The translations under genes were made by a program, and so were the position numbers. DNA of 64,000 nt, from contig JAHHIG010000003.1 in assembly GCA_019358895.1 (NCBI GenBank), positions 1 through 64,000 on the forward strand, in the 5' to 3' direction. Source of the DNA: Tildeniella nuda ZEHNDER 1965/U140 (lineage in GTDB: Bacteria; Cyanobacteriota; Cyanobacteriia; Leptolyngbyales; Leptolyngbyaceae). How positions within the stretch are numbered: the stretch's first letter is position 1; each line of letters starts with the position of its first letter. Positions 1 to 64,000 of this stretch are shown in pieces. A model generated the notes under the pieces. The model saw nothing but the letters and a program-made list of their open reading frames with translations, did no database searches and was not told the DNA's origin.

Positions 1-264
1 GTGGCAAGCTCGACTTTTCCCAGTCTCTAGCGCAACAACCGATATGGTAAAAATACCAAAAGTCTTATTAGACTGCTGTTTCAGCCTATTGTGCTACGCT
101 GCCTAATTGGATAAAGTCGAGCTAAGAAAGTTGGTTTAAACGTTGTTACTTTAGGTAATGGAAGCAGATGACCTATCATCGTGCTTTCCGAAGCGTTTGC
201 TGGTTGAATATCACTTGAAGGCTAGTCAAGCAGTCATAAGCGCATTACTATCAGAACGGAGTCG

Positions 265-594
265 TTGCTAGATCAGCCGATCGCTGTTATCGATTGTTAT
301 TGGGTTATCTCCGTGGCAGAAAGCACAGACAACAGTAAAGAAAAGGAAAAATTCTTCTACCCAACGGCAAGCTACCGGGGTGAATTTACACCAGAACATT
401 TGGCATTCAACGCCAACTTGCAGGAATTTGCTCAACGGGTGTCCATCATTTGTGGTTTGGAAACAGGTGGCAAAGTGCCGCCAGGCGATGCCTACAAAGA
501 GATCAAAAAGCTGTGGAAACAGCTTAAAGACTCGAAGCAGGCGTTGCTTGAACAGACTCAGCAGCCACGACCAGAGTTGCCGGAAGACGACTAG
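265..594 (+). CDS. Small cyanobacterial conserved protein (DUF7219-like)
   Basis: The product is about 109 residues and function is unknown. The core, from a KFFYP motif through the NANLQEFAQRVS and LETGGK segments to a KKLWKQLK helix, matches my memory of a small conserved cyanobacterial family (DUF7219). It is soluble, charged and largely helical at the C-terminus, with no signal peptide or membrane segment. The TTG at 265 follows GGAG with short spacing. An in-frame GTG at 313 would give a product closer to the conserved core, so the start is uncertain. It converges on the epimerase gene, whose stop lies 2 bases away. The 264 bases upstream hold no other gene that I can support. Confidence 0.7.
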   Translation: MLDQPIAVIDCYWVISVAESTDNSKEKEKFFYPTASYRGEFTPEHLAFNANLQEFAQRVSIICGLETGGKVPPGDAYKEIKKLWKQLKDSKQALLEQTQQPRPELPEDD

Positions 595-595
595 G

Positions 596-1711
596 CTATA
601 CCTGAAAGTAGTCTTTGACAATTTGCAGAATGCGAGCTGCCGCGTGCCCATCACCAAAGGGATTGACTGCCATTGCCATTGCCTCGTAAGCATCACGATC
701 GCTCAAAAGCTTCCCTGCCGCTGCCGCAATCTGTTCGGGGTTGGTGCCGATCAGTTTAGCAGTACCCGCAGTGATCGCTTCTGGGCGTTCGGTAGTCTCT
801 CGCAACACCAAAACAGGTTTACCTAAGCTGGGTGCTTCTTCTTGCAGCCCACCCGAATCGGTGAGCAGCAAGTAGCAGCGCTGAATGGCACCAACCAGTT
901 CTGCGTAGTCCAACGGTTCGGTCAGAAACACTCGGGGATGGTTACCCAAAAGCATTTGTAAGGGTTTGCGTACTGTCGGATTGCGATGCAGAGGCAACAG
1001 TAACGCTGTATCAGGAAACTGATCGAGAACCTTCAGAAAGCCCTGGGCAATGTCCTGCAACGGTGCGCCCCAGTTTTCACGGCGATGAACCGTTGACAGC
1101 AAGACGCGATACTTCTCCCATGCCAAGTTGGGGATGTCACAGGCTGGCTGACGTGCTGCTGTCGCAAGGAGGGCATCAATGACCGTATTGCCTGTTTGAT
1201 GAATCTTACCTAATACACCCGATCGCTCCAGATGGTCAACGGATACTGCTGTTGGAGCAAAGTGCAGTTGTGTAATCTGGGAAACGAGCCGACGATTTGC
1301 TTCTTCGGGAAACGGGTTGTAAAGGTCATCGGTTCGCAAGCCTGCTTCAACGTGCCCGACAGGAATTTTTTGGTAAAACGCAGCTAGTGCCGCTGCAAAT
1401 GCTGTTGTGGTATCTCCCTGCACTAAGACCATTTGAGGCTGCAGCGTTTGAAAAAGTGCTTCTAAGCCACGCAAACTCAAACAGGTGATGTCACTTAAAG
1501 TTTGATTTGGCTGCATGATGGCAAGGTCATGATCAGCCGTCAAATTGAACAATGTCATCACCTGGTCAACCATCTCTCGGTGTTGCCCTGTCAGAATGAC
1601 GTGGGTGTCAAATCGGTCACAAGCCTTGAATGCTTGAATGACTGGAGCGAGCTTAATTGCCTCTGGGCGAGTCCCCAAAATGATGCTGACTGGAATGGGA
1701 GTCTTCGGCAT
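596..1711 (-). CDS. wecB: UDP-N-acetylglucosamine 2-epimerase (non-hydrolysing)
   Basis: This cytosolic enzyme interconverts UDP-GlcNAc and UDP-ManNAc and feeds ManNAc-type sugars into surface polysaccharide. The 371-residue length is typical. Family motifs are visible in order: GTRPEAIKLAPVIQ at the N-terminus, QGDTTTA, HVEAGLRT, STVHRREN, and the C-terminal nucleotide-binding stretch LTDSGGLQEEAP followed by RETTERPEA. The ATG at 1711 places the conserved GTRPE motif about 12 residues in, as expected. It stands alone with no polysaccharide genes beside it, so its polymer cannot be inferred. The gene ends 2 bases from a convergent gene. Confidence 0.95.
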   Translation of the reverse strand: MPKTPIPVSIILGTRPEAIKLAPVIQAFKACDRFDTHVILTGQHREMVDQVMTLFNLTADHDLAIMQPNQTLSDITCLSLRGLEALFQTLQPQMVLVQGDTTTAFAAALAAFYQKIPVGHVEAGLRTDDLYNPFPEEANRRLVSQITQLHFAPTAVSVDHLERSGVLGKIHQTGNTVIDALLATAARQPACDIPNLAWEKYRVLLSTVHRRENWGAPLQDIAQGFLKVLDQFPDTALLLPLHRNPTVRKPLQMLLGNHPRVFLTEPLDYAELVGAIQRCYLLLTDSGGLQEEAPSLGKPVLVLRETTERPEAITAGTAKLIGTNPEQIAAAAGKLLSDRDAYEAMAMAVNPFGDGHAAARILQIVKDYFQV

Positions 1712-1913
1712 GGGGCTTTGGTTTATGGTGTAAGCAAAAGAGGGAATGAGGCGGCAGGTAATAATTATCTTATTTTACAAATTAAGTGCCGTATTATTAC
1801 CAAGCTGCTGGTCGAATTTTTTACCAAGCTGTTAGTCAAGTTTTTGAAGTTTGTAACACCGTAGCTCTATTGAGATTTAGAGTTTCAATACAGGGTGAGT
1901 TAGAAGCTAGGTC

Positions 1914-1940
1914 AACAAAAAACCCGGCGTGAACCGGGTT
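1914..1940 (-). terminator. Rho-independent terminator of the small membrane-protein gene
   Basis: On the minus strand a perfect 7-bp stem, AACCCGG pairing with CCGGGTT around a 6-base loop, runs straight into a T-rich tract (seen as the A run at 1916-1920 on the plus strand). It lies about 55 bases beyond the stop of the minus-strand gene at 1994-2368. Confidence 0.8.
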
Positions 1941-1993
1941 GGCAAAGGCTAGATTAATCCAAGCGAAAGCAATCATCGTATGGTCTTGCCAGC

Positions 1994-2368
1994 TTATCCT
2001 TTGATGTCGCAGGTGAGCGGACACGCTGCATAAACTGACGTGTGACTGGGGTTTGCTTCACCATTTAGCCAACGTAGCCAGCTCACTTCTTGTGGATGAA
2101 TGCCCTTCACGGTTAGCACAGCAGCGCCTAACACGATACCCAGAAGATTGAACCCAAGAATGGTGCTGGCTACTACCAAAACAGCGCTAACAGGCAGAAC
2201 TGATTGTAAAACAACCGCCACTAAAGAGCCGATCGTCACCATCAGCATGATGAGCGGGAAGCCAATGACGAGCAGACAAACTGTCAGCGTAAACGCCCAA
2301 ATCAAGAAACTTTTGATTGCCAAAATGTAGTAGACATTCTTAAAGCTTTGGCTCTGAGATAATGTCAT
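1994..2368 (-). CDS. Small integral membrane protein, function unknown
   Basis: The product is 124 residues. Two to three hydrophobic segments lie at roughly residues 14-40, 42-65 and 67-88 and are rich in Val, Leu and Ile. A polar C-terminal tail contains a conserved-looking HPQEVSWLRWLNG segment and two cysteines. No catalytic motif is recognisable. The start is well supported: AGGAGG lies 7 bases before the ATG at 2368. A good terminator follows at 1914-1940, so it is probably a single-gene transcript. I do not recognise the family. Confidence 0.7.
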   Translation of the reverse strand: MTLSQSQSFKNVYYILAIKSFLIWAFTLTVCLLVIGFPLIMLMVTIGSLVAVVLQSVLPVSAVLVVASTILGFNLLGIVLGAAVLTVKGIHPQEVSWLRWLNGEANPSHTSVYAACPLTCDIKG

Positions 2369-3128
2369 GCCTGTGCCTCCTAAAAAAATAAGCTTTGGTT
2401 GTTTTAATCGAAATGCTTTCTGACGATCCTTACACTCAGGTATCGGAAGTTCTCACAGTATAGGGAATTACCAAAGTTAGATGAGCCTCCGCAGAATAAA
2501 TTTACACTTTTTGGTAATCCTTCATGATCTTTTAGCGGTTTCCAATCCCTGTTTCTCCCCGTTTTACGGTTAAATTAAACGCTAAAGCCTTACGGTAAGG
2601 GATGCTTGGGAGTGTTGAAGCGGCGGCAGATTTCATGAAGTTTTCCGCCTGATACGCTCTAAAATTTCGATCGGACTGTGCTTAATCTTTCTTATAAGTC
2701 TTTGCTGCTAAGCTCATAAAGCCACTGAGTGATTAAGTATTTAAATTAGTTACCTGACTTGTGCCTCAGTTGGGTAACTATAGCAGTCCCAAATCAGTCG
2801 TGAGCGTGACTTAAGCATTGAGCGATCGACGGTCAGCCACCAGCTTTTCTCTAACCGCTGATCGCTGTTCGCTGACTGCTAAGAGTCGAGAGCAATCGTG
2901 CTTCTCACGATTTACTTAGGATCGCTACAGTCGGCTAACTGTACTGACTAAAAACGCCCGATCAAATGCTGCCTCCTGGTAAACAGGTTGCTGGCGGCAC
3001 GGCGGCACAGCTCGTAGCCTGGAGCATCCGTTTTTGAGGCTGGCGAAACGAAAGCTCTCACTTTTGGGTCTCACAGAACGATCGTGTGCGTCATTAAACT
3101 GGCGATTGTTCATTCTACAGAGCCATAC
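2369..3128. other. 760-bp gene-free region between two divergent genes
   Basis: This region separates the divergently transcribed membrane-protein and glutathione reductase genes, so both promoters should lie here. I see an odd palindrome (CCTTAC, one base, GTAAGG) at 2588-2600, HIP1-like GCGATCG sites, and one copy of a dispersed repeat (next entry). The open frame on the minus strand at 2925-3239 overlaps the reductase start and does not look like a gene. Confidence 0.6.
2842..2926. repeat. Dispersed roughly 85-bp repeat, copy 1
   Basis: This copy aligns with 11065-11148 over its whole length. The first 45 bases differ at only a few positions, there is a divergent middle, and the ending around CTTCTCAC then TTAGGA is shared. 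The first half contains CGCTGA heptamer-like units. Both copies lie in gene-poor spacers. Confidence 0.7.
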
Positions 3129-4472
3129 ATGAGCTACGACTATGACTTGTTTGTGATTGGTGCGGGTCCGGGAGGGCTTGCAGCCGCGAAGCGATCGGCA
3201 CAGTATGGTGCCACTGTTGCAATCGCTGAGCAGGCTCAAGCAGGTGGTGGTTGCGTCAATCGTGGCTGTATTCCCAAAAAGCTGATGGTTTATGCGGCGG
3301 CTTTTGCGCGCTTAAACCAGGACGCAACCGCTTACGGTTGGAGCGGTAGTGAGCGCCAGTTTGACTGGCAGCGGTTTGTCTCAGCTAGAAATCAAGAGAT
3401 TGAGCGGTTACAGCAGGTACAGGTGCAGGCATTAGCAGCAGCAGGAGTAGAGTTCATCCACGATCGCGCGCAGTTTGTGGATGCGCATACATTGGCAGTG
3501 GGAAAACGCACCATCACGGCGGACAAAATTTTGCTTGCAGTCGGTGGTAAGCCTATCAAACCGGAGATTCAAGGCATCGAACATGCGCTGACTTCCAACG
3601 AAATGTTCAACCTGACAGCACTGCCGCAGAAAATTGCCATTTTGGGTGGTGGTTACATTGGCATTGAATTTGCAAGCATTCTGCGCGGGTTTGGCTGTGA
3701 TGTCACCCTCATGAATCACGAAACCTGCATTCTTTCAGGCTTTGATGCTGATCTGGCGGCAGCAGTCCATCGTGGCTTAGTCGATCGTGGCATTCAGATT
3801 CTGTGCAACACAACCATGAGCGCGATCGCGCCTGTATCTGAGGGTTTTTGTCTGTCGCTCAAAGGCGCTTGTGTCGAGACACTGACGGTTGATGCGGTGC
3901 TTGCCGCAACGGGTCGTGCGCCTCAGCTTGACGGGTTAAACCTGGACAAGGCAGACGTTAAGGCAGACAAAAAAGCGATCGCAGTCGATGACGATAGCCG
4001 TACGAACCAACCTCATATTTTCGCGGTTGGCGATTGCACCAATCGTTTACAGCTAACGCCTGTTGCGAGAGCTGAGGGCAAGGCGTTTGCCGATACTACG
4101 TTTGGCAAGCTCTCTCGCAGTGTGAACTACGACTACGTACCATCAGCCGTTTGCAGCTATCCAGAAGCTGCTTCTGTTGGCATGACCGAAGCTAAGGCGC
4201 GTGAGCAATACGGCGATATGGTGCGATGCTACCAAACTGAGCTCCAGCCATTGTTCTACAGCCTGACCGATCGTTCCGCCCAAAGCTTAATTAAATTGGT
4301 GGTCGATGGCACTACCGATCGCGTTCTGGGCATCCACATGGTTGGTGACCATGCAGCAGAAATCATCCAAGGTCTAACTGTTTCCCTGCAAATGGGCGTA
4401 ACGAAACAAGCGTTGGATCAGACGATCGGCATCCATCCGTCCTCAGCAGAAGAGCTTTTTTCGTTGACTTAG
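3129..4472 (+). CDS. gor: Glutathione-disulfide reductase
   Basis: This is a cytosolic FAD flavoenzyme that uses NADPH to reduce GSSG to GSH. The product is 447 residues from the ATG at 3129, which places the FAD motif GAGPGG at residues 11-16. The redox-active pair is Cys42 and Cys47 in GGCVNRGC, followed by IPKK. A second dinucleotide-binding motif (LGGGYIGIEFAS) lies near residue 170, the FAD-binding AVGDCT segment near 300, and the C-terminal catalytic HPSSAEE near 437. The two Arg residues that bind the NADPH phosphate in classical enzymes are not obvious, and cyanobacterial enzymes are known to differ there. Dihydrolipoamide or mercuric reductase is less likely, because the Arg between the cysteines is typical of cyanobacterial glutathione reductase. 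An upstream GTG at 3084 would add 15 unconvincing residues. The neighbouring dps gene suggests a shared oxidative-stress theme. Confidence 0.88.
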   Translation: MSYDYDLFVIGAGPGGLAAAKRSAQYGATVAIAEQAQAGGGCVNRGCIPKKLMVYAAAFARLNQDATAYGWSGSERQFDWQRFVSARNQEIERLQQVQVQALAAAGVEFIHDRAQFVDAHTLAVGKRTITADKILLAVGGKPIKPEIQGIEHALTSNEMFNLTALPQKIAILGGGYIGIEFASILRGFGCDVTLMNHETCILSGFDADLAAAVHRGLVDRGIQILCNTTMSAIAPVSEGFCLSLKGACVETLTVDAVLAATGRAPQLDGLNLDKADVKADKKAIAVDDDSRTNQPHIFAVGDCTNRLQLTPVARAEGKAFADTTFGKLSRSVNYDYVPSAVCSYPEAASVGMTEAKAREQYGDMVRCYQTELQPLFYSLTDRSAQSLIKLVVDGTTDRVLGIHMVGDHAAEIIQGLTVSLQMGVTKQALDQTIGIHPSSAEELFSLT

Positions 4473-4635
4473 CTCAGTTACCAACAGCCGTATCCACCTT
4501 ATGCAGTTTTCCTCTCTCCAAAGTGTTAACGGTTTCATGGCAACAATCTTCCATCTGGTTGATGTCTCGATCGTCGTCAATCTGGTCAACTGTAGCTAGC
4601 GCTCAAAACTGTAGATACTGAATGGGAGTTGTAAC

Positions 4636-5181
4636 ATGCGGAAGCTGAATATTGGCTTGACAGAAGAGCAACGCGGCGGTGTCTGCGAATTGCTTAACAA
4701 GGACTTGGCTGATGCCAACCTGTTATTGATCAAAACCAAGAAATATCATTGGGATGTAACCGGACCAGAATTCCGCTCCTTGCACCAGATCTGGGAAGAG
4801 CAGTACGAAATCTTGAACGAAACGATCGATGCCATTGCCGAGCGCGTCCGTGCTTTAGGCAACTACCCACTTGGAACCGCAGAAGGGTTCCTGAAGTACG
4901 GCTCTATCACTGAACACAGTGGTGAGGTACCTCCTTCGTACGAAATGGTCGCTAACCTGGTCAACGATCACGAGCAAATCATTCGTAATTTGCGTGAGCA
5001 CATCGACCAGTCTTCGGAAGACTTCCACGACGAAGGCACGGCTGACTTTCTGACGGGTTTAATGGAAGGACATGAAGAAATGGCATGGATGCTGCGTTCC
5101 TTTATTGAGGGCAAAGCCGTGCAACCAGACAATCAGCAGCCACCTGCAAATGTGAAGTTTCCTGTTGGCGCTGCAAAGTAA
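4636..5181 (+). CDS. dps: Dps-family ferritin-like protein
   Basis: This is a DNA-protecting mini-ferritin that oxidises Fe(II) with peroxide and stores iron in a dodecameric shell. The 181-residue protein has the Dps ferroxidase signature: KKYHWDVTGPEFRSLHQIWEEQYE near residues 34-58 supplies the first His and the His-x(n)-Glu set. The four-helix bundle continues through DEGTADFLTGLMEGHEEMAWMLR. The C-terminal tail is Gln/Pro-rich and disordered. GGGAG lies 8 bases before the ATG. The gene stands alone, 163 bases after glutathione reductase on the same strand. Confidence 0.92.
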   Translation: MRKLNIGLTEEQRGGVCELLNKDLADANLLLIKTKKYHWDVTGPEFRSLHQIWEEQYEILNETIDAIAERVRALGNYPLGTAEGFLKYGSITEHSGEVPPSYEMVANLVNDHEQIIRNLREHIDQSSEDFHDEGTADFLTGLMEGHEEMAWMLRSFIEGKAVQPDNQQPPANVKFPVGAAK

Positions 5182-5298
5182 AGCCTTCAGGTTCCTTACT
5201 CTGCAACGGCACTACATCTGACCATCCTTCAGCCCTCAACCGCTTCCACAAAGGAAAACAATTGGGGGTGGAAGGCTGGTTTTAAACAATGCAATGAT

Positions 5299-7158
5299 TC
5301 AATAACCCAATTGTTCGCGTGCTTGCTGGCGCAAGGCACGGGCACCTTCAGCTTTGGGTTGGATTTGAAGGGCTTTATCTAAGGCGGCAATTGCCTGGTC
5401 AAAGCGTCCCAAATTCCAAAGGGCTGCTCCTTTCGTACTCCAGGCTTCAGCAGAATTGCGATTGAGCGCGATCGCTTCATCCAGTGCATCAATGGCTTCC
5501 GACGATCGCCCGAATTCTTGTAGGGTAATGCCTCGATCGACCCACGCCTCGGCAAACGTTGGTTTAAGGGCAGTGGCTTGTTCAAAGAGCCTTAGTGACT
5601 GTAGCGATCGGTCTTGTTGCTTCAACGCTTTACCCTGACTCCATAGCGCTTCAGCATAGTCAGGGTTCAGCGCAAGAGCATCGTTGCAAGCGACAACCGC
5701 CTGGTCTGGTCGTTTCAGCCCTGTAAGAGCATCGCAGCGCCCCCAGTACGCCTGCGCGGTTTTGGGCTTGAGCTTGATGAGCTTGTCATAGCTGGTCAGG
5801 GCGGCTGCATATTGCCGCTGTTTGCGTTGACGATTTGCCTGCTCTAGTAAAGTGGCAGCTTGTTGTTCAAGTGACAGTGGCTTGGGCGTAGAAAGGGGCG
5901 ATCGCTTTGGAGTCGGGTATGGCACTGTGCTTAGCGGCGTTGTCGATTGGTTAACCCGCAGGAGCGGACTGACTTTGAGACTCAAGAAGGCGATTCCTGC
6001 TGCCGCTAAACCTGTGAGAACGACCCAGTGTGCAGCGCTGGGTTTTTGAAGTGCAAAGAAGCGCTTTCTGAAAGCACCTTTGTCTGGTGTTTCGATAGGC
6101 TCAGACTTTCGTAGGAACGATTCAGAAGCGGTATGACCAGATAAGGTGAGCGTTTCGTCTTTGGGGTCTGTAGGTGCGAGATCATACGTGGCACTGGACT
6201 GCTTCAGTGTCACTAAGGGCTGTTGAGCCGTGTCTAGAAGCACTGTTGAAGCTAGATCATCATCATCTGTAGCAGAGGAACGTGCGTCTGGTTCCGTCAG
6301 TCCTGGCGAAATATCTCGCAGTGCTTCTAACGCCTCTACAGCCGTGGGATAGCGATCGCGGAAGTCGTAACACACCATGCGATCGATGATATCTGCCAGT
6401 GCAGCACTCACATTTGAAGTATGCACGCGCCAGGCAAGCTCACTGGTTTGGGCATCTTCGCCCAGTTCGCGTGGCAATATACCTGTCAGCGCTTGAATGC
6501 CGACCAGCCCGACTGCATAAATGTCGCTGCTAAAGCGGGGCTTCCCTGCAAGCTGCTCGTTGGGGATGTAGCCCTGAGTGCCAATGGAAACGGTTGAGTC
6601 AGCTATGTCAGTATTCGGATCGTCAGCGATCTGGACACTCACTCGCTTCACCGCACCAAAATCGATGAGCACTAGCTTGCCATCACGACGACGACGCATC
6701 AGATTAGATGGCTTCACGTCTCGATGAATCACGTTTTGTTGATGGACAAAGACCAGCACTTCAAGAATGTCTTTGAGGAGCGCGATCGCTCGGTCTTCTG
6801 CCCACTGTTCACCTTTGATCACTTGTCGAGTCATGGGTTCGCCTTCGACAAACTCCTGCACCAGATAAAATTCCTGGTTTTCCTCAAAATGGGCGAACAG
6901 TGATGGTATCTGATCGTGATTACCCAGTTGATAGAGGACTCTCGCCTCTGTGTTAAACAGTCGCCTAGCTGTTTGTAGGTTCTTTGGCTCGTTTGACTTG
7001 GCTAGCAGTCGTTTGACGACACAGCGAGGGCAGTCTGGCAAATGGAGGTCTTGTGCCAGAAACGTCTGACCAAACCCACCAACGCCTAACTGGCTGATGA
7101 GTTTGTAACGCTTGCCCACAACTGCTGTGGGAGTGTCCTGTTGAAGTTGATGAGTCAT
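5299..7158 (-). CDS. Ser/Thr protein kinase with TPR repeats (membrane-anchored)
   Basis: This is a Hanks-type kinase of 619 residues. The Gly-rich loop LGVGGFG is at 24-30, the ATP-binding Lys at 49, HRDVKPSN at 145-152, DFG at 166-168, and an activation segment ends in GTQGYIPNEQ, so the kinase core looks intact. A Thr/Ser-rich linker follows, then one membrane segment near 375-395, then a Pro/Ser/Thr-rich spacer. The C-terminal region from about residue 425 holds four to five tetratricopeptide repeats (QRQYAAALTSYDKLIKLKP and similar). The kinase would face the cytosol with TPRs on the other side. The ATG at 7158 is the natural start. Substrates and stimulus are not evident. Confidence 0.92.
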   Translation of the reverse strand: MTHQLQQDTPTAVVGKRYKLISQLGVGGFGQTFLAQDLHLPDCPRCVVKRLLAKSNEPKNLQTARRLFNTEARVLYQLGNHDQIPSLFAHFEENQEFYLVQEFVEGEPMTRQVIKGEQWAEDRAIALLKDILEVLVFVHQQNVIHRDVKPSNLMRRRRDGKLVLIDFGAVKRVSVQIADDPNTDIADSTVSIGTQGYIPNEQLAGKPRFSSDIYAVGLVGIQALTGILPRELGEDAQTSELAWRVHTSNVSAALADIIDRMVCYDFRDRYPTAVEALEALRDISPGLTEPDARSSATDDDDLASTVLLDTAQQPLVTLKQSSATYDLAPTDPKDETLTLSGHTASESFLRKSEPIETPDKGAFRKRFFALQKPSAAHWVVLTGLAAAGIAFLSLKVSPLLRVNQSTTPLSTVPYPTPKRSPLSTPKPLSLEQQAATLLEQANRQRKQRQYAAALTSYDKLIKLKPKTAQAYWGRCDALTGLKRPDQAVVACNDALALNPDYAEALWSQGKALKQQDRSLQSLRLFEQATALKPTFAEAWVDRGITLQEFGRSSEAIDALDEAIALNRNSAEAWSTKGAALWNLGRFDQAIAALDKALQIQPKAEGARALRQQAREQLGY

Positions 7159-8267
7159 TGTTTAATTAAGCGACTCTAGGTTCATCAAGCATCGCGGCAG
7201 CCGAGTATTCTTATTTTTCTGCGCCTAACTGCAACATCAGGATGCCCTAAAGAGATTCCTACGGATTTCAATCACAAGGAGTCGATACCACCGCAACCAA
7301 ACTTGCGGCGAGTGCCAGCGCGATCGCTCAAAGACCAACATAGAGGGTAATGAGAGAATGCAGATAATTAGAACCGCATCCTTGAGTAACCGATAACGCG
7401 CTGTAGTGGTAACCACTCTCCATATTCACTTCTCAGCCTTCACTCCTCACTCCTGCGTTCCACTCGCCGCTCAGAACGCCACACAAAAAACGTCGGCTGT
7501 CATTTGAGTGAATCTGAGCCTGGTCAAAGAAGGTAACGCGATCGAAACTCCAGTGTATTGGCTAACAGCACAGCTGGCAAATTTTGCCTAACGTCCAAGC
7601 TGTTGAAAAGCAGCACCCCTCGTTACGGCTTGCTGATGTTGAGAGCCATAGCTGATGTGAATCGATCGTTGGACTTATCAAGGGCAGGAGCTTGAAGACC
7701 GTCCCTACCTCACTCGCGCTGTGCAGTTGGCTGGCAAGAGAGATATGCCATCTCTGCAAGCGGCGATCGCTGAGGCAAGTCATACCATTTCACTAAACTG
7801 TGGCTACACAGGCAAGCCTCGGCTGGCGGTCAGCGTTCAGCGTTCAGCGGTCAGCAGCAAGAACGAATCTGTAGGGCGATTTGTCGAATTGGTATAACGT
7901 CAGCTTTGGCAGCGTGCTCTATCAACAAGCGCAAGACAACATCGGTCAGTGGACAGACGCGATCCAGAAGCCGCATTCGCAGGCATGTCCCGAACAGTCA
8001 GGTAGGAGTCGGCTCAGTCCTGCTAATGATGCCATCCCACCCGTAAAGACGATCGTACCGTAATGCAGCTTCCTGATTGGTTTAGTAAGGCAATCGCGCT
8101 GCATGACAGGCAATTGCTTTGTTTACGAATGTAAAACCCAGCGATCGCAAACATTTGCCATATTGCATGAATTGGATGAGTAAAAGTGCGCTGCATTTTG
8201 TGGATGCGCTCTCAGGCTGTAGATAGAATCAAGGCATCGCTTTTGCACCCTACTGTCGCTGTAGCCT
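7159..8267. other. 1.1-kb region without a convincing gene
   Basis: Short open frames occur on both strands but none has family-like sequence or a good ribosome-binding site. There is a 13-bp palindrome (AGTGGT, A, ACCACT) at 7405-7417, a heptamer repeat block at 7826-7857 and several GCGATCG sites. The stretch 7660-7790 reads in one frame as a plausible protein fragment (containing RPYLTRAVQLAGKRD) without a start codon, so it may be a decayed gene. Confidence 0.5.
7826..7857. repeat. Heptamer tandem repeat (GCGKTCA)n
   Basis: There are four consecutive 7-base units, alternating GCGGTCA and GCGTTCA, plus a partial unit. This is the STRR type of short tandem repeat found in spacers of many filamentous cyanobacteria. 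Confidence 0.85.
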
Positions 8268-8894
8268 ATGCGGAAGCTTCTGACATTCTTGAGTATATTG
8301 CTAGGGTTGAGTCTGCTCTTTTGGCTCTTATCTTTTGTCTCTCAGCATGGTTATGCCTTGAGAGGAGGGAAGTATACTGTCCTCCTCGTTTGTATCGCCA
8401 CCGTGGTTAGTTTAGTTTGGGCATCAAAGCAGCTTACTCGCTTCCCGCTGCGTTTCACACCTGAAACTGTCCTTCATACTCGGCTTCTTATTGGTCTGAT
8501 TATTGGTCTAATCAGTCTATTTTTGCTGCTCAACAGTCCAATCATCATACTGGAACTAGTGATGGGCGATTTTACCGTCTTACACTGCACTAATACATAT
8601 ACCTCTCCTAGCGGTTTGAACTCAATTACGCTGCGGAATTTTGATGATTTGAACGACTCTCAAAGGGTTGACGCTTCTTTCAACTGGCTCATCTTCACTA
8701 AGGTGTTAGAGGTGGGAGATGATTACCATCCTGGACTGTTTTCTTGTGACGCAGGCGATAAACGGAATATCAGCGTTGTGTGGAGTGCGTTCGAGACTCA
8801 GGTTAATTGGCGGGCAACGAACTGGAGCCAGATCAATCGTAAGGGAACATTTAAGTTTTTTGACTTAAAACGAGTCACCCCCGTTGGACATTGA
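8268..8894 (+). CDS. Hypothetical membrane protein
   Basis: The product is 208 residues and not recognised. There are three hydrophobic segments (about residues 3-24, 36-52 and 72-98), followed by a roughly 110-residue soluble C-terminal domain with scattered Trp, Phe and Cys. The domain could be extracytoplasmic, with Cys105 and Cys159 able to form a disulfide. The start ATG sits inside an overlapping frame that begins at 8186. No clear ribosome-binding site precedes it, so the start is moderately uncertain. It stands alone between gene-poor regions and converges on the next gene. Repeats nearby suggest an accessory locus. Confidence 0.55.
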   Translation: MRKLLTFLSILLGLSLLFWLLSFVSQHGYALRGGKYTVLLVCIATVVSLVWASKQLTRFPLRFTPETVLHTRLLIGLIIGLISLFLLLNSPIIILELVMGDFTVLHCTNTYTSPSGLNSITLRNFDDLNDSQRVDASFNWLIFTKVLEVGDDYHPGLFSCDAGDKRNISVVWSAFETQVNWRATNWSQINRKGTFKFFDLKRVTPVGH

Positions 8895-8959
8895 TGGCGC
8901 TAGCGGCGTAGATTCTTTGAATCACCTCAAACACTCACTGTTAGGAAAGCGCGATCGCC

Positions 8960-10060
8960 CTACAAGGCTAACTGCTTTGCTCCCCGCAGAAAAAGGAGAC
9001 TGCTGTAGAGGTGAAAGGCAGAGTCCCAGTAGCTATCTTCTTGCCGCGAGAGGTAAATGTGAGACTTTAAGCGAAGGAGCGGTACGGTAAAGTCTGCGGC
9101 AGTTTGGGCAAAGGGTGTGAACTGTGACCAGGCTTCAGCGTTTGGCGTTTGGTGTTTGAGTAATGCCATCAACTGATTCCAGTTTGTCCGAGTGGTGTTG
9201 CGATCGGGCGCGTCGATCGTAGCTTGAGCGCCAACGGTTAATCCTTCATCAAACTGATAGCTGCTGTCATGTAGGCGGAGAATGCAGCGTCGTCCTGGCA
9301 AATGCAAATCGCAGAAATGAGCGTAGTCTTGAATGTCCGCTTTGCGTTCGAGTCGATTGCGGTAGCCCAAGTCGAGCACTTGTTCAAAAATTGGTAGCAT
9401 CCCTTCGACTCGCTGCGTCACTTCTGACCAGTCGAAGCTGAGAAACCCCACCTGGTCATGCATGTTCTGGCAAACTACTGTTGCCTTGGGCGCGGCTGCT
9501 TGAAACGAGTTCACACGAAAGATCTGAATTGCCTGAAGCTCCGGTTGCGAAGCCCAAACGTTTGGCACACCTGCCTGTTGCAATTCCTGACTGTAGACTT
9601 GCAGTTCGCCCGCTAAGCCCACACGATATAAGCGCCAGCCTCGATTAGGAATCAGCAGCCTTGCTGTATAAGCATCTAGCTTCATCACACGGGCGAAGTT
9701 CTGAACGACAGTGGCACGATCGCCGTCCGCAACCGCTTCGAGCACCAAAAAACCGGGTGCGTTGTTGTTTGGTTCGGCAGTTGCCTGGGCAATCGCCTGC
9801 TGGCGGCGATCGCGCTGCAATGCTTCTACCCGCTGTATACCCTGACGCACTTGAGTAACCAGCTTTGCATTCGTTGTGTCGCGCAGTAGTTGACGATAGA
9901 TGGTTGTAGCCGCGTCAAGCTGACCAGACACTTCCTGCAATCGCCCTGAGTAAAACTGTGCCCACAGGTTTTGTGGCGACTGTGCCAACAATGCCGAAAC
10001 CAGTTGAGCAGCCGTTCGGTAATCCTGACGTGCAAAAGCAGCGGCGATTTCGTCAAGCAT
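8960..10060 (-). CDS. Conserved cyanobacterial protein with N-terminal TPR-like helices
   Basis: The product is 366 residues from the ATG at 10060. The N-terminal 75 residues (AFARQDYRTAAQLVSALLAQSP and onward) are a TPR-like helical pair. A mixed domain then contains GDRATVVQNFARVMKLDAYTARLL, which resembles RNA/ligand-binding or protease-inhibitor-like folds, and a C-terminal domain contains several Trp and Cys. I do not know the function. The frame stays open to 10237, but the extra N-terminus is encoded by a G/C-rich short repeat and is not credible. The chosen ATG lacks a Shine-Dalgarno site because the repeat occupies that place. It follows rsmE on the same strand, 167 bases downstream. 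Confidence 0.65.
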   Translation of the reverse strand: MLDEIAAAFARQDYRTAAQLVSALLAQSPQNLWAQFYSGRLQEVSGQLDAATTIYRQLLRDTTNAKLVTQVRQGIQRVEALQRDRRQQAIAQATAEPNNNAPGFLVLEAVADGDRATVVQNFARVMKLDAYTARLLIPNRGWRLYRVGLAGELQVYSQELQQAGVPNVWASQPELQAIQIFRVNSFQAAAPKATVVCQNMHDQVGFLSFDWSEVTQRVEGMLPIFEQVLDLGYRNRLERKADIQDYAHFCDLHLPGRRCILRLHDSSYQFDEGLTVGAQATIDAPDRNTTRTNWNQLMALLKHQTPNAEAWSQFTPFAQTAADFTVPLLRLKSHIYLSRQEDSYWDSAFHLYSSLLFLRGAKQLAL

Positions 10061-10101
10061 GGGAGGAGAGGGGAGAGGGGTAAGGAGTAAGGGGTAGGGG
10101 A
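10061..10101. repeat. Purine-rich short tandem repeat upstream of the TPR-like gene
   Basis: Units related to GGGGAGA and GGGGTAA are repeated directly before the minus-strand ATG at 10060. They replace the usual Shine-Dalgarno position with a pyrimidine tract in the transcript. Confidence 0.7.
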
Positions 10102-10226
10102 GTTTTGAGCTTGGTTTGTCTCTTACCAAATCATGTCGTCGGTATGAGCCAATCTGCCCATTCACTACCCCATTATTGTTCCATTGCTGTTTCACAAACC
10201 TACCACCGCACTTCACACCTCGCACT

Positions 10227-11015
10227 TCACTCCTCACTCCTCACTCCTTCCCAAACAGCGGCAACCAGTGATAAAGCAACCAACGGAGCCGTGACGGCGC
10301 GGAGAATACGAGTGCCAAGAGAGACGGTTTGGTAGCCTGCGGCGATCGCCCGCTCGATTTCAGCATCAGTCCAACCGCCTTCGGGACCGATCGCAATGAC
10401 GATCGAAGCGCTGACTGAATCAGGGATTGATAAGCGGAGGCGATCGAGTAAGTGGTAGTGTGCCCCACGTGCAACGCAAAGGTATTTTTGCAGACGTGCA
10501 TCAGTCTGCTGACGGTCGCTCTCCTGCTGAAGGTGTTCAGTGAAGGAGATGGGTTCGGCAATCCGGGGTACGCACAACCGTTCAGATTGTTCGGCAGCTT
10601 CGTTGGTGATGCGCTGCCAGCGTTCCACCTTTTGGGTGCTGGGATGAAGGAGGGTGCGATCGCTCATCACGGGTAGAATCTGGTCAACCCCCAACTCGGT
10701 TGCCTGACGCACTACATCATCAAAACCATTTCCTTTAGGCAGCGCTGCCACCAATGTGACGCGGATCGGTAGCTCTGTATGAGTGGTGATTGACTCTACA
10801 ATCTCTGCCTGCATCCGTGGCTCGGAGGTCTGCACCAGTCTTGCTAACCATGCGCGTCCCAGTCCATCCATCGCAATGAAGCGATCGCCCTCAGCTAACC
10901 GCAATACGCGCTTGAGGTAATGCTGCTGCGATGGGGCTAAAACAAGCTGTCCGTTCTGAAGTTGCTCAGGCTTGACCACCAGGCGTTGTAACTGCACGAA
11001 TTGCTTGAGGCTCAT
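10227..11015 (-). CDS. rsmE: 16S rRNA (uracil-1498-N3)-methyltransferase
   Basis: RsmE methylates U1498 of 16S rRNA in the 30S decoding region. The 262-residue length is typical. An N-terminal PUA-like domain (RLVVKPEQL, then HYLKRVLRLAEGDRF) is followed by a SPOUT/trefoil-knot methyltransferase domain. The signature C-terminus is IAIGPEGGWTDAEIE and then SLGTRILRAVTAPL, which forms the knot and binds S-adenosylmethionine. The ATG is at 11015. The last codons overlap the CACTCCT heptamer block at 10228-10248, so the final residues EGVRSEE are repeat-derived. Confidence 0.95.
   Translation of the reverse strand: MSLKQFVQLQRLVVKPEQLQNGQLVLAPSQQHYLKRVLRLAEGDRFIAMDGLGRAWLARLVQTSEPRMQAEIVESITTHTELPIRVTLVAALPKGNGFDDVVRQATELGVDQILPVMSDRTLLHPSTQKVERWQRITNEAAEQSERLCVPRIAEPISFTEHLQQESDRQQTDARLQKYLCVARGAHYHLLDRLRLSIPDSVSASIVIAIGPEGGWTDAEIERAIAAGYQTVSLGTRILRAVTAPLVALSLVAAVWEGVRSEE
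10228..10248. repeat. (CACTCCT)3 heptamer repeat at the rsmE 3' end
   Basis: There are three perfect tandem copies of CACTCCT. On the minus strand they form the last sense codons and the stop region of rsmE. Confidence 0.85.
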
Positions 11016-11605
11016 CTAAGCGTACTTTCTATCACTTTAAGCTAGCGGAGATGGCTTATGAACAAGCTTTTCTCTAATCGCTGACCGCTGACCGCTGACT
11101 GCTAAGAGCTAATACTTGTATGGCTTCTCACAATTCATTTAGGAGCGCTCTATATATGTGTTGCCTCGGTACAGCACCAGATCAAAGCAGCGATCGCTTA
11201 CCCGAAACTTATTACTGCTTCAAGACTTCTAAGCGTTTCTTCATCATCTCTTTAAAAAAGGTGATCAAGCAAGCACGTTACTTTAAGATTTCCTCACTTT
11301 CCTCATAACGCCATACTTAAAGAATGCCATAGAATAAAGTTGTGAAGCGCAACTCGCTCTACTCTTGAAACGTCACCCGATCAGGTAATTTGCTGAGCAT
11401 CACTTCCTTGAGATGAGCACTGTTCTTGGATCTCTAGATTTTGTTTGAGCATCTATCATTGGTTCCGGCACACGCCACGCAAGGGTTTTGAACCTTACGT
11501 GCCAGGTTGAAGAAGAGAAAAGTCAATGATGGTAATGCCTCCGTTTCTGAGTGAGTACGCCTTTGCTGGCTGTATTAACGCCAGCGCTTTAAGGGCTTCA
11601 GCGGT
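11016..11605. other. 590-bp spacer with a repeat copy, a hairpin and a possible leader ORF
   Basis: This spacer lies between divergent rsmE and the hypothetical gene at 11606. It holds the dispersed repeat at 11065-11148 and an imperfect hairpin at 11476-11501 (CACGCAAGG against CCTTACGTG). A 27-codon frame at 11526-11609 ends in an ATGA overlap with the next start. No larger gene is credible. Confidence 0.6.
11065..11148. repeat. Dispersed roughly 85-bp repeat, copy 2
   Basis: This is a near match of 2842-2926. It contains three exact tandem CGCTGAC heptamers at 11079-11099, then TGCTAAGAG, and ends with CTTCTCAC and TTAGGA like copy 1. Confidence 0.7.
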
Positions 11606-11609
11606 ATGA
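11526..11609 (+). CDS. Possible 27-residue leader peptide
   Basis: The frame starts ATG ATG GTA ATG after a purine-rich GAAGAAGAG stretch. It ends with a TGA that overlaps the ATG of the next gene (ATGA), the classic layout for translational coupling. The peptide has no recognisable family. Chance occurrence is quite possible. Confidence 0.22.
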   Translation: MMVMPPFLSEYAFAGCINASALRASAV

Positions 11610-12100
11610 GAGATGAAACTCTAGACCGACAGCACGACTTGATTGAACATGTTGGCGGTCGCGACATTTTGACGCAGCTGAACAGTGGTCAGTTGTTAGT
11701 AGTCAATAGTCGCAGGCGCAATGGCTTGATTATCTACAAGCGGTTTCATGCTGAGTTCGCTGGACCTGGTGCCGCAGTGGGCAGCTTCTTTGACGTTGAT
11801 TGTCAGCGTGCTGTTCCAGTGGGTGACCTTTCTCTCGTCTGTCCAGAAAATCAAGAGGAGCGCCAAAAAGCCTACCTGATTCGGCGGCAGTGGATTCGTT
11901 TAACTCAACAGTTAACCGACAACCCTGTACCATTGCAGCGAGCGCAAATGATTTTGAACCAATTTGAGAACTATTTTGGTGCCGAGATGGTCGCGCAGTT
12001 GCCAGATGAGGCGTTTGCCTTGCTGGTCGGTGTGTTGCCACAAACAGTCCGAATGATGCGGCGTAATCCTGATAATCTTGAGTTGAGACTCAAATTCTAG
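11606..12100 (+). CDS. Conserved hypothetical protein
   Basis: The product is 164 residues, soluble, with no membrane segment or signal. It looks cyanobacterial and conserved. It opens with MRDETLDRQHDLIEHVGG, has a central basic/aromatic stretch (RRRNGLIIYKRFHAEFAGPG), and then a helical C-terminal half (QRAQMILNQFENYFG, then LPQTVRMMRRNP). I recognise no catalytic motif. AAGGG precedes the ATG by 11 bases, and a small upstream frame overlaps the start. Confidence 0.6.
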   Translation: MRDETLDRQHDLIEHVGGRDILTQLNSGQLLVVNSRRRNGLIIYKRFHAEFAGPGAAVGSFFDVDCQRAVPVGDLSLVCPENQEERQKAYLIRRQWIRLTQQLTDNPVPLQRAQMILNQFENYFGAEMVAQLPDEAFALLVGVLPQTVRMMRRNPDNLELRLKF

Positions 12101-12237
12101 CTCTTGCGATGCTGCTATCAATACCCGCTCAAGCCAATACTCTTCCAAGACAGAGAGAGTTAAATGCTACAGAACAAAGGTCTAAGCTCTTGTTAGGCAT
12201 AATATCCCCTATGTAATTACTTTCTGTAAAAACTTCA

Positions 12238-12627
12238 ATGTCTAAACTAAGCCGGAATACAGCAGTGGCAATCCTAGTGATTATTGGTATGATTACAGCT
12301 TCTCCAGTCATCACTGCATTCAATTCAAATGGAATTACATCTTTATACAATATTGCCCTTGAAGATGATGCCGTCTTGCTGCTAGTAAGGCATCGCCAAG
12401 CCATGCTAGGGGTGCTTGGTGCTGCCTTAGTTTATGGAGCATTCTTCTATCATCTACGAATGATGGTTATTATTGCTGCTGTAGTCAGCAAACTTGCTTT
12501 TATTGGATTATGTATAACTACACCAGATTTAACGCAGGGAATTCAACGGATCATTTACTTTGATGCAGTGTCGATAGTTCTTTTGCTTATTGCTGCTGTT
12601 ATATTTCGGCGCTCCCCTTCTGTGTGA
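12238..12627 (+). CDS. Small integral membrane protein, function unknown
   Basis: The product is 129 residues with four predicted membrane helices (about residues 8-28, 55-74, 78-98 and 103-122), separated by short loops. A charged EDDAVLLLVRHRQAML loop lies before the second helix. The layout resembles small four-helix families such as the DUF4345/DoxX-like proteins, but I cannot assign one. The gene is visibly more A+T-rich than its neighbours. The ribosome-binding site is weak. It converges on the R3H ATPase gene. Confidence 0.55.
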   Translation: MSKLSRNTAVAILVIIGMITASPVITAFNSNGITSLYNIALEDDAVLLLVRHRQAMLGVLGAALVYGAFFYHLRMMVIIAAVVSKLAFIGLCITTPDLTQGIQRIIYFDAVSIVLLLIAAVIFRRSPSV

Positions 12628-12780
12628 GACCAACTTTTAGACAATCTGTGCTGCCAAATACTCAATAGAGATTTGTCAACAAAGCCATGCCTAATAACCG
12701 CGTGCACCGGACTGACCGAGATACTTTCTGCTTCGTTCGAGTCCCTTACAGCCGGTGACGCTAGCCGTTCTGTAGCGTTC

Positions 12781-14793
<2,013 letters not shown>

Positions 14794-14855
14794 TTGCTCG
14801 ATAAGGGAAGAACAAGCGCAACGGACAAGGGGTAGATGGCGATCAAAACACGCGG

Positions 14856-16208
14856 TTAAAGATTTAAGCGCGTTCGTTGACTGCTGTTAAAGGCTTTTAG
14901 TTGAGAAACAAGGGTGCGCGCAAGCGTCACTGCCTGCCAAAGCAAATCAGGTACGTCTTCCAGCCCAAGCGCTTGCGATCGTTGGGTTGTCTGCCTTTGC
15001 CCAGTCATTGCTTGCTGACTCGCTGCTGCCGAAGTCAACACGGATGGCAGGGTTGTATCAACTGATCGCTCATGGTCGCTCCTTTCTAGACCGATCGCGT
15101 CTAGCTGATTGAGGAGGGGAGTCAGTAACGTACGAGCGTAGCTACCATAAGCAACACCTGCAATGTAAGCAGGTGAGTGGACATCAAAAGAGGTGTCAGA
15201 TTTTTTGGTATCAACGGAATCTAACATTGACGCATTAAGCAGGCTCGGATGCAGTAACCCCAGTGCTTTCAGCTTGGGCACTGTATGGCGATTTGTACCC
15301 CCTGCCAACTGGATGTAGCCCGGTAAACCAGCCGTTAATACTTTTTGACCCAGCCTGACTGCTGCCCTCGTTGTACCGATACCAAGATCCCCACTCATTG
15401 GGCGACCATCCATTTGCCACACTAGAGGGCAAGGGAGCGGTGAAACGATGTCATACAGCGCCCGCAAGTAGTCAAGCAACCCGTCTCCATCAGGGCAGCT
15501 AATCGCCACTAGCTTTAGGTTGCAGAGCCACGGCGCGATCACCTGCCAAAGTCGTCGAAACTCTGCTAAACGTCCAATCTGTGTATGGATCTCAAGCGCA
15601 TCCACGCCAGCCTGCAAGACAAGCGGTGCAATCGCCGCTGGTGTAGAGACATAAGAACGGGTTGAAATCTGTTGCACCGGGCATACAGGCAAACAGCGAC
15701 CGCACCCATAGCACCGATCGCTCAGCACACCCGATCGCACACCACCCGCAGGAGAAACGCTGATCGGCGCACGTCCTCGTGGTATGCGGCTAGACGTTAA
15801 CCCACTGTCAGCCACTGATAGCGGTGCTTCAAAGACGATCGCCTGTGCTGGACAGATCAGCTCACACGGGCGCATACAGTCGGGCGGGCAGGTAGTCGGA
15901 TCAAATTCAGCTTTACGAAAATGAGGATCTTCACTGTCGTTTAAGCTGATCATGAGCCAGGGTGTGCCCTGCGCGTACGATCGTTCCTGGTCATCAGAGT
16001 CAGCCAGGGCAGAAGCAAGCTTGAGCGCTGCTTTCGCAGTCGAAACGACGGCTGGGTCAGCAGCGACATCAATACAGTCCGCCCCGGCGAGCGCATAGGC
16101 TAGTGCCAGATTTCGGATCGATGGGAGGTGTTGGAAACTGGCTCCGCAAATGAGTTTGAACCAGTGACCTTCCCTCAGAGATCGCAAAGGGTAGTACAGA
16201 TCAGTCAC
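14856..16208 (-). CDS. ldpA: LdpA, iron-sulfur circadian input protein
   Basis: LdpA (light-dependent period) senses redox state and modulates the KaiABC clock period in cyanobacteria. The 450-residue protein has two four-cysteine clusters, as expected of this family: Cys107, 111, 115 and 119, then Cys166, 169, 172 and 176 in [12 protein letters not shown]. The opening [21 protein letters not shown] is characteristic. The start is GTG at 16208, preceded by AGGATG. The C-terminal quarter is Ser/Gln-rich and poorly structured. It lies 97 bases after ndhN and 62 bases before the R3H ATPase, an arrangement consistent with one transcript. Confidence 0.9.
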
Positions 16209-16304
16209 CCCTACATCCTAGTGCCCCATTGACAAAATTACGAGGCATCCACAGAACTCTTTTCGCAAACGGGCGTGGCTCCAGCAGAACACACAAGCAT
16301 GGCT

Positions 16305-16781
16305 CTAAGCAGAAACCAATGCCTGTGTGAGCGGTGTCCAACGGAAGGCGCGATCGCCCCCCAATTCGACCACGATCTTCAGCTTTGGCTCAACGGTCGG
16401 TAAAGCTGCCAAATACTCAAGCTCTTGGTTCGATAAAATGGAGCCCTCTATGATCCACAGCAGCAACCCTTTAGATTTTGCAGGCAGTTGCTCAAGCTGA
16501 TAGCTCACGAGTGGTGGAATAAAGTAAGTGTAGCCAACCGCCGCTCCCGTGCTCGTGCTCTTCTTGCCTAGATGGGGCGGACGGACACCGTGTACACCCG
16601 TCAGGTAGGCAGCCAAATCGCCTAGTCCACGCGCTGTGATGCTGAGTGATACATAGCCTGCCGTCCGAATCCGTCGCCTGTAGCGTCCTTCAAACCCACC
16701 TTCCAGCGGAACATACACACCCAAAGCGCCCAAGGTTTCTAAATCACGAATGAGCTGCCTGCCAGTCGTAAGTAGTGCCAT
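16305..16781 (-). CDS. ndhN: NAD(P)H-quinone oxidoreductase subunit N
   Basis: NdhN is a subunit of the cyanobacterial and plastid NDH-1 complex, which is used in respiration and cyclic electron flow. It belongs to the peripheral arm on the cytosolic side and is unique to oxygenic phototrophs. The 158-residue length fits. The segments MALLTTGRQLIRDLE, YVPLEGGFEGRYRRRLR-like, GVRPPHLGKK and LLLWIIEGSILS are family-typical. The start ATG is at 16781. It is first in a minus-strand set with ldpA and the R3H ATPase, and is divergent from the ribosomal operon. Confidence 0.93.
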   Translation of the reverse strand: MALLTTGRQLIRDLETLGALGVYVPLEGGFEGRYRRRIRTAGYVSLSITARGLGDLAAYLTGVHGVRPPHLGKKSTSTGAAVGYTYFIPPLVSYQLEQLPAKSKGLLLWIIEGSILSNQELEYLAALPTVEPKLKIVVELGGDRAFRWTPLTQALVSA

Positions 16782-17403
16782 CGATCTTTCACTCCATCTC
16801 TTTAAGATTGCACTGACGCTATCGGAGTACCTACAAGTCTGTTGAACTCGCCCGTTTGGGGAGCGATCGCCTTCCGGCTGTTGAGAGAAGGATACTTACA
16901 GTGTTCCAATCTCAGTCTTACTATAAAGCTCAATGCTCTTATTGGTTGGTTTGCAGCTAAAAAAGCAGGACGATCGCCAGCGCAGCGAAAAACTTCTTCA
17001 AACTACTAGACAGACTAGGGAAGTTTGTCTTATATTAGATGACTGCTGCTGAATTTATGTCGAAGGGCATCCAGGCTAAAGTCTGAATCTGCAAACAGCA
17101 GCGTTCTAGACTTGCCGGAAATTTACTTCTGCTTCCAAGGATACTGAGTGGCTTGCTGCTCAAGTCCTAGCAGAAATAGTTATTAGATGTAGCGTTTATC
17201 AGATTGCGCCGACCTCCAGAGCTGAGCGGGTGGTTCGTTAGACTTCAGTGTGCTTCTGCTTTCTAGCCTTGCTAGGTTTTGCAGGCTGTAGCTTTGTCTG
17301 GCGCTTTCAACCCTCATGCTCTGGCGATCGACCTTGAAGTTCTTTGGGACTCCAAAAAGCAGGGATGCGCTTGTGTAATGTATCGAAATGGAGTCTAGTC
17401 ACC
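16782..17403. other. 620-bp divergent promoter region between ndhN and rplC
   Basis: No gene is credible here. The region must carry promoters for ndhN (minus) and for the ribosomal cluster (plus). A good sigma-70-like promoter for the latter is at 17007-17036, leaving a 5' leader of about 360 bases. CTGCTG near 17044 and CAGCAG near 17096 could pair in that leader. The frame that stays open from 17344 into rplC is upstream read-through, not an N-terminal extension. Confidence 0.6.
17007..17036 (+). promoter_or_regulatory. Candidate promoter of the ribosomal-protein operon
   Basis: TAGACA (17007-17012), an 18-base spacer and TATATT (17031-17036) make a sigma-70-like promoter. An imperfect inverted repeat (AGACA-g-ACT against AGT-t-TGTCT, 17008-17030) spans the spacer and could be an operator. 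The predicted start is near 17043. Confidence 0.45.
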
Positions 17404-18042
17404 GTGTCTGTTGGTATCCTCGGCACAAAACTCGGTATGACCCAGGTGTTTGATGAGACTGGAAAAGCAATTCCTGTCACCGTCATTCAGGCTGGTCCAT
17501 GCACTGTCACGCAAGTGAAAACAGCCCAAACAGACGGCTACTTTGCTGTCCAGGTTGGATACGGTGACGTGTCTCAAAAAGCGTTGACGAGACCAGAGTT
17601 AGGTCATCTTGCAAAGTCAGGAGCATCTCCTGTACGGCATTTGCACGAATATCGTCTCGACACCTCTGGCGACTTTGAACTGGGTCAACAACTCAAAGCC
17701 GATGCTTTTGAAGTTGGGCAAATCGTTGATGTGATTGGTACCAGCATTGGTCGTGGCTTTGCGGGCTACCAGAAACGGCACAACTTTAGACGCGGTCCGA
17801 TGGCGCACGGTTCTAAGAACCACCGCGCACCCGGTTCTACTGGAGCAGGCACCACGCCTGGTCGCGTTTATCCCGGCAAGCGGATGGCAGGACGCTTGGG
17901 CGGTGGTCGAGTAACCGTTCGAAAGTTAACAGTCGTACGAGTCGATGTCGATCGGAACCTATTGCTGATTAAGGGTGCAGTTCCAGGAAAACCTGGCGCG
18001 TTGCTTAATATCGTCCCCGCTACATTGGTTGGTCGCCAGTAG
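17404..18042 (+). CDS. rplC: 50S ribosomal protein L3
   Basis: L3 is an early-assembling 23S rRNA-binding protein. The product is 212 residues, starting at GTG 17404 ([17 protein letters not shown]) with GGAG about 12 bases upstream. The frame is open back to 17344, but L3 proteins begin at this motif. The central loop [22 protein letters not shown] and the conserved [10 protein letters not shown] are intact. It is the first gene of the cluster. As usual in cyanobacteria, rpsJ is not upstream. Confidence 0.97.
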
Positions 18043-18095
18043 GAGTCGTTCCTTTGGAATGCATCACTACGCTGAACGAGAGACAAGGTAAAACT

Positions 18096-18728
18096 ATGGT
18101 TGATTGCGTCGTTAAAGATTGGCAAGGTCAGGAGGCAGGTACCGCTTCTCTAGACCTAAAAGTGGCAAGTGAGGGAAATGCGGCTCACATCGTCCATCGT
18201 GCGTTGACTCGCCAATTAGCAAATGCACGTCAGGGAACTGCTTCTACGAAAACTCGCGCTGAAGTCCGTGGTGGTGGACGCAAGCCTTGGAGACAAAAGG
18301 GTACAGGTCGTGCTCGTGCAGGCTCAAATCGATCGCCCCTTTGGCGCGGCGGTGGCGTGATCTTTGGTCCTAAGCCAAGAGATTACACCGTCAAGATGAA
18401 CCGCAAAGAGCGGCGGTTAGCCCTTCGCACAGCGTTACAAAGTCGGCTTGAGGCTCTGGTGGTGGTGCAAGATTTTGCTGACAACCTGCCTCGCCCGAAA
18501 ACCAAAGAAGTGGTAAAAGCGTTGGCAGGTTGGGGCGTTGAGCCGAGGGCAAAAGTCCTGCTCATTGTTGCCGAGCGGAATGAAAATGTCTACTTGTCAG
18601 CTCGTAACATTGACAACCTACGAATGATTTCCGCTAGCAATTTGAACGTGTTTGACTTGCTTGCAGCTGATCACATTGTCGCCACGGCATCCGCTCTTAC
18701 AAAAATTCAGGAGGTCTACGGTGACTAA
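18096..18728 (+). CDS. rplD: 50S ribosomal protein L4
   Basis: L4 lines the exit tunnel and binds 23S rRNA domain I. The product is 210 residues from the ATG at 18096, with AAGG 8 bases upstream. The extended basic loop ([19 protein letters not shown], then [13 protein letters not shown]) is present. The longer frame from 18054 is not supported by a ribosome-binding site. The stop overlaps the GTG of rplW by 8 bases, indicating coupling. Confidence 0.96.
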
Positions 18729-19023
18729 CTACAACGCTGGTGCTCTTGCTGACCTGGTGCGCCGCCCGATCGTGACTGAGAAAGCGACGCTCCTGTTGGA
18801 AAACAATCAGTACACGTTTGAGGTCGATCCCAGAGCGAAAAAGCCGGAAATAAAGGCGGCGATCGAGACTCTGTTTGAGGTCAAAGTGGTGAACGTTAGC
18901 ACCCAAAACCCTCCTCGCAAAGCGCGTCGCGTCGGTAAATTTGCGGGTCATCGTCCGCACTACAAACGTGCAGTGGTCACGCTAGCAGTTGGAGACTCCA
19001 TCACACTTTTCCCCGAAGTCTGA
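18721..19023 (+). CDS. rplW: 50S ribosomal protein L23
   Basis: L23 sits at the tunnel exit and docks SRP and trigger factor. The product is 100 residues. The start is GTG at 18721, with a strong AGGAGGT 6 bases upstream inside the end of rplD. Conserved features are [14 protein letters not shown] near the N-terminus and the loop [19 protein letters not shown]. The frame that opens at 18652 lies within rplD and is not the true start. Confidence 0.96.
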
Positions 19024-19103
19024 TGTACTGACCCTCCTGCTGTCTGACGTTCGCCATGCCAAATTTTGACCCGAAACTGCAAAAATCCCCAAGAGCTTAA
19101 CGT

Positions 19104-19967
19104 ATGGGCATCCGTATTTATCGACCAATGACCCCCGGTACTCGTACCCGCACGGTCTCCGCTTTCTCTGAAGTCACTAAGAGTGAACCAGAAAAGTCTC
19201 TAACACACTCAAAGCACCGTCCCAAAGGGCGCAATAACCGGGGTGTGATTACGTGCCGTCATCGGGGTGGTGGGCACAAGCGCCTTTATCGGGTTATTGA
19301 TTTCAAGCGTGATAAGCACAATATTCCCGCTAAGGTCGTTGCGATCGAGTACGACCCCAACCGGAACGCACGCATTGCACTGCTTTTTTATCAGGATGGC
19401 GAGAAGCGTTACATCCTTCACCCAGCTAACCTGCCAGTCGGCACAATCATTCGCTCTGGACCGGATTCGCCCTTTGAAGTGGGCAATGCTATGCCGTTAG
19501 GCAACGTGCCGCTCGGTACACTGGTGCACAATGTTGAACTGGTGCCCGGTAAAGGTGGACAAATTGTGCGTGCAGCAGGCGCAAGCGCACAGGTCGCGGC
19601 GAAAGAAGGCAACTTTGTCACGCTGAAGCTGCCCTCCGGTGAAGTGCGTTTGATTCGTCGCGAATGTTACGCCACGATCGGCTCTGTGGGTAACGCTGAC
19701 ATTCGCAACACCAGCTTTGGTAAAGCGGGTCGCAAGCGCTGGAAAGGTCGCCGCCCCCAAGTGAGAGGCAGCGTGATGAACCCAGTCGATCACCCACACG
19801 GTGGTGGTGAGGGTCGTGCACCGATCGGTCGATCGGGTCCGGTAACACCTTGGGGTAAGCCAACCCTGGGCTACAAAACTCGGAAGAAGAAGAAGCTGAG
19901 CAACGCATTGATCGTGCGTCGCCGTCGGAAATCTTCCAAGCGAGGCAGAGGCGGTCGGGATTCATAA
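19104..19967 (+). CDS. rplB: 50S ribosomal protein L2
   Basis: L2 supports the peptidyl transferase centre and bridges the subunits. The product is 287 residues. The conserved [15 protein letters not shown] segment, with its key His, is present near residue 229, as are [17 protein letters not shown] near the N-terminus and a very basic C-terminal tail. It lies 80 bases after rplW. Confidence 0.97.
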
Positions 19968-19989
19968 ATGACTGAGGGGAAATAGAACT

Positions 19990-20268
19990 ATGGGTCGTTC
20001 ATTAAAAAAAGGTCCGTTCGTTGCTGACCACCTGCTGAGCAAGATTGAGGCACTAAATGTCAAAGGTGATAAGCAGGTCATCAAAACCTGGTCTCGTGCG
20101 TCCACTATTTTGCCTCAGATGATTGGTCATACCATCGCTGTGCATAACGGGCGACAACACGTCCCCGTCTATGTCACCGAACAGATGGTCGGGCACAAGT
20201 TAGGGGAATTTGCTCCTACTCGGACGTTTCGCAGTCACGCGGGTGGCGACAAAAAAGCACGTCGATGA
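19990..20268 (+). CDS. rpsS: 30S ribosomal protein S19
   Basis: S19 is in the head of the 30S subunit beside S13. The product is 92 residues with the standard [11 protein letters not shown] start and the conserved [21 protein letters not shown] and [13 protein letters not shown] motifs. A GGGGAAA ribosome-binding site precedes the ATG. It sits 22 bases after rplB. Confidence 0.97.
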
Positions 20269-20326
20269 CGTTAGGCGATTGGGAAAATGGGCGATTGGTT
20301 AATCGCTGCTGCTAAAGGAAAAATGT

Positions 20327-20689
20327 ATGGCTATTGACACTACCACTGAAGTTAAAGCGATCGCTCGTTACGTTCGCATGTCTCCTCACAAAGTCAGGCG
20401 TGTGCTTGATCAGATTCGCGGGCGTTCGTACCGAGAAGCGCTCATTATCTTGGAGTTCATGCCGTATCGTGCCTGTGAGCCTGTGCTTAAAGTACTGCGA
20501 TCGGCAGCCGCCAACGCTGAGCACAATCAAGGCTTGAATCGAGCAGAATTGTTAGTCAATCAAGCTTTTGCTGACCAAGGACCTTCGCTAAAGCGCTTCC
20601 GACCGAGAGCGCAAGGACGTGCCTACCAGATTCGGAAGCCTACATGCCACATTACGATCACAGTGGCTCCTGGCACAGCGGCTGAATAA
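20327..20689 (+). CDS. rplV: 50S ribosomal protein L22
   Basis: L22 lines the exit tunnel through its beta-hairpin. The product is 120 residues. [20 protein letters not shown] is the family opening, and the hairpin segment ending [20 protein letters not shown] is intact. AAAGGAAAAATG gives a clear start. It lies 58 bases after rpsS. Confidence 0.97.
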
Positions 20690-20772
20690 GTTGAGCAGGC
20701 TTGACGACGCAGCGCTGATTAGCGACACGCAACCATCATTGACACCTACTGCTTTTATTAGAGGACGCATTC

Positions 20773-21504
20773 GTGGGACAGAAAATTCATCCAACTGGTT
20801 TCCGCCTGGGGATCACCCAAGAGCACCGCTCCTGCTGGTTTGGTGACCATAAGCGTTACCCCGAACTGCTGCAAGAAGATTACAAAATTCGTCGGTTTAT
20901 CGAGAAGAATCTCAGCAGCGCAGGAATCTCAGAAGTGCGAATCGAACGTAAAGCCGATCAAATCGATCTGGAAGTGCGAACGGCTCGCCCCGGCGTTGTG
21001 GTGGGTCGAGGTGGTGCTGGCATTGAATCGCTGCGCGTTAGCTTGCAAGAAGTTCTAGGTGGGGGCGATCGCCAAATTCGGATCAACGTCGTGGAAGTGG
21101 CGCGGGTTGATGCCGATGCTGCGCTGATTGGTGAATACATCGCTCAGCAGCTAGAACGACGGGTGTCGTTTCGTCGTGTGGTGCGTCAAGCGATTCAGCG
21201 CGCTCAACGGGCGGGCATCGAAGGCATCAAAGTGCAAGTAAGTGGTCGCCTTAACGGGGCAGAAATTGCCCGTCCTGAATGGACGCGTGAAGGTAGAGTG
21301 CCCCTGCATACCCTCAGGGCTGATATTGATTACGCTTACTGCACTGCTCAAACGATCTACGGCACTCTAGGCATTAAAGTCTGGATCTTTAAAGGCGAAA
21401 TTATCCCTGGGCAAGAGCAAGAGCCTGCTCCCACCAACAATCAGCCGCGCCGTCGTCAACAGCGTCGCCGTCAACAGTTTGAAGATCGATCGAATGAAGG
21501 ATAA
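20773..21504 (+). CDS. rpsC: 30S ribosomal protein S3
   Basis: S3 is at the mRNA entry pore and has helicase activity. The product is 243 residues. GTG at 20773 begins [14 protein letters not shown], with AGAGGA upstream. A KH domain contains the [11 protein letters not shown] loop, and the C-terminal domain has the conserved [21 protein letters not shown]. The C-terminal tail is Arg/Gln-rich. The last residues and stop (SNEG) fall inside a short AAGGATR repeat, so the end may have been reshaped by the repeat. Confidence 0.96.
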
Positions 21505-21580
21505 AGGATGACGGATGAGGGACCAACAATCTCTCAAATCCCTGATTCCTGACTCCGGACTCCTGAATTCCCAAGGTATT
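21490..21580. repeat. Short repeats in the rpsC-rplP spacer
   Basis: GAAGGATAAAGGATGACGGATGAG-type heptamers start within the last codons of rpsC. They are followed by a pyrimidine block of TCCTGA and TCCGGA units that could pair back. No gene lies between rpsC and rplP. Confidence 0.6.
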
Positions 21581-21585
21581 GAGTC

Positions 21586-22005
21586 ATGTTAAGTCCAAGA
21601 AGAACAAAATTTCGGAAACAGCAGCGCGGACGGATGAGTGGTCTGGCAACCCGTGGTAACGAGCTTAACTTTGGTGAGTTTGGCTTACAGGCGCAAGAGC
21701 CTTCCTGGATTACAGCCCGCCAGATTGAAGCAAGCCGTCGTGCCATGACCCGCTACATCCGGCGGGGCGGCAAAATCTGGATTCGGATCTTTCCCGATAA
21801 GCCCATCACCATGCGACCCGCTGAAACTCGGATGGGTTCTGGTAAGGGTGCTCCCGAATTTTGGGTGGCAGTGGTTAAACCCGGTCGCATTATGTTTGAA
21901 ATTACTGGCGTGCCTGAGGCAACGGCAAGAGAAGCGATGCGTCTTGCCTCATTCAAGTTGCCGATCAAAACCAAGTTCATCACCCGTCAAACGGAGGAGT
22001 CCTAA
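21586..22005 (+). CDS. rplP: 50S ribosomal protein L16
   Basis: L16 organises the A-site tRNA and the central protuberance. The product is 139 residues. The start [17 protein letters not shown] is standard, with the conserved [21 protein letters not shown] near residue 78. AAGG lies 9 bases before the ATG, just beyond the repeat block. The stop is 3 bases before rpmC. Confidence 0.97.
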
Positions 22006-22008
22006 ATC

Positions 22009-22224
22009 ATGCCTCTTCCCAAAATTAGTGAAGTCCGCGATTTGAGTGATCAAGAGCTAACGGAACAGATTGTAGCCACGAAACGCCAATTGTTTGAGCT
22101 GCGTTTTCAGAAAGGTACTCGACAGTTAGAGAAGTCTCACCGCTTTAAACACACCCGCCACCGTTTAGCGCAACTGCTAACGCTTGAGAACGAACGGAAG
22201 CTTACTTCAAAGGATGAAGGCTAA
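22009..22224 (+). CDS. rpmC: 50S ribosomal protein L29
   Basis: L29 is a small two-helix protein at the tunnel exit beside L23. The product is 71 residues. The core SDQELTEQIVATKRQLFELRFQKGTRQLEKSHRFKHTRHRLAQLLT is typical. The final SKDEG and stop are encoded by the first unit of a GATGAAGGCTAA-type repeat. GGAGG lies upstream, inside the end of rplP. Confidence 0.95.
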   Translation: MPLPKISEVRDLSDQELTEQIVATKRQLFELRFQKGTRQLEKSHRFKHTRHRLAQLLTLENERKLTSKDEG

Positions 22225-22320
22225 AGGCTAAGGGCTAAAAACGGTTGGGGATCATCAGCGATCCGCTGCTAATCAACTCCCCTCAAGAACGCTTTATCCT
22301 TCATCTTTTATCCTTTATCC
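22213..22320. repeat. STRR block forming a hairpin between rpmC and rpsQ
   Basis: Tandem AAGGCTA units begin inside rpmC. Further on, pyrimidine units of TTATCCT type repeat before rpsQ. GATGAAGG (22213-22220) is complementary to CCTTCATC (22298-22305), so the transcript can fold the whole spacer into a stem-loop. Confidence 0.65.
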
Positions 22321-22338
22321 TTTTTCCGGAGACATCCC

Positions 22339-22590
22339 ATGGCAGTAAAAGAGAGAGTTGGCTTAGTCGTCAGCGACAAGATGGAAAAAACGATCGTGGT
22401 GGCAGTGGAAAGCCGTTCTGCTCATCCCAAATACGGCAAAATTGTGGCGCGAACTAAGCGCTATAAGGCACACGACGAAGAGAACAAATGCCATGTGGGC
22501 GATCGCGTCCGCATTCAGGAAACGAGACCGCTAAGTGCTACAAAGCGCTGGATCGTGACCGACGTTATTACTACAGCGGCTCAAGCATAG
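22339..22590 (+). CDS. rpsQ: 30S ribosomal protein S17
   Basis: S17 is a primary 16S rRNA-binding OB-fold protein. The product is 83 residues. The [19 protein letters not shown] opening and the [19 protein letters not shown] motif are family hallmarks. CCGGAGA precedes the ATG by 7 bases, after the repeat-filled spacer. It is 12 bases from rplN. Confidence 0.97.
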
Positions 22591-22602
22591 TCGGAGGAAT
22601 CC

Positions 22603-22971
22603 ATGATCCAACAAGAGTCTTACTTGAATGTGGCTGACAACAGCGGTGCACGTAAGCTGATGTGTATCCGTGTCATTGGTGGCGGTAATCGCCGCTATGG
22701 CGGTGTTGGTGACATTATTATTGCGGTCGTCAAAGATGCGATCCCCAATATGGCAGTCAAAAAATCTGACGTGGTGCGTGCTGTAATTGTGCGAACTCGT
22801 AAGGGTCTCCGTCGCGACAGCGGCATGAGCATTCGTTTTGACGACAACGCTGCCGTATTAATTAATAACGATGGGAATCCCAGGGGCACACGGGTGTTCG
22901 GTCCGGTTGCCCGTGAGCTACGCGATAAAAACTTTACTAAAATTGTCTCCCTCGCGCCGGAGGTACTGTAA
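22603..22971 (+). CDS. rplN: 50S ribosomal protein L14
   Basis: L14 forms inter-subunit bridge B8. The product is 122 residues starting [24 protein letters not shown]. The [24 protein letters not shown]-terminus is highly conserved. CGGAGGA lies 5 bases before the ATG. The stop TAA shares one base with the rplX ATG (TAATG). Confidence 0.97.
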
Positions 22972-23318
22972 TGGCACACGTTAAATCAACTGCAATCCGC
23001 CACAAGCTGCACGTCAAAAAGGGCGACACCGTTCAAATTATTGCTGGCAGCGATAAAGGCAAAGTAGGCGAAGTACTGCAAACACTGCCTAAAACGAGCA
23101 AAGTGGTTGTTAAGGGTGTCAATATTCGCACCAAGCACGTTAAACCTCAGCAGGAAGGCGAATCTGGACAGATCGTTACCAGCGAAGCGCCAATCCATAG
23201 CTCCAATGTGATGCTTTACTCTGAGAAACAAAAAGTTGCCAGCCGCGTTTGTTACACCGTTGATGCTGACGGTCGCAAAGTACGGATGCTCAAGAAGACT
23301 GGCGAAACTATCGACTAG
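22971..23318 (+). CDS. rplX: 50S ribosomal protein L24
   Basis: L24 is an assembly-initiator protein with a KOW motif ([22 protein letters not shown] near residue 17). The product is 115 residues. The start overlaps the rplN stop, indicating coupling. GGAGG lies within rplN upstream. The C-terminal domain holds a [19 protein letters not shown] segment typical of bacterial L24. Confidence 0.96.
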
Positions 23319-23445
23319 GTAAGGTTGTTAGCAATTAGTTGCTAGTTGTTGGTCAGAATAAAGCCCTTTAGTCCAGGCTTTACCCACTTACAACTTACGT
23401 CTCAATACCTCACAACCAAGAGCCAACGACTAAAAACTGTTTATT
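23319..23445. repeat. STRR block between rplX and rplE
   Basis: Units related to TTAGTTG and TAGTTGT at the 5' side are complementary to CAACGACTAA at the 3' side, so the spacer can form a long imperfect hairpin. No gene lies here, and a good ribosome-binding site for rplE is kept downstream. Confidence 0.6.
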
Positions 23446-23484
23446 TCCCTGACCCAGCCCAGGGGCGCTGAAGGAACGACGACT

Positions 23485-24030
23485 ATGGCAGAACGACTCA
23501 AGACTCATTATCAAGAAAAGATTGTTCCAAAGCTGATGGAACAGTTTAGCTACGCCAACATTCACCAGGTTCCCAAAGTGATCAAGGTGACTGTGAATCG
23601 AGGGATGGGTGAAGCCGCTCAAAATGCAAAGGCACTAGAAGCATCATTGGCTGAAATCAGCTTAATCACGGGGCAAAAGCCCGTTGTTACACGAGCCAAA
23701 AAGGCGATCGCTGGTTTCAAGATTCGTCAGGGTATGCCCGTTGGCATCATGGTGACGCTTCGGTCGGGACGCATGTACGCTTTTCTTGATCGTCTCATCA
23801 ACCTCACTCTGCCACGGATTCGAGATTTTCGCGGGATCAGCCCCAAAAGCTTTGACGGACGGGGAAATTACACATTGGGCTTGCGCGAACAGCTCATTTT
23901 TCCAGAAGTTGAATACGACAGCGTTGACCAGGTACGTGGGATGGACATTTCAATCATTACCACTGCAAACACCGATGAGGAGGGTCGCGCCTTGCTGAAA
24001 GAACTGGGCATGCCCTTCCGGGATAACTAA
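23485..24030 (+). CDS. rplE: 50S ribosomal protein L5
   Basis: L5 binds 5S rRNA in the central protuberance. The product is 181 residues. Conserved segments are [37 protein letters not shown] and [27 protein letters not shown] precedes the ATG. As usual in cyanobacteria, no rpsN follows, and rpsH comes next after 23 bases. Confidence 0.97.
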
Positions 24031-24053
24031 GGCAGCTTTATCAAGGGAAAACT

Positions 24054-24455
24054 ATGGCGGCACACGACACTATTTCAGACATGCTGACGCGGATTCGGAA
24101 TGCGAACCTGGCACGTCACCAAACAACCGAGGTTCCATCAACCAAGATGACCCGCAGTATTGCCAAGGTTTTGAAGGATGAAGGCTTCATTGCCGACTTT
24201 GCCGAAGCAGGCGAGGGCATTAAGCAAAATTTGGTCATCGCGCTGAAGTATAGAGGCAAAACGAAGCGACCCATCATCACAACCCTGCGACGCGTTAGCA
24301 AACCAGGCTTTCGGGTTTACTCCAACCGACGGGAATTGCCACGAGTATTGGGTGGGATTGGTATTGCCATCATCTCTACCTCAAGTGGGATTATGACCGA
24401 TCGCGAAGCACGTCGAACTGGGTTAGGTGGCGAAGTGCTTTGCTACATCTGGTAA
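24054..24455 (+). CDS. rpsH: 30S ribosomal protein S8
   Basis: S8 binds helix 21 of 16S rRNA and represses the spc operon in E. coli. The product is 133 residues. The [18 protein letters not shown] opening and the [27 protein letters not shown]-terminus are diagnostic. AAGGGAAAA lies before the ATG. A short spacer with TTAG/CTAA repeats separates it from rplF. Confidence 0.97.
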
Positions 24456-24532
24456 GCCAGTGGTCACTCTTTGGCGCTTAGTTTTTAGATCACTAAACAG
24501 CTAATCACTGTTTCAAGTAGGAGTAGTCAGTT

Positions 24533-25072
24533 ATGTCTCGTATCGGCAAGCGCCCCATTGATATTCCCGGTAAAGTGACTATAGACATTGATGGGCAGTC
24601 TGTCACAGTGAAGGGACCGAAAGGTGAGCTTTCTAGAGTCTTACCCGGTGAAGTTGCGATCGTCCAGGAAGGAGAAACCCTCCTCGTCACTCGTCAAGAC
24701 GAATCCCGTGCAGCGCGGCAGCGTCATGGTCTCTGCCGTACCCTCGTTGCCAATATGGTCGAAGGAGTCTCACAAGGGTTTCAGCGCCGTCTTGAGATTC
24801 AAGGCGTTGGCTACCGTGCCCAGGTTCAGGGTCGGAATTTAATCCTAAACGTCGGCTACAGCAAACCTGTTGAGCTAGAGCCTCCGGCTGGTATCCAGGT
24901 GGCTGTAGAAGGCAACACTAATGTGGTTGTGAGCGGCATTGATAAAGAAATCGTCGGCAACACGGCAGCTCGGATTCGCGCTGTACGTCCGCCAGAACCT
25001 TATAAAGGCAAGGGTATTCGCTATGCCGGTGAAGCGGTAAGACGCAAAGTTGGTAAGGCAGGGAAGAAGTAA
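24533..25072 (+). CDS. rplF: 50S ribosomal protein L6
   Basis: L6 lies near the factor-binding site. The product is 179 residues with the standard MSRIGKRPI start, two internally similar domains, and the signature [15 protein letters not shown] near the C-terminus. GTAGGAG is 9 bases before the ATG. It is separated by 2 bases from rplR. Confidence 0.97.
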
Positions 25073-25074
25073 TC

Positions 25075-25437
25075 ATGAAATTAACTCGTAAAGAATCAAC
25101 ACGTCGTCGTCATAGTCGGGTGCGTCGTCGCGTCATTGGAACCTCAGAGCGACCTCGTTTAGCGGTTTTTCGCTCAAATCACCACATTTATGCTCAAGTA
25201 ATCGATGACACGCAGCATCATACGCTGGCAGCGGCTTCTACGCTTGATCCAGATCTGAAGGTCGCTTTGGACTCTGGGTCAAACTGTGATGCTTCGATCG
25301 AAGTCGGAAAGCTGGTTGCCCAACGAACCTTAGCAAAGGGTATCAAGCAGGTTGTCTTCGATCGCGGCGGCAGCCTCTACCATGGTCGCGTCAAGGCATT
25401 AGCTGATGCCGCTCGTGAAGCTGGACTCGTTTTCTAA
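25075..25437 (+). CDS. rplR: 50S ribosomal protein L18
   Basis: L18 carries 5S rRNA into the large subunit with L5. The product is 120 residues. The basic N-terminus [36 protein letters not shown] and the C-terminal [24 protein letters not shown] are typical. Its ribosome-binding site lies inside the end of rplF. Confidence 0.97.
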
Positions 25438-25440
25438 CGA

Positions 25441-25502
25441 TTGTTAGCTGTTAGCAACTAGCTGTCAGCAACTAACAACTAATGTCTAGCAATTAACAAC
25501 TT
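25441..25502. repeat. STRR hairpin between rplR and rpsE
   Basis: Repeats of TTAGCAACTA and ACTAACA type fill the spacer. TTGTTAG (25441-25447) pairs perfectly with CTAACAA (25472-25478), and further internal pairing is possible. The rpsE ribosome-binding site TTGGAG follows immediately. Confidence 0.75.
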
Positions 25503-25511
25503 GGAGTAGAT

Positions 25512-26033
25512 ATGGCAAAGGGTCGTAAAAGTCCGAAGAGTCGGGAAAAAGAAACAGATTGGCAAGAGCGAGTGGTTCAAATCCGTCGCGTTACCAAGGT
25601 CGTTAAAGGCGGTAAAAAGCTTAGCTTTCGAGCGATCGTCGTTATTGGTAATGAGAAGGGTCAAGTCGGCGTTGGCGTAGGCAAAGCTAGTGATGTCATT
25701 GGGGCTGTCAAAAAGGGAGTTGCCGACGGTAAGAAACATCTGGTTGATGTACCGCTCACCAAGTCCAATTCCATTCCTCATCCTGCTAATGGTACTGGCG
25801 GTGGTGCCAAGATCATGATGCGCCCAGCAGCGCCTGGTACAGGTGTAATTGCCGGGGGAGCCGTTCGCACAGTCTTGGAGCTTGCAGGCGTTCGCAACGT
25901 TCTGGCAAAACAGCTCGGTTCTGGCAACCCTCTGAACAATGCAAGAGCCACTGTTAACGCGCTTGAAACGCTACGCACGTTTGCTGATGTGGCTGAAGAG
26001 CGTGGCATTCCTATCGAGAACCTCTACGCCTGA
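25512..26033 (+). CDS. rpsE: 30S ribosomal protein S5
   Basis: S5 acts at the mRNA entry site and in decoding fidelity. The product is 173 residues. The double-stranded-RNA-like N-terminal domain ([30 protein letters not shown]) and the C-terminal [21 protein letters not shown] segment are conserved. TTGGAG lies 6 bases before the ATG, beyond the repeat hairpin. Confidence 0.97.
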
Positions 26034-26039
26034 GTAGCG

Positions 26040-26092
26040 GTTAGTTTTTAGCTTTAGCAGTTAGATGCTGAACTTAATACCTAAAAACTAAC
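26040..26092. repeat. Perfect 12-bp inverted repeat between rpsE and rplO
   Basis: GTTAGTTTTTAG (26040-26051) is exactly complementary to CTAAAAACTAAC (26081-26092), with 29 bases between. The sequence belongs to the same TTAGTTG repeat family as the other spacers and would form a stable hairpin in the polycistronic mRNA. Confidence 0.85.
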
Positions 26093-26120
26093 AACCAATC
26101 ACTAGCAACTGGATAAGACT

Positions 26121-26585
26121 ATGAGACTGGATGACATTGCACCACAAGATGGTTCCAAAAAACGCTCTCGGCGAGTTGGTCGGGGGATAGCGGCTGGTCA
26201 AGGGGCAAGCTGTGGCTTTGGTATGCGGGGGCAGAAATCGCGATCGGGTCGTCCAACTCGTCCTGGCTTTGAAGGTGGTCAGATGCCGCTTTACCGTCGC
26301 CTACCAAAGTTGAAGCACTTTCCACTCATTAATCGCACAAGTTACACCATCATTAATGTTGGTGCATTGTCTTCGCTGGCTGCGAGTACGGAAGTAACGC
26401 TCACATCACTTCTTGAGGCGGGTATTGTGACTAGCGATGACGGTCCTCTGAAACTCCTTGGTGATGGCGAGGTAACAGTGCCATTGACGGTTCACGCAGC
26501 TGCTTTTAGTGCGTCTGCTCGCGCTAAGATTGAAGCAGCTAAAGGGACTTGTGAATTGCTTGGCGCTGGCTCAGTCGCTATGTAG
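26121..26585 (+). CDS. rplO: 50S ribosomal protein L15
   Basis: L15 is a late-assembly 23S-binding protein. The product is 154 residues. The Gly/Arg-rich N-terminus ([27 protein letters not shown], then [16 protein letters not shown]) is typical. L30 (rpmD) is not encoded upstream, as in other cyanobacteria. It is followed by secY after 126 bases. Confidence 0.96.
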
Positions 26586-26711
26586 TACTGGGTTCCGTTC
26601 GTTTTCATGGCTGGCTACTTTGCTGTCAGTATTGGCAATGGCTTGAACGAACAGGCAAAACAGCCCACAGACTTCTGCAACTGAACGACGTACACGTAGA
26701 GGAACTGCTCC

Positions 26712-28019
26712 ATGGATAGTGGTCGAGATAGAACGCCAAGTGCTCAGGAAACATTCGCCCAGATGGCGCAGGCTGCTGGTTTACGAGGTCGTATCCTCCT
26801 TACCATCGGCATGCTGATTTTGATTCGTTTGGGGATGTTTTTGCCGCTGCCAGGGATTGACCGAGCGGCGTTTAGTCAAAGTATTCAAAACAGCCCCCTC
26901 ATTGGGTTCTTGGATGTATTCTCAGGTGGCGGTATTGCTGCGCTGGGGATCTTTGCTCTAGGCATTCTGCCCTATATCAATGCGTCTATTATTCTTCAGC
27001 TATTAACGTCTGCGCTTCCGGCACTTGAGAACTTACAGAAGAATGAAGGTGAAGCGGGTCGTCGCAAAATTTCGCAGATCACCCGCTATGTCTCTCTAGG
27101 GTGGGCGATCGTTCAAAGTATTGGTATTGCCGTCTGGGTTCGTCCCTATGCTGAAGGTTGGGGACCTTTGTTCATCACGCAAACGGTTCTAGCGTTGACA
27201 GCAGGTTCCATGTTCGTGATGTGGGTCGGCGAACTGATCACTGAGCGGGGCATTGGCAACGGCGCATCCTTACTTATTTTCGTCAATATCGTTTCTAGCT
27301 TACCGACTTCTGTTGGTCAAACTTTGGAACTGGCGCAGAGCGGCGATCGCAACGTGGTCAGTGGTGTTGTGATGCTGCTCGTTGTGTTTCTAGTGATGAT
27401 TGTCGGCATTGTCTTCGTCCAGGAAGGAAACCGTCGCATTCCAATCATTTCAGCTCGTCGCCAAGTCGGACGACGCACCTACATGGAGCGTAACAGCTAC
27501 TTGCCACTACGACTGAACCAGGGGGGGGTCATGCCAATCATTTTTGCCTCCGCAGTGCTGGTTCTACCCATAACACTGGCTCAGTTTACAAAAAACGATC
27601 TCGCGATACAGGTGGCTAACTATCTCAGCCCCAATGGCAACGCTCCGTGGGTTCACGCAGCACTCTACCTGCTCTTAATCCTCTTTTTTAGCTACTTTTA
27701 TGCGTCTCTGGTCGTCAACCCTGTAGATATGTCTCAAAATCTGAAGAAGATGGGAGCCAGCATTCCAGGTATTCGTCCAGGCAAAGCGACGAGTGATTAT
27801 ATTGGGCGTGTCTTAAATCGCCTCACGTTTCTAGGTGCTATCTTTCTGGGTCTGGTGGCGATTGTGCCTACCGCTGTGGAGGGCGCTACCAACGTGAGGA
27901 CGTTTCAAGGTATTGGGGCAACGTCCTTGCTGATTCTCGTGGGTGTGGCGATCGACACGGCAAAACAAGTTCAAACTTATGTCATCTCCCAACGCTATGA
28001 AGGGATGGTGAAACAATAG
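26712..28019 (+). CDS. secY: Protein translocase subunit SecY
   Basis: SecY is the channel of the Sec translocon in plasma and thylakoid membranes. The product is 435 residues with ten predicted membrane helices. Recognisable segments are [10 protein letters not shown] after helix 1, the plug region [33 protein letters not shown], the cytosolic loop QEGNRRIPI, and the [11 protein letters not shown] segment. AGGAAC precedes the ATG. The stop TAG overlaps the GTG start of adk by one base (TAGTG). Confidence 0.97.
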
Positions 28020-28567
28020 TGGCACGTCTTATTTTTCTCGGTGCTCCTGGAGCGGGTAAGGGAACCCAGGCAAAAGCACTAGCAGCCTGGGGGCAGATTC
28101 CGCATATTTCCACTGGCGAGATTTTGCGAGGGGCAGTGTCTCAGCAAACGACCCTAGGGCTAAAAGCTCAGTCATATATGGATCAAGGCAATCTTGTACC
28201 CGACCAGCTCGTCATTGCCTTAATCAAAGAGCGCTTGAGTCAACCGGATGCTGAAAAAGGTTGGATCTTGGATGGTTTTCCTCGTAACGAGGCTCAGGCA
28301 GCGTTTCTAGATCAGCTGCTGGTTGAAATCGATCAAGACTACAGTTATGCCGTTAATTTAGAGGTTCCTGATGATGTACTCGTACAGCGAATGTTGGGGC
28401 GTGGACGGCAGGATGATACTGAAGCAGTGATTCGACGGCGTTTACAGGTCTATCACGAGCAAACCGCTCCCTTGATCGACTTTTATCAGATTCGACACAA
28501 GCTAATGTCGATCGATGGCAATATCCCACCAGAGACAGTTACAGATAAACTTAAAAGTCTTCTTTAA
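28019..28567 (+). CDS. adk: Adenylate kinase (short form)
   Basis: This cytosolic enzyme converts AMP + ATP to 2 ADP. The product is 182 residues. The P-loop [12 protein letters not shown] is at residues 7-18, ISTGEILR is the AMP-binding segment, and DGFPRN is at about 82. Then comes GRGRQDD, the short lid of the small adenylate kinase type that lacks the zinc-binding LID insert and is usual in cyanobacteria. The start is GTG, coupled to secY. Methionine aminopeptidase, often next in other bacteria, is absent. Confidence 0.96.
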
Positions 28568-28835
28568 CGATCGTTATTATGCGCGTCGCGTTTAAGGAGA
28601 AGCCGAATCGCTCTAACCAGTACCAGCTCAATGATTAGAAAATCGTTCAAGCCTATCGATACTAAGCGGAATGCTTACAGCCCACTGTCATGTCAGACCT
28701 CATAAGCGGAGGTTTCATCACTCGTACTCTAGATACGCTGTGTTCAGAACAAATGTTTTAGACTCAAAGAAGGAATGAGCACAAAACTAGCCTCATCCCT
28801 AAGATGCGATAGTCGTTGATTTAAAGGAGACCAAA

Positions 28836-29063
28836 TTGTCAAAACAAGATCTGATTGAGATGGAGGGAACGGTGACTGAGTCACTACCAAACGCTATGTT
28901 TCGAGTCAAGCTAGACAATGAGTTCAATGTTTTAGCTCACATCTCTGGCAAGATTCGACGTAATTACATCAAAATCTTACCCGGCGATCGAGTCAAGGTA
29001 GAATTGACCCCCTACGATTTAACTAAAGGTCGCATCACCTATCGGTTACGCAACAAAAAATAG
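28836..29063 (+). CDS. infA: Translation initiation factor IF-1
   Basis: IF-1 binds the 30S A site and assists IF-2 and IF-3. The product is 75 residues, an OB fold: [53 protein letters not shown]-type core, closing in ITYRLRNKK. It begins at TTG 28836, preceded by an excellent AAAGGAGA site 5 bases away. The 268-base spacer upstream may hold an internal promoter. Confidence 0.95.
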
Positions 29064-29190
29064 ATGCGCTCTCAAAGCTATACGTCCTTGTCAAGATCAT
29101 TGAGATGGCTCAAAGCATTTCAAGAAGAGTTTGACAATTTCTACTAAAGCTTGATATGATAATATGTTTGTAACAGTGGCGAGATGAGGC

Positions 29191-29304
29191 ATGAAAGTTA
29201 GGGCATCGGTTCGTAAGATCTGTGAGAAATGTCGCGTTATTCGTCGTCGTGGCAGGGTTATGGTGATTTGCCCAAACCCGAAGCATAAGCAGCGTCAAGG
29301 ATAA
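29191..29304 (+). CDS. rpmJ: 50S ribosomal protein L36
   Basis: The product is 37 residues, [20 protein letters not shown] and onward, ending HKQRQG. The zinc ligands are Cys11, Cys14 and Cys27 with His32, the C+ form. GATGAGG precedes the ATG at 29191. It lies between infA and rpsM as in most bacteria. Confidence 0.97.
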
Positions 29305-29396
29305 GCAGTATTTTTTCGCGCTGCTAGCTGATAGACAAGGCAATGCTGGCAGGTAATGGGTGAGATTTTAGCAGTAGAAGACTGGGAGAGAAAAGC

Positions 29397-29780
29397 GTGG
29401 CACGGATTGCCGGAGTAGACTTACCTCGTGATAAGAGGATCGAGATTGGTCTGACCTATATTTACGGAATCGGACTTACCCGTTCTAAAGACGTTTTGAA
29501 AGCAACTGGTGTCAACCCAGATATCCGCGTTAAGGATCTGAGTGACGCTGATGTTTCGTTGCTGCGCGAAGAAGTTGAGGAGAACTACCAAATTGAGGGT
29601 GACTTGAGGCGACTCGAATCGATGAACATCAAGCGATTGATGGATATCGGTACGTACCGCGGTCGTCGTCATCGCCTAGGTCTTCCTGTTCGCGGTCAAC
29701 GAACTCGCACTAACGCTCGTACTCGGCGCGGTGGTCGTCGCACTGTCGCTGGTAAGAAAAAGGCACCTAGTAAGAAGTAG
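29397..29780 (+). CDS. rpsM: 30S ribosomal protein S13
   Basis: S13 is in the 30S head and contacts P-site tRNA and L5. The product is 127 residues. The start is GTG at 29397 ([26 protein letters not shown]), with GGGAG upstream. The helix-turn-helix region and the basic tail [24 protein letters not shown] are intact. Confidence 0.97.
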
Positions 29781-29925
29781 TCGCCTTCAGTGGTTTTACA
29801 TTCAAAGAAGTGGCTTTGCATGGTCTGCAAGTGTATGTCTCGATCATATCGGCAATCGATTTGCCAGTACTGACTTTCATTGCACGTTTAGCCAACTAAG
29901 TTAACACCCAATTAGAGAACCGATC

Positions 29926-30321
29926 ATGGCGCGACAACCAGCTCGAAAAACCGGAGCACGTAAGCAGAAGAAAAATGTACCAAGTGGTGTAGCTTACATT
30001 CAATCTACCTTTAACAACACGATCGTGACGATCTCAGACACCAATGGTGAGGTCATTTCATGGGCATCTGCTGGCTCAAGTGGCTTTAAAGGTGCTAAGA
30101 AGGGAACTCCTTTTGCAGCGCAGACTGCTGCCGAGAGCGCTGCGCGCAGAGCCTCAGATCAAGGTATGCGTCAACTTGAAGTAATGGTAAGTGGTCCGGG
30201 TGCTGGTAGAGAAACGGCAATCCGTGCCCTTCAAGGCTCTGGATTAGAGATTACATTGATCCGCGATGTAACACCTATTCCACACAACGGATGTCGTCCT
30301 CCAAAGCGTCGCCGCGTTTAA
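29926..30321 (+). CDS. rpsK: 30S ribosomal protein S11
   Basis: S11 is on the platform near the mRNA exit. The product is 131 residues. The conserved [46 protein letters not shown]-type core and the [16 protein letters not shown]-terminus are present. rpsD does not follow, and rpoA is next, which is the cyanobacterial arrangement. Confidence 0.97.
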
Positions 30322-30471
30322 GCGGAGCTGGCTCAATGCGGATAGTTCAGGACCGCTTGAGAATCGTGACGTTAGAAAACGGCTCTACCTGACAGTCCAC
30401 AGAAAATTTGTACGTTCAAAGTTAGGTCAGTAAGGCGTTTGCCTTTCACTAAGAAGCGGAGAGGTTGCTAC

Positions 30472-31419
30472 ATGACACAGTTTCAGGTCGAGTGCGTTGA
30501 GTCTAAAACGGAGCGGGATCAAAGCCAAAACAGCAGGTTTGTCATTGAACCGCTAGAGCGTGGACAAGGCATTACCTTGGGCAATGCTCTAAGGCGTGTG
30601 CTGCTTTCTAACTTAGAAGGAGCGGCGGTGACGGCGGTGCGAATCGCAGGCGTGAATCACGAGTTCGCTACGATTCCGGGTGTGCGTGAAGACGTTCTGG
30701 ATATCTTGCTTAACATGAAGAAGATTGTCCTCAAGAGCTATTCATCCCAGCCTCAAATTGGTCGTCTGCTGGCACAGGGTCCTGCAACGGTCACAGCAGA
30801 CCAGTTTGATCTCCCCTCTGAAGTAGAATTGGTCGATCCAAACCAGTATGTTGCCACCCTCTCAGCGGGTGCCACTTTAGAAATGGAGTTTAGGATCGAG
30901 CGCGGTAAGGGTTATCGCACGGTTGAAAGGGGTCGAGATGAGACAACAGCGCTAGACTTTCTTCAAATTGATTCACTCTTTATGCCAGTTCGCAAGGTGA
31001 ATTACAGCGTGGAGGATGGCAGAAGCGGTGGTTTGATTGAGCGAGACCGCCTCATCATGGAAATCTCTACCAATGGTAGCCTGACACCTCAAGAGGCATT
31101 AAGCCAAGCAGCAGATATTCTGGTTGACTTGTTCAATCCTCTTAAGGAAATCACCTTTGAGCCGTCAGACGACGACGATGGCGATGAGGAAAATCCGGCG
31201 AACCAGATCCCGATCGAAGAACTCCAGCTTTCAGTTCGTGCCTACAACTGCTTGAAACGTGCTCAAATTAACTCAGTAGCAGATCTGTTGGACTACAGCC
31301 AAGAGGATTTGCTAGAAATCAAAAACTTTGGTCAAAAGTCGGCTGAAGAGGTCGTTGAAGCTTTACAGCAGCGTTTGGGCATCACGCTACCGCAGGAAAA
31401 ATCCTCAAAACCCAGCTAG
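30472..31419 (+). CDS. rpoA: RNA polymerase alpha subunit
   Basis: RpoA nucleates RNA polymerase assembly and binds activators through its C-terminal domain. The product is 315 residues from the ATG at 30472 (MTQFQVECVESKT), with GGAGAGG 8 bases upstream. The frame from 30439 is an artefact. The N-terminal domain includes RFVIEPLERGQGITLGNALRRVLLSNLEGAAVTAVRI-type sequence. An acidic DDDDGDEE linker separates it from the C-terminal helix-hairpin-helix domain (VRAYNCLKRAQINSVADLL, IKNFGQKSAEEV). Confidence 0.97.
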   Translation: MTQFQVECVESKTERDQSQNSRFVIEPLERGQGITLGNALRRVLLSNLEGAAVTAVRIAGVNHEFATIPGVREDVLDILLNMKKIVLKSYSSQPQIGRLLAQGPATVTADQFDLPSEVELVDPNQYVATLSAGATLEMEFRIERGKGYRTVERGRDETTALDFLQIDSLFMPVRKVNYSVEDGRSGGLIERDRLIMEISTNGSLTPQEALSQAADILVDLFNPLKEITFEPSDDDDGDEENPANQIPIEELQLSVRAYNCLKRAQINSVADLLDYSQEDLLEIKNFGQKSAEEVVEALQQRLGITLPQEKSSKPS

Positions 31420-31489
31420 GAGCCAGCTCTCCCTCGCCCGAAAAGTCTCGCCAACGCATTTCTAACTTGTAACTTAAAAGTGAACTCTC

Positions 31490-31840
31490 ATGCGTCATCG
31501 CTGTCGTGTCCCTCTACTTAGCAAGCCTGCTGATCAGCGCCGTGCCTTATTGCGGTCGTTAACTACAGAGCTGATTCGGAATGGTCGTATTAAAACGACC
31601 AAAACTCGCGCTCGGGCTGTTCGCTCTGAAGCTGATCGCATGATTACCCTTGCTAAAGATGGCTCCTTGGCGGCGCGTAGGCGAGCGTTGGGCTATTTGT
31701 TTGACAAGCAGTTGGTACATGCACTGTTTGAGCAAGCAGCCTCTCGCTATGGCGATCGCAATGGTGGCTATACCCGCATCATCCGTACTGTTCACCGTCG
31801 TGGCGACAACGCTGAGATGGCTATTATAGAGCTAACCTGA
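31490..31840 (+). CDS. rplQ: 50S ribosomal protein L17
   Basis: The product is 116 residues. The opening [37 protein letters not shown]-type sequence is characteristic, and the C-terminus is EMAIIEL. It is 4 bases from truA. The cluster continues unchanged from the alpha-operon order. Confidence 0.97.
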
Positions 31841-31844
31841 TTTC

Positions 31845-32693
31845 ATGCTGTCTTCTGCGACCCTGCCAAACCAACGAGTTGCCCTGGTAATTCAATACCT
31901 GGGTACGCACTTTCATGGCTGGCAGCGGCAACCGCAGCACCGAACCGTGCAGGAAGCGATCGAAACAGTCTTAGAGACAGTTTTAGAGCGTCCCATTCGG
32001 CTTCATGCGGCTGGTCGAACTGATTCTGGTGTTCATGCAGCCGCTCAGGTAGCGCACTTTGACGCTCCTGCTCACATACCCGCGTCTCGCTGGGCATCCA
32101 TCCTTAATGCTCGTCTGCCCACAGACATTTTGATTCGTGCCTCAGCTACAGTCAGCCCGACTTGGCATGCCAGGTTTTCTGCGGTCTGGCGGCGCTATCG
32201 CTACACACTCTATACCGATCCTCTCCCTAATTTGTTTATTCGCCCTTTTGCGTGGCACTACTATTACGAGCCGCTTGACGAAGTGCTCATTCGAGAAGCG
32301 CTGTCCCCCTTAGTTGGGCGGCACCATCTAGCAGCGTTTCATCGTGCTGGCTCAGATCGACCGCATTCCTGGGTGGATGTGCAAGCGGCTGAATGTAAGC
32401 GCGACGGCTCCCTGGTCTATATTGAAATGCAGGCAAGTGGATTCCTTTATGGCATGATGCGTTTGCTAGTCGGCATGCTGGTACAGGTAGGACGTGGGGT
32501 ACGATCGCCGATTAGCTTCACTGAGGTATGGGAAAAGGAACACCGAGAGCAGGTGAAATATGCCGCTCCAGCACAAGGGCTATGCCTGCTAAGGGTTGGG
32601 TACCCAGAGTTTCCGTTTCCGCCAGACGTTTGGTACGATACTCAACCAACATTTACCCTGTCGGCACTCCCTGAGCGATCGCTGGCGACTTAA
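31845..32693 (+). CDS. truA: tRNA pseudouridine(38-40) synthase
   Basis: TruA makes pseudouridine at positions 38-40 of the tRNA anticodon stem-loop. The product is 282 residues. The catalytic Asp lies in [10 protein letters not shown] near residue 52. [15 protein letters not shown] opens the fold, and [19 protein letters not shown] is the conserved C-terminal segment. The ATG lies 4 bases after the rplQ stop, so translation is probably coupled. Confidence 0.96.
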
Positions 32694-32758
32694 AAATTTC
32701 CACTCCGGTGTTCGCCTTCACGTTTTGCCCATCATTCTTTCAAGTACACGAGACTGTT

Positions 32759-33214
32759 ATGACCAAGACTTACCTCCCTCCCGTCGATTCGATCGAGCGC
32801 AACTGGTACCTCGTAGATGCCACTGATCAGCGTCTGGGTCGCCTCGCCAGTGAAATTGCTACTGTACTACGCGGCAAAAACAAGCCGACGTTTACGCCTC
32901 ATCTCGATACGGGCGATTTTGTGATTGTCATCAATGCCGAAAAAATCGATGTTACTGGCAAAAAGCGCAGCCAGAAACTATATCGTCGCCATTCTGGTCG
33001 TCCTGGTGGGATGAAGACCGAAACCTTTGCCAAGCTTCAGGCACGTTTGCCTGAACGGATCATTGAGCAAGCCGTGAAAGGAATGTTACCTAAAAACACC
33101 CTGGGACGACAGCTTTTCACGAAGCTTAAGGTTTATGCGGGGTCTGATCATCCCCATGAGGCTCAGATGCCTCAAACTCTAGCCATTCATACCATTCCAG
33201 GAGGACAGCACTAA
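32759..33214 (+). CDS. rplM: 50S ribosomal protein L13
   Basis: L13 is an early assembly protein. The product is 151 residues from the ATG at 32759 ([21 protein letters not shown]). The frame from 32708 is not the start. Conserved features are [31 protein letters not shown] and [19 protein letters not shown]. The stop overlaps the rpsI ATG by one base (TAATG). Confidence 0.96.
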
Positions 33215-33624
33215 TGCAAGCTATAGACCAAGGTCGAGTCGTATATTTAGGCACTGGACGGCGGAAGTCAGCCGTGGCGCGAGTGCGTTTGGTGCCGGGT
33301 AACGGTCAACTGACGATCAATGGCAAGCCTGGAGATCTCTATCTTCAGTTCAACGCTGAGTATTTGTCTTCTGCCAAAGCTCCACTGGAAACCTTGGGAC
33401 TTGAGGGTGAGTATGACATTCTGGTGAATGCTCATGGGGGTGGTTTGACTGGGCAGGCGGATGCAGTGCGTTTAGGTGTGGCACGTGCGCTATGCCAGCT
33501 TGACCCTGATAATCGTAAGCCTTTGAAAATTGAAGGTTATTTGACCCGTGATCCACGTGCTAAAGAACGTAAGAAGTACGGCTTGCGCAAAGCGCGTAAA
33601 GCACCTCAGTTCTCGAAGCGATAG
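33214..33624 (+). CDS. rpsI: 30S ribosomal protein S9
   Basis: S9 reaches the P-site tRNA with its C-terminal tail. The product is 136 residues. [17 protein letters not shown] near the N-terminus, [22 protein letters not shown] in the middle, and the tail [17 protein letters not shown] are diagnostic. It starts within the rplM stop, with AGGAGGA upstream. Confidence 0.97.
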
Positions 33625-33713
33625 GCAGGCGATCGACGCTGGTTGTTAGCGCTTAGCACCGATAGAATTGAACGCTAGAATTAAACAAGAGACGGTAAGC
33701 TGGAGAGTTAACG

Positions 33714-33968
33714 ATGCCTAAGCCTGATATTCATCCCAAGTGGTACCCTGACGCTAAAGTCTATTGCAACGGGGAAGTGGTGATGACCATTGGTTCCACA
33801 AAGCCTGAACTGCATGTCGATGTATGGTCAGGGAACCATCCATTTTATACAGGTACGCAAAAGATTATTGATACCGAAGGTCGGGTCGATCGCTTTTTAC
33901 GCAAGTACGGCATGTTAGAAGGCGAAGATGCGGCAGAGGCACAGCCACAGAAGAAGAAAAAGCGGTAG
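33714..33968 (+). CDS. rpmE: 50S ribosomal protein L31
   Basis: L31 bridges the subunits at the central protuberance. The product is 84 residues, IHPKWYPDAKVYCNGEVV opening and SGNHPFYTGTQKIIDTEGRVDRFLRKYG. Only one Cys is present, so the four-Cys zinc site is absent, which is the C-minus form common in cyanobacteria. A Lys-rich tail ends the protein. AGCTGGAGAG precedes the ATG. Confidence 0.95.
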   Translation: MPKPDIHPKWYPDAKVYCNGEVVMTIGSTKPELHVDVWSGNHPFYTGTQKIIDTEGRVDRFLRKYGMLEGEDAAEAQPQKKKKR

Positions 33969-34049
33969 AGGGGCTGATTTTAAGCTGCGGGTTAAGAGTT
34001 TGGATGAAGCGCTAGACGCCAATCTAAGTCTCAAATTTCAGCATTTTGA

Positions 34050-35201
<1,152 letters not shown>

Positions 35202-35382
35202 AACATCTGCTTTTCAAGTAGTACGAAGCTCATAAAAGACAGCTTACAGCCACGATCGTTCAACGCTGCAAGCAACGATCGAGATGCCAAAGCCCTGCCT
35301 TCAGAACGCTTCACGAACGGCATGGTGCTAACACGCGCTTACACTGCGCCCTTCTGCACCGCACTACAGTACGCTGAGCTAA

Positions 35383-35556
35383 GAGGACGTTTGAAAAGTC
35401 CCGTTCTCTGTCACTTTGGCGACTAGAAGTCGCAACTACAGAGACAAAATCTGCCGTCGCAGGTTACAGAACCCTGGTTTTGCGGTAGTCCGCAACGGCG
35501 AACTTTGTTTACGTAGTCGCGGTTTTAACCGCCAGACACGTTTAAGCCACCCTCTA
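35383..35556. repeat. Interspersed nested-palindrome element, copy 1
   Basis: This aligns with 58557-58730. Shared parts in order are GAGGA(y)...AAAAGTCC, TTTGGCGACT-AAGTCGC, a CTGCCG/GCAGG hairpin, a GTCCG...CGG hairpin, and TAGTCGCGGTTTTAA(C/T)CGC. GTCGCAACTAC near 35429 can pair with GTAGTCGCGG near 35513, giving an outer stem that encloses the inner hairpins. Confidence 0.75.
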
Positions 35557-35667
35557 AGCCCATCTAGACATCATTCTGGTAGTTAGGCTCACTTTATACG
35601 CCTTACAGAATCAGTTTGACTCAGTAACCTTACGTAATAGCGGTTCAATTTTGAGCATAATCCAGGG

Positions 35668-35693
35668 AAAATACCGTACTTTAACGGTATTTT
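35668..35693. terminator. Perfect 10-bp hairpin, possible bidirectional terminator
   Basis: AAAATACCGT (35668-35677) and ACGGTATTTT (35684-35693) pair fully around a 6-base loop, with A and T tracts at both ends. GAGCA and TGCTC outside extend the pairing. It could end the ribosomal-cluster transcript, although it lies 470 bases after prfA. Confidence 0.5.
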
Positions 35694-35762
35694 GCTCACT
35701 GTTTGTACAGCCTTGTGCAACGATTTGATCAGGCTGCATGAGCAAGATTTCTTAGAGAAAAA

Positions 35763-35777
35763 TTAGTTCTGAACTAA
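35763..35777. promoter_or_regulatory. 15-bp perfect palindrome, candidate operator
   Basis: TTAGTTC, one central T, GAACTAA. A dimeric regulator could bind here. It lies about 430 bases before the caspase-like gene. Confidence 0.35.
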
Positions 35778-35796
35778 CTTCAACCACTCTAAAAAT

Positions 35797-35822
35797 CACC
35801 CTTAGGGGTGTTACCCCCTTTT
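35797..35822 (+). promoter_or_regulatory. Mutually exclusive hairpins resembling an attenuator
   Basis: CACCC (35797-35801) can pair with GGGTG (35806-35810). Alternatively AGGGGT (35804-35809) pairs with ACCCCC (35813-35818) and is followed by TTTT, a terminator form. The two pairings cannot coexist. Confidence 0.35.
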
Positions 35823-35944
35823 ACGCTTACCAAAAACTTCATTACCTTTGAACTAAGAGAGCCAACGATCAAACTCAAGCACGTCGTCAGCTTTCTTGAC
35901 CAAAACAGGCTTCAGATAACGCTTTGTGGATTCAGTTCCTATTA

Positions 35945-35984
35945 GATGAAGCAGAGTCTAAGCCATTTGGCTTAGATTTTCATC
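35945..35984. promoter_or_regulatory. Stable hairpin in the leader region
   Basis: TCTAAGCC and GGCTTAGA form a perfect 8-bp stem with a 4-base loop. GATGAA and TTCATC outside extend it after an internal loop. The plus strand continues with T4, so it could also terminate transcription weakly. Confidence 0.4.
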
Positions 35985-36205
35985 AGCTCTAAGAATCCGT
36001 TTAAGAAGTTTTCAAGTTTGCAAATCGTTTGCTTACTTTCGTCTTTTGGATCGAGCGTCCGTCTTTTTCATGCGCTCTCAATCTGTATCTTGAGTGTGCC
36101 CTGATGATGCCTTTTGATGGGTTGAACGTATGTATTGAATATTGCTGAAGACGGTTAGATACATCATTCAGCCTCATTACAAAAAACTTCGGGGAGGGTT
36201 ACATA

Positions 36206-39200
36206 GTGTCACGCGATGCTTTAGTCGTTGGAATTAGTACGTATCAGTGGTTGCCCGGTTTAAGCGCACCCTCCCATGATGCTGAGGCGATCGCTCAGCG
36301 ACTACAGGTGGATGGTGATTTTCGGGTCGCTCGGATGCCAGAGATTGTCCAGGCGGGACAATCCAGAATTGGCTTTAAAACTCAAGTGACTGTCGCGGAT
36401 TTAGAAGGTGCGCTCGTCAAACTGTTTAAGCCAAAGGGAAACAATATTCCCCAAACAGCCTTATTTTACTTTTCGGGGCATGGGTTACAGAAAGATGCGG
36501 GTGTGCAAGAAGGATTTCTAGCAACCAGTGATGCGAATCCAAACACCAGCTTCTACGGACTGTCACTGTTTTGGCTGCGGCGGTTGTTGCAGGAAAGCCC
36601 CGTGCGGCAACGCATTGTGCTACTAGACTGCTGCCACAGTGGGGAGCTACTGAACTTTCTGGAAGCTGATCCGGGTGCTCGATCGGGCACCGATCGCCTG
36701 TTTATGGCGGCATCACGAGAATACGAAGCGGCTTACGAATCGATGATCGGTAAGTACAGCGTGTTTACGCAGGCGTTGTTAGATGGCTTAGATCCGACTC
36801 GCATGGCGAATGGCACCGTCACTAACTATGCGCTCACTGATTGGGTCAGTAATGCACTCAAACGAGAGCAGCAGCAGCCATTATTTGAAAATTCTGGTAG
36901 TGAAATTCTCCTCACACGCGGACAGGCTGCATCGGCAGTCATCAAAACAGAGCTTGCCCTGGATGTTTGCCCGTTTCGAGGGCTGGAGTTTTTTGATGAG
37001 GCACACGCCGAGTACTTTTTTGGGCGCGAAGATCTGACCGATCAACTGATTGAAAAGCTTAGAGTGGGGAATTTCGCTGCCGTTGTGGGGGCATCGGGCA
37101 GCGGCAAATCGTCGTTGGTTAGAGCTGGCTTAATCCACACCTTGCGACAGGGCAAAAAGTTTTCGGGGAGCGATCGCTGGCGGATCCAACTGATTAGCCC
37201 CACCGATCAACCGCTCAAAAGTCTGGCAACTGCCTTCGTTAACCCCAAGGATTCGGCGATCGATCGGGCAGAGCAATTAAGGCGCGCCGAAATGCTACTC
37301 CGAGATGGCGGCACGGGACTGTCTCATCTGGTACGCGCCAGCCTGATGTCTGCGAAGCATGGCAGAAATTCTCGACTGTTGCTAATCATTGACCAGTTTG
37401 AGGAGGTCTTCACGCTGTGCCAGGGGGTGCAAGCAGAACGCGATCGACAAAGTTTTTTCAACAGTCTTATCACTGCTCTCCGCGAAATTGGCGATTGCTT
37501 CAGCGTTGTCATTGTGCTTCGAGCCGATTTTTTTGGCAAATACTCTCTCTACAACGGTTTAGCAGAGCAAATTGAGCAACATCTGGTAACGGTAACACCC
37601 CTCACCTATGACCAGATCAAAGCCTCCATCCTAAAGCCTGCTGCTAAAGCAGGTCTCGTCTGTGAACCCAATCTGATTTACAACATCTTGCTGGATGTTG
37701 TGGGCGCACCGGGAGAACTGCCGCTGTTGCAGTACACATTGCTTGAACTATGGCGGCAGCGGCAAATCGACCCTCATGATGGAACCGCTCATTTGACACT
37801 GGATGCTTACAACGAGCTGGGTGGCGTTCGTGGCACGCTACAGAAACGGGCAAATGACCTTTTTTATAGCCTCACCCACGAAGAGCAACGGGTTGCCAAG
37901 CGAGTTTTTATTGCGTTGACGCAGATTGGCGACGGTACTGAGGATACCCGCCGTCGCATTTCCAAAACCGAACTTGTTAGTCCCTGGTTTCCAGCCGAGT
38001 TGATTGAGCGAGTGCTGGAAAAATTGGTCACAGCAAAATTGGTCGTCACCAATCGTGTTAGCTCCAGTTGCAATCGGCAGGAGCGGGCTGTGCAAGGGCT
38101 TGCCAATGTCTCTACAGCCTTACGCCTTGCCCAGATGCGCCAGGGAAAGTGCTTACAGCAACCCTCTGAGTTTAATCAAGCCCCAATCTTATTGGCAGAT
38201 AGTGCCAATTGCAGCATCGCTGGCATTATACGGCGATCGACGCATGAGCTAGCTGAATATGCAACGGCTCAGTTCAGCAGCGATTACCAAGAAACGGTAG
38301 ATGTTGCCCACGAAGCGCTGATTCGGAATTGGTCGCTGCTGCGAACCTGGCTAGACGAAAATCGGGAGTTGCTTCAGCGACAGCGCCGGATTGAGCATGC
38401 TGCTAAGGAGTGGGCTGCTTGGGAACAGTCACGTTCGCCCGAATATTTGCTGCATGGCGATCGGCTGATAGAGGCTGAGGACTACTTGATCGCCTATCCT
38501 GACGAACTGTCAGCGCTGGCACAACGGTATATCGTGATTAGCCGTGAGGAAAACCGACGTGCACAGAAAGAGCGACGGCTGCTACAACTGGCTGTGCCCT
38601 GTACGCTGTTAGTGGCGCTGGTGGTCACATTTAGTCAGTATCGAGCCGTTGTCAACAGTCAGGCAGAGAAGGAATATCAACTGCAAATTGCCACATCCAG
38701 ACAGCAAGCTGCCGTGGCTCAAGCGATCTTACAAGAGCCAGAAAGTGATCCGACGACTGCGTTACTGATTAGCCGTTTTGCTGCCGAAAAAGGTGGCTAC
38801 ACCTACGAAGCTCAGGCAAGCCTGCGATCGGCACTGCAAAAACTGCGGCTGCAAGCCAATTTGCAGGGACATCAAGGAGCCGTCCACCAGATCACTTTTA
38901 GCCCGAATCAACGGCAACTTGCGACGGCTGGCGCTGATGGCACCGTGCGACTTTGGTCACTCACAACGCAAACAGTGGAGAAGATTCTGGCTTGGCGTGA
39001 TGAGAGCAATCAATCTTTAACCGCTGAGCGAACGACGACCGATGACTCTCAACGGGCAACGCCGATCGTCGCGATCGCGTTCAGCCCAAACGGTCAGCAA
39101 CTGGCGGCGATCGCCCAAAACTCTGCTGATGTTCAGGTTTGGTCAGTTGAATCTGGCAAACGTCTATTGACGCTCAGCGGCTTGAAAGCACCTGTGCGGC

Positions 39201-41488
39201 ACTTGAGCTTTAGCCCCAACGGCAACTGGATCGCCGCCAGCGCAGGCAAGGAAGTAAGAGTTTGGGCTGTGGCTAGTGGACAATCACACGCTAGTCTTCG
39301 GCACGCTGCTCCTGTCAACAGTCTGGTTTTCAACCCTGACAACCGAGAACTATTAACAGCTAGCGGTACTGTGGCTCAACTTTGGCAGGTGCGTGATGGG
39401 CGCATGAGTAACGGGCAGAGTCGTAAGGTTCTGCGTCATGCAAAATTGGTTAATAGCGCCACCTTTAGCCCGGATGGGCAGTCGATCGCGACTGCATGTG
39501 ATGACGGCATCGTGCGTCTTTGGCAACGCAGCACCGGGCAGCTACGCCGCGCTCTGGCTGCTGAAGCGATCCCCAGTCAGCGTAGCCGCCGAAAACAAGG
39601 GCTTGGGCAGGCATCACAACCGCTGAAGCAGGTTTTGTTTAGCCCGAATGGGCAATTTCTTGCTGCTGCTGCTGTCAGTCGCATTCAGTTGTGGAATATT
39701 AAGACGGGTCAACTATGGCATCAGCTAGAGCATAACGATACGTTGAGCACCCGCGCTCAGCCTGAACAAGATGTAGTACAACCGAATCCATCACTCAGCA
39801 GCATTGCTTTCAGTCCAGACAGTCGTCAGCTAGTTATGGCTGACCATCAATGGGGAGAGGATCAGCCGCTTGAGGCTGCGCGGCTGTGGGATGTACAGAC
39901 TGGGGCACTGGTCGGTAGTTTGAAGGGGCACTCAGGCGCGATCGAGGCAGTTCAGTTCAGCGGCAATGGCTCTTTGATTGCTACTGCCAGTACAGACGGT
40001 TCTGCGCGGTTGTGGTCAACAGCAATGGGCAGCGAATTTCCCATGCTGAAACCAGGCAGCGGGCAAATACAGTGGGCAGCCTTTCGAGGTGCGCTCCAAA
40101 CCTTACCGACCAATCAGCCTCGATCGTTGACAGCAATGTCGCGTGCTAATCTCTCACAGACGGCGAAAGCAGCGCCTGAGGGGTTTGGGGGCATAGTGAC
40201 TCTTGCGATCGATGGTACCGTGCACACCTGGAACCCAACTAAGCCAATGGTGAGCGCAGACAATGCTACTCACGTCGCGTCTGTGATGCCAAAGCAATCC
40301 TGGTTTTCGGCGCGCTTAACAGGAATCAACGCTTTCAATGTCCTGAGTGTCTTAGGAGCGGCGATCGAGCCAGCGCTCAAGGATCTGCAACCAGCGCCGC
40401 TAGGGGCAACGTTAGTCCCTACCCGATCGCTGCCCAGAACAACGGCTGTCTCTACACTCTCAACAGCAAATTCAGTACGGCTGTTACGTGATGTTACTTC
40501 GGCAACCGATGGTCAAACACGATCAGGCAGAACGGAGGCTCCTCGCACACCCGAACGTCTCATAAGCAAGCGACCCTTTAGCAGTAAGCTGACGGGCGTT
40601 GCTTTTAGCCCCAATACACCATTAGTCGCTACCGCTACTGCCCAAGGCACAGTAGACCTTTGGCAAATTCAGCCAGATCAGTCACTTGTGCCTGTGCGCC
40701 GTCTGGATGACAGCAATCCTCTTTCTTTCACAACCCATCAAACTAACCATCATCGTCTTGAGCCTATGCGTCAGCTTGCTTTCAGCCCTGATGGTAAAAC
40801 GCTTTTAGGTGTGGGCGATCGCATCATTTATCTCTGGGCTGTGCCCTCTGGCAAGCTGGTACAGAGCTTGAGCGGTCACGAAGCAAGCATTGAGCAGGCA
40901 CAGTTTAGTGCAGACAGCCAGCGTGTGGTGAGTGCTAGTCGCGATCGCACAGCGCGACTCTGGCAGGTGGCTTCCGGTCAACTGCTCACCACGTTCTACC
41001 ACCGCGATGTTGTCAGCAGTGCCCACTTTAGCCCTGATGGACAGTTAGTGGCGATCGCGAGTTGGGACGGCACGGCTAGAGTGCTGGATGCAGCAACAGG
41101 CGCGTCTCGTGTGATTATGGCGGGGCATCAAGGCGCAGTGCTGGATGCAGAGTTTAGTCCTGATGCCGCCACCTTAGTAACTGCCAGTGCCGATGGCACC
41201 GTGCGCTTGTGGGATGCCAAGACAGGTACAGAACAGGCACTACTACGCTCTGCGGCACCCGGTGCCAACCAAGAACAAATGCAGCAGGCATTTTTCAGCC
41301 CTGACGGTCGCTACGTTGCCAGCCTCAGCAAAAGTGGAGACGTTCACCTTTGGGCAGCAACGTGGGAAGAACTGCTGCGCCTCGCCCGCGATCGTAGCCT
41401 GCGGCAGCTTAAACCAGAAGAATGCCTGCGCTATCTACGTTTGTCGCCCAACGCATGTCCATCGCTGGAAAAGAACGGTGAGGGGTGA
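36206..41488 (+). CDS. Caspase-like protease - nSTAND ATPase - WD40 protein
   Basis: The product is 1760 residues. Residues 1-250 are a C14 caspase-like (orthocaspase) domain with the catalytic pair His92 in YFSGHG and Cys143 in LDCCHSG. Residues about 255-620 form an nSTAND NTPase: entry motif CPFRGLEFFDEAHAEYFFGRE, Walker A GASGSGKSS near 295-303, Walker B LLLIIDQFEE. A winged-helix-like part and one membrane segment (about 792-812) follow. From about 880 onward there are a dozen or more WD40 blades (SPDGQ and DGTVRLW motifs), interrupted near 1270-1465 by a Ser/Thr/Pro-rich insert. GTG at 36206 follows GGGGAGGG. The likely model is that WD40 blades sense a signal, the NTPase oligomerises and the protease is activated. 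The C-terminal residues sit beside a GGTGAGGGG repeat-like end. Confidence 0.9.
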   Translation: MSRDALVVGISTYQWLPGLSAPSHDAEAIAQRLQVDGDFRVARMPEIVQAGQSRIGFKTQVTVADLEGALVKLFKPKGNNIPQTALFYFSGHGLQKDAGVQEGFLATSDANPNTSFYGLSLFWLRRLLQESPVRQRIVLLDCCHSGELLNFLEADPGARSGTDRLFMAASREYEAAYESMIGKYSVFTQALLDGLDPTRMANGTVTNYALTDWVSNALKREQQQPLFENSGSEILLTRGQAASAVIKTELALDVCPFRGLEFFDEAHAEYFFGREDLTDQLIEKLRVGNFAAVVGASGSGKSSLVRAGLIHTLRQGKKFSGSDRWRIQLISPTDQPLKSLATAFVNPKDSAIDRAEQLRRAEMLLRDGGTGLSHLVRASLMSAKHGRNSRLLLIIDQFEEVFTLCQGVQAERDRQSFFNSLITALREIGDCFSVVIVLRADFFGKYSLYNGLAEQIEQHLVTVTPLTYDQIKASILKPAAKAGLVCEPNLIYNILLDVVGAPGELPLLQYTLLELWRQRQIDPHDGTAHLTLDAYNELGGVRGTLQKRANDLFYSLTHEEQRVAKRVFIALTQIGDGTEDTRRRISKTELVSPWFPAELIERVLEKLVTAKLVVTNRVSSSCNRQERAVQGLANVSTALRLAQMRQGKCLQQPSEFNQAPILLADSANCSIAGIIRRSTHELAEYATAQFSSDYQETVDVAHEALIRNWSLLRTWLDENRELLQRQRRIEHAAKEWAAWEQSRSPEYLLHGDRLIEAEDYLIAYPDELSALAQRYIVISREENRRAQKERRLLQLAVPCTLLVALVVTFSQYRAVVNSQAEKEYQLQIATSRQQAAVAQAILQEPESDPTTALLISRFAAEKGGYTYEAQASLRSALQKLRLQANLQGHQGAVHQITFSPNQRQLATAGADGTVRLWSLTTQTVEKILAWRDESNQSLTAERTTTDDSQRATPIVAIAFSPNGQQLAAIAQNSADVQVWSVESGKRLLTLSGLKAPVRHLSFSPNGNWIAASAGKEVRVWAVASGQSHASLRHAAPVNSLVFNPDNRELLTASGTVAQLWQVRDGRMSNGQSRKVLRHAKLVNSATFSPDGQSIATACDDGIVRLWQRSTGQLRRALAAEAIPSQRSRRKQGLGQASQPLKQVLFSPNGQFLAAAAVSRIQLWNIKTGQLWHQLEHNDTLSTRAQPEQDVVQPNPSLSSIAFSPDSRQLVMADHQWGEDQPLEAARLWDVQTGALVGSLKGHSGAIEAVQFSGNGSLIATASTDGSARLWSTAMGSEFPMLKPGSGQIQWAAFRGALQTLPTNQPRSLTAMSRANLSQTAKAAPEGFGGIVTLAIDGTVHTWNPTKPMVSADNATHVASVMPKQSWFSARLTGINAFNVLSVLGAAIEPALKDLQPAPLGATLVPTRSLPRTTAVSTLSTANSVRLLRDVTSATDGQTRSGRTEAPRTPERLISKRPFSSKLTGVAFSPNTPLVATATAQGTVDLWQIQPDQSLVPVRRLDDSNPLSFTTHQTNHHRLEPMRQLAFSPDGKTLLGVGDRIIYLWAVPSGKLVQSLSGHEASIEQAQFSADSQRVVSASRDRTARLWQVASGQLLTTFYHRDVVSSAHFSPDGQLVAIASWDGTARVLDAATGASRVIMAGHQGAVLDAEFSPDAATLVTASADGTVRLWDAKTGTEQALLRSAAPGANQEQMQQAFFSPDGRYVASLSKSGDVHLWAATWEELLRLARDRSLRQLKPEECLRYLRLSPNACPSLEKNGEG

Positions 41489-41531
41489 ACGTGCTACCAG
41501 CAAGCAATCTGAAAAATCAGGTGAACTGATC

Positions 41532-41565
41532 AAAAAGGGCACGTTGCGAATGAACGCACGTACCC
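41532..41565 (-). terminator. Terminator between the convergent WD40 and gnd genes
   Basis: On the minus strand GGGTACGTGCG pairs with CGCAACGTGCCC (one mismatch/bulge) and is followed by TTTTT, a strong terminator for gnd. The outer AAAAAGGG and CCCTTTT may make it act in both directions. Confidence 0.75.
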
Positions 41566-41593
41566 ATCAAACCCTTTTGGTGACTACCAAGTT

Positions 41594-43105
41594 TTAGCTA
41601 CGCGTTTCAACTTCCTGTTTCTGCACCTCAGCCGTAGACGGTTGCGGTTGATCCTCTAAAACCGTATCGGGAACTGGTTTCTGAACTGATTCGTCAGGTT
41701 TCATCCATTCAGTGTGGAACACGCCTTCTTTATCAGTACGCAGATAGGTATGAGCGCCGAAGTAATCGCGTTGTGCCTGAGTGAGATTTTGCGGTAGGTT
41801 AGCACGGCGGTAGCTGTCAAAGTAGTCCAGCGAGGCGCTAAAGGCAGGTACGGCGATGCCCAGTTTGGCGGCTGTAGCCACGACTTCCCGCCAAGCATCC
41901 TGCTTGTCCAAAATCGTTTGCTTGAACTCAGGAGCCAGCAGTAAGTTCGGCAATGCTGGATTCTCGTCAAAGGCGTGCTTGATTTTATTCAAGAAGCCTG
42001 CCCGAATGATGCAACCACCTTTCCAGATGCGGGCACATTCACCCAGGTCTAACTCAAACCCGTAGGTCTCTGATGCCTTGCTGAGTAGTGCCATACCCTG
42101 AGCATACGAGCACATTTTGGAGCAATAGAGAGCATCTCGCACTTTCGTGATGAAGGCGGCTGTGTCCCCATCAAATTTGGCGATCGGTCCTGGTAGAACC
42201 TCAGCCGCTGCCAACCGCTCAGCCTTGTAAGACGACATAATCCGGGCAGTCACGGCTGCAATAATCGTTGGAATAGCAACCCCAATTTCTAACGAATCGG
42301 TGACAGTCCAGCGTCCAGTGCCCTTCTGCCCCGCCGCATCCAGAATCAGATCGACCAGCGGTAAGCCTGTGTCAGTGTCAATCTTCTTAAAGACATCAGC
42401 CGTAATTTCAATCAAGTAAGAGTTGAGTTCGGGCGTGTTGTTCCAGTCGGTGAAAATCTCATGCAGTTTTGCGGCATCAAGACCTAAGACGCTCCTGAGG
42501 AGGTCATACGCTTCGGCGATCAACTGCATATCGCCATACTCAATGCCGTTATGTACCATCTTGACGTAGTGACCAGCGCCACCGGGACCAATATAGGTCA
42601 CGCAAGGACCATCATCGACTTGAGCCGCGATTTTAGTCAGAATTGGTTCCAGGTATTGGTATGCCTGCTTTGTGCCACCGGGCATCATGCTAGGACCGTT
42701 GAGCGCTCCTTCTTCGCCGCCGCTGACTCCCATTCCGATAAAGGTAAATTTGGCTGACTCCAGATCTTTAGCACGGCGCTCTGTATCCGTGAATAGAGAA
42801 TTGCCACCATCGATTAAGATATCGCCTTCATCCAGGAGCGGTTTGAGTTGCTCGATCGTGGCATCGACAGGTGCGCCTGCCTTAACCATGATCAAGATCT
42901 TGCGAGGGCGTTCTAAGGCAGCTACAAATTCCTCTAACGAGTAAGCCGCAACAACATTTTTACCTGTTGCCCGTTCTGCCATAAAGGCATCTGTTTTTTC
43001 ACGACTACGGTTATAAACGGCGATAGGAAACCCATTACGCTCGACGTTGAGCGCCAGGTTTTCGCCCATTACCGCTAGACCAATTACACCAAAGCTTTGT
43101 GCCAT
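41594..43105 (-). CDS. gnd: 6-phosphogluconate dehydrogenase, decarboxylating
   Basis: This enzyme of the oxidative pentose phosphate pathway converts 6-phosphogluconate + NADP+ to ribulose 5-phosphate + CO2 + NADPH. The product is 503 residues. The Rossmann motif [17 protein letters not shown] is at the N-terminus, MVKAGAPVD and [14 protein letters not shown] follow, then the substrate motif [20 protein letters not shown] and the catalytic Lys/His segment [19 protein letters not shown]. The C-terminus has an unusual Gln/Glu/Pro-rich tail of about 30 residues. The ATG is at 43105. It is a single-gene unit with a strong terminator. Confidence 0.96.
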
Positions 43106-43372
43106 AAGATTCTCTGCTTAATTCTGCAAGTGCTTGGGCATTCCAATCCCCTTTAGGGTAGCCTGAAGCTCCTAAGTTAGCTTGGAAGATAATCTTAAGC
43201 TGTGCTGTATTGCACTTTAATCAAGAGACTCGAAGACGTTAACAAGGAATGAGGTTTAGGGTTTGGCATTTGAGCCGTTTATAGACGTGGACAAAACTCG
43301 TCGCTTAAACTTCAACACTCCCTGACAGAATCGATCTATAACTAGTTGTTCGGCATCGTTTGGAGCAGCCCT

Positions 43373-44236
43373 ATGCTGACATATCTTCTGGCACTAATCG
43401 TTGGGTTGAGCAGCTTTGGTCTCTACATGGCAGCGTTCTTTTTCCCAGAGGTGCATCGTAAGAACGATTTCATCTGGAGTGGACTGGGGTTGTTTTATGC
43501 GCTGGTGCTGTGGGTTTGTGCCGGACGCATTACAGGCGGGGTGTTGCTAGGACAGACGGCAAGCGTCACGCTCCTGGGTTGGCTGGGCTGGCAGACGCTA
43601 ACTTTGAGACGGCAGGTTGCTCCTGTAGATCAACAAACGGCTGTGCCAACGGCGGCAGAATGGCAAGCTATGCTGTCGAACGCATGGGCTGCATTGTCTC
43701 GTTCTCGATCGATCGCGCCGCTTGCCCAGCCGATCGGTAAACAGTTCGCCAAACTCTCTGCCTGGGTGGAAGCGTTAGTGACAACAACGACAAAACCGAC
43801 AGAGGCTCCGTCACCCAAAGCTGAGTCACAATCGTATGTCCCGCTGACACCTGCGGATTTTGCGAATGCGAGTCAGGACGCTATACAGTCGCCGAAAACG
43901 ATCGCCACTGATGCGGCTTCAGCGCCCAGTGTTAGCAAGAACCAGTCAGGGGAGAGTCCGTTGACAGCGATCGCTAAGCAAGTTCAGGGTGCTATCAAAG
44001 GGCTGACTGCAAAACCTGAGAGCAAGCCCGTTTATGTAAGGAAACAGTTTCGCAAGCCAGATGTGGAGACAACCCCAACCGTTGACGTTGCGTCAGTTAA
44101 TGCGGGTAGCGATCGCACGACCGAACCAGCGACTCCAACCTCAGACGTTGTGGATGCTGAAGCGAAAGAATTCTCAACACCTCCACCACAGACTGTAGAG
44201 GCTGAAGTGTTACCTGACCCAAAATCGACTGAGTGA
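43373..44236 (+). CDS. ycf66: Ycf66 family protein
   Basis: Ycf66 is a conserved membrane protein of cyanobacteria and some plastids with unknown function. From the ATG at 43373 (GGAG 9 bases upstream) the product is 287 residues. The N-terminal part carries three membrane segments (about 2-20, 32-52 and 54-72), including GLYMAAFFFPEVHRKNDFIWSGLGLFYALVLW, which is the recognised Ycf66 signature. The rest is a long, low-complexity Thr/Pro/Ala/Ser-rich tail. Its stop sits in a GAGCGGTGAGCGGTCAGC short repeat. It converges on the amidohydrolase gene. Confidence 0.85.
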   Translation: MLTYLLALIVGLSSFGLYMAAFFFPEVHRKNDFIWSGLGLFYALVLWVCAGRITGGVLLGQTASVTLLGWLGWQTLTLRRQVAPVDQQTAVPTAAEWQAMLSNAWAALSRSRSIAPLAQPIGKQFAKLSAWVEALVTTTTKPTEAPSPKAESQSYVPLTPADFANASQDAIQSPKTIATDAASAPSVSKNQSGESPLTAIAKQVQGAIKGLTAKPESKPVYVRKQFRKPDVETTPTVDVASVNAGSDRTTEPATPTSDVVDAEAKEFSTPPPQTVEAEVLPDPKSTE

Positions 44237-44275
44237 GCGGTGAGCGGTCAGCAATGAACGCAAATGGAATCAGAG

Positions 44276-45502
44276 TCATGAGGCAAAGAGCGTTTGCTGG
44301 CAGGAGCTTTGAGCAACGATACGACCCTGTTTGATGACGGTACGCTGGGTTGGTGCGGCACCGATCGCCTCCGTTACAGAGGTTGCATTCAAAAGCACTA
44401 GATCGGCAGCGTTGCCGGGAGCGATGTGGTGGTTGGGGAGTCCGATCGCCCGTGCCGCATCGGTTGTCGCCATTGCCAAACAGTGCTCATGGCTCTCAGC
44501 GGTGTTGAGTTGCAGCACTTGAGCCAGAAGAGTACACATTTTCAGCAGATCGCCATCACCAAACGGCGTAAACAAGTTCTGCACATTGTTGGTTGCTACG
44601 CCTGTGGTTACCCCGAAGGCTGCCAGCGTATGGGCAGGCGCAACGCCCCGTCGGACGTTATGCGTATCACGGCGAGCCATCATATACAAGTCTGTAGCCG
44701 GGAGTGCCAGAACCGAAATGCCTGCTGCGGCTGTGGCAGTGGCGATCGCCGCCAACTCAACCGGATCTAGCCCTGCCAACTTCGTCATGTGTCCTAGACA
44801 GACTCGTCCTTGCCAGCCCCGTTTCAGCGTTTCCGCAATGACAACGGGTAGAAGTAAGGGGGCATCATCATCGAGAAAATCCAGGTGAAAGTCTACGTCA
44901 CGGTCAAATTCCTGGGCGATGTCAAACACAATGCGAATATTTTGCTCTGGATCAGGATCCACGTAGGGTGCAGAACCAATGACATCACCGCCTAACGCCA
45001 TTGCCTGACGCAATAACGCTTTGGTACCGGGTTGGTTGGTAATGCCCTCTTGCGCGAAGACTGCAAGCTGAAGGGTTAGTCCCCAAGCATACTCGTCGCG
45101 TAGTGGCAACAGCGCTTTGATGCCCGTCAGTTGGATCATAGGATCAACTTCAACATGCGATCGCATCGCCGTCGTACCAAAGGCGATCGCCTGCTCAAGC
45201 ACCCGTCGCGCTCTAGTTTGAATATCGGCAATAGTGAACGATCGCTTGGCATTGGCGGTTTCTTGCAGCGCTTCGGTAAAGGTGCCCGTTTCCCACTGCA
45301 CGCGATCGAGCAAAAAGGCTTTGTCGAGATGAATATGTGCGTCAACTAAACCAGGGATGACGAGCGATCCCTGTGCGTCGAGTGTTGTGATTGCTGTACC
45401 AAGGAGCGATGGTGCGATGTCGATGATGGTGCCATTGGCGATCGCGATGTCCCATTGGTGCGATCGTCCGGGCAACCGAGCTTGCGTAATTTTTAGATCC
45501 AT
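44276..45502 (-). CDS. Amidohydrolase of the cytosine-deaminase-like group, altered active site
   Basis: The product is 408 residues with a TIM-barrel metal-dependent amidohydrolase fold: N-terminal beta-sandwich strands, then DAHIHLD (His56, His58), VDFHLDFLDDD (His206), CLGHMTK (His238), and TNNVQNLFTPFGDGD near 304-318. The closest overall resemblance is to cytosine deaminase. However, Phe209 takes the place of the catalytic Glu, and Asn305/Asn306 replace the two Asp residues of the usual metal-binding motif. A different substrate, or a subfamily with different chemistry, is therefore likely. It ends 40 bases from ycf66. The ATG is at 45502. Confidence 0.75.
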   Translation of the reverse strand: MDLKITQARLPGRSHQWDIAIANGTIIDIAPSLLGTAITTLDAQGSLVIPGLVDAHIHLDKAFLLDRVQWETGTFTEALQETANAKRSFTIADIQTRARRVLEQAIAFGTTAMRSHVEVDPMIQLTGIKALLPLRDEYAWGLTLQLAVFAQEGITNQPGTKALLRQAMALGGDVIGSAPYVDPDPEQNIRIVFDIAQEFDRDVDFHLDFLDDDAPLLLPVVIAETLKRGWQGRVCLGHMTKLAGLDPVELAAIATATAAAGISVLALPATDLYMMARRDTHNVRRGVAPAHTLAAFGVTTGVATNNVQNLFTPFGDGDLLKMCTLLAQVLQLNTAESHEHCLAMATTDAARAIGLPNHHIAPGNAADLVLLNATSVTEAIGAAPTQRTVIKQGRIVAQSSCQQTLFAS

Positions 45503-45563
45503 CTGCGCTGCTCCAGTCTTGCTCTTACACTTAGCTTAGTGTTGTTGGCTGCAAGAAGGCTGT

Positions 45564-46187
45564 ATGACCGTGGAACTGGCATCGACGCATTCATCTCCTT
45601 TTATCACCGTGCTCAATCAGGCTGCGATCGCGTTTCAAGCTAAAACGAACGCTCGTCCAACTGCTGTAACCGTCGTTGAGGCGCTGCTGCAAGCAGAAAA
45701 AACAGCCAAGCGAGAACACCTCATCTACCCATTCGAGGCGTTGTTAGGTGATTGGCAACTTTGCTTTGCAACGGGTACACGCAAAGTACGGCGCGGTGGT
45801 ATTGCTTTGGGCAACGGTTTTTATGTGCCAAAACTAGCAGTGGCGCAGATCTCTTTTCAGTCTGAGGTTGATGCAGACGTAGACTTGGGCAGAGGGACGA
45901 TCGGCAATCAGGTTGAAGCTGGTCCAGTCCTGCTACGGTTCACGGGTCCGGCTCACTATTTGGGCAAGAAAAACCTGCTGGCGTTTGATTTCACCCAATT
46001 GCAACTCAATGTTTTAGGCAAGACCGTCTACAGCGGTACGGTACCGAGACGCAAACCAAAATCAGGAGACTTTTACAGTCGATCGGTGGCAAATCTCCCT
46101 TTCTTTGCCTTCTTTCTGGTCGCGCCAACCTTCATCGCTGCACGCGGACGTGGCGGTGGTTTAGCGCTTTGGGTGAAGATGGTCTAG
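45564..46187 (+). CDS. Conserved cyanobacterial protein, possibly fibrillin (PAP)-like
   Basis: The product is 207 residues. The middle section, with LLGDWQLCFATGTRKVRRGGIALGNGFYVP and later GPVLLRFTGPAHYL and LLAFDFTQLQLNVLGKTVYSG, has the look of plastid-lipid-associated protein/fibrillin beta-barrel sequences, but I am not certain of that family. A hydrophobic stretch near the C-terminus (NLPFFAFFLVAPTFIAARG) could contact membranes. It is divergent from the amidohydrolase, with 61 bases between them. Confidence 0.5.
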   Translation: MTVELASTHSSPFITVLNQAAIAFQAKTNARPTAVTVVEALLQAEKTAKREHLIYPFEALLGDWQLCFATGTRKVRRGGIALGNGFYVPKLAVAQISFQSEVDADVDLGRGTIGNQVEAGPVLLRFTGPAHYLGKKNLLAFDFTQLQLNVLGKTVYSGTVPRRKPKSGDFYSRSVANLPFFAFFLVAPTFIAARGRGGGLALWVKMV

Positions 46188-46674
46188 TCAGTCTAACCGT
46201 ACGATCAGAGCGATCAGACAAAGGCTTTTGTGAAGATTCATTGACGCGTTACGCAAACGCTGGGGGCTGTCATCAATGACAACTACACATGACTTGTAGC
46301 AAGGGTTCCAGCCCCTAGCCTGGTGTGTTGGGGCGGGCGCGATCAGGCTGATACCGCAGGGTTTTGGAGCTAATTGATGACGCGCCCTAATGCACCCTTG
46401 ACCTCCAAAACAGTCTCTACAAAATTCGATGTTGCTAATCCTCATTCCTTGTCTATCATCTACCGCTGCTAACCTTAAAACTCGATCAAGAGCAGGCTCA
46501 TTCTGGGTTCAATGTGGGTACCTTAGCATTGGGCTGTGTCGTAGGATGAGAGCTTCATCCCAGTGATCTCACCGATATTTTGCGTTGATAATTTTATCGA
46601 TACACTGAAATTACGTCTAGCGATCGGGATGCTGGCTCCAGAGCAGGCTGAGGGCGTTGTCAAGGTCACTCTCA
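46188..46674. other. 490-bp spacer with a cruciform-like hairpin
   Basis: No gene is supported. GCTGGGGGCT (46259-46268) is complementary to AGCCCCTAGC (46310-46319), and inside them CTACA (46283-46287) pairs with TGTAG (46295-46299). The enclosed 41 bases are too short for a tRNA. The promoter of the pentapeptide-repeat gene should lie in the right half. Confidence 0.5.
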
Positions 46675-48231
46675 ATGAAAGCTGAGCGCATGAAAACTGA
46701 GGACGTTCTAAAACGATATGCAGCGGGTGAGCGCACATTTGCTGGCATCAACCTGAATGAAGCCAATCTGAGCGGTGCTGATCTGAGCCACGCTGATTTC
46801 AGTGGCGGCAATTTGAGTGTGGCAAATCTCAGCGGCGCGAACTTGAGCGAAACCAACCTGAGCCGAGCCAAACTGAACGTCGCCAAACTCAGTGGCGCAA
46901 ACTTGACCAACGCCAACCTGAGTGAGGCAATTCTCAATGTTGCCAACCTGACACTTGCCGACTTAACCCATGCTGAATTGAGCCAGGCATCCCTTGTAAG
47001 AGCAGAGCTTACCAGGGCAGACCTGAGCAGCGCCAACCTGAGCAACGCTAATTTGAGCGGTGCTGACCTCAAAGATGCCAAACTCCGTAACGCCAACCTC
47101 ACCAATGCCAATCTCAGTCGCGCCGATCTCAAATGGATTGTGTTAACGGGGGCTAATTTAACCGGAGCGAATCTCCACGGCACCGACTTGAGCAGTGCCG
47201 ATTGTAGCGGTGCCGATCTCAGCAGCACGGAGTTACGGCAGTCGAATTTAAGCCGCACCAATCTGCGTGGGGTGAACTTGAGTGGCGCAAACCTACGGTG
47301 GGCAGACCTGAGCGGTGCTGACTTGAGTGGTGCAGACCTGAGCGGTGCCAAACTGAGTGGTGCCACAATGACGGGCGCAAACTTGAGCAACGCTAATCTA
47401 ATTGGCACCACGCTCGTACACGTTGATCTCACACGGGCAAACCTGATTGGTGCCGATTGGGTAGGGGCTGATCTGAGTGGAGCAACGCTTACAGGGGCAA
47501 AGCTCTATGACGTACCGCGCTTTGGTGTGAAAACCGATGGCATGATCTGTGAGTGGGTCGATCTCAGCCCGATCGGTGACCAGAGCCAGATTTACCGTTT
47601 CTCTAGCGAGGACACGTTTTTTTACGCTGCACCACCCACCGTGCGCCTCATCATCGACGATCGCTTTAATCAGGATGCACATTACGCATTGGCGGTTACG
47701 TATCGCCAGATGGCACAGCACTATCACCTGACGGTCAATCCACCCAACATTCAGGTGGGTCGTCGCCGCACCACGCTAACGTTTGAGTTAAACCACGATC
47801 GTCAGCTTTTTTTGATGTGCTGTGTCGCCCTTTTTCCCTTTAAAGATGCGCCTGAGGTGCAACAGCGAACGATCACCCTTGTGAAACTACTGCTGTCAGC
47901 AGAACTAGAAAGTCGGTTTGGTACGCTGGAATGGTTTCAACCGTTCCAAACAACGCTCACACAAACGCTCACGCAGATCAACGAATTTAAGCTCTCAGAC
48001 GCTTCACTGACGGCTCTCAGCAAGATTCCCTTCTTTCAGGCTCCGACTAAAACAAGCTTGATTAACTCCAGCAATCAAAGCCTGCCCCTTTACAGCCACC
48101 CGCTGTTTGGCAAGCGCATGATGGCACTCGATCCAACTGGGGCATCGATCGCGCCTCAGTCACATTCTACGTATCATCTGCCCCCGTTAGTTGGGCTGGT
48201 TAGCTTCATTCAAGGCTTTCATGGAGGGTAG
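46675..48231 (+). CDS. Pentapeptide-repeat protein with a C-terminal unknown domain
   Basis: The product is 518 residues from the ATG at 46675. Residues 1-20 (MKTEDVLKRYAAGERTFAGINL) are the typical cyanobacterial cap. Then about 50 A(N/D)LS-type pentapeptides run to residue ~285, forming a right-handed quadrilateral beta-helix. The remaining ~230 residues form a separate domain (PTVRLIIDDRFNQDAHYALAVTYRQMAQHYHLTVNPPN, FELNHDRQLFLMCCVALFPF) that I do not recognise. The final Gly-Gly and stop lie at the start of a G-rich repeat block. The long open frame on the opposite strand is a by-product of the repeat codons. Confidence 0.85.
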   Translation: MKAERMKTEDVLKRYAAGERTFAGINLNEANLSGADLSHADFSGGNLSVANLSGANLSETNLSRAKLNVAKLSGANLTNANLSEAILNVANLTLADLTHAELSQASLVRAELTRADLSSANLSNANLSGADLKDAKLRNANLTNANLSRADLKWIVLTGANLTGANLHGTDLSSADCSGADLSSTELRQSNLSRTNLRGVNLSGANLRWADLSGADLSGADLSGAKLSGATMTGANLSNANLIGTTLVHVDLTRANLIGADWVGADLSGATLTGAKLYDVPRFGVKTDGMICEWVDLSPIGDQSQIYRFSSEDTFFYAAPPTVRLIIDDRFNQDAHYALAVTYRQMAQHYHLTVNPPNIQVGRRRTTLTFELNHDRQLFLMCCVALFPFKDAPEVQQRTITLVKLLLSAELESRFGTLEWFQPFQTTLTQTLTQINEFKLSDASLTALSKIPFFQAPTKTSLINSSNQSLPLYSHPLFGKRMMALDPTGASIAPQSHSTYHLPPLVGLVSFIQGFHGG

Positions 48232-48322
48232 GGAGTGGGGTGTGGGGTGTGGGGAGCACGGGGAGCACGGGGAGTGGGGTGTGGGAGCACGGGGAGCACG
48301 GGGAGCACGGGAGGCAGGGGAA
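48228..48322. repeat. G-rich short tandem repeats (potential G-quadruplex)
   Basis: Many runs of three to four G are separated by 2-5 bases, in units GTGGGGT and AGCACGGGG (the latter repeated five or more times, some in tandem). It begins within the stop region of the pentapeptide gene. Confidence 0.85.
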
Positions 48323-48343
48323 GTAGTTTTAAGTTGATTCTGA

Positions 48344-48371
48344 AGCTGACCGCTGAAAGCTGACCGCTGAA
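48344..48371. repeat. 14-bp perfect tandem duplication
   Basis: AGCTGACCGCTGAA occurs twice in tandem, just beyond the 3' end of cbiB. It belongs to the same GCTGACC repeat family as 11079-11099. Confidence 0.8.
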
Positions 48372-48383
48372 AGCTCTCTTAAC

Positions 48384-49385
48384 TCAAAACTCAAAACGTT
48401 CCAGCGTTGAGACGATCGCACAAACCGTGAGCCACAGCAAGACGCTCCAGCGGGTGAGTTGGAGGGCGCGATCGATGACATCGGCTGTGATCGGCTGCAC
48501 GGCATCGCCCAAGAGGGGCTTGGGTTTGGCAATGCCTCGATAATAATTAACACCACCGACCTGCACATCTAACGCGGTGGCATAAGCACACTCGCTCCAG
48601 CCGGAGTTGGGGCTGGGATCTTGAGGCGCATCCCGCCGACAAAGCCGCCAAACGTGGAGCGGTCTGCGGGACAAGAGGGCGATCGTCAACACCGTCAAAC
48701 GGCAGGGCATCCAGGTCAAAACATCCTCTGTTTTGGCGCTAAACCAGCCCAAATCGGTGTAGGGTGCATCTTTGTAGCCCACCATCGAATCTAGGGTGCT
48801 GGCAGCTTTGTATGCCAACGCCAGCGGGACACTGCCGATCGGCAGCATGGCTCCTACCAGGGCGTAGAACAAGGGTGCGAGTACGCCGTCTGTGGCGTTT
48901 TCTGTCACTGTCTCAAACACGGCTCGTAAGATGTCTGTTGCAGTCAAGCGGTCGGTGTCGCGTCCCACATACTGACTCAGACGCGATCGAGCGTTGACTA
49001 GATCTCCTGTTGCTAAGGGACGTAACACTTCTGTCGCGGCATCTCTGAGGCTTCTAGCAGCAAAACAGCTTGCCAGTAGAATGCTGGCTGTAGCGGTGCC
49101 GACGAGTGGATGAAGGTAGTGAGCGATCGCCACCAGCGCCCAGCCGACGAACCCACTGCCCAAGATGATACTGCTACCCAGAACAACGCCAGCGCACCGC
49201 AAGGCTAAAGGCGTTTGGCAACAATAAAATGCCCACCGTGTAACGTAGGCGATCGCCCAACCGATCCCCTGCACTGGATGCCACCAGCCTTTAGGGTCAC
49301 CGATTAAATAATCCAGCGCTGCGGCAAAGATTAAAACATTAATCGAGAAAACGTAAGTAGAGACGTAAAACGTGCTAGTGAACAG
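48384..49385 (-). CDS. cbiB: Adenosylcobinamide-phosphate synthase CbiB/CobD, non-canonical start
   Basis: This membrane enzyme attaches aminopropanol phosphate to cobyric acid in cobalamin synthesis. The usual first ATG/GTG (49274) falls inside the conserved HPVQ motif and would cut off the start. The same frame continues upstream and encodes the expected ALDYLIGDPKGWWHPVQ, back to a stop just before 49415, but contains no ATG, GTG or TTG. The best candidate is CTG at 49385, with GGGGAG 10 bases upstream; ATT is the alternative. Later motifs VTENATDGVLAPLFYAL and ASTLDSMVGYKDAPY are typical. There are about four membrane segments. The C-terminal RFEF and stop are encoded by TTTTGAG heptamers. 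Confidence 0.85.
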   Translation of the reverse strand: MFTSTFYVSTYVFSINVLIFAAALDYLIGDPKGWWHPVQGIGWAIAYVTRWAFYCCQTPLALRCAGVVLGSSIILGSGFVGWALVAIAHYLHPLVGTATASILLASCFAARSLRDAATEVLRPLATGDLVNARSRLSQYVGRDTDRLTATDILRAVFETVTENATDGVLAPLFYALVGAMLPIGSVPLALAYKAASTLDSMVGYKDAPYTDLGWFSAKTEDVLTWMPCRLTVLTIALLSRRPLHVWRLCRRDAPQDPSPNSGWSECAYATALDVQVGGVNYYRGIAKPKPLLGDAVQPITADVIDRALQLTRWSVLLWLTVCAIVSTLERFEF

Positions 49386-49570
49386 GCGATCGCTGCTCCC
49401 CTTTAAACATGAGGATAATATTACAATCTATTACATCCCGTTAAGGACGGGGAACGCAATGCCGCAGAATTAACTACGAGCGGTAATTGCGTCGGGCGAG
49501 AGTGGGAGTTTTTCCCTCTAACGCACGACCAGTCACACCATCGGTTACATTCTTCTAGAGGAATCCATCC
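49386..49570 (+). promoter_or_regulatory. apcA leader region
   Basis: The spacer between divergent cbiB and apcA contains an A/T-rich promoter-like patch near 49410-49435, CCCGT/ACGGG (about 49436-49452) and a hairpin with GGGA/TCCC around GTTTT near 49500-49520. AGAGGAA precedes apcA. Confidence 0.4.
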
Positions 49571-50056
49571 ATGAGTATTGTCACGAAATCGATCGTGAAT
49601 GCAGATGCTGAAGCTCGCTACCTCGGTCCTGGCGAACTCGATCGCATCAAGAGCTTCGTCACCAGTGGCGAACGGAGACTACGGATCGCTCAAACATTGA
49701 CCGAATCCCGCGAACGCATCATCAAGCAAGCTGGTGATCAACTATTTCAAAAGCGTCCTGACGTTGTTTCCCCCGGTGGCAACGCTTACGGCGAAGAAAT
49801 GACCGCTACCTGCCTGCGTGACCTCGACTACTACCTGCGTCTTGTGACCTACGGTGTGGTTGCGGGTGATGTGACACCGATCGAAGAAATCGGCATCGTG
49901 GGCGTTCGTGAGATGTACAACTCTCTGGGCACCCCCATTCCCGCAGTCGCTGAAGGCATTCGCGCTATGAAGACCGTTGCGGCTTCGCTTCTGTCTGGTG
50001 AAGATGCAGCAGAAGCTGGCGGCTACTTCGACTACGTTATCGGTGCGATGCAGTAA
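49571..50056 (+). CDS. apcA: Allophycocyanin alpha subunit
   Basis: ApcA is a phycobilisome core biliprotein with phycocyanobilin attached to Cys81 in the [13 protein letters not shown] motif. The 161-residue length is standard. The globin-like fold is clear from [25 protein letters not shown] to [15 protein letters not shown] lies 7 bases before the ATG. It is followed by apcB after 114 bases. The gene for the core-membrane linker, apcE, often directly upstream, is absent and replaced by cbiB on the other strand. Confidence 0.98.
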
Positions 50057-50170
50057 GCCAACGCGATCGTGGACAGAAAAAGCATAAACGTTGCTTATCT
50101 TTTGCCCTCTCGCCTTTGCCGTTCTGTGCTCAACTTCTCGTAAGACTACGCGATTTAAGGAATCTCAATC

Positions 50171-50656
50171 ATGCAAGACGCTATTACCTCCGTCATTAAC
50201 TCTTCGGATGTACAGGGCAAGTACCTGGACAACGCTTCCCTCGAAAAGCTGAAAGCATACTTCAGCACTGGTGAACTACGCGTTCGTGCGGCAACAACCG
50301 TCAGCGCCAACGCAGCCGTGATCGTCAAAGAAGCGGTTGCTAAGTCCTTGCTGTACTCGGATATCACCCGTCCCGGCGGCAACATGTACACCACCCGTCG
50401 CTATGCTGCTTGCATCCGCGACCTCGACTACTACCTGCGCTATGCAACCTATGCCATGCTGGCTGGCGATCCTTCCATCCTGGATGAGCGCGTGCTCAAC
50501 GGTTTGAAAGAAACCTACAACTCGCTAGGCGTTCCCGTTTCGGCAACCATTCAGGCGATCCAAGCAATCAAAGAAGTGGCGGCTGGTCTGGTTGGTTCTG
50601 ACGCTGGCAAAGAGTTGGGCGTTTACCTCGACTACATCTCCTCTGGCTTGAGCTAA
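50171..50656 (+). CDS. apcB: Allophycocyanin beta subunit
   Basis: ApcB is the partner of ApcA in the core hexamers. The product is 161 residues, with chromophore Cys81 in [19 protein letters not shown] and the conserved Asn71 in GGNMYTTRR, which is gamma-N-methylated in this family. AAGGAA precedes the ATG. Codon choice is strongly biased to C-ending codons, as expected of a highly expressed gene. apcC follows after 333 bases. Confidence 0.98.
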
Positions 50657-50989
50657 CCCTCAACGTCGATGAATGACGAGTTGTGAGCCACGAGTTAATT
50701 TGATTCAAAACTCAAAACTCAACATTCAAAACTCAATGGAAGGTTTGGGAGTCTAGGGTGAGTGCTAGCTTGTCAAAGGCTAATCGCCATGAGTGTTTAG
50801 TTTTAACGATCTAACATTGATTCTTGACTCCCAAACGTCCTCTCCAAACTTTCCTCTAGGGCTGCTTTGTAGTACGCTCACCGCATCGTAGATGCAAAGC
50901 GACTCGATCGATGCCGATCAATACTGATCTTTGTTCAGATTCAAAATTTCTTCCCTTCGCTACGCCCATATCCAGGAGAAATCATTCCT
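50657..50989. other. apcB-apcC spacer with short repeats
   Basis: This 333-bp spacer has tandem AAAACTC heptamers (about 50705-50740) and a TTGGGAGTC/GACTCCCAA pair (50748-50756 with 50826-50834) that could form a hairpin. Such a structure may lower apcC expression relative to apcAB. No gene is seen. Confidence 0.55.
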
Positions 50990-51193
50990 ATGCGCTTCTT
51001 TAAAATTACTGCTTGTGTTCCCAGCCAGACCCGTATCCGTACACAGCGGGAACTGCAAAACACCTACTTTACGAAATTAGTACCCTACGACAACTGGTTT
51101 CGTGAACAGCAACGCATTCAAAAGCAGGGCGGCACCATTATTAAAGTGGAATTGGCAACGGGCAAGCCTGGAGCAAATACAGGACTGGCGTAA
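50990..51193 (+). CDS. apcC: Phycobilisome core linker Lc7.8
   Basis: ApcC is a small core linker that caps allophycocyanin trimers. The product is 67 residues. MRFFKITACVPSQTRIRTQRELQNTYFTKLVPYDNWFREQQRI-type sequence is nearly invariant across cyanobacteria. AGGAGAAA precedes the ATG. It is third of the apcA-apcB-apcC set and ends just before a block of inverted repeats that may terminate the transcript. Confidence 0.97.
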   Translation: MRFFKITACVPSQTRIRTQRELQNTYFTKLVPYDNWFREQQRIQKQGGTIIKVELATGKPGANTGLA

Positions 51194-51216
51194 CGTGTTG
51201 CACAAATAACAATGCC

Positions 51217-51361
51217 GATCCCCGACTTCTTTGTTCAGTCTTGATGTGACTAGCTGAACTTGATGCAGAAGCCGGGGATCTGGCAGCGAGCGCATTAGAT
51301 CCCCGACTTCTGAACCAGGTTGAGCCAATGACAGCAAGGTTCAACAAAGAAGCCGGGGATC
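51217..51361. repeat. Array of four complementary arms (GATCCCCG...)
   Basis: Arms at 51217-51235 and 51298-51311 read GATCCCCGACTTCT. Arms at 51267-51280 and 51343-51361 read AGAAGCCGGGGATC. The outermost pair matches over 18 of 19 positions. Either two local hairpins or one large stem can form. It lies between convergent apcC and the GMC gene, so it may serve as a terminator for both. Confidence 0.85.
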
Positions 51362-51376
51362 TTGTGTTTACCCGTT

Positions 51377-52894
51377 TTAGCTTCCCTTTAAGCGATCGAT
51401 CAAATGATCACCCACCCGTAGCGCATTGGCAATAATGGTCAGCGCGGGACTTACACCAGCATTGGAGGGGAAGAAGCTGCCATCGACGACATAGAGATTG
51501 TCGAGTTCGTGGGTGCGGCAGTTGAGGTCAAGCACTGAAGTAGCCGGATCGGTGCCAAACCGACAGGTGCCGCACTGGTTTGCGACGACTTGCAAAGGCA
51601 CTTCGCCCTGAGGATGCAGTCCACTACGCTGAAGGACAGACTGTTTGACGGTTTTTTCGATCGTCTTCAGCACTTCTGTCCAGCGATAGACAAGCCGCGC
51701 ATGGGTCTCTGTATTATTGGCAGTGTAGTCTACACAGAGCTTGTCACCATTCAAGCGCACCCGGTTATTTGGGTCAGGCAAATCTTCGGTCTGTACCCAC
51801 CAGCCGATCGATCGTGTCGCTAATTGTTGTAGCCCGAAGTTGGGCATCACTTTAGCAAATACAGAAAGAATGGGCGGCGATTCGGCAAAGATCACGTCTT
51901 GCAGCAGCCCACCTGTGTTTTGAATGTGACCCATCGGGTACGGAAACTCTTTTTCGCCCCAGTAAAAATCGTTGACGCTGACGCTGCGTTGAAACTTACC
52001 AGAGTTTGGGGCGCTGAGTTGCACGACGGAGGTAATCTGATGTTTCATCAGGTTGCGTCCTACCTGGTCGGAACGGTTGGCAAGTCCGTTAGGATGCATC
52101 TCGTTGACCGATCGCAACAACAGTGCTGCCGAATTAATCGCCCCACAGGACACCACGACCAGATCACCCAAAAACAGGTGCGGTTTGCCATTCACATCTG
52201 CCTGGACAGCCTTTACTACCTTGCCAGACTCATTGGTGTGCAGGTACATTGCCTTCGTATTGGTCTTGAGCGTCACATTCGGAAATTTCAGCGCTGGTAC
52301 AATCCCGCTTACCTCAGAGTCATTGGTGGGATCGTCGTCTTGCAGCGTGAGACCGAGTGGAATCGCAGTGGGATGCAAGCCTTGTTGAGCGATCGCCTCG
52401 ACAACGTCTTGAATTTGCGGCTCATGAGCAACAGCCGGATAAGGATAGTCTGCACTGTGCGGCGGTTCAGTTGGGTCATCAGCAGATCCATGCACCTTGT
52501 AAAGCTGTTCTGCTTCTGTGTAATACGGTTCAAAGTCCTGATACTTCAAACCCCATTCTGGCGACAGACCGTCTTGATGCTCAACCGCCTCAAAATCTCG
52601 TTCACGTCGTCGTAGCAGTGCCGAACCATAGATTTTTGTATTGCCGCCGATCGCGTAATTGGTCTGTGGTGAAAAGGGTTCACCTGCGATGTCGTACCAC
52701 TGCTCCGGTGCATGGTAGCGCTCCTTACGAAACACATCCACGTTGCTACGGTTCTGCTCCTCCAAAGCCATGAAGCCGCCTCGCTCCAGGATGAGAATTT
52801 TCTTTCCCGTCGGTGCCAGCTTGTATGCCAGCGTCCCTCCGCCCGCACCCGTACCAATGATGATGATGTCGTAATATTGATCGTCGATGATCAT
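51377..52894 (-). CDS. GMC-family FAD oxidoreductase
   Basis: The product is 505 residues. The N-terminal FAD motif is IIIGTGAGGGTLAYKLAPTGKKILILERG. The central NYAIGGNTKIYGSALLRRRERDF matches the flavin-proximal loop of GMC enzymes. The C-terminal NQCGTCRFGTDPATSVLD and VVDGSFFPSNAGVSPALTIIANALRVGDHL are diagnostic. It has no signal peptide, so it is probably cytosolic. It oxidises an alcohol or sugar-type substrate that is not identifiable here. It starts 11 bases downstream of ctaE, so it is probably co-transcribed with the oxidase, to which it may deliver electrons through quinone (inference). Confidence 0.88.
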   Translation of the reverse strand: MIIDDQYYDIIIIGTGAGGGTLAYKLAPTGKKILILERGGFMALEEQNRSNVDVFRKERYHAPEQWYDIAGEPFSPQTNYAIGGNTKIYGSALLRRRERDFEAVEHQDGLSPEWGLKYQDFEPYYTEAEQLYKVHGSADDPTEPPHSADYPYPAVAHEPQIQDVVEAIAQQGLHPTAIPLGLTLQDDDPTNDSEVSGIVPALKFPNVTLKTNTKAMYLHTNESGKVVKAVQADVNGKPHLFLGDLVVVSCGAINSAALLLRSVNEMHPNGLANRSDQVGRNLMKHQITSVVQLSAPNSGKFQRSVSVNDFYWGEKEFPYPMGHIQNTGGLLQDVIFAESPPILSVFAKVMPNFGLQQLATRSIGWWVQTEDLPDPNNRVRLNGDKLCVDYTANNTETHARLVYRWTEVLKTIEKTVKQSVLQRSGLHPQGEVPLQVVANQCGTCRFGTDPATSVLDLNCRTHELDNLYVVDGSFFPSNAGVSPALTIIANALRVGDHLIDRLKGS

Positions 52895-52904
52895 TGGTAG
52901 ATCC

Positions 52905-53516
52905 TCACTGCCACAGGTAAATTAGGCTGAACAAAATAATCCAAATCACGTCAACGAAGTGCCAGAACAGAGATGTTGATGCAAAACCATAGTGATTTTC
53001 AGGTGTGGCGTGTTTGGGCGTGAAAGAGCGAATGAATACGCCTAATTGTAAAAGAATGCCGACGAGAACGTGCAAACCGTGGAAGCCCGTGAGCAGATAG
53101 AAGGTGCCGCCAAACAAGCCAGTGGTGAGTCCAAAGTTGAGACCGTTCCACTCGATCGCCTGACCCACCAAAAAATAAGTGCCCATTGCCGCTGTAGCAA
53201 ATAAGAACAAGCGAAAAAGGTTCAGCTTGTTTCGTTCTAGCGCCAGTTCTCCAAAGTAAATGACAAAGCTACTGGAAACGAGAACCGCCGTGTTGATCGC
53301 AGGATTGAAAATTTCTAGCCCATCTACGTTGGGGGGAAGCCAGTCTGCTGTAGTCAACTTGAGGGCAATGTAGCCACCAAAAAAGCCTAGAAAGACCATA
53401 CTTTCCGACAGCAGAAATACGATGAACCCGAACATACGATTATCGGCGTGTTCGCCAGGTATGCCCTCCTTTTCGGGTGCAGACTGCAAGTGTTCGGGAG
53501 TGACTGAGGTATCCAT
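52905..53516 (-). CDS. ctaE: Terminal oxidase subunit III
   Basis: The product is 203 residues from the ATG at 53516. The frame open back to 53606 is repeat-derived. Five membrane segments are seen. Conserved stretches are GFIVFLLSESMVFLGFFGGYIALK, with the Glu of subunit III, and FYLLTGFHGLHVLVGILLQLGV, with WHFVDVIWIILF at the C-terminus. No Shine-Dalgarno site is present, because a GGGAGTG repeat occupies that position. It belongs with ctaC and ctaD of the ARTO-type oxidase. Confidence 0.92.
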   Translation of the reverse strand: MDTSVTPEHLQSAPEKEGIPGEHADNRMFGFIVFLLSESMVFLGFFGGYIALKLTTADWLPPNVDGLEIFNPAINTAVLVSSSFVIYFGELALERNKLNLFRLFLFATAAMGTYFLVGQAIEWNGLNFGLTTGLFGGTFYLLTGFHGLHVLVGILLQLGVFIRSFTPKHATPENHYGFASTSLFWHFVDVIWIILFSLIYLWQ

Positions 53517-53632
53517 AATGGGGAGTGGGGAGTGGGGAAAGAAGTTTTGAGTTAAATCTCCGCGCCTCTGCGTCTCTGCGGTGTTCCACCTTCTGCCTTC
53601 TAACAACTAAAAACCATCAACTAAAAACTTCC
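53517..53632. repeat. Roughly 110-bp repeat on the ctaE side of ctaD
   Basis: The left arm reads GGGGAGTGGGGAGTGGGG, then TTTTGAGTTAAA, CTCCGCG, TCTCTGCGGTGTT, CCTTCT and TAACAACTAAAAAC. The same ordered series occurs on the opposite strand at 55321-55436, with about 85% similarity by eye and one 8-base difference. The two copies flank ctaD exactly. Confidence 0.8.
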
Positions 53633-55315
53633 CTATTGCGTTGCCGCCACTTCTTCAGGCGATTCCGTAGCGGTCAGGGGTTCGTTCATGCCGTAGCCGT
53701 AGGGACCTGAGACAACGATCGGAATCGCTTCAAAATTCTCTTCGGGTGGTGGGGAAGGGACGAGCCATTCTAGCCCGATCGCGCGCCAGGGGTTATCCGG
53801 TGCCTTCTTGCCTTGCACCCAGGAGCCGACGATATTCAAAATAAAGGGCAGGGTAGACATTCCCAACAGGAAGCCGCCCAAACTGGCAAGTACGTTCCAG
53901 AAGGCGTATTGGTCATCGTAGGACGAAACGCGGCGGAGCATTCCCTGTAAGCCTAAAGGATGCATGGGCAAGAAGCAAAGGTTGGTGCCGATGAACGCCA
54001 GCCAGAAGTGGAGTTTGCCCAAACCTTCGTAATACATGCGCCCAGTCATTTTGGGAAACCAGTGGTAGATAGCGGCGAACATGCCCATCGCGATCGTGCC
54101 GTAGACGATGTAGTGGAAATGCCCGACGACAAAGTAGGTGTTGTTCACATGAATGTCGATCGGCACGGAACCCAGCATCACGCCTGTAATCCCTGCAAAC
54201 AGAAACATAATCACGCCACCCAGCGCAAACAGCATGGGAGTATCGAGCCGCAGTTTGCCGCGCCAGACGGTCGCTGTCCAGGCAAAGATTTTTACGCCTG
54301 TGGGCACTGCTACGCACATGGTCGTGAACATGAAGATCATCCGCATCCAGCCGGGAGTACCGCTGGCATACATGTGATGCACCCAGACCAGAATGCTGAG
54401 TCCTGAAATGGCGATCGATGAAATGGCAACGACTCGATAGCCAAACAGCGGCTTGCGAGAGTAGACGGGCAGAATTTCGGAGAACACGCCAAAGATCGGC
54501 AGCGCCATCACGTATACAGCGGGATGGGAATAGAACCAGAAAAAGTGCTGATACAGCAGCGGATTGCCGCCTTTATCAGAATTAAAAAACGCTGTGCCAA
54601 AGGTCAAGTCAAACAAGAGCATGACGGCTCCAGCGGTCAACACGGGCAAGCCTGCAAGCTGCAATAGCTGAGCGCTCAACACCGTCCATACAAAGACAGG
54701 CATCCGAAAGTAGGTCATACCCGGTGCCCGCATCCGCACGATCGTGGTGACAAAGTTGACTGCGCCCATGATGGACGAGACCCCAGAGACAGCAACCGCT
54801 AAAATCCACAAGAACTGTCCATTGATTACCTCTCTTCCCGGATTTTGGATACTTACAGGCGGGTACGACCACCAACCTGCCTGAGCCGTGCCATTGGGCA
54901 GCAAAAAGCTACTCAGCAGCAAGAGACCGAACACAGGCACCATCCAAAACGCCACGGCATTCAATGTGGGGAATGCCATATCCCGTGCGCCAATCATCAA
55001 CGGCACGAGGTAATTTGCCAGCCCTACCAGCGTGGGGAAGATCCACAGGAAGATCATGATCGAGCCGTGCATGGTGAAGATGCCGTTGTAGAGGGCGCGA
55101 GCGACTACATCCGACTTAGGCGTAATCAACTCCGCTCGAATAATCATGGCAAGCAGCCCGCCAATGAGAAAGAACACAAACGACGTGACGAGATACTGAA
55201 TCCCAATGACTTTGTGATCGCGGCTAAAGGAGAAGTAGCGCCGCCATTCAGGAGGTTCGCTTTGAGGTTTTGCCTCGCTGCCGTTGCCCAGGTTTTCGAC
55301 TGCAATGTTGGTCAT
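53633..55315 (-). CDS. ctaD: Terminal oxidase subunit I (ARTO-type)
   Basis: This is the catalytic heme-copper subunit that reduces O2 to water. The product is 560 residues with twelve membrane helices. The heme and CuB ligands are all present: TMHGSIMIF, FYSHPAVY (CuB His and cross-linked Tyr), WVHHMY (two CuB His) and FVVGHFHYIV. The usual Glu after the CuB His (HPEVY) is Ala here, so proton loading differs from the standard A1 enzyme. The C-terminal tail is Glu/Pro-rich. No clear Shine-Dalgarno is visible before the ATG at 55315, where an inverted-repeat copy lies. Confidence 0.95.
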   Translation of the reverse strand: MTNIAVENLGNGSEAKPQSEPPEWRRYFSFSRDHKVIGIQYLVTSFVFFLIGGLLAMIIRAELITPKSDVVARALYNGIFTMHGSIMIFLWIFPTLVGLANYLVPLMIGARDMAFPTLNAVAFWMVPVFGLLLLSSFLLPNGTAQAGWWSYPPVSIQNPGREVINGQFLWILAVAVSGVSSIMGAVNFVTTIVRMRAPGMTYFRMPVFVWTVLSAQLLQLAGLPVLTAGAVMLLFDLTFGTAFFNSDKGGNPLLYQHFFWFYSHPAVYVMALPIFGVFSEILPVYSRKPLFGYRVVAISSIAISGLSILVWVHHMYASGTPGWMRMIFMFTTMCVAVPTGVKIFAWTATVWRGKLRLDTPMLFALGGVIMFLFAGITGVMLGSVPIDIHVNNTYFVVGHFHYIVYGTIAMGMFAAIYHWFPKMTGRMYYEGLGKLHFWLAFIGTNLCFLPMHPLGLQGMLRRVSSYDDQYAFWNVLASLGGFLLGMSTLPFILNIVGSWVQGKKAPDNPWRAIGLEWLVPSPPPEENFEAIPIVVSGPYGYGMNEPLTATESPEEVAATQ

Positions 55316-55320
55316 GCGAG

Positions 55321-55436
55321 AAAGTTGTTGGTTGTTAGTTTTTAGTTGTTAGAAGGTAGAAGGGGAAACACCGCAGAGACGCGGAGGTTTAACTCAAAAA
55401 CTCCTGCCCACTCCCCACTCCCTACTCCCCACTCCC
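55321..55436. repeat. Roughly 110-bp repeat on the ctaC side of ctaD (inverted copy)
   Basis: This is the inverted counterpart of 53517-53632. It supplies the last codons and stop of ctaC: the end MEKGSGE-stop is read from the GGGAGTGGGGAGTAG repeat units. Confidence 0.8.
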
Positions 55437-56441
55437 TTTTTCCATATCTTTCTCAATCCCTTTTTTATCGGGTACTTCCTCGTCAATGCCCTGCGGGGTT
55501 GGTTGGTTGACCATCGGGGGCTTTGCAGGGGGAACGGATGCCCAACCGACTTCGACGGGTTTGTTGGGTTCGCCGCGATAGTATTCGGAATACGCTTGAT
55601 TAAAGGCTGGGGTTAGTTTTGTAGCGGCGGCTCGTTTGAGCCAATCCTTGTATGTGTCGGGTGATTCGACGAGGACATCTGCCTGCATGGCGGCAAAGTA
55701 GGTGCCACTGAACTGGGAGTCTTCGAGCCGATACTTGCCTGCCAGAATGGGCGTGAATTCCAGGTCGATCGTCCGTTTGGGTAAAATATCTTGCTTCAGG
55801 CGAAAAGCAGGGACGTAGAAGCCGTGTAGTACATCTTCGGAATAGAGTGCGAGGCGGATGCGACGATCGACCGGGACGTGCAACTCCGTACTGGTAACGT
55901 TCTGATTGGGATAGTGGAATGTCCACGCCCACTGCTTTGCATTGACTTCGATTTCTTCGATCGGCTGTCCTTCCGCATCCAGCGTCGCGGCATAGGCAGG
56001 CTCCATGCCCATATGATGCAAATGCACGACATCCATCGGTCCGCGAATATTCATCTGGTTATACACATTGAAACTGCTGGTGACAATCCAGATCACCAAC
56101 AAAATGGGGATCACTGTCCATACCACCTCTAGCTTGACATTGCCCTCGATCGGGGGACCGTCACTGATATCAAAACGGCTCACCTGGCTGGTTAGAATCG
56201 CCAGCATCAACACGCCGAACACACCGAGAAAGACGATCGTGCCCAATGTCACCAGGAAGCTGAACAGGTCATCAATCAGCAGCGATTCGGCAGTAGCCTG
56301 CGGAGGTAGCCAACTGTACGACTGCTGCCCCATCCACAAGCTCACCAGGAGCACAAACCCCGCATACCCAACCCACGGCAAATAACGCAATAGTCTCATC
56401 GCAAGCGGCTCCTGTTGACCCAGTTTTGGTATGACCAACAT
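55422..56441 (-). CDS. ctaC: Terminal oxidase subunit II lacking CuA ligands (ARTO-type)
   Basis: The product is 339 residues with an N-terminal membrane anchor and a second helix near 65-85, then a third segment near 105-122 and a periplasmic/lumenal cupredoxin domain. His206 (VLHGFYVPAF) is kept. At the CuA loop the two Cys and the His of the usual CSELCGxxH are replaced: EDSQFSGTYFAAM, with Asp241, Ser245 and Phe249, only Met252 remaining. Cytochrome c is thus unlikely to be the donor by the CuA route. This matches the alternative respiratory terminal oxidase of cyanobacteria. It follows the DUF2231 genes by 28 bases. The C-terminus is repeat-derived. Confidence 0.93.
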   Translation of the reverse strand: MLVIPKLGQQEPLAMRLLRYLPWVGYAGFVLLVSLWMGQQSYSWLPPQATAESLLIDDLFSFLVTLGTIVFLGVFGVLMLAILTSQVSRFDISDGPPIEGNVKLEVVWTVIPILLVIWIVTSSFNVYNQMNIRGPMDVVHLHHMGMEPAYAATLDAEGQPIEEIEVNAKQWAWTFHYPNQNVTSTELHVPVDRRIRLALYSEDVLHGFYVPAFRLKQDILPKRTIDLEFTPILAGKYRLEDSQFSGTYFAAMQADVLVESPDTYKDWLKRAAATKLTPAFNQAYSEYYRGEPNKPVEVGWASVPPAKPPMVNQPTPQGIDEEVPDKKGIEKDMEKGSGE

Positions 56442-56469
56442 TCAATCTGGTCGTCTTTCAGTCAGTTAG

Positions 56470-57075
56470 TTACTTCAACACCACATTGGGGTCTTGCCCC
56501 AGGCGCAACAGTTGATCAGCCGTATTGTGGATGCCAAACTCGCCGCCCAGATGTGCCCCCAGAGTGCCCTGAAGAAACATGATGCCGAGAATGAAAACGC
56601 CTGCCAGTACGTAGCTCCACTGCACCTGTCTGGCATTATCCTGCCGCCAAACAAAGCGCTGAAAGCCTCGCCAAACCGCCATACCGACGATAAGCGCCAG
56701 CAGCAGTACGCCTCCAACGCCATGCCACAGCATCGTCTCCATTGCCCGCAAGCCCCAGGCACTTTTGACATCGGCAGAGGGCACTGCCAGCATGACTTCG
56801 TAAAAGCCTGCCGCGACGGTAAAAAACGTGACAATAGCTGCCGCAACGACGTTGTACCAACCTACATCAAAGAAGTTCGATCGCACCGCATTGATCGACA
56901 AAAACTTGAGAATCGACTTTTCTAACGGAAACAGCACACCTGCAATGTCAAAGGCGATCGCAATAATAAATAAACCCAGCGTGATATGCACTAAATTCGG
57001 GTGAATCGGAATGGTGTAAGGCAAGCCATTGGCACCCAGTTGATCGCTCAGTTGATTAATCAGTTCTGGATTCAT
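56470..57075 (-). CDS. DUF2231 membrane protein, second of a pair
   Basis: The product is 201 residues with four membrane segments. Conserved His residues lie at the first helix (PIHPNLVHITLG), in the third (LWHGVGGVLLLAL) and near the end (LGAHLGGEFGIH). Such paired His in a four-helix protein could bind heme b, but that is inference. It overlaps the stop of the previous gene by 4 bases (ATGA), and ctaC follows by 28 bases, so it belongs to the oxidase operon. Confidence 0.85.
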   Translation of the reverse strand: MNPELINQLSDQLGANGLPYTIPIHPNLVHITLGLFIIAIAFDIAGVLFPLEKSILKFLSINAVRSNFFDVGWYNVVAAAIVTFFTVAAGFYEVMLAVPSADVKSAWGLRAMETMLWHGVGGVLLLALIVGMAVWRGFQRFVWRQDNARQVQWSYVLAGVFILGIMFLQGTLGAHLGGEFGIHNTADQLLRLGQDPNVVLK

Positions 57076-57572
57076 CGCAGTGCTCCATCTCTGATAGCTT
57101 CTACCACAGGCACACTGTGTAGCCCATAGACCCAGACCAATTTGTCACCCAGATACACCTGGAAGACGACCAGCGCCGTCAGCAGCACACCTGCACCCAG
57201 AAACGCCGTGGGTAATTTTTGCGGATCGCGGGAGCGAATAATGAAGCGCCATGCCGTCACGGCAGCCAGAATTGCTGACAGTGACCAGCCTAACAGCGTA
57301 TGAATGTTCATCGTCGATCGCGCCGCTGCGTACGGTTCTGCCAAGCCCGCTTCGACCTGCCCAAACAGCACGGCAATAAAAATAGAGAGTGTGGCAAAAA
57401 ATAAATTCCACCAGCCCACTTCAAACAGGCGAGTGTTGCGGGTTACAGCGCCCAGCACGTCGCAGAAGACGGCGAACAGCACCATCGCAATGACGAAGTG
57501 AACGACGATCGGGTGGAGAGTGTCTGGATACGGCAGATTATGCTCATTCAGGGGCGGAAGATACTCAAACAT
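57072..57572 (-). CDS. DUF2231 membrane protein, first of a pair
   Basis: The product is 166 residues with four membrane segments. LHPIVVHFVIAMVLFAVFCDVLGA in helix 1 and MNIHTLLGWSLSAIL in helix 3 carry the conserved His residues, as in the second member. AAGGAG lies 6 bases before the ATG at 57572. It is the first gene of the six-gene minus-strand oxidase operon, with the promoter in the spacer toward 57853. It is translationally coupled to the second DUF2231 gene. Confidence 0.85.
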   Translation of the reverse strand: MFEYLPPLNEHNLPYPDTLHPIVVHFVIAMVLFAVFCDVLGAVTRNTRLFEVGWWNLFFATLSIFIAVLFGQVEAGLAEPYAAARSTMNIHTLLGWSLSAILAAVTAWRFIIRSRDPQKLPTAFLGAGVLLTALVVFQVYLGDKLVWVYGLHSVPVVEAIRDGALR

Positions 57573-57853
57573 ACAGGTCTCCTTGGCGATCGAGGGCTAA
57601 ATCACCAATTGTGATGGTCACAGTTCAACGTCTAAGCCAATGCTTACAAAGTCTCTCACAGACCTCTTGCACTTAATAGATATGGTAATCACATTCCACT
57701 CTCTAATGCAGAAGACGCAAAGAAGATCGTCAAAAAACAGCCCCGAAGCACTTGTGAGCTGGACTTAACCATTGAGATGTTTTGCAAGCAACACAAATTC
57801 TTTTTAGCTTCAGGATACGCTTACTGAAAGATTGCAGAACTTAGGAGAAAACA

Positions 57854-58558
57854 ATGGGATTAGCTCCCGAAAGTTTGGTGAAAAGAGCAAGGCGGCGTGT
57901 GCGATCGTACACCGTTTTACCTCTGACCTACCGCCTGAAGCACGGAGAGTTGGGTAAGTACCTTGCCTACTCGTGCTATATACCTGGATGGGTGCAGGAA
58001 AACGAATCGGTAGCGCTTGCTCAAGCTGCCTACAACCTGCCACCAGACCCCGTGATTGTGGAGGTTGGCTCCTTTGTCGGTAAGTCTGCCGTTTTACTAG
58101 CAGGTGCGCGGAAATTGCAAGGTAGCGGACAGGTGCATTGTATCGACCCTTTTGATGCGTCGGGCGATGAGTTTTCGGTTCCGTTTTACATGCGTGTGGC
58201 AAAGCGTCGTAAGGTACCTCTTGATCAATGGTTTTCAGAGAATATGGCACGCGCTGGGCTGACCGCTTGGGTAAAAGCGCACAAAGCGACCGGGCAAGAA
58301 ATGGGCAGAAACTGGTCTACGCCGATCGATCTGCTTTACCTGGATGGCGATCAGTCTCCAGCGGGTGCCCGTGAGACCTATGAATTGTTTGCTCCCCATT
58401 TGAAGCCAGGTGGCACGATCGTGCTACACAATACAGCAGAACGGGAGTATGACCCGGGGCACGATGGCTGCTACCGAATCTCCAAAGAGTCTATCCGGCA
58501 TCCCGACTATACGGACATTTATCAGGTCGAGATGATGACGTTTGCCCGTAAAGTTTAG
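57854..58558 (+). CDS. Class I SAM-dependent methyltransferase
   Basis: The product is 234 residues. The SAM-binding motif I is VIVEVGSFVGKSAVLL near residue 70, the acidic motif II is HCIDPFDASG, and the PIDLLYLDGDQSPAGARETYELFAPHLKPGGTIVLHNT stretch is typical of the Methyltransf_24 group that acts on sugars, natural products or cell-surface molecules. Its substrate is unknown. TTAGGAGAA lies 6 bases before the ATG. It converges on the DAHP synthase gene, with a repeat element in between, so a link to the neighbouring tyrosine/NRPS cluster is possible but unproven. Confidence 0.8.
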   Translation: MGLAPESLVKRARRRVRSYTVLPLTYRLKHGELGKYLAYSCYIPGWVQENESVALAQAAYNLPPDPVIVEVGSFVGKSAVLLAGARKLQGSGQVHCIDPFDASGDEFSVPFYMRVAKRRKVPLDQWFSENMARAGLTAWVKAHKATGQEMGRNWSTPIDLLYLDGDQSPAGARETYELFAPHLKPGGTIVLHNTAEREYDPGHDGCYRISKESIRHPDYTDIYQVEMMTFARKV

Positions 58559-58730
58559 AGGATACCTTAAAAGTCCAGTGGGTTTGGCGACTGAAGTCGC
58601 AGCTACCAAAACAAAACCTGCCGATGCAGGTGGCAAAATCCGTGTTCCTCCTCAGTCCGTGTAGACGGGCTTGGTGCTTATAGTCGCGGTTTTAATCGCT
58701 GCGGTACGCTTTAAATAGGCTCTCAAAAGC
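58557..58730. repeat. Interspersed nested-palindrome element, copy 2
   Basis: This copy matches 35383-35556 in order and spacing. It begins at the stop codon of the methyltransferase (TAGAGGATACC). GCGACTGAAGTCGC, CTGCCGATGCAGG, GTCCGTGTAGACGGGC and TAGTCGCGGTTTTAATCGC are the successive hairpins. Confidence 0.75.
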
Positions 58731-58807
58731 CAGCCACAGCGATCGACCTTTCTCTGACGATTGATCGCTGTCAGCTACACGCACTGATGCTATAGCTTGA
58801 TAGTCTT

Positions 58808-59890
58808 CTAATCAACAGCAACCACTGATCGCTGGTACGTGTTCGCTTTGGCAAGACAACCTGCCAGCGATCGCAGCATGTCAGCGGTAGTAGTGAAATC
58901 GACACAGGCATCTGTAATGCTTTGACCGTACACCAGGTCGCTTAAATCCTTGGGAAGTTTCTGATTCCCTGCCACCAGATGACTTTCAATCATCACCCCC
59001 ATCAGATGGTGAGAGCCTGCTGTTACCTGGTCAGCAAGGTTTTGCAGCGCGATCGGCTGGTGTGTGTAGTCCTTACCTGCATTGTCGTGGCTACAATCGA
59101 CCATCACTCGTGGATTTAACCCGTGCTCCGCTAATTCAGCAGCGGCTTTTTCAACGTGAATCGGGGCGTAGTTAGGACCGTGTTTGCCACCCCGCAGCAC
59201 CAGATGCGTATCGGGTGTACCCGTGGTCGTGACGATGCTGGCTAAACCGTGAAAATTGATGCCCAAAAAGCGATGAGGTTGGCTAGCAGCCAGCATCGCG
59301 TTCACAGCAATACGAAACCCACCATCGGTACCGTTTTTGAAGCCCACAGGCATGGATAGCCCCGATGCCATTTCTCGGTGCGTTTGGCTTTCGGTCGTCC
59401 GGGCACCGATCGCGGTCCAGGAAATCACATCAGCGATGTATTGCGGAATAATTGGATCGAGCAGTTCGGTGGCAGCAGGAAGTCCCAAATGCGCAAGGTC
59501 TAACAACAGCCTGCGTGCCCGACGCAATCCTGTGTTGATATCAAAGCTTCCATCTAAGTGAGGATCGTTGATCAGCCCTTTCCAGCCGATCGTCGTGCGA
59601 GGTTTCTCAAAGTAGACCCGCATCACAATTTCGAGCTGATCCGCTAACTCTTCACGCAAAGCTGCCAGCCGTTCACCATAGGCGTAAGCTGCATCAACGT
59701 CGTGAATCGAGCAGGGTCCAACGATCACCAGCAATCGTCTGTCTTCGCTCCGCAGAATATTACGGATGCGATCGCGGGTTTCGGTCACTAAAACCGATGC
59801 TTTCTCAGTAATGGGCAATTCGCTGTGAATAAACGCTGGACTCAGCAGCGGACGCGTTTCAATAACGTGGAGATCGGAAGTCTTAGGCAT
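58808..59890 (-). CDS. aroG: 3-deoxy-7-phosphoheptulonate (DAHP) synthase, class I
   Basis: This enzyme condenses PEP and erythrose 4-phosphate, the first step of the shikimate pathway. The product is 360 residues of the AroF/G/H type. Visible motifs are VIVGPCSIHD near 54, RVYFEKPRTTIGWKGLINDPHLDGSFDIN (substrate binding), FKNGTDGG near 193, LRGGKHGPNY near 245, and MVDCSHDNAGKD with a metal-binding His. It lies downstream of tyrA and HPPD on the same strand, separated from tyrA by 412 bases of repeat-rich spacer. It probably boosts flux to 4-hydroxyphenylpyruvate for the adjacent pathway. Confidence 0.94.
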   Translation of the reverse strand: MPKTSDLHVIETRPLLSPAFIHSELPITEKASVLVTETRDRIRNILRSEDRRLLVIVGPCSIHDVDAAYAYGERLAALREELADQLEIVMRVYFEKPRTTIGWKGLINDPHLDGSFDINTGLRRARRLLLDLAHLGLPAATELLDPIIPQYIADVISWTAIGARTTESQTHREMASGLSMPVGFKNGTDGGFRIAVNAMLAASQPHRFLGINFHGLASIVTTTGTPDTHLVLRGGKHGPNYAPIHVEKAAAELAEHGLNPRVMVDCSHDNAGKDYTHQPIALQNLADQVTAGSHHLMGVMIESHLVAGNQKLPKDLSDLVYGQSITDACVDFTTTADMLRSLAGCLAKANTYQRSVVAVD

Positions 59891-60302
59891 GTGGGTGTCA
59901 AGAGTTCAGTGGAGAACCTTAGCAGTTGGTTATCAAGAATGATTGGCAGAAAGTATTAGTATCAGAAAATTCAAGGTGCTTACAGAAAATTCAAGGTGCT
60001 TACAGATGTTCCAAACTACTGACGGGTTGAATAGTGGCAGCAAACCCAAACCGCTTTGATAGTGCTAACACTACATAGCCCATTTTACAAAAGATCGTGC
60101 CTATCGACTGATCCAGAGTTGAGCAGTCAGCTTGGAGTACCGCGTACTCAAACCGTGTGCATTGGTCAAGTATGTGCCAATACTTGGCAAGTGGTCGTGT
60201 GGAGGCGATCACTGGTTGCCAATCTTCCTCTACACCCACTCCCTACTCCCTACTCCCTACTCCCCACCCCCGCAGAATGCAGTCGTCTAGGTCTTGACTC
60301 AA
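59891..60302. other. 412-bp spacer between tyrA and aroG
   Basis: It holds a 20-bp perfect tandem duplication (CAGAAAATTCAAGGTGCTTA, 59963-60002) and (CCCTACT)3 heptamers at 60241-60261. No gene is supported. The spacer breaks the otherwise tight tyrA-HPPD grouping. Confidence 0.75.
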
Positions 60303-61409
60303 TTATCGGCAAACTGGCTCAGCCTTAACTTTCGCCTCACATTCATTTGCAGCCAGCAACGTGCTCAGTTGATTGATGACATGGTTGCTTTCCTCCAGTG
60401 CTCGCGGTGCCTCTTGCCCAAACGCCCTATGAGCAGTTTCAAACTCAGCGATCAAAGCGGCTCGATCGCCTTGCGCCAGCAGTTTGGCTAGACGATCGGA
60501 CGTTTCGACTAGCCGCTGAATTGCCTCACAGCGCTCATCGGATGCCAACAAAATATCGATATAAAGTGCGGCGCTTTGTGCCAACAGGCGACTCACCGTA
60601 TTGATTTCAATGCGGTAGAGCGGACTGGCAAATTCCAGGCTGCGCTCAATATCAATGCCCTCTTCTGCCAGAAAAGCCCCTAGCGTCAAGTTGGCAAAGA
60701 AGCGAATCGCCTGCACTGCCACCATCATGCGATCGTGCTCTTCGGGTGTACTGCTAATAAGCTTGCCACCATCCGCTTCCATTAAATCCAGCAACCACTG
60801 ACTCGCCGAGGGGTTACGTCCTGGGCAAATCACTACTTTCTGTCCTAAAAAGGAGCTGGCACCCGGACCAAACATGGGATGAAGACCCAAAACGGGACCC
60901 GTGTGGCATTCCATCATCGTTTGCACAACAGTAACCTTCGTACTGGCAATATCCGCCAGCGTCGTCGTTGGAGCAAGGTAAGGGGCAACCTTCCGAATCA
61001 CTGCTACTGTCGCCTTGAGCGGTACACAAAGGAGCACCAAATCGGCATTACCGAGCAGACCATCGGCATCATCCCAACCGTCATACTCCAGCACGCTCAC
61101 GTGATGACCAGCGGCAGACAGACGATCGACAAAAAAGCGCCCCATCAAGCCGCATCCACCAACGACAGTGATGCGACGCGGCTCAATGACCGGATGAAGT
61201 GATGATGCCTTGGCTAAGGCTGCCATGCAGCTAGTGACGATGCTGCTCCAGATATGGTCTGGAACACCAGCCTGTGCTAGTTGTGGCTGGTAACTGACTA
61301 GTTGCTTCTGCCTTGGAGTTGTCTCTAGCGTTGCTAGCAGTGAGAGTCGATCGCCCAGCAGTTTAATTAACGTTTGATCCAGTTGTTGAAGCTTTTCAGG
61401 GGTGTTCAT
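60303..61409 (-). CDS. tyrA: Prephenate dehydrogenase, T-protein type, with degenerate chorismate-mutase domain
   Basis: This enzyme oxidatively decarboxylates prephenate to 4-hydroxyphenylpyruvate with NAD(P)+. The product is 368 residues from the ATG at 61409. Residues 1-70 are the remnant of an E. coli-like chorismate-mutase domain (LDQTLIKLLGDRLSLLA), but the central catalytic stretch is missing. Residues 80-110 are the Rossmann fold (VVGGCGLMG, 83-90), and the catalytic His177 lies in LGLHPMFGP. Most cyanobacteria have a shorter arogenate dehydrogenase, so this gene is likely an extra, transferred copy serving a special pathway. A GTG at 61448 would add 13 residues. It is 54 bases downstream of HPPD. 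Confidence 0.88.
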   Translation of the reverse strand: MNTPEKLQQLDQTLIKLLGDRLSLLATLETTPRQKQLVSYQPQLAQAGVPDHIWSSIVTSCMAALAKASSLHPVIEPRRITVVGGCGLMGRFFVDRLSAAGHHVSVLEYDGWDDADGLLGNADLVLLCVPLKATVAVIRKVAPYLAPTTTLADIASTKVTVVQTMMECHTGPVLGLHPMFGPGASSFLGQKVVICPGRNPSASQWLLDLMEADGGKLISSTPEEHDRMMVAVQAIRFFANLTLGAFLAEEGIDIERSLEFASPLYRIEINTVSRLLAQSAALYIDILLASDERCEAIQRLVETSDRLAKLLAQGDRAALIAEFETAHRAFGQEAPRALEESNHVINQLSTLLAANECEAKVKAEPVCR

Positions 61410-61463
61410 CGTCACTACCAAGTGGGGAGAATCGTTGTATGCACTCACAGCAGCCTGGTTCGT

Positions 61464-62549
61464 TCAGAGATTGCCTCGTGCTGCCTGTTCACGCTCCAGC
61501 GCCACAAAGAGCGATTTGAAATTACCCGCGCCAAAACCGCGTGAACCGTGTCGTTCAATAATTTCAAAAAACAGCGTCGGTCGATCGCCCACTGGTTTTG
61601 TAAACAGTTGCAAGAGATAACCATCGTCATCGCGATCGACCAAAATCCCTAGCTCCGCCAGTTGTTTCACTGGAATCTCCAGCTCACTTACCCAGTCTTC
61701 CAGGTTGTCATAATAGGTCTTGGGAATAGGCAGAAATTCAACGCCAGCCTGCTTTAACTGAATCACCGTTTGGACAATATCATCGGTTGTCAGCCCAAGA
61801 TGCTGAATGCCCGGTCCATAATGAAAATCTAAATATTCCTGAATTTGAGATTTACGTCGTCCTGGTGCTGGCTCATTGATATTGATAATTGTTTTGCTAC
61901 CGTTTTCCAGCACTTTTGACATTAGAGCTGAATATTCGGTTGAAATCGCGTGATCATCAAAATGCATCCGCACATCAAAGCCCATCGCTTTCACAAAATA
62001 GTTCACCCAACGATCCATTGCGCCGTATTCAACATTGCCAACAATGTGATCAACACGTGTTAACCCAACTCCATTGGTGGGCGTTGATGATCGAGCGACA
62101 AAACCCGGTGCAAAATTATCAAGATAGTCGCTGCGATCGATAAATTTAACTAAGACATCCCCAAACGCACGAATGGCAGCATAGCGTAAGACACCATATT
62201 CGTCTTCGTGGTCAGTGGGCGGAATGGCTCCGATCGCGCCACGAGCCACTGCTTGCTTGTAGGCACTAGTTACATCTGAGACTTGTAAAGCAATGACAGC
62301 AACGGTATCTCCGTGCTTCAAAACGCTCTGCGCGATCGCGTACTCTGCACTCAACGCTGAGCTTAAGACAAAGCGAATATCTCCCTGTTCCAGGAGATAA
62401 GATGTCACTTTACGATCGCCTGTCTCCAACCCTCGATAAGCAGTGGTTGTAAAGCCAAAACACTTAGAGTAAACAAGCGCTGCTTGCTTAGCATTGCCAA
62501 CATAAAACTCCAGATGATCAAGCCCTTTAATTGGATAATTATCGTTCAT
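61464..62549 (-). CDS. hppD: 4-hydroxyphenylpyruvate dioxygenase (HPPD)
   Basis: This Fe(II) dioxygenase converts 4-hydroxyphenylpyruvate to homogentisate, a precursor of tocopherols and other products. The product is 361 residues from the ATG at 62549 (GAAAG upstream). It has two vicinal-oxygen-chelate halves. The metal ligands are His168 (RVDHIVG), His250 (GIQHLGL) and Glu329 (LFFEIIER). Phe344 in GFGAGNFKSL favours HPPD over 4-hydroxymandelate synthase, which has Ile there. Asn223 stands where HPPDs usually have Pro (FPINEP). It resembles the bacterial type rather than the divergent cyanobacterial homologue. It heads the tyrA-aroG run. Confidence 0.93.
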   Translation of the reverse strand: MNDNYPIKGLDHLEFYVGNAKQAALVYSKCFGFTTTAYRGLETGDRKVTSYLLEQGDIRFVLSSALSAEYAIAQSVLKHGDTVAVIALQVSDVTSAYKQAVARGAIGAIPPTDHEDEYGVLRYAAIRAFGDVLVKFIDRSDYLDNFAPGFVARSSTPTNGVGLTRVDHIVGNVEYGAMDRWVNYFVKAMGFDVRMHFDDHAISTEYSALMSKVLENGSKTIININEPAPGRRKSQIQEYLDFHYGPGIQHLGLTTDDIVQTVIQLKQAGVEFLPIPKTYYDNLEDWVSELEIPVKQLAELGILVDRDDDGYLLQLFTKPVGDRPTLFFEIIERHGSRGFGAGNFKSLFVALEREQAARGNL

Positions 62550-63338
62550 AGTAGTTCTTTCTGCGATGATAGAAAAAGCCTTTAAGTCAACCAAGCCTCA
62601 GGACTCATTTCGAGTTTTATCGACTTGATTGCATCACTCTATTTGCTCCCTCAAGGAAGCGCCTAGTGTAACTACTCAGTCTTCATCAAAAAGTAAGGCT
62701 TTGTGAAGATTGACTAAAACCCATGTTTGACAGCAGTTTGGGCTTATTTGCAAAGAGACATAAAGTTTGGTGTCCTCAATTTGGGACAGTTTCGACCGAG
62801 AATTTACAGAAAGTTTAAATCCAATCACCTCAGTATTATTACTGACAAGTCAGCAGAAGCTGTATGGTGTCTGCGATCGCCGCTGCGCTTCGTTTTACTT
62901 CCTGATCACACAACCAGCAACTTGTATTGTCCTGATGAACTTTCTGAAGAACAGTGGCTGCTGCAAATAAAGTCATGTTAGCTTCCATGAATTGTGATTG
63001 ATCCCCCCAATATCATCTACCCAGCTACGCTTGGAAAGCTGTTGCTGTGATAGCTGTCTATTTCTTACTAAGCTTTAAACGCTGATGTCAGCTATTAGCT
63101 AAGGGTGCTTTTTGCCGCGATCGAGCATTGATGTGAACGCTTAAGGTCTAACAATGTTGCCGATTGCCAGAGCTTCATACATCGCTTATCAATTTTAGGG
63201 AATTTTAATAGTTTGAATGACAATGCTCCACTGATTCAGGGCTAAGTCTAAAACTTGCAATTGTTGGAAATTAAGCACAATTCTTCATTCGTGTGAGCAC
63301 GTTTGAACAGCTTGCTGTGTACATTTAGGAGTCTTATT
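62550..63338. other. 790-bp divergent spacer between HPPD and the NRPS-like gene
   Basis: No convincing gene is seen. Open frames at 62727-62981 lack a ribosome-binding site and family features. Promoters for the HPPD-tyrA-aroG run and for the NRPS-like gene should both lie here. AGTCTTCA (62678-62685) can pair with parts of TGAAGATTGACT (62703-62714). Confidence 0.55.
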
Positions 63339-64000
63339 ATGGTTGCCACTAACGAAAGATCGGTTTCTTTAACTGAAAATTTAGTAATCAAGCCTGAACC
63401 AACCTCAGTACCGATAGATTTACTAACGGTAAGCGCGCCAACGCAACCATCAATTCTTATTCAAGACGACGATCGCCAAACTGTTCCTCAGCAAAAAATT
63501 GTTTTAGAAAAAACGGATGACCGCGACCACTCGGTGGTACAGTTGCCCAGCGATTTTCTCAAAACGCCTACAACAACCTATCAACCCAAATATTGTGCGC
63601 TCACTTTACCTGATCAATTGATTAAGGCTTTGCAAGCGCAGGCGCAACACGATGATATTGATGAGCGATCGTTCTTACTGGCAGCATTCAATGCCCTACT
63701 GTACCGCTACACACAGCAGGAAACGATTGATCTGGAATTAACACTTCCCATTAAGAAAACTAACGGCACTGACACAGTAGAAATTTGCTCGCAGCTCCAT
63801 AGTGAATTAAGTGTTCATGCACTCATTGGGCAAATCTCGACGACACTCAATGACGTTCAATATTCACTCAACACGCCGTCACTTCAAGCTCAACCTGATG
63901 CACCATTCAACGCCCGTAGATCATTACCAATTGCGGTTACGTTCGTTGAAGATTTTTTCCGCATCGAAGGTAAAGAACAGCTAGTGTCAGAGTTTCAGCC
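63339..64000 (+). CDS. Start of a large NRPS-like protein (partial, open at the window end)
   Basis: The frame begins at ATG 63339 with TTAGGAG 8 bases upstream and stays open to the last base (at least 220 residues). About 60 poorly conserved residues precede a segment that matches the middle of NRPS condensation domains: LPSDF, then TLPDQLIKALQAQA, and LLAAFNALLYRYTQQETIDLELTLPI. The first half, with the HHxxxDG catalytic motif, is missing, so this is a truncated condensation domain as seen before some initiation modules. An adenylation domain would be expected next, beyond the window. It diverges from HPPD. Confidence 0.8.
   Translation, partial: MVATNERSVSLTENLVIKPEPTSVPIDLLTVSAPTQPSILIQDDDRQTVPQQKIVLEKTDDRDHSVVQLPSDFLKTPTTTYQPKYCALTLPDQLIKALQAQAQHDDIDERSFLLAAFNALLYRYTQQETIDLELTLPIKKTNGTDTVEICSQLHSELSVHALIGQISTTLNDVQYSLNTPSLQAQPDAPFNARRSLPIAVTFVEDFFRIEGKEQLVSEFQ

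Follow-up and report, generated by a model that had tools for sequence, protein, structure and literature searches.

Which side of the membrane the sensor of a cyanobacterial caspase homolog lies on, and whether the protease it would govern serves cell death, defence or ordinary signalling, are the questions raised by one long gene in the window, the 64,000-nucleotide stretch of DNA analysed here. The open reading frame (36206-41488, +) is uninterrupted over 1,760 codons and begins with GTG; aligned orthologs have the same MSRDAL N-terminus, and their start codon is mostly ATG. By named genome records, its closest relatives are found in Stenomitos, the genus of the window, and other Leptolyngbyaceae. 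The gene and its surroundings are as follows.

36206..41488, + strand: coding sequence of the orthocaspase-nSTAND1-TM-WD40 protein, 1,760 aa (Pfam domains, full-length orthologs)
36191..36198, + strand: likely ribosome-binding site GGGGAGGG, 7 nt 5' of the GTG (sequence)
34089..35201, + strand: prfA, upstream neighbour at the end of a ribosomal-protein cluster (also the neighbour in 2 other Stenomitos contigs)
41594..43105, - strand: gnd, downstream convergent neighbour (window annotation and related contigs)

Between prfA and the gene, ~1 kb (35202-36205) holds no listed ORF of at least 80 aa and may leave room for a promoter or an unrecognised small RNA.

An earlier note on this DNA had described one 1,760-residue protein with an intact His-Cys caspase dyad and intact Walker A and B motifs, and both Pfam and the ortholog alignment bear this out. 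Residues 5-228 match Peptidase_C14 at 7e-16 (59 bits against a cut-off of 21.4), and His92 and Cys143 are present in 18/18 orthologs. A PF00656 match above the gathering score together with an intact dyad defines a 'true' orthocaspase, and judged by its sequence the protein is one. The adjacent NTPase is assigned by Pfam to nSTAND1 over residues 256-742 (2e-112, 377 bits against a cut-off of 27.1), with NACHT scoring 29.5 bits for the same NTPase. GASGSGK[ST]S (Walker A) and [LVI]L[IV]IDQFEE (Walker B) are conserved throughout the 18 full-length orthologs of the alignment. A PDB sequence search with the caspase domain gave no meaningful match.

36206..36910, + strand: Peptidase_C14 (caspase p20-like) domain, residues 1-235 (PF00656)
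36479..36481, + strand: codon of the catalytic His92, in SGHG (18/18 orthologs)
36632..36634, + strand: codon of the catalytic Cys143, in DCCHSG (18/18 orthologs)
36971..38431, + strand: nSTAND1 NTPase module, residues 256-742 (PF20703)
37088..37114, + strand: Walker A, GASGSGKSS, residues 295-303 (ortholog alignment)
37379..37405, + strand: Walker B, LLIIDQFEE, residues 392-400 (ortholog alignment)

The order of caspase, STAND NTPase and WD40 array, as seen in Pfam and in the structural model, is that of the cyanobacterial metacaspase family cbMC-beta, described with NACHT and 13-15 WD40 repeats (PMC2853523), and of the widely distributed Metacaspase-NACHT-WD40 proteins (PMC3501461). All have a caspase p20 joined in a single polypeptide to a STAND-type NTPase and 13-15 WD40 repeats; the older papers call the NTPase NACHT, whereas that of the window protein is nSTAND1 by current Pfam. 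The same module order is reported for six p20-TM-WD40 orthocaspases, in which the WD40 part was placed probably outside and the p20 inside, and for which a receptor-type activation was sketched (PMC7475262). Members there are written p20 - (AAA_16/NACHT) - TM - WD40, for example GEI7407_1667, Ava_0039 and Ava_3079; we liken the window protein to them from their descriptions. The idea of extrinsic and intrinsic activation routes is repeated in PMC8283722. Both the architecture and the extracytoplasmic-WD40 topology are thus already published, and the gene adds a well-conserved example to a known layout; we dropped the extracytoplasmic WD40 as a new idea, as it had been proposed in PMC7475262. 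Nor is the membrane segment unusual, as the earlier note had it: a segment between NTPase and propeller is common to almost all relatives examined, and p20-TM-WD40 proteins are already listed in that paper. Whereas the published topology was drawn from domain order and TM calls alone, evidence from Cys content, charge and controls is added here. In the literature covered, to which subscription papers mostly do not belong, we found neither such compositional evidence nor the tail Cys pair, C-terminal module exchange or clade-wise conservation described below.

By Pfam, the WD40 repeats span ~880-1720. Structure prediction, which had been recommended as a check, succeeded for one half of the protein: for residues 862-1760 the AlphaFold model is good apart from loops (mean pLDDT 72.7; 364 residues at 90 or above), but that of residues 1-885, the caspase-nSTAND-TM half, is poor (pLDDT 58.2, 18 similar sequences). 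The poor model was left out of the fold search, and no reading here rests on its membrane crossing or coupling. About 15 blades are modelled, which agrees with the dozen or more noted earlier: eight, then a weak degenerate one (~1283-1345) and, past a disordered stretch (1346-1459), six more, the count being taken from the DSSP strand list and not from coordinates. The ~190-residue low-complexity insert previously seen in the propeller therefore divides into a genuinely disordered loop (~1346-1459, ~114 residues) and the degenerate blade at 1283-1345. The insert is mostly ordinary variable linker, and the loop spans 35-131 residues across orthologs. Within the helical linker that precedes the blades, residues 831-878 have an identity to orthologs of 0.80.

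38642..38839, + strand: helical linker past the membrane segment, residues 813-878 (model, low confidence overall)
38843..40240, + strand: WD40 blades before the loop, residues 880-1345, the last one degenerate (Pfam; AlphaFold model)
40241..40582, + strand: disordered inter-blade loop, residues 1346-1459 (pLDDT 24-31)
40583..41380, + strand: WD40 blades after the loop, residues 1460-1725 (Pfam; pLDDT mostly above 90)
41381..41485, + strand: conserved C-terminal tail with invariant Cys1740 and Cys1751 (18/18 orthologs)

In the fold search, the best PDB matches of the propeller half include 2ymu ('highly repetitive propeller') and full-length Apaf-1. The arrangement resembles the Apaf-1 apoptosome, where a double WD40 propeller governs a STAND ATPase controlling a caspase, with a structural likeness confined to the propeller half. 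Apaf-1 is cytosolic, has an NB-ARC module and recruits a separate caspase via its CARD, whereas the window protein has a fused caspase and a membrane segment between ATPase and propeller.

That segment is the single one claimed earlier. Residues 792-812 are the only strongly hydrophobic stretch, at 2.17 against 1.60 for the next best, which lies within the nSTAND domain; the call is based on hydropathy.

38579..38641, + strand: single membrane segment, residues 792-812 (mean Kyte-Doolittle 2.17; same place in relatives)
38540..38578, + strand: Arg/Lys-rich flank SREENRRAQKERR, residues 779-791, predicted cytoplasmic side (charge bias)

The basic flank recurs in the family. Counting 20 residues on each side of the segment, full-length members have 5.5 K/R before versus 3.6 after it (26/29 in that direction), and short members 5.1 versus 2.1 (38/42); the 3.6 K/R still present past the segment in full-length members tell somewhat against the predicted topology. 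Cysteine, too, is unevenly distributed, with 1.11 per 100 residues before the segment versus 0.08 in 813-1725 in the 18-sequence alignment. When only variable columns are taken, the values are 1.53 before and 0.12 after, a ~12-fold difference with a Fisher p of 2.5e-23 that ignores the kinship of the alignment rows.

Other WD40 proteins serve as controls. Within the window's own genome, WD40 regions have 0-0.28 Cys per 100 residues when a membrane segment precedes the propeller versus 0.68-2.86 when none does. Among 65 WD40 proteins from cyanobacterial genomes, dereplicated at 70%, the values are 0.13 with a segment (n=37) and 1.84 without (n=28), although these are not 65 independent events because the two kinds belong to partly different families. 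One NTPase-WD40 family dominates the TM-less group, and the Cys scarcity could be partly ancestral. The closest control is a congeneric TM-less caspase-STAND-WD40 protein, whose 608 WD40 residues include 9 Cys, against 0-1 in the TM-bearing ones. Of two further TM-less proteins, one has 3 Cys in 586 residues; the other, the relative L140, is an exception, being Cys-poor at 1 in 475. The two-Cys tail also tracks the membrane segment, occurring in 35/36 of the TM-WD40 proteins whose tail could be read versus 11/28 TM-less ones. Four 'TM-less' proteins with zero Cys carry the tail pair, two of them short or cut and two with a hydropathy of 1.28-1.39, and the sole Cys-rich 'TM' protein of the 65 bears the other of the two tail types given below; most exceptions to the Cys rule look like misassigned TM calls.

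The basic flank, the Cys depletion, the tail Cys pair and the TM-less controls are indirect but mutually consistent signs that the propeller probably lies outside the cytoplasm. The composition statistics support the predicted topology, and the Cys pattern suggests that the propeller occupies an oxidising compartment and ends in a putative disulfide, Cys1740-Cys1751. The Cys rule offers a quick, cheap guide to localisation for many uncharacterised cyanobacterial WD40 and STAND proteins. Cyanobacterial WD40 proteins L178-L250 fall into two sorts: in one, a membrane segment precedes the propeller, Cys is almost absent and the tail resembles GC.W...YL.....R.LC; in the other there is no segment, Cys is normal or high and the tail resembles YEGMNI.G..GLT.AQ..TLKALGA.

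The domains, the intact catalytic and Walker residues, the one hydrophobic segment and the strong orthology are plain in the sequence. As to what the parts do together, we lean slightly toward a type II (N-in, C-out) transmembrane STAND receptor that activates a cytoplasmic Arg/Lys-specific orthocaspase. The caspase domain and nSTAND ATPase would lie in the cytoplasm, one helix would pass through the membrane, and the double WD40 propeller with its C-terminal disulfide would stand on the far side, in the periplasm or the thylakoid lumen. There the propeller would sense a ligand, a partner or a redox change, and the signal would travel through the helix and release the STAND module for ATP-dependent clustering; clustering would bring the caspase domains together at the inner face, where substrates would be cut after Arg or Lys. 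We infer the ATP-driven clustering, the proximity activation and the basic P1 specificity from known STAND proteins and orthocaspases. STAND sensors usually contact the ATPase directly, and we know of no STAND ATPase for which activation across a membrane via one helix is established; if the reading is true, STAND activation would cross the membrane in just this way. Cyanobacterial orthocaspases cut after basic residues (PMC7965980), with which modelling agrees (PMC8283722), and the Arg/Lys proteolysis of other orthocaspases is calcium-independent (PMC7965980, PMC8283722).

Full-length orthologs are present in 7/7 sampled Stenomitos genomes. In a survey of the family with one genome per species, all sampled members of genera g13, g16, g17 and g18 have an ortholog and none of g6, g15 and g3 does; presence is mostly all-or-none by genus, and the copies of G034 (g13) and G007 (g2) run into contig ends. 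Outside its lineage the gene is patchy, since only 13/292 genomes of a phylum-wide draw give a strong match. A caspase-nSTAND tree agrees with a tree of rpoA+gnd for genus-level groups, with weak or conflicting mismatches at G016 and in the grouping of G000 with G001 or G003; the sequences suggest that inheritance of the orthologous group is clade-wise and largely vertical. The window genome's gnd is closest to that of G003 (93%) and its rpoA and caspase gene to those of G001, and a gnd exchange involving G000 and G003 is possible. In every Stenomitos contig reaching that far, and in G030 from another genus, gnd adjoins the caspase-WD40 gene. Different genes flank the ortholog in other genera, so that flanks are kept only inside subclades and no ORF is a constant neighbour at all orthologous loci, as an operon partner would be.

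Mean identity to the window protein (same genus/other genera) is 0.93/0.80 for the caspase, 0.94/0.73 for the NTPase core, 0.93/0.61 for the membrane segment and 0.82/0.74 for the tail, versus 0.62/0.41 and 0.71/0.51 for propeller parts 1 and 2. With within-genus yardsticks of 0.83-0.93 for gnd and 0.91-0.98 for rpoA, the protease is conserved to about the degree of a metabolic enzyme, whereas the sensor part diverges. Such gnd-like conservation of the caspase, the conserved within-genus place beside gnd and the largely vertical inheritance would suit the same transmembrane receptor used differently, for limited proteolysis in stable physiological signalling (envelope, light or redox stress, filament fate) and not for death. 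However, the gene is missing throughout some genera of its family (g6, g15, g3) and is therefore dispensable, and the propellers are far more variable (0.41-0.51 across genera), as a changing interaction surface would be. We regard this alternative as serious but unlikely.

Cell death versus ordinary signalling by bacterial caspase homologs is an open question, and the dependence of cyanobacterial cell death on these proteases is unresolved according to the same review (PMC7965980). The link to programmed cell death and conflict systems that the earlier note drew survives as a family-level prediction (PMC7159879, PMC7475262), not as a demonstrated function (PMC7965980). The gene family offers a clean test case. 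It is conserved full-length across the sampled genus, and the topology, Cys143, the Walker A lysine and Cys1740/Cys1751 can each be tested separately. In its own genome, which has eleven Peptidase_C14 genes (L021-L031), the window gene alone exceeds 1,000 aa and is the only caspase-WD40 fusion found.

A rival reading with a role in defence has a different topology. As an intracellular phage sensor of the Avs/NLR-like abortive-infection kind, the protein would detect a phage component with a cytoplasmic propeller, the segment would serve as a tether and the caspase would kill the cell. Caspase, STAND and propeller modules do recur in predicted conflict systems (PMC7159879), PADLOC matches the caspase domain, if weakly (48 bits), and related genes (44-52% identity) lie on plasmids of Nostoc, Tolypothrix, Microchaete, Acaryochloris and Gloeothece, several of them predicted to be conjugative or mobilizable. 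The wider family thus moves, although this orthologous group looks stable. Against such a sensor, the scarcity of Cys past the segment, the basic flank before it and the Cys pair in the tail speak for a propeller outside the cytoplasm, presence is mostly all-or-none by genus and the gene tree broadly follows the marker tree. No evident defence island surrounds the gene, whose neighbours are the ribosomal operon and gnd, and PADLOC matched none of eight nearby genes (43346-59890). A search of 50,697 phage records and a viral contig scan yielded no relative of the caspase domain; in the phage records only the ATPase region is matched (28-32%). The defence link thus finds little support for this gene, and we consider the phage sensor improbable.

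Among the genes tested, the one strong PADLOC match belongs to a Ser/Thr kinase-TPR gene (5299-7158, -) at a distance of 29 kb, whose protein matches many PD-T4-6 models, probably through generic kinase similarity. A phage-borne gene was considered as well, since PHROG phrog_923, a 990-position phage family of unassigned function, matches the caspase-nSTAND1 core at 1.8e-196; it was rejected, as neither these phage records nor the viral contig scan gave a caspase-domain relative, and the family probably stems from prophage-like calls that contain short relatives of chromosomal or plasmid origin. On plasmid p057_L of Nostoc sp. C057, a caspase-STAND-TM-WD40 gene of 1,509 aa (L251) adjoins a divergent CU044_2847 family gene, with replication and mobilisation genes near.

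We rejected as very improbable a two-gene EACC1-type membrane conflict system, in which the caspase component would be activated by a separate single-TM EACC1 partner, because the NCBIfam model 'caspase, EACC1-associated type' (NF047832), although it matches residues 4-220 at 6.5e-26, scores 91 bits, below its curated cut-off of 140, the neighbours are prfA and convergent gnd with no recurrent partner gene, and the TM is built into the caspase protein itself.

The transmembrane receptor that we favour may have many relatives. Tentatively, and with somewhat less confidence than in the receptor itself, we propose a large cyanobacterial class of transmembrane STAND receptors with an outside WD40 sensor sealed by a C-terminal disulfide, in which a constant caspase-nSTAND1-TM core would carry exchangeable extracytoplasmic modules and the window gene would be a stable, non-defence member. 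Short relatives of ~850-1,020 aa keep the caspase-nSTAND1-TM core, with a core identity to the window protein of roughly 42-57%, and have other small C-terminal modules instead of WD40; phrog_923 matches these short proteins. In one short relative, the C-terminal module consists of pentapeptide repeats.

The window's own genome also encodes an nSTAND1-TM-WD40 protein of 1,413 aa (L178, C24:339500-345500). It resembles the window protein in its nSTAND1-TM-WD40 part, Cys-poor propeller and two-Cys tail, but has an N-terminal region that is trypsin-like by eye in place of the caspase, and from its sequence looks like a protease-swapped counterpart. In three short relatives (L095, L097, L104), the C-terminal 230-260 residues have 4-5 Cys and an acidic D-x-N-x-D-G-like stretch, recognised by eye in a module with no Pfam match above cut-off; this module may bind calcium.
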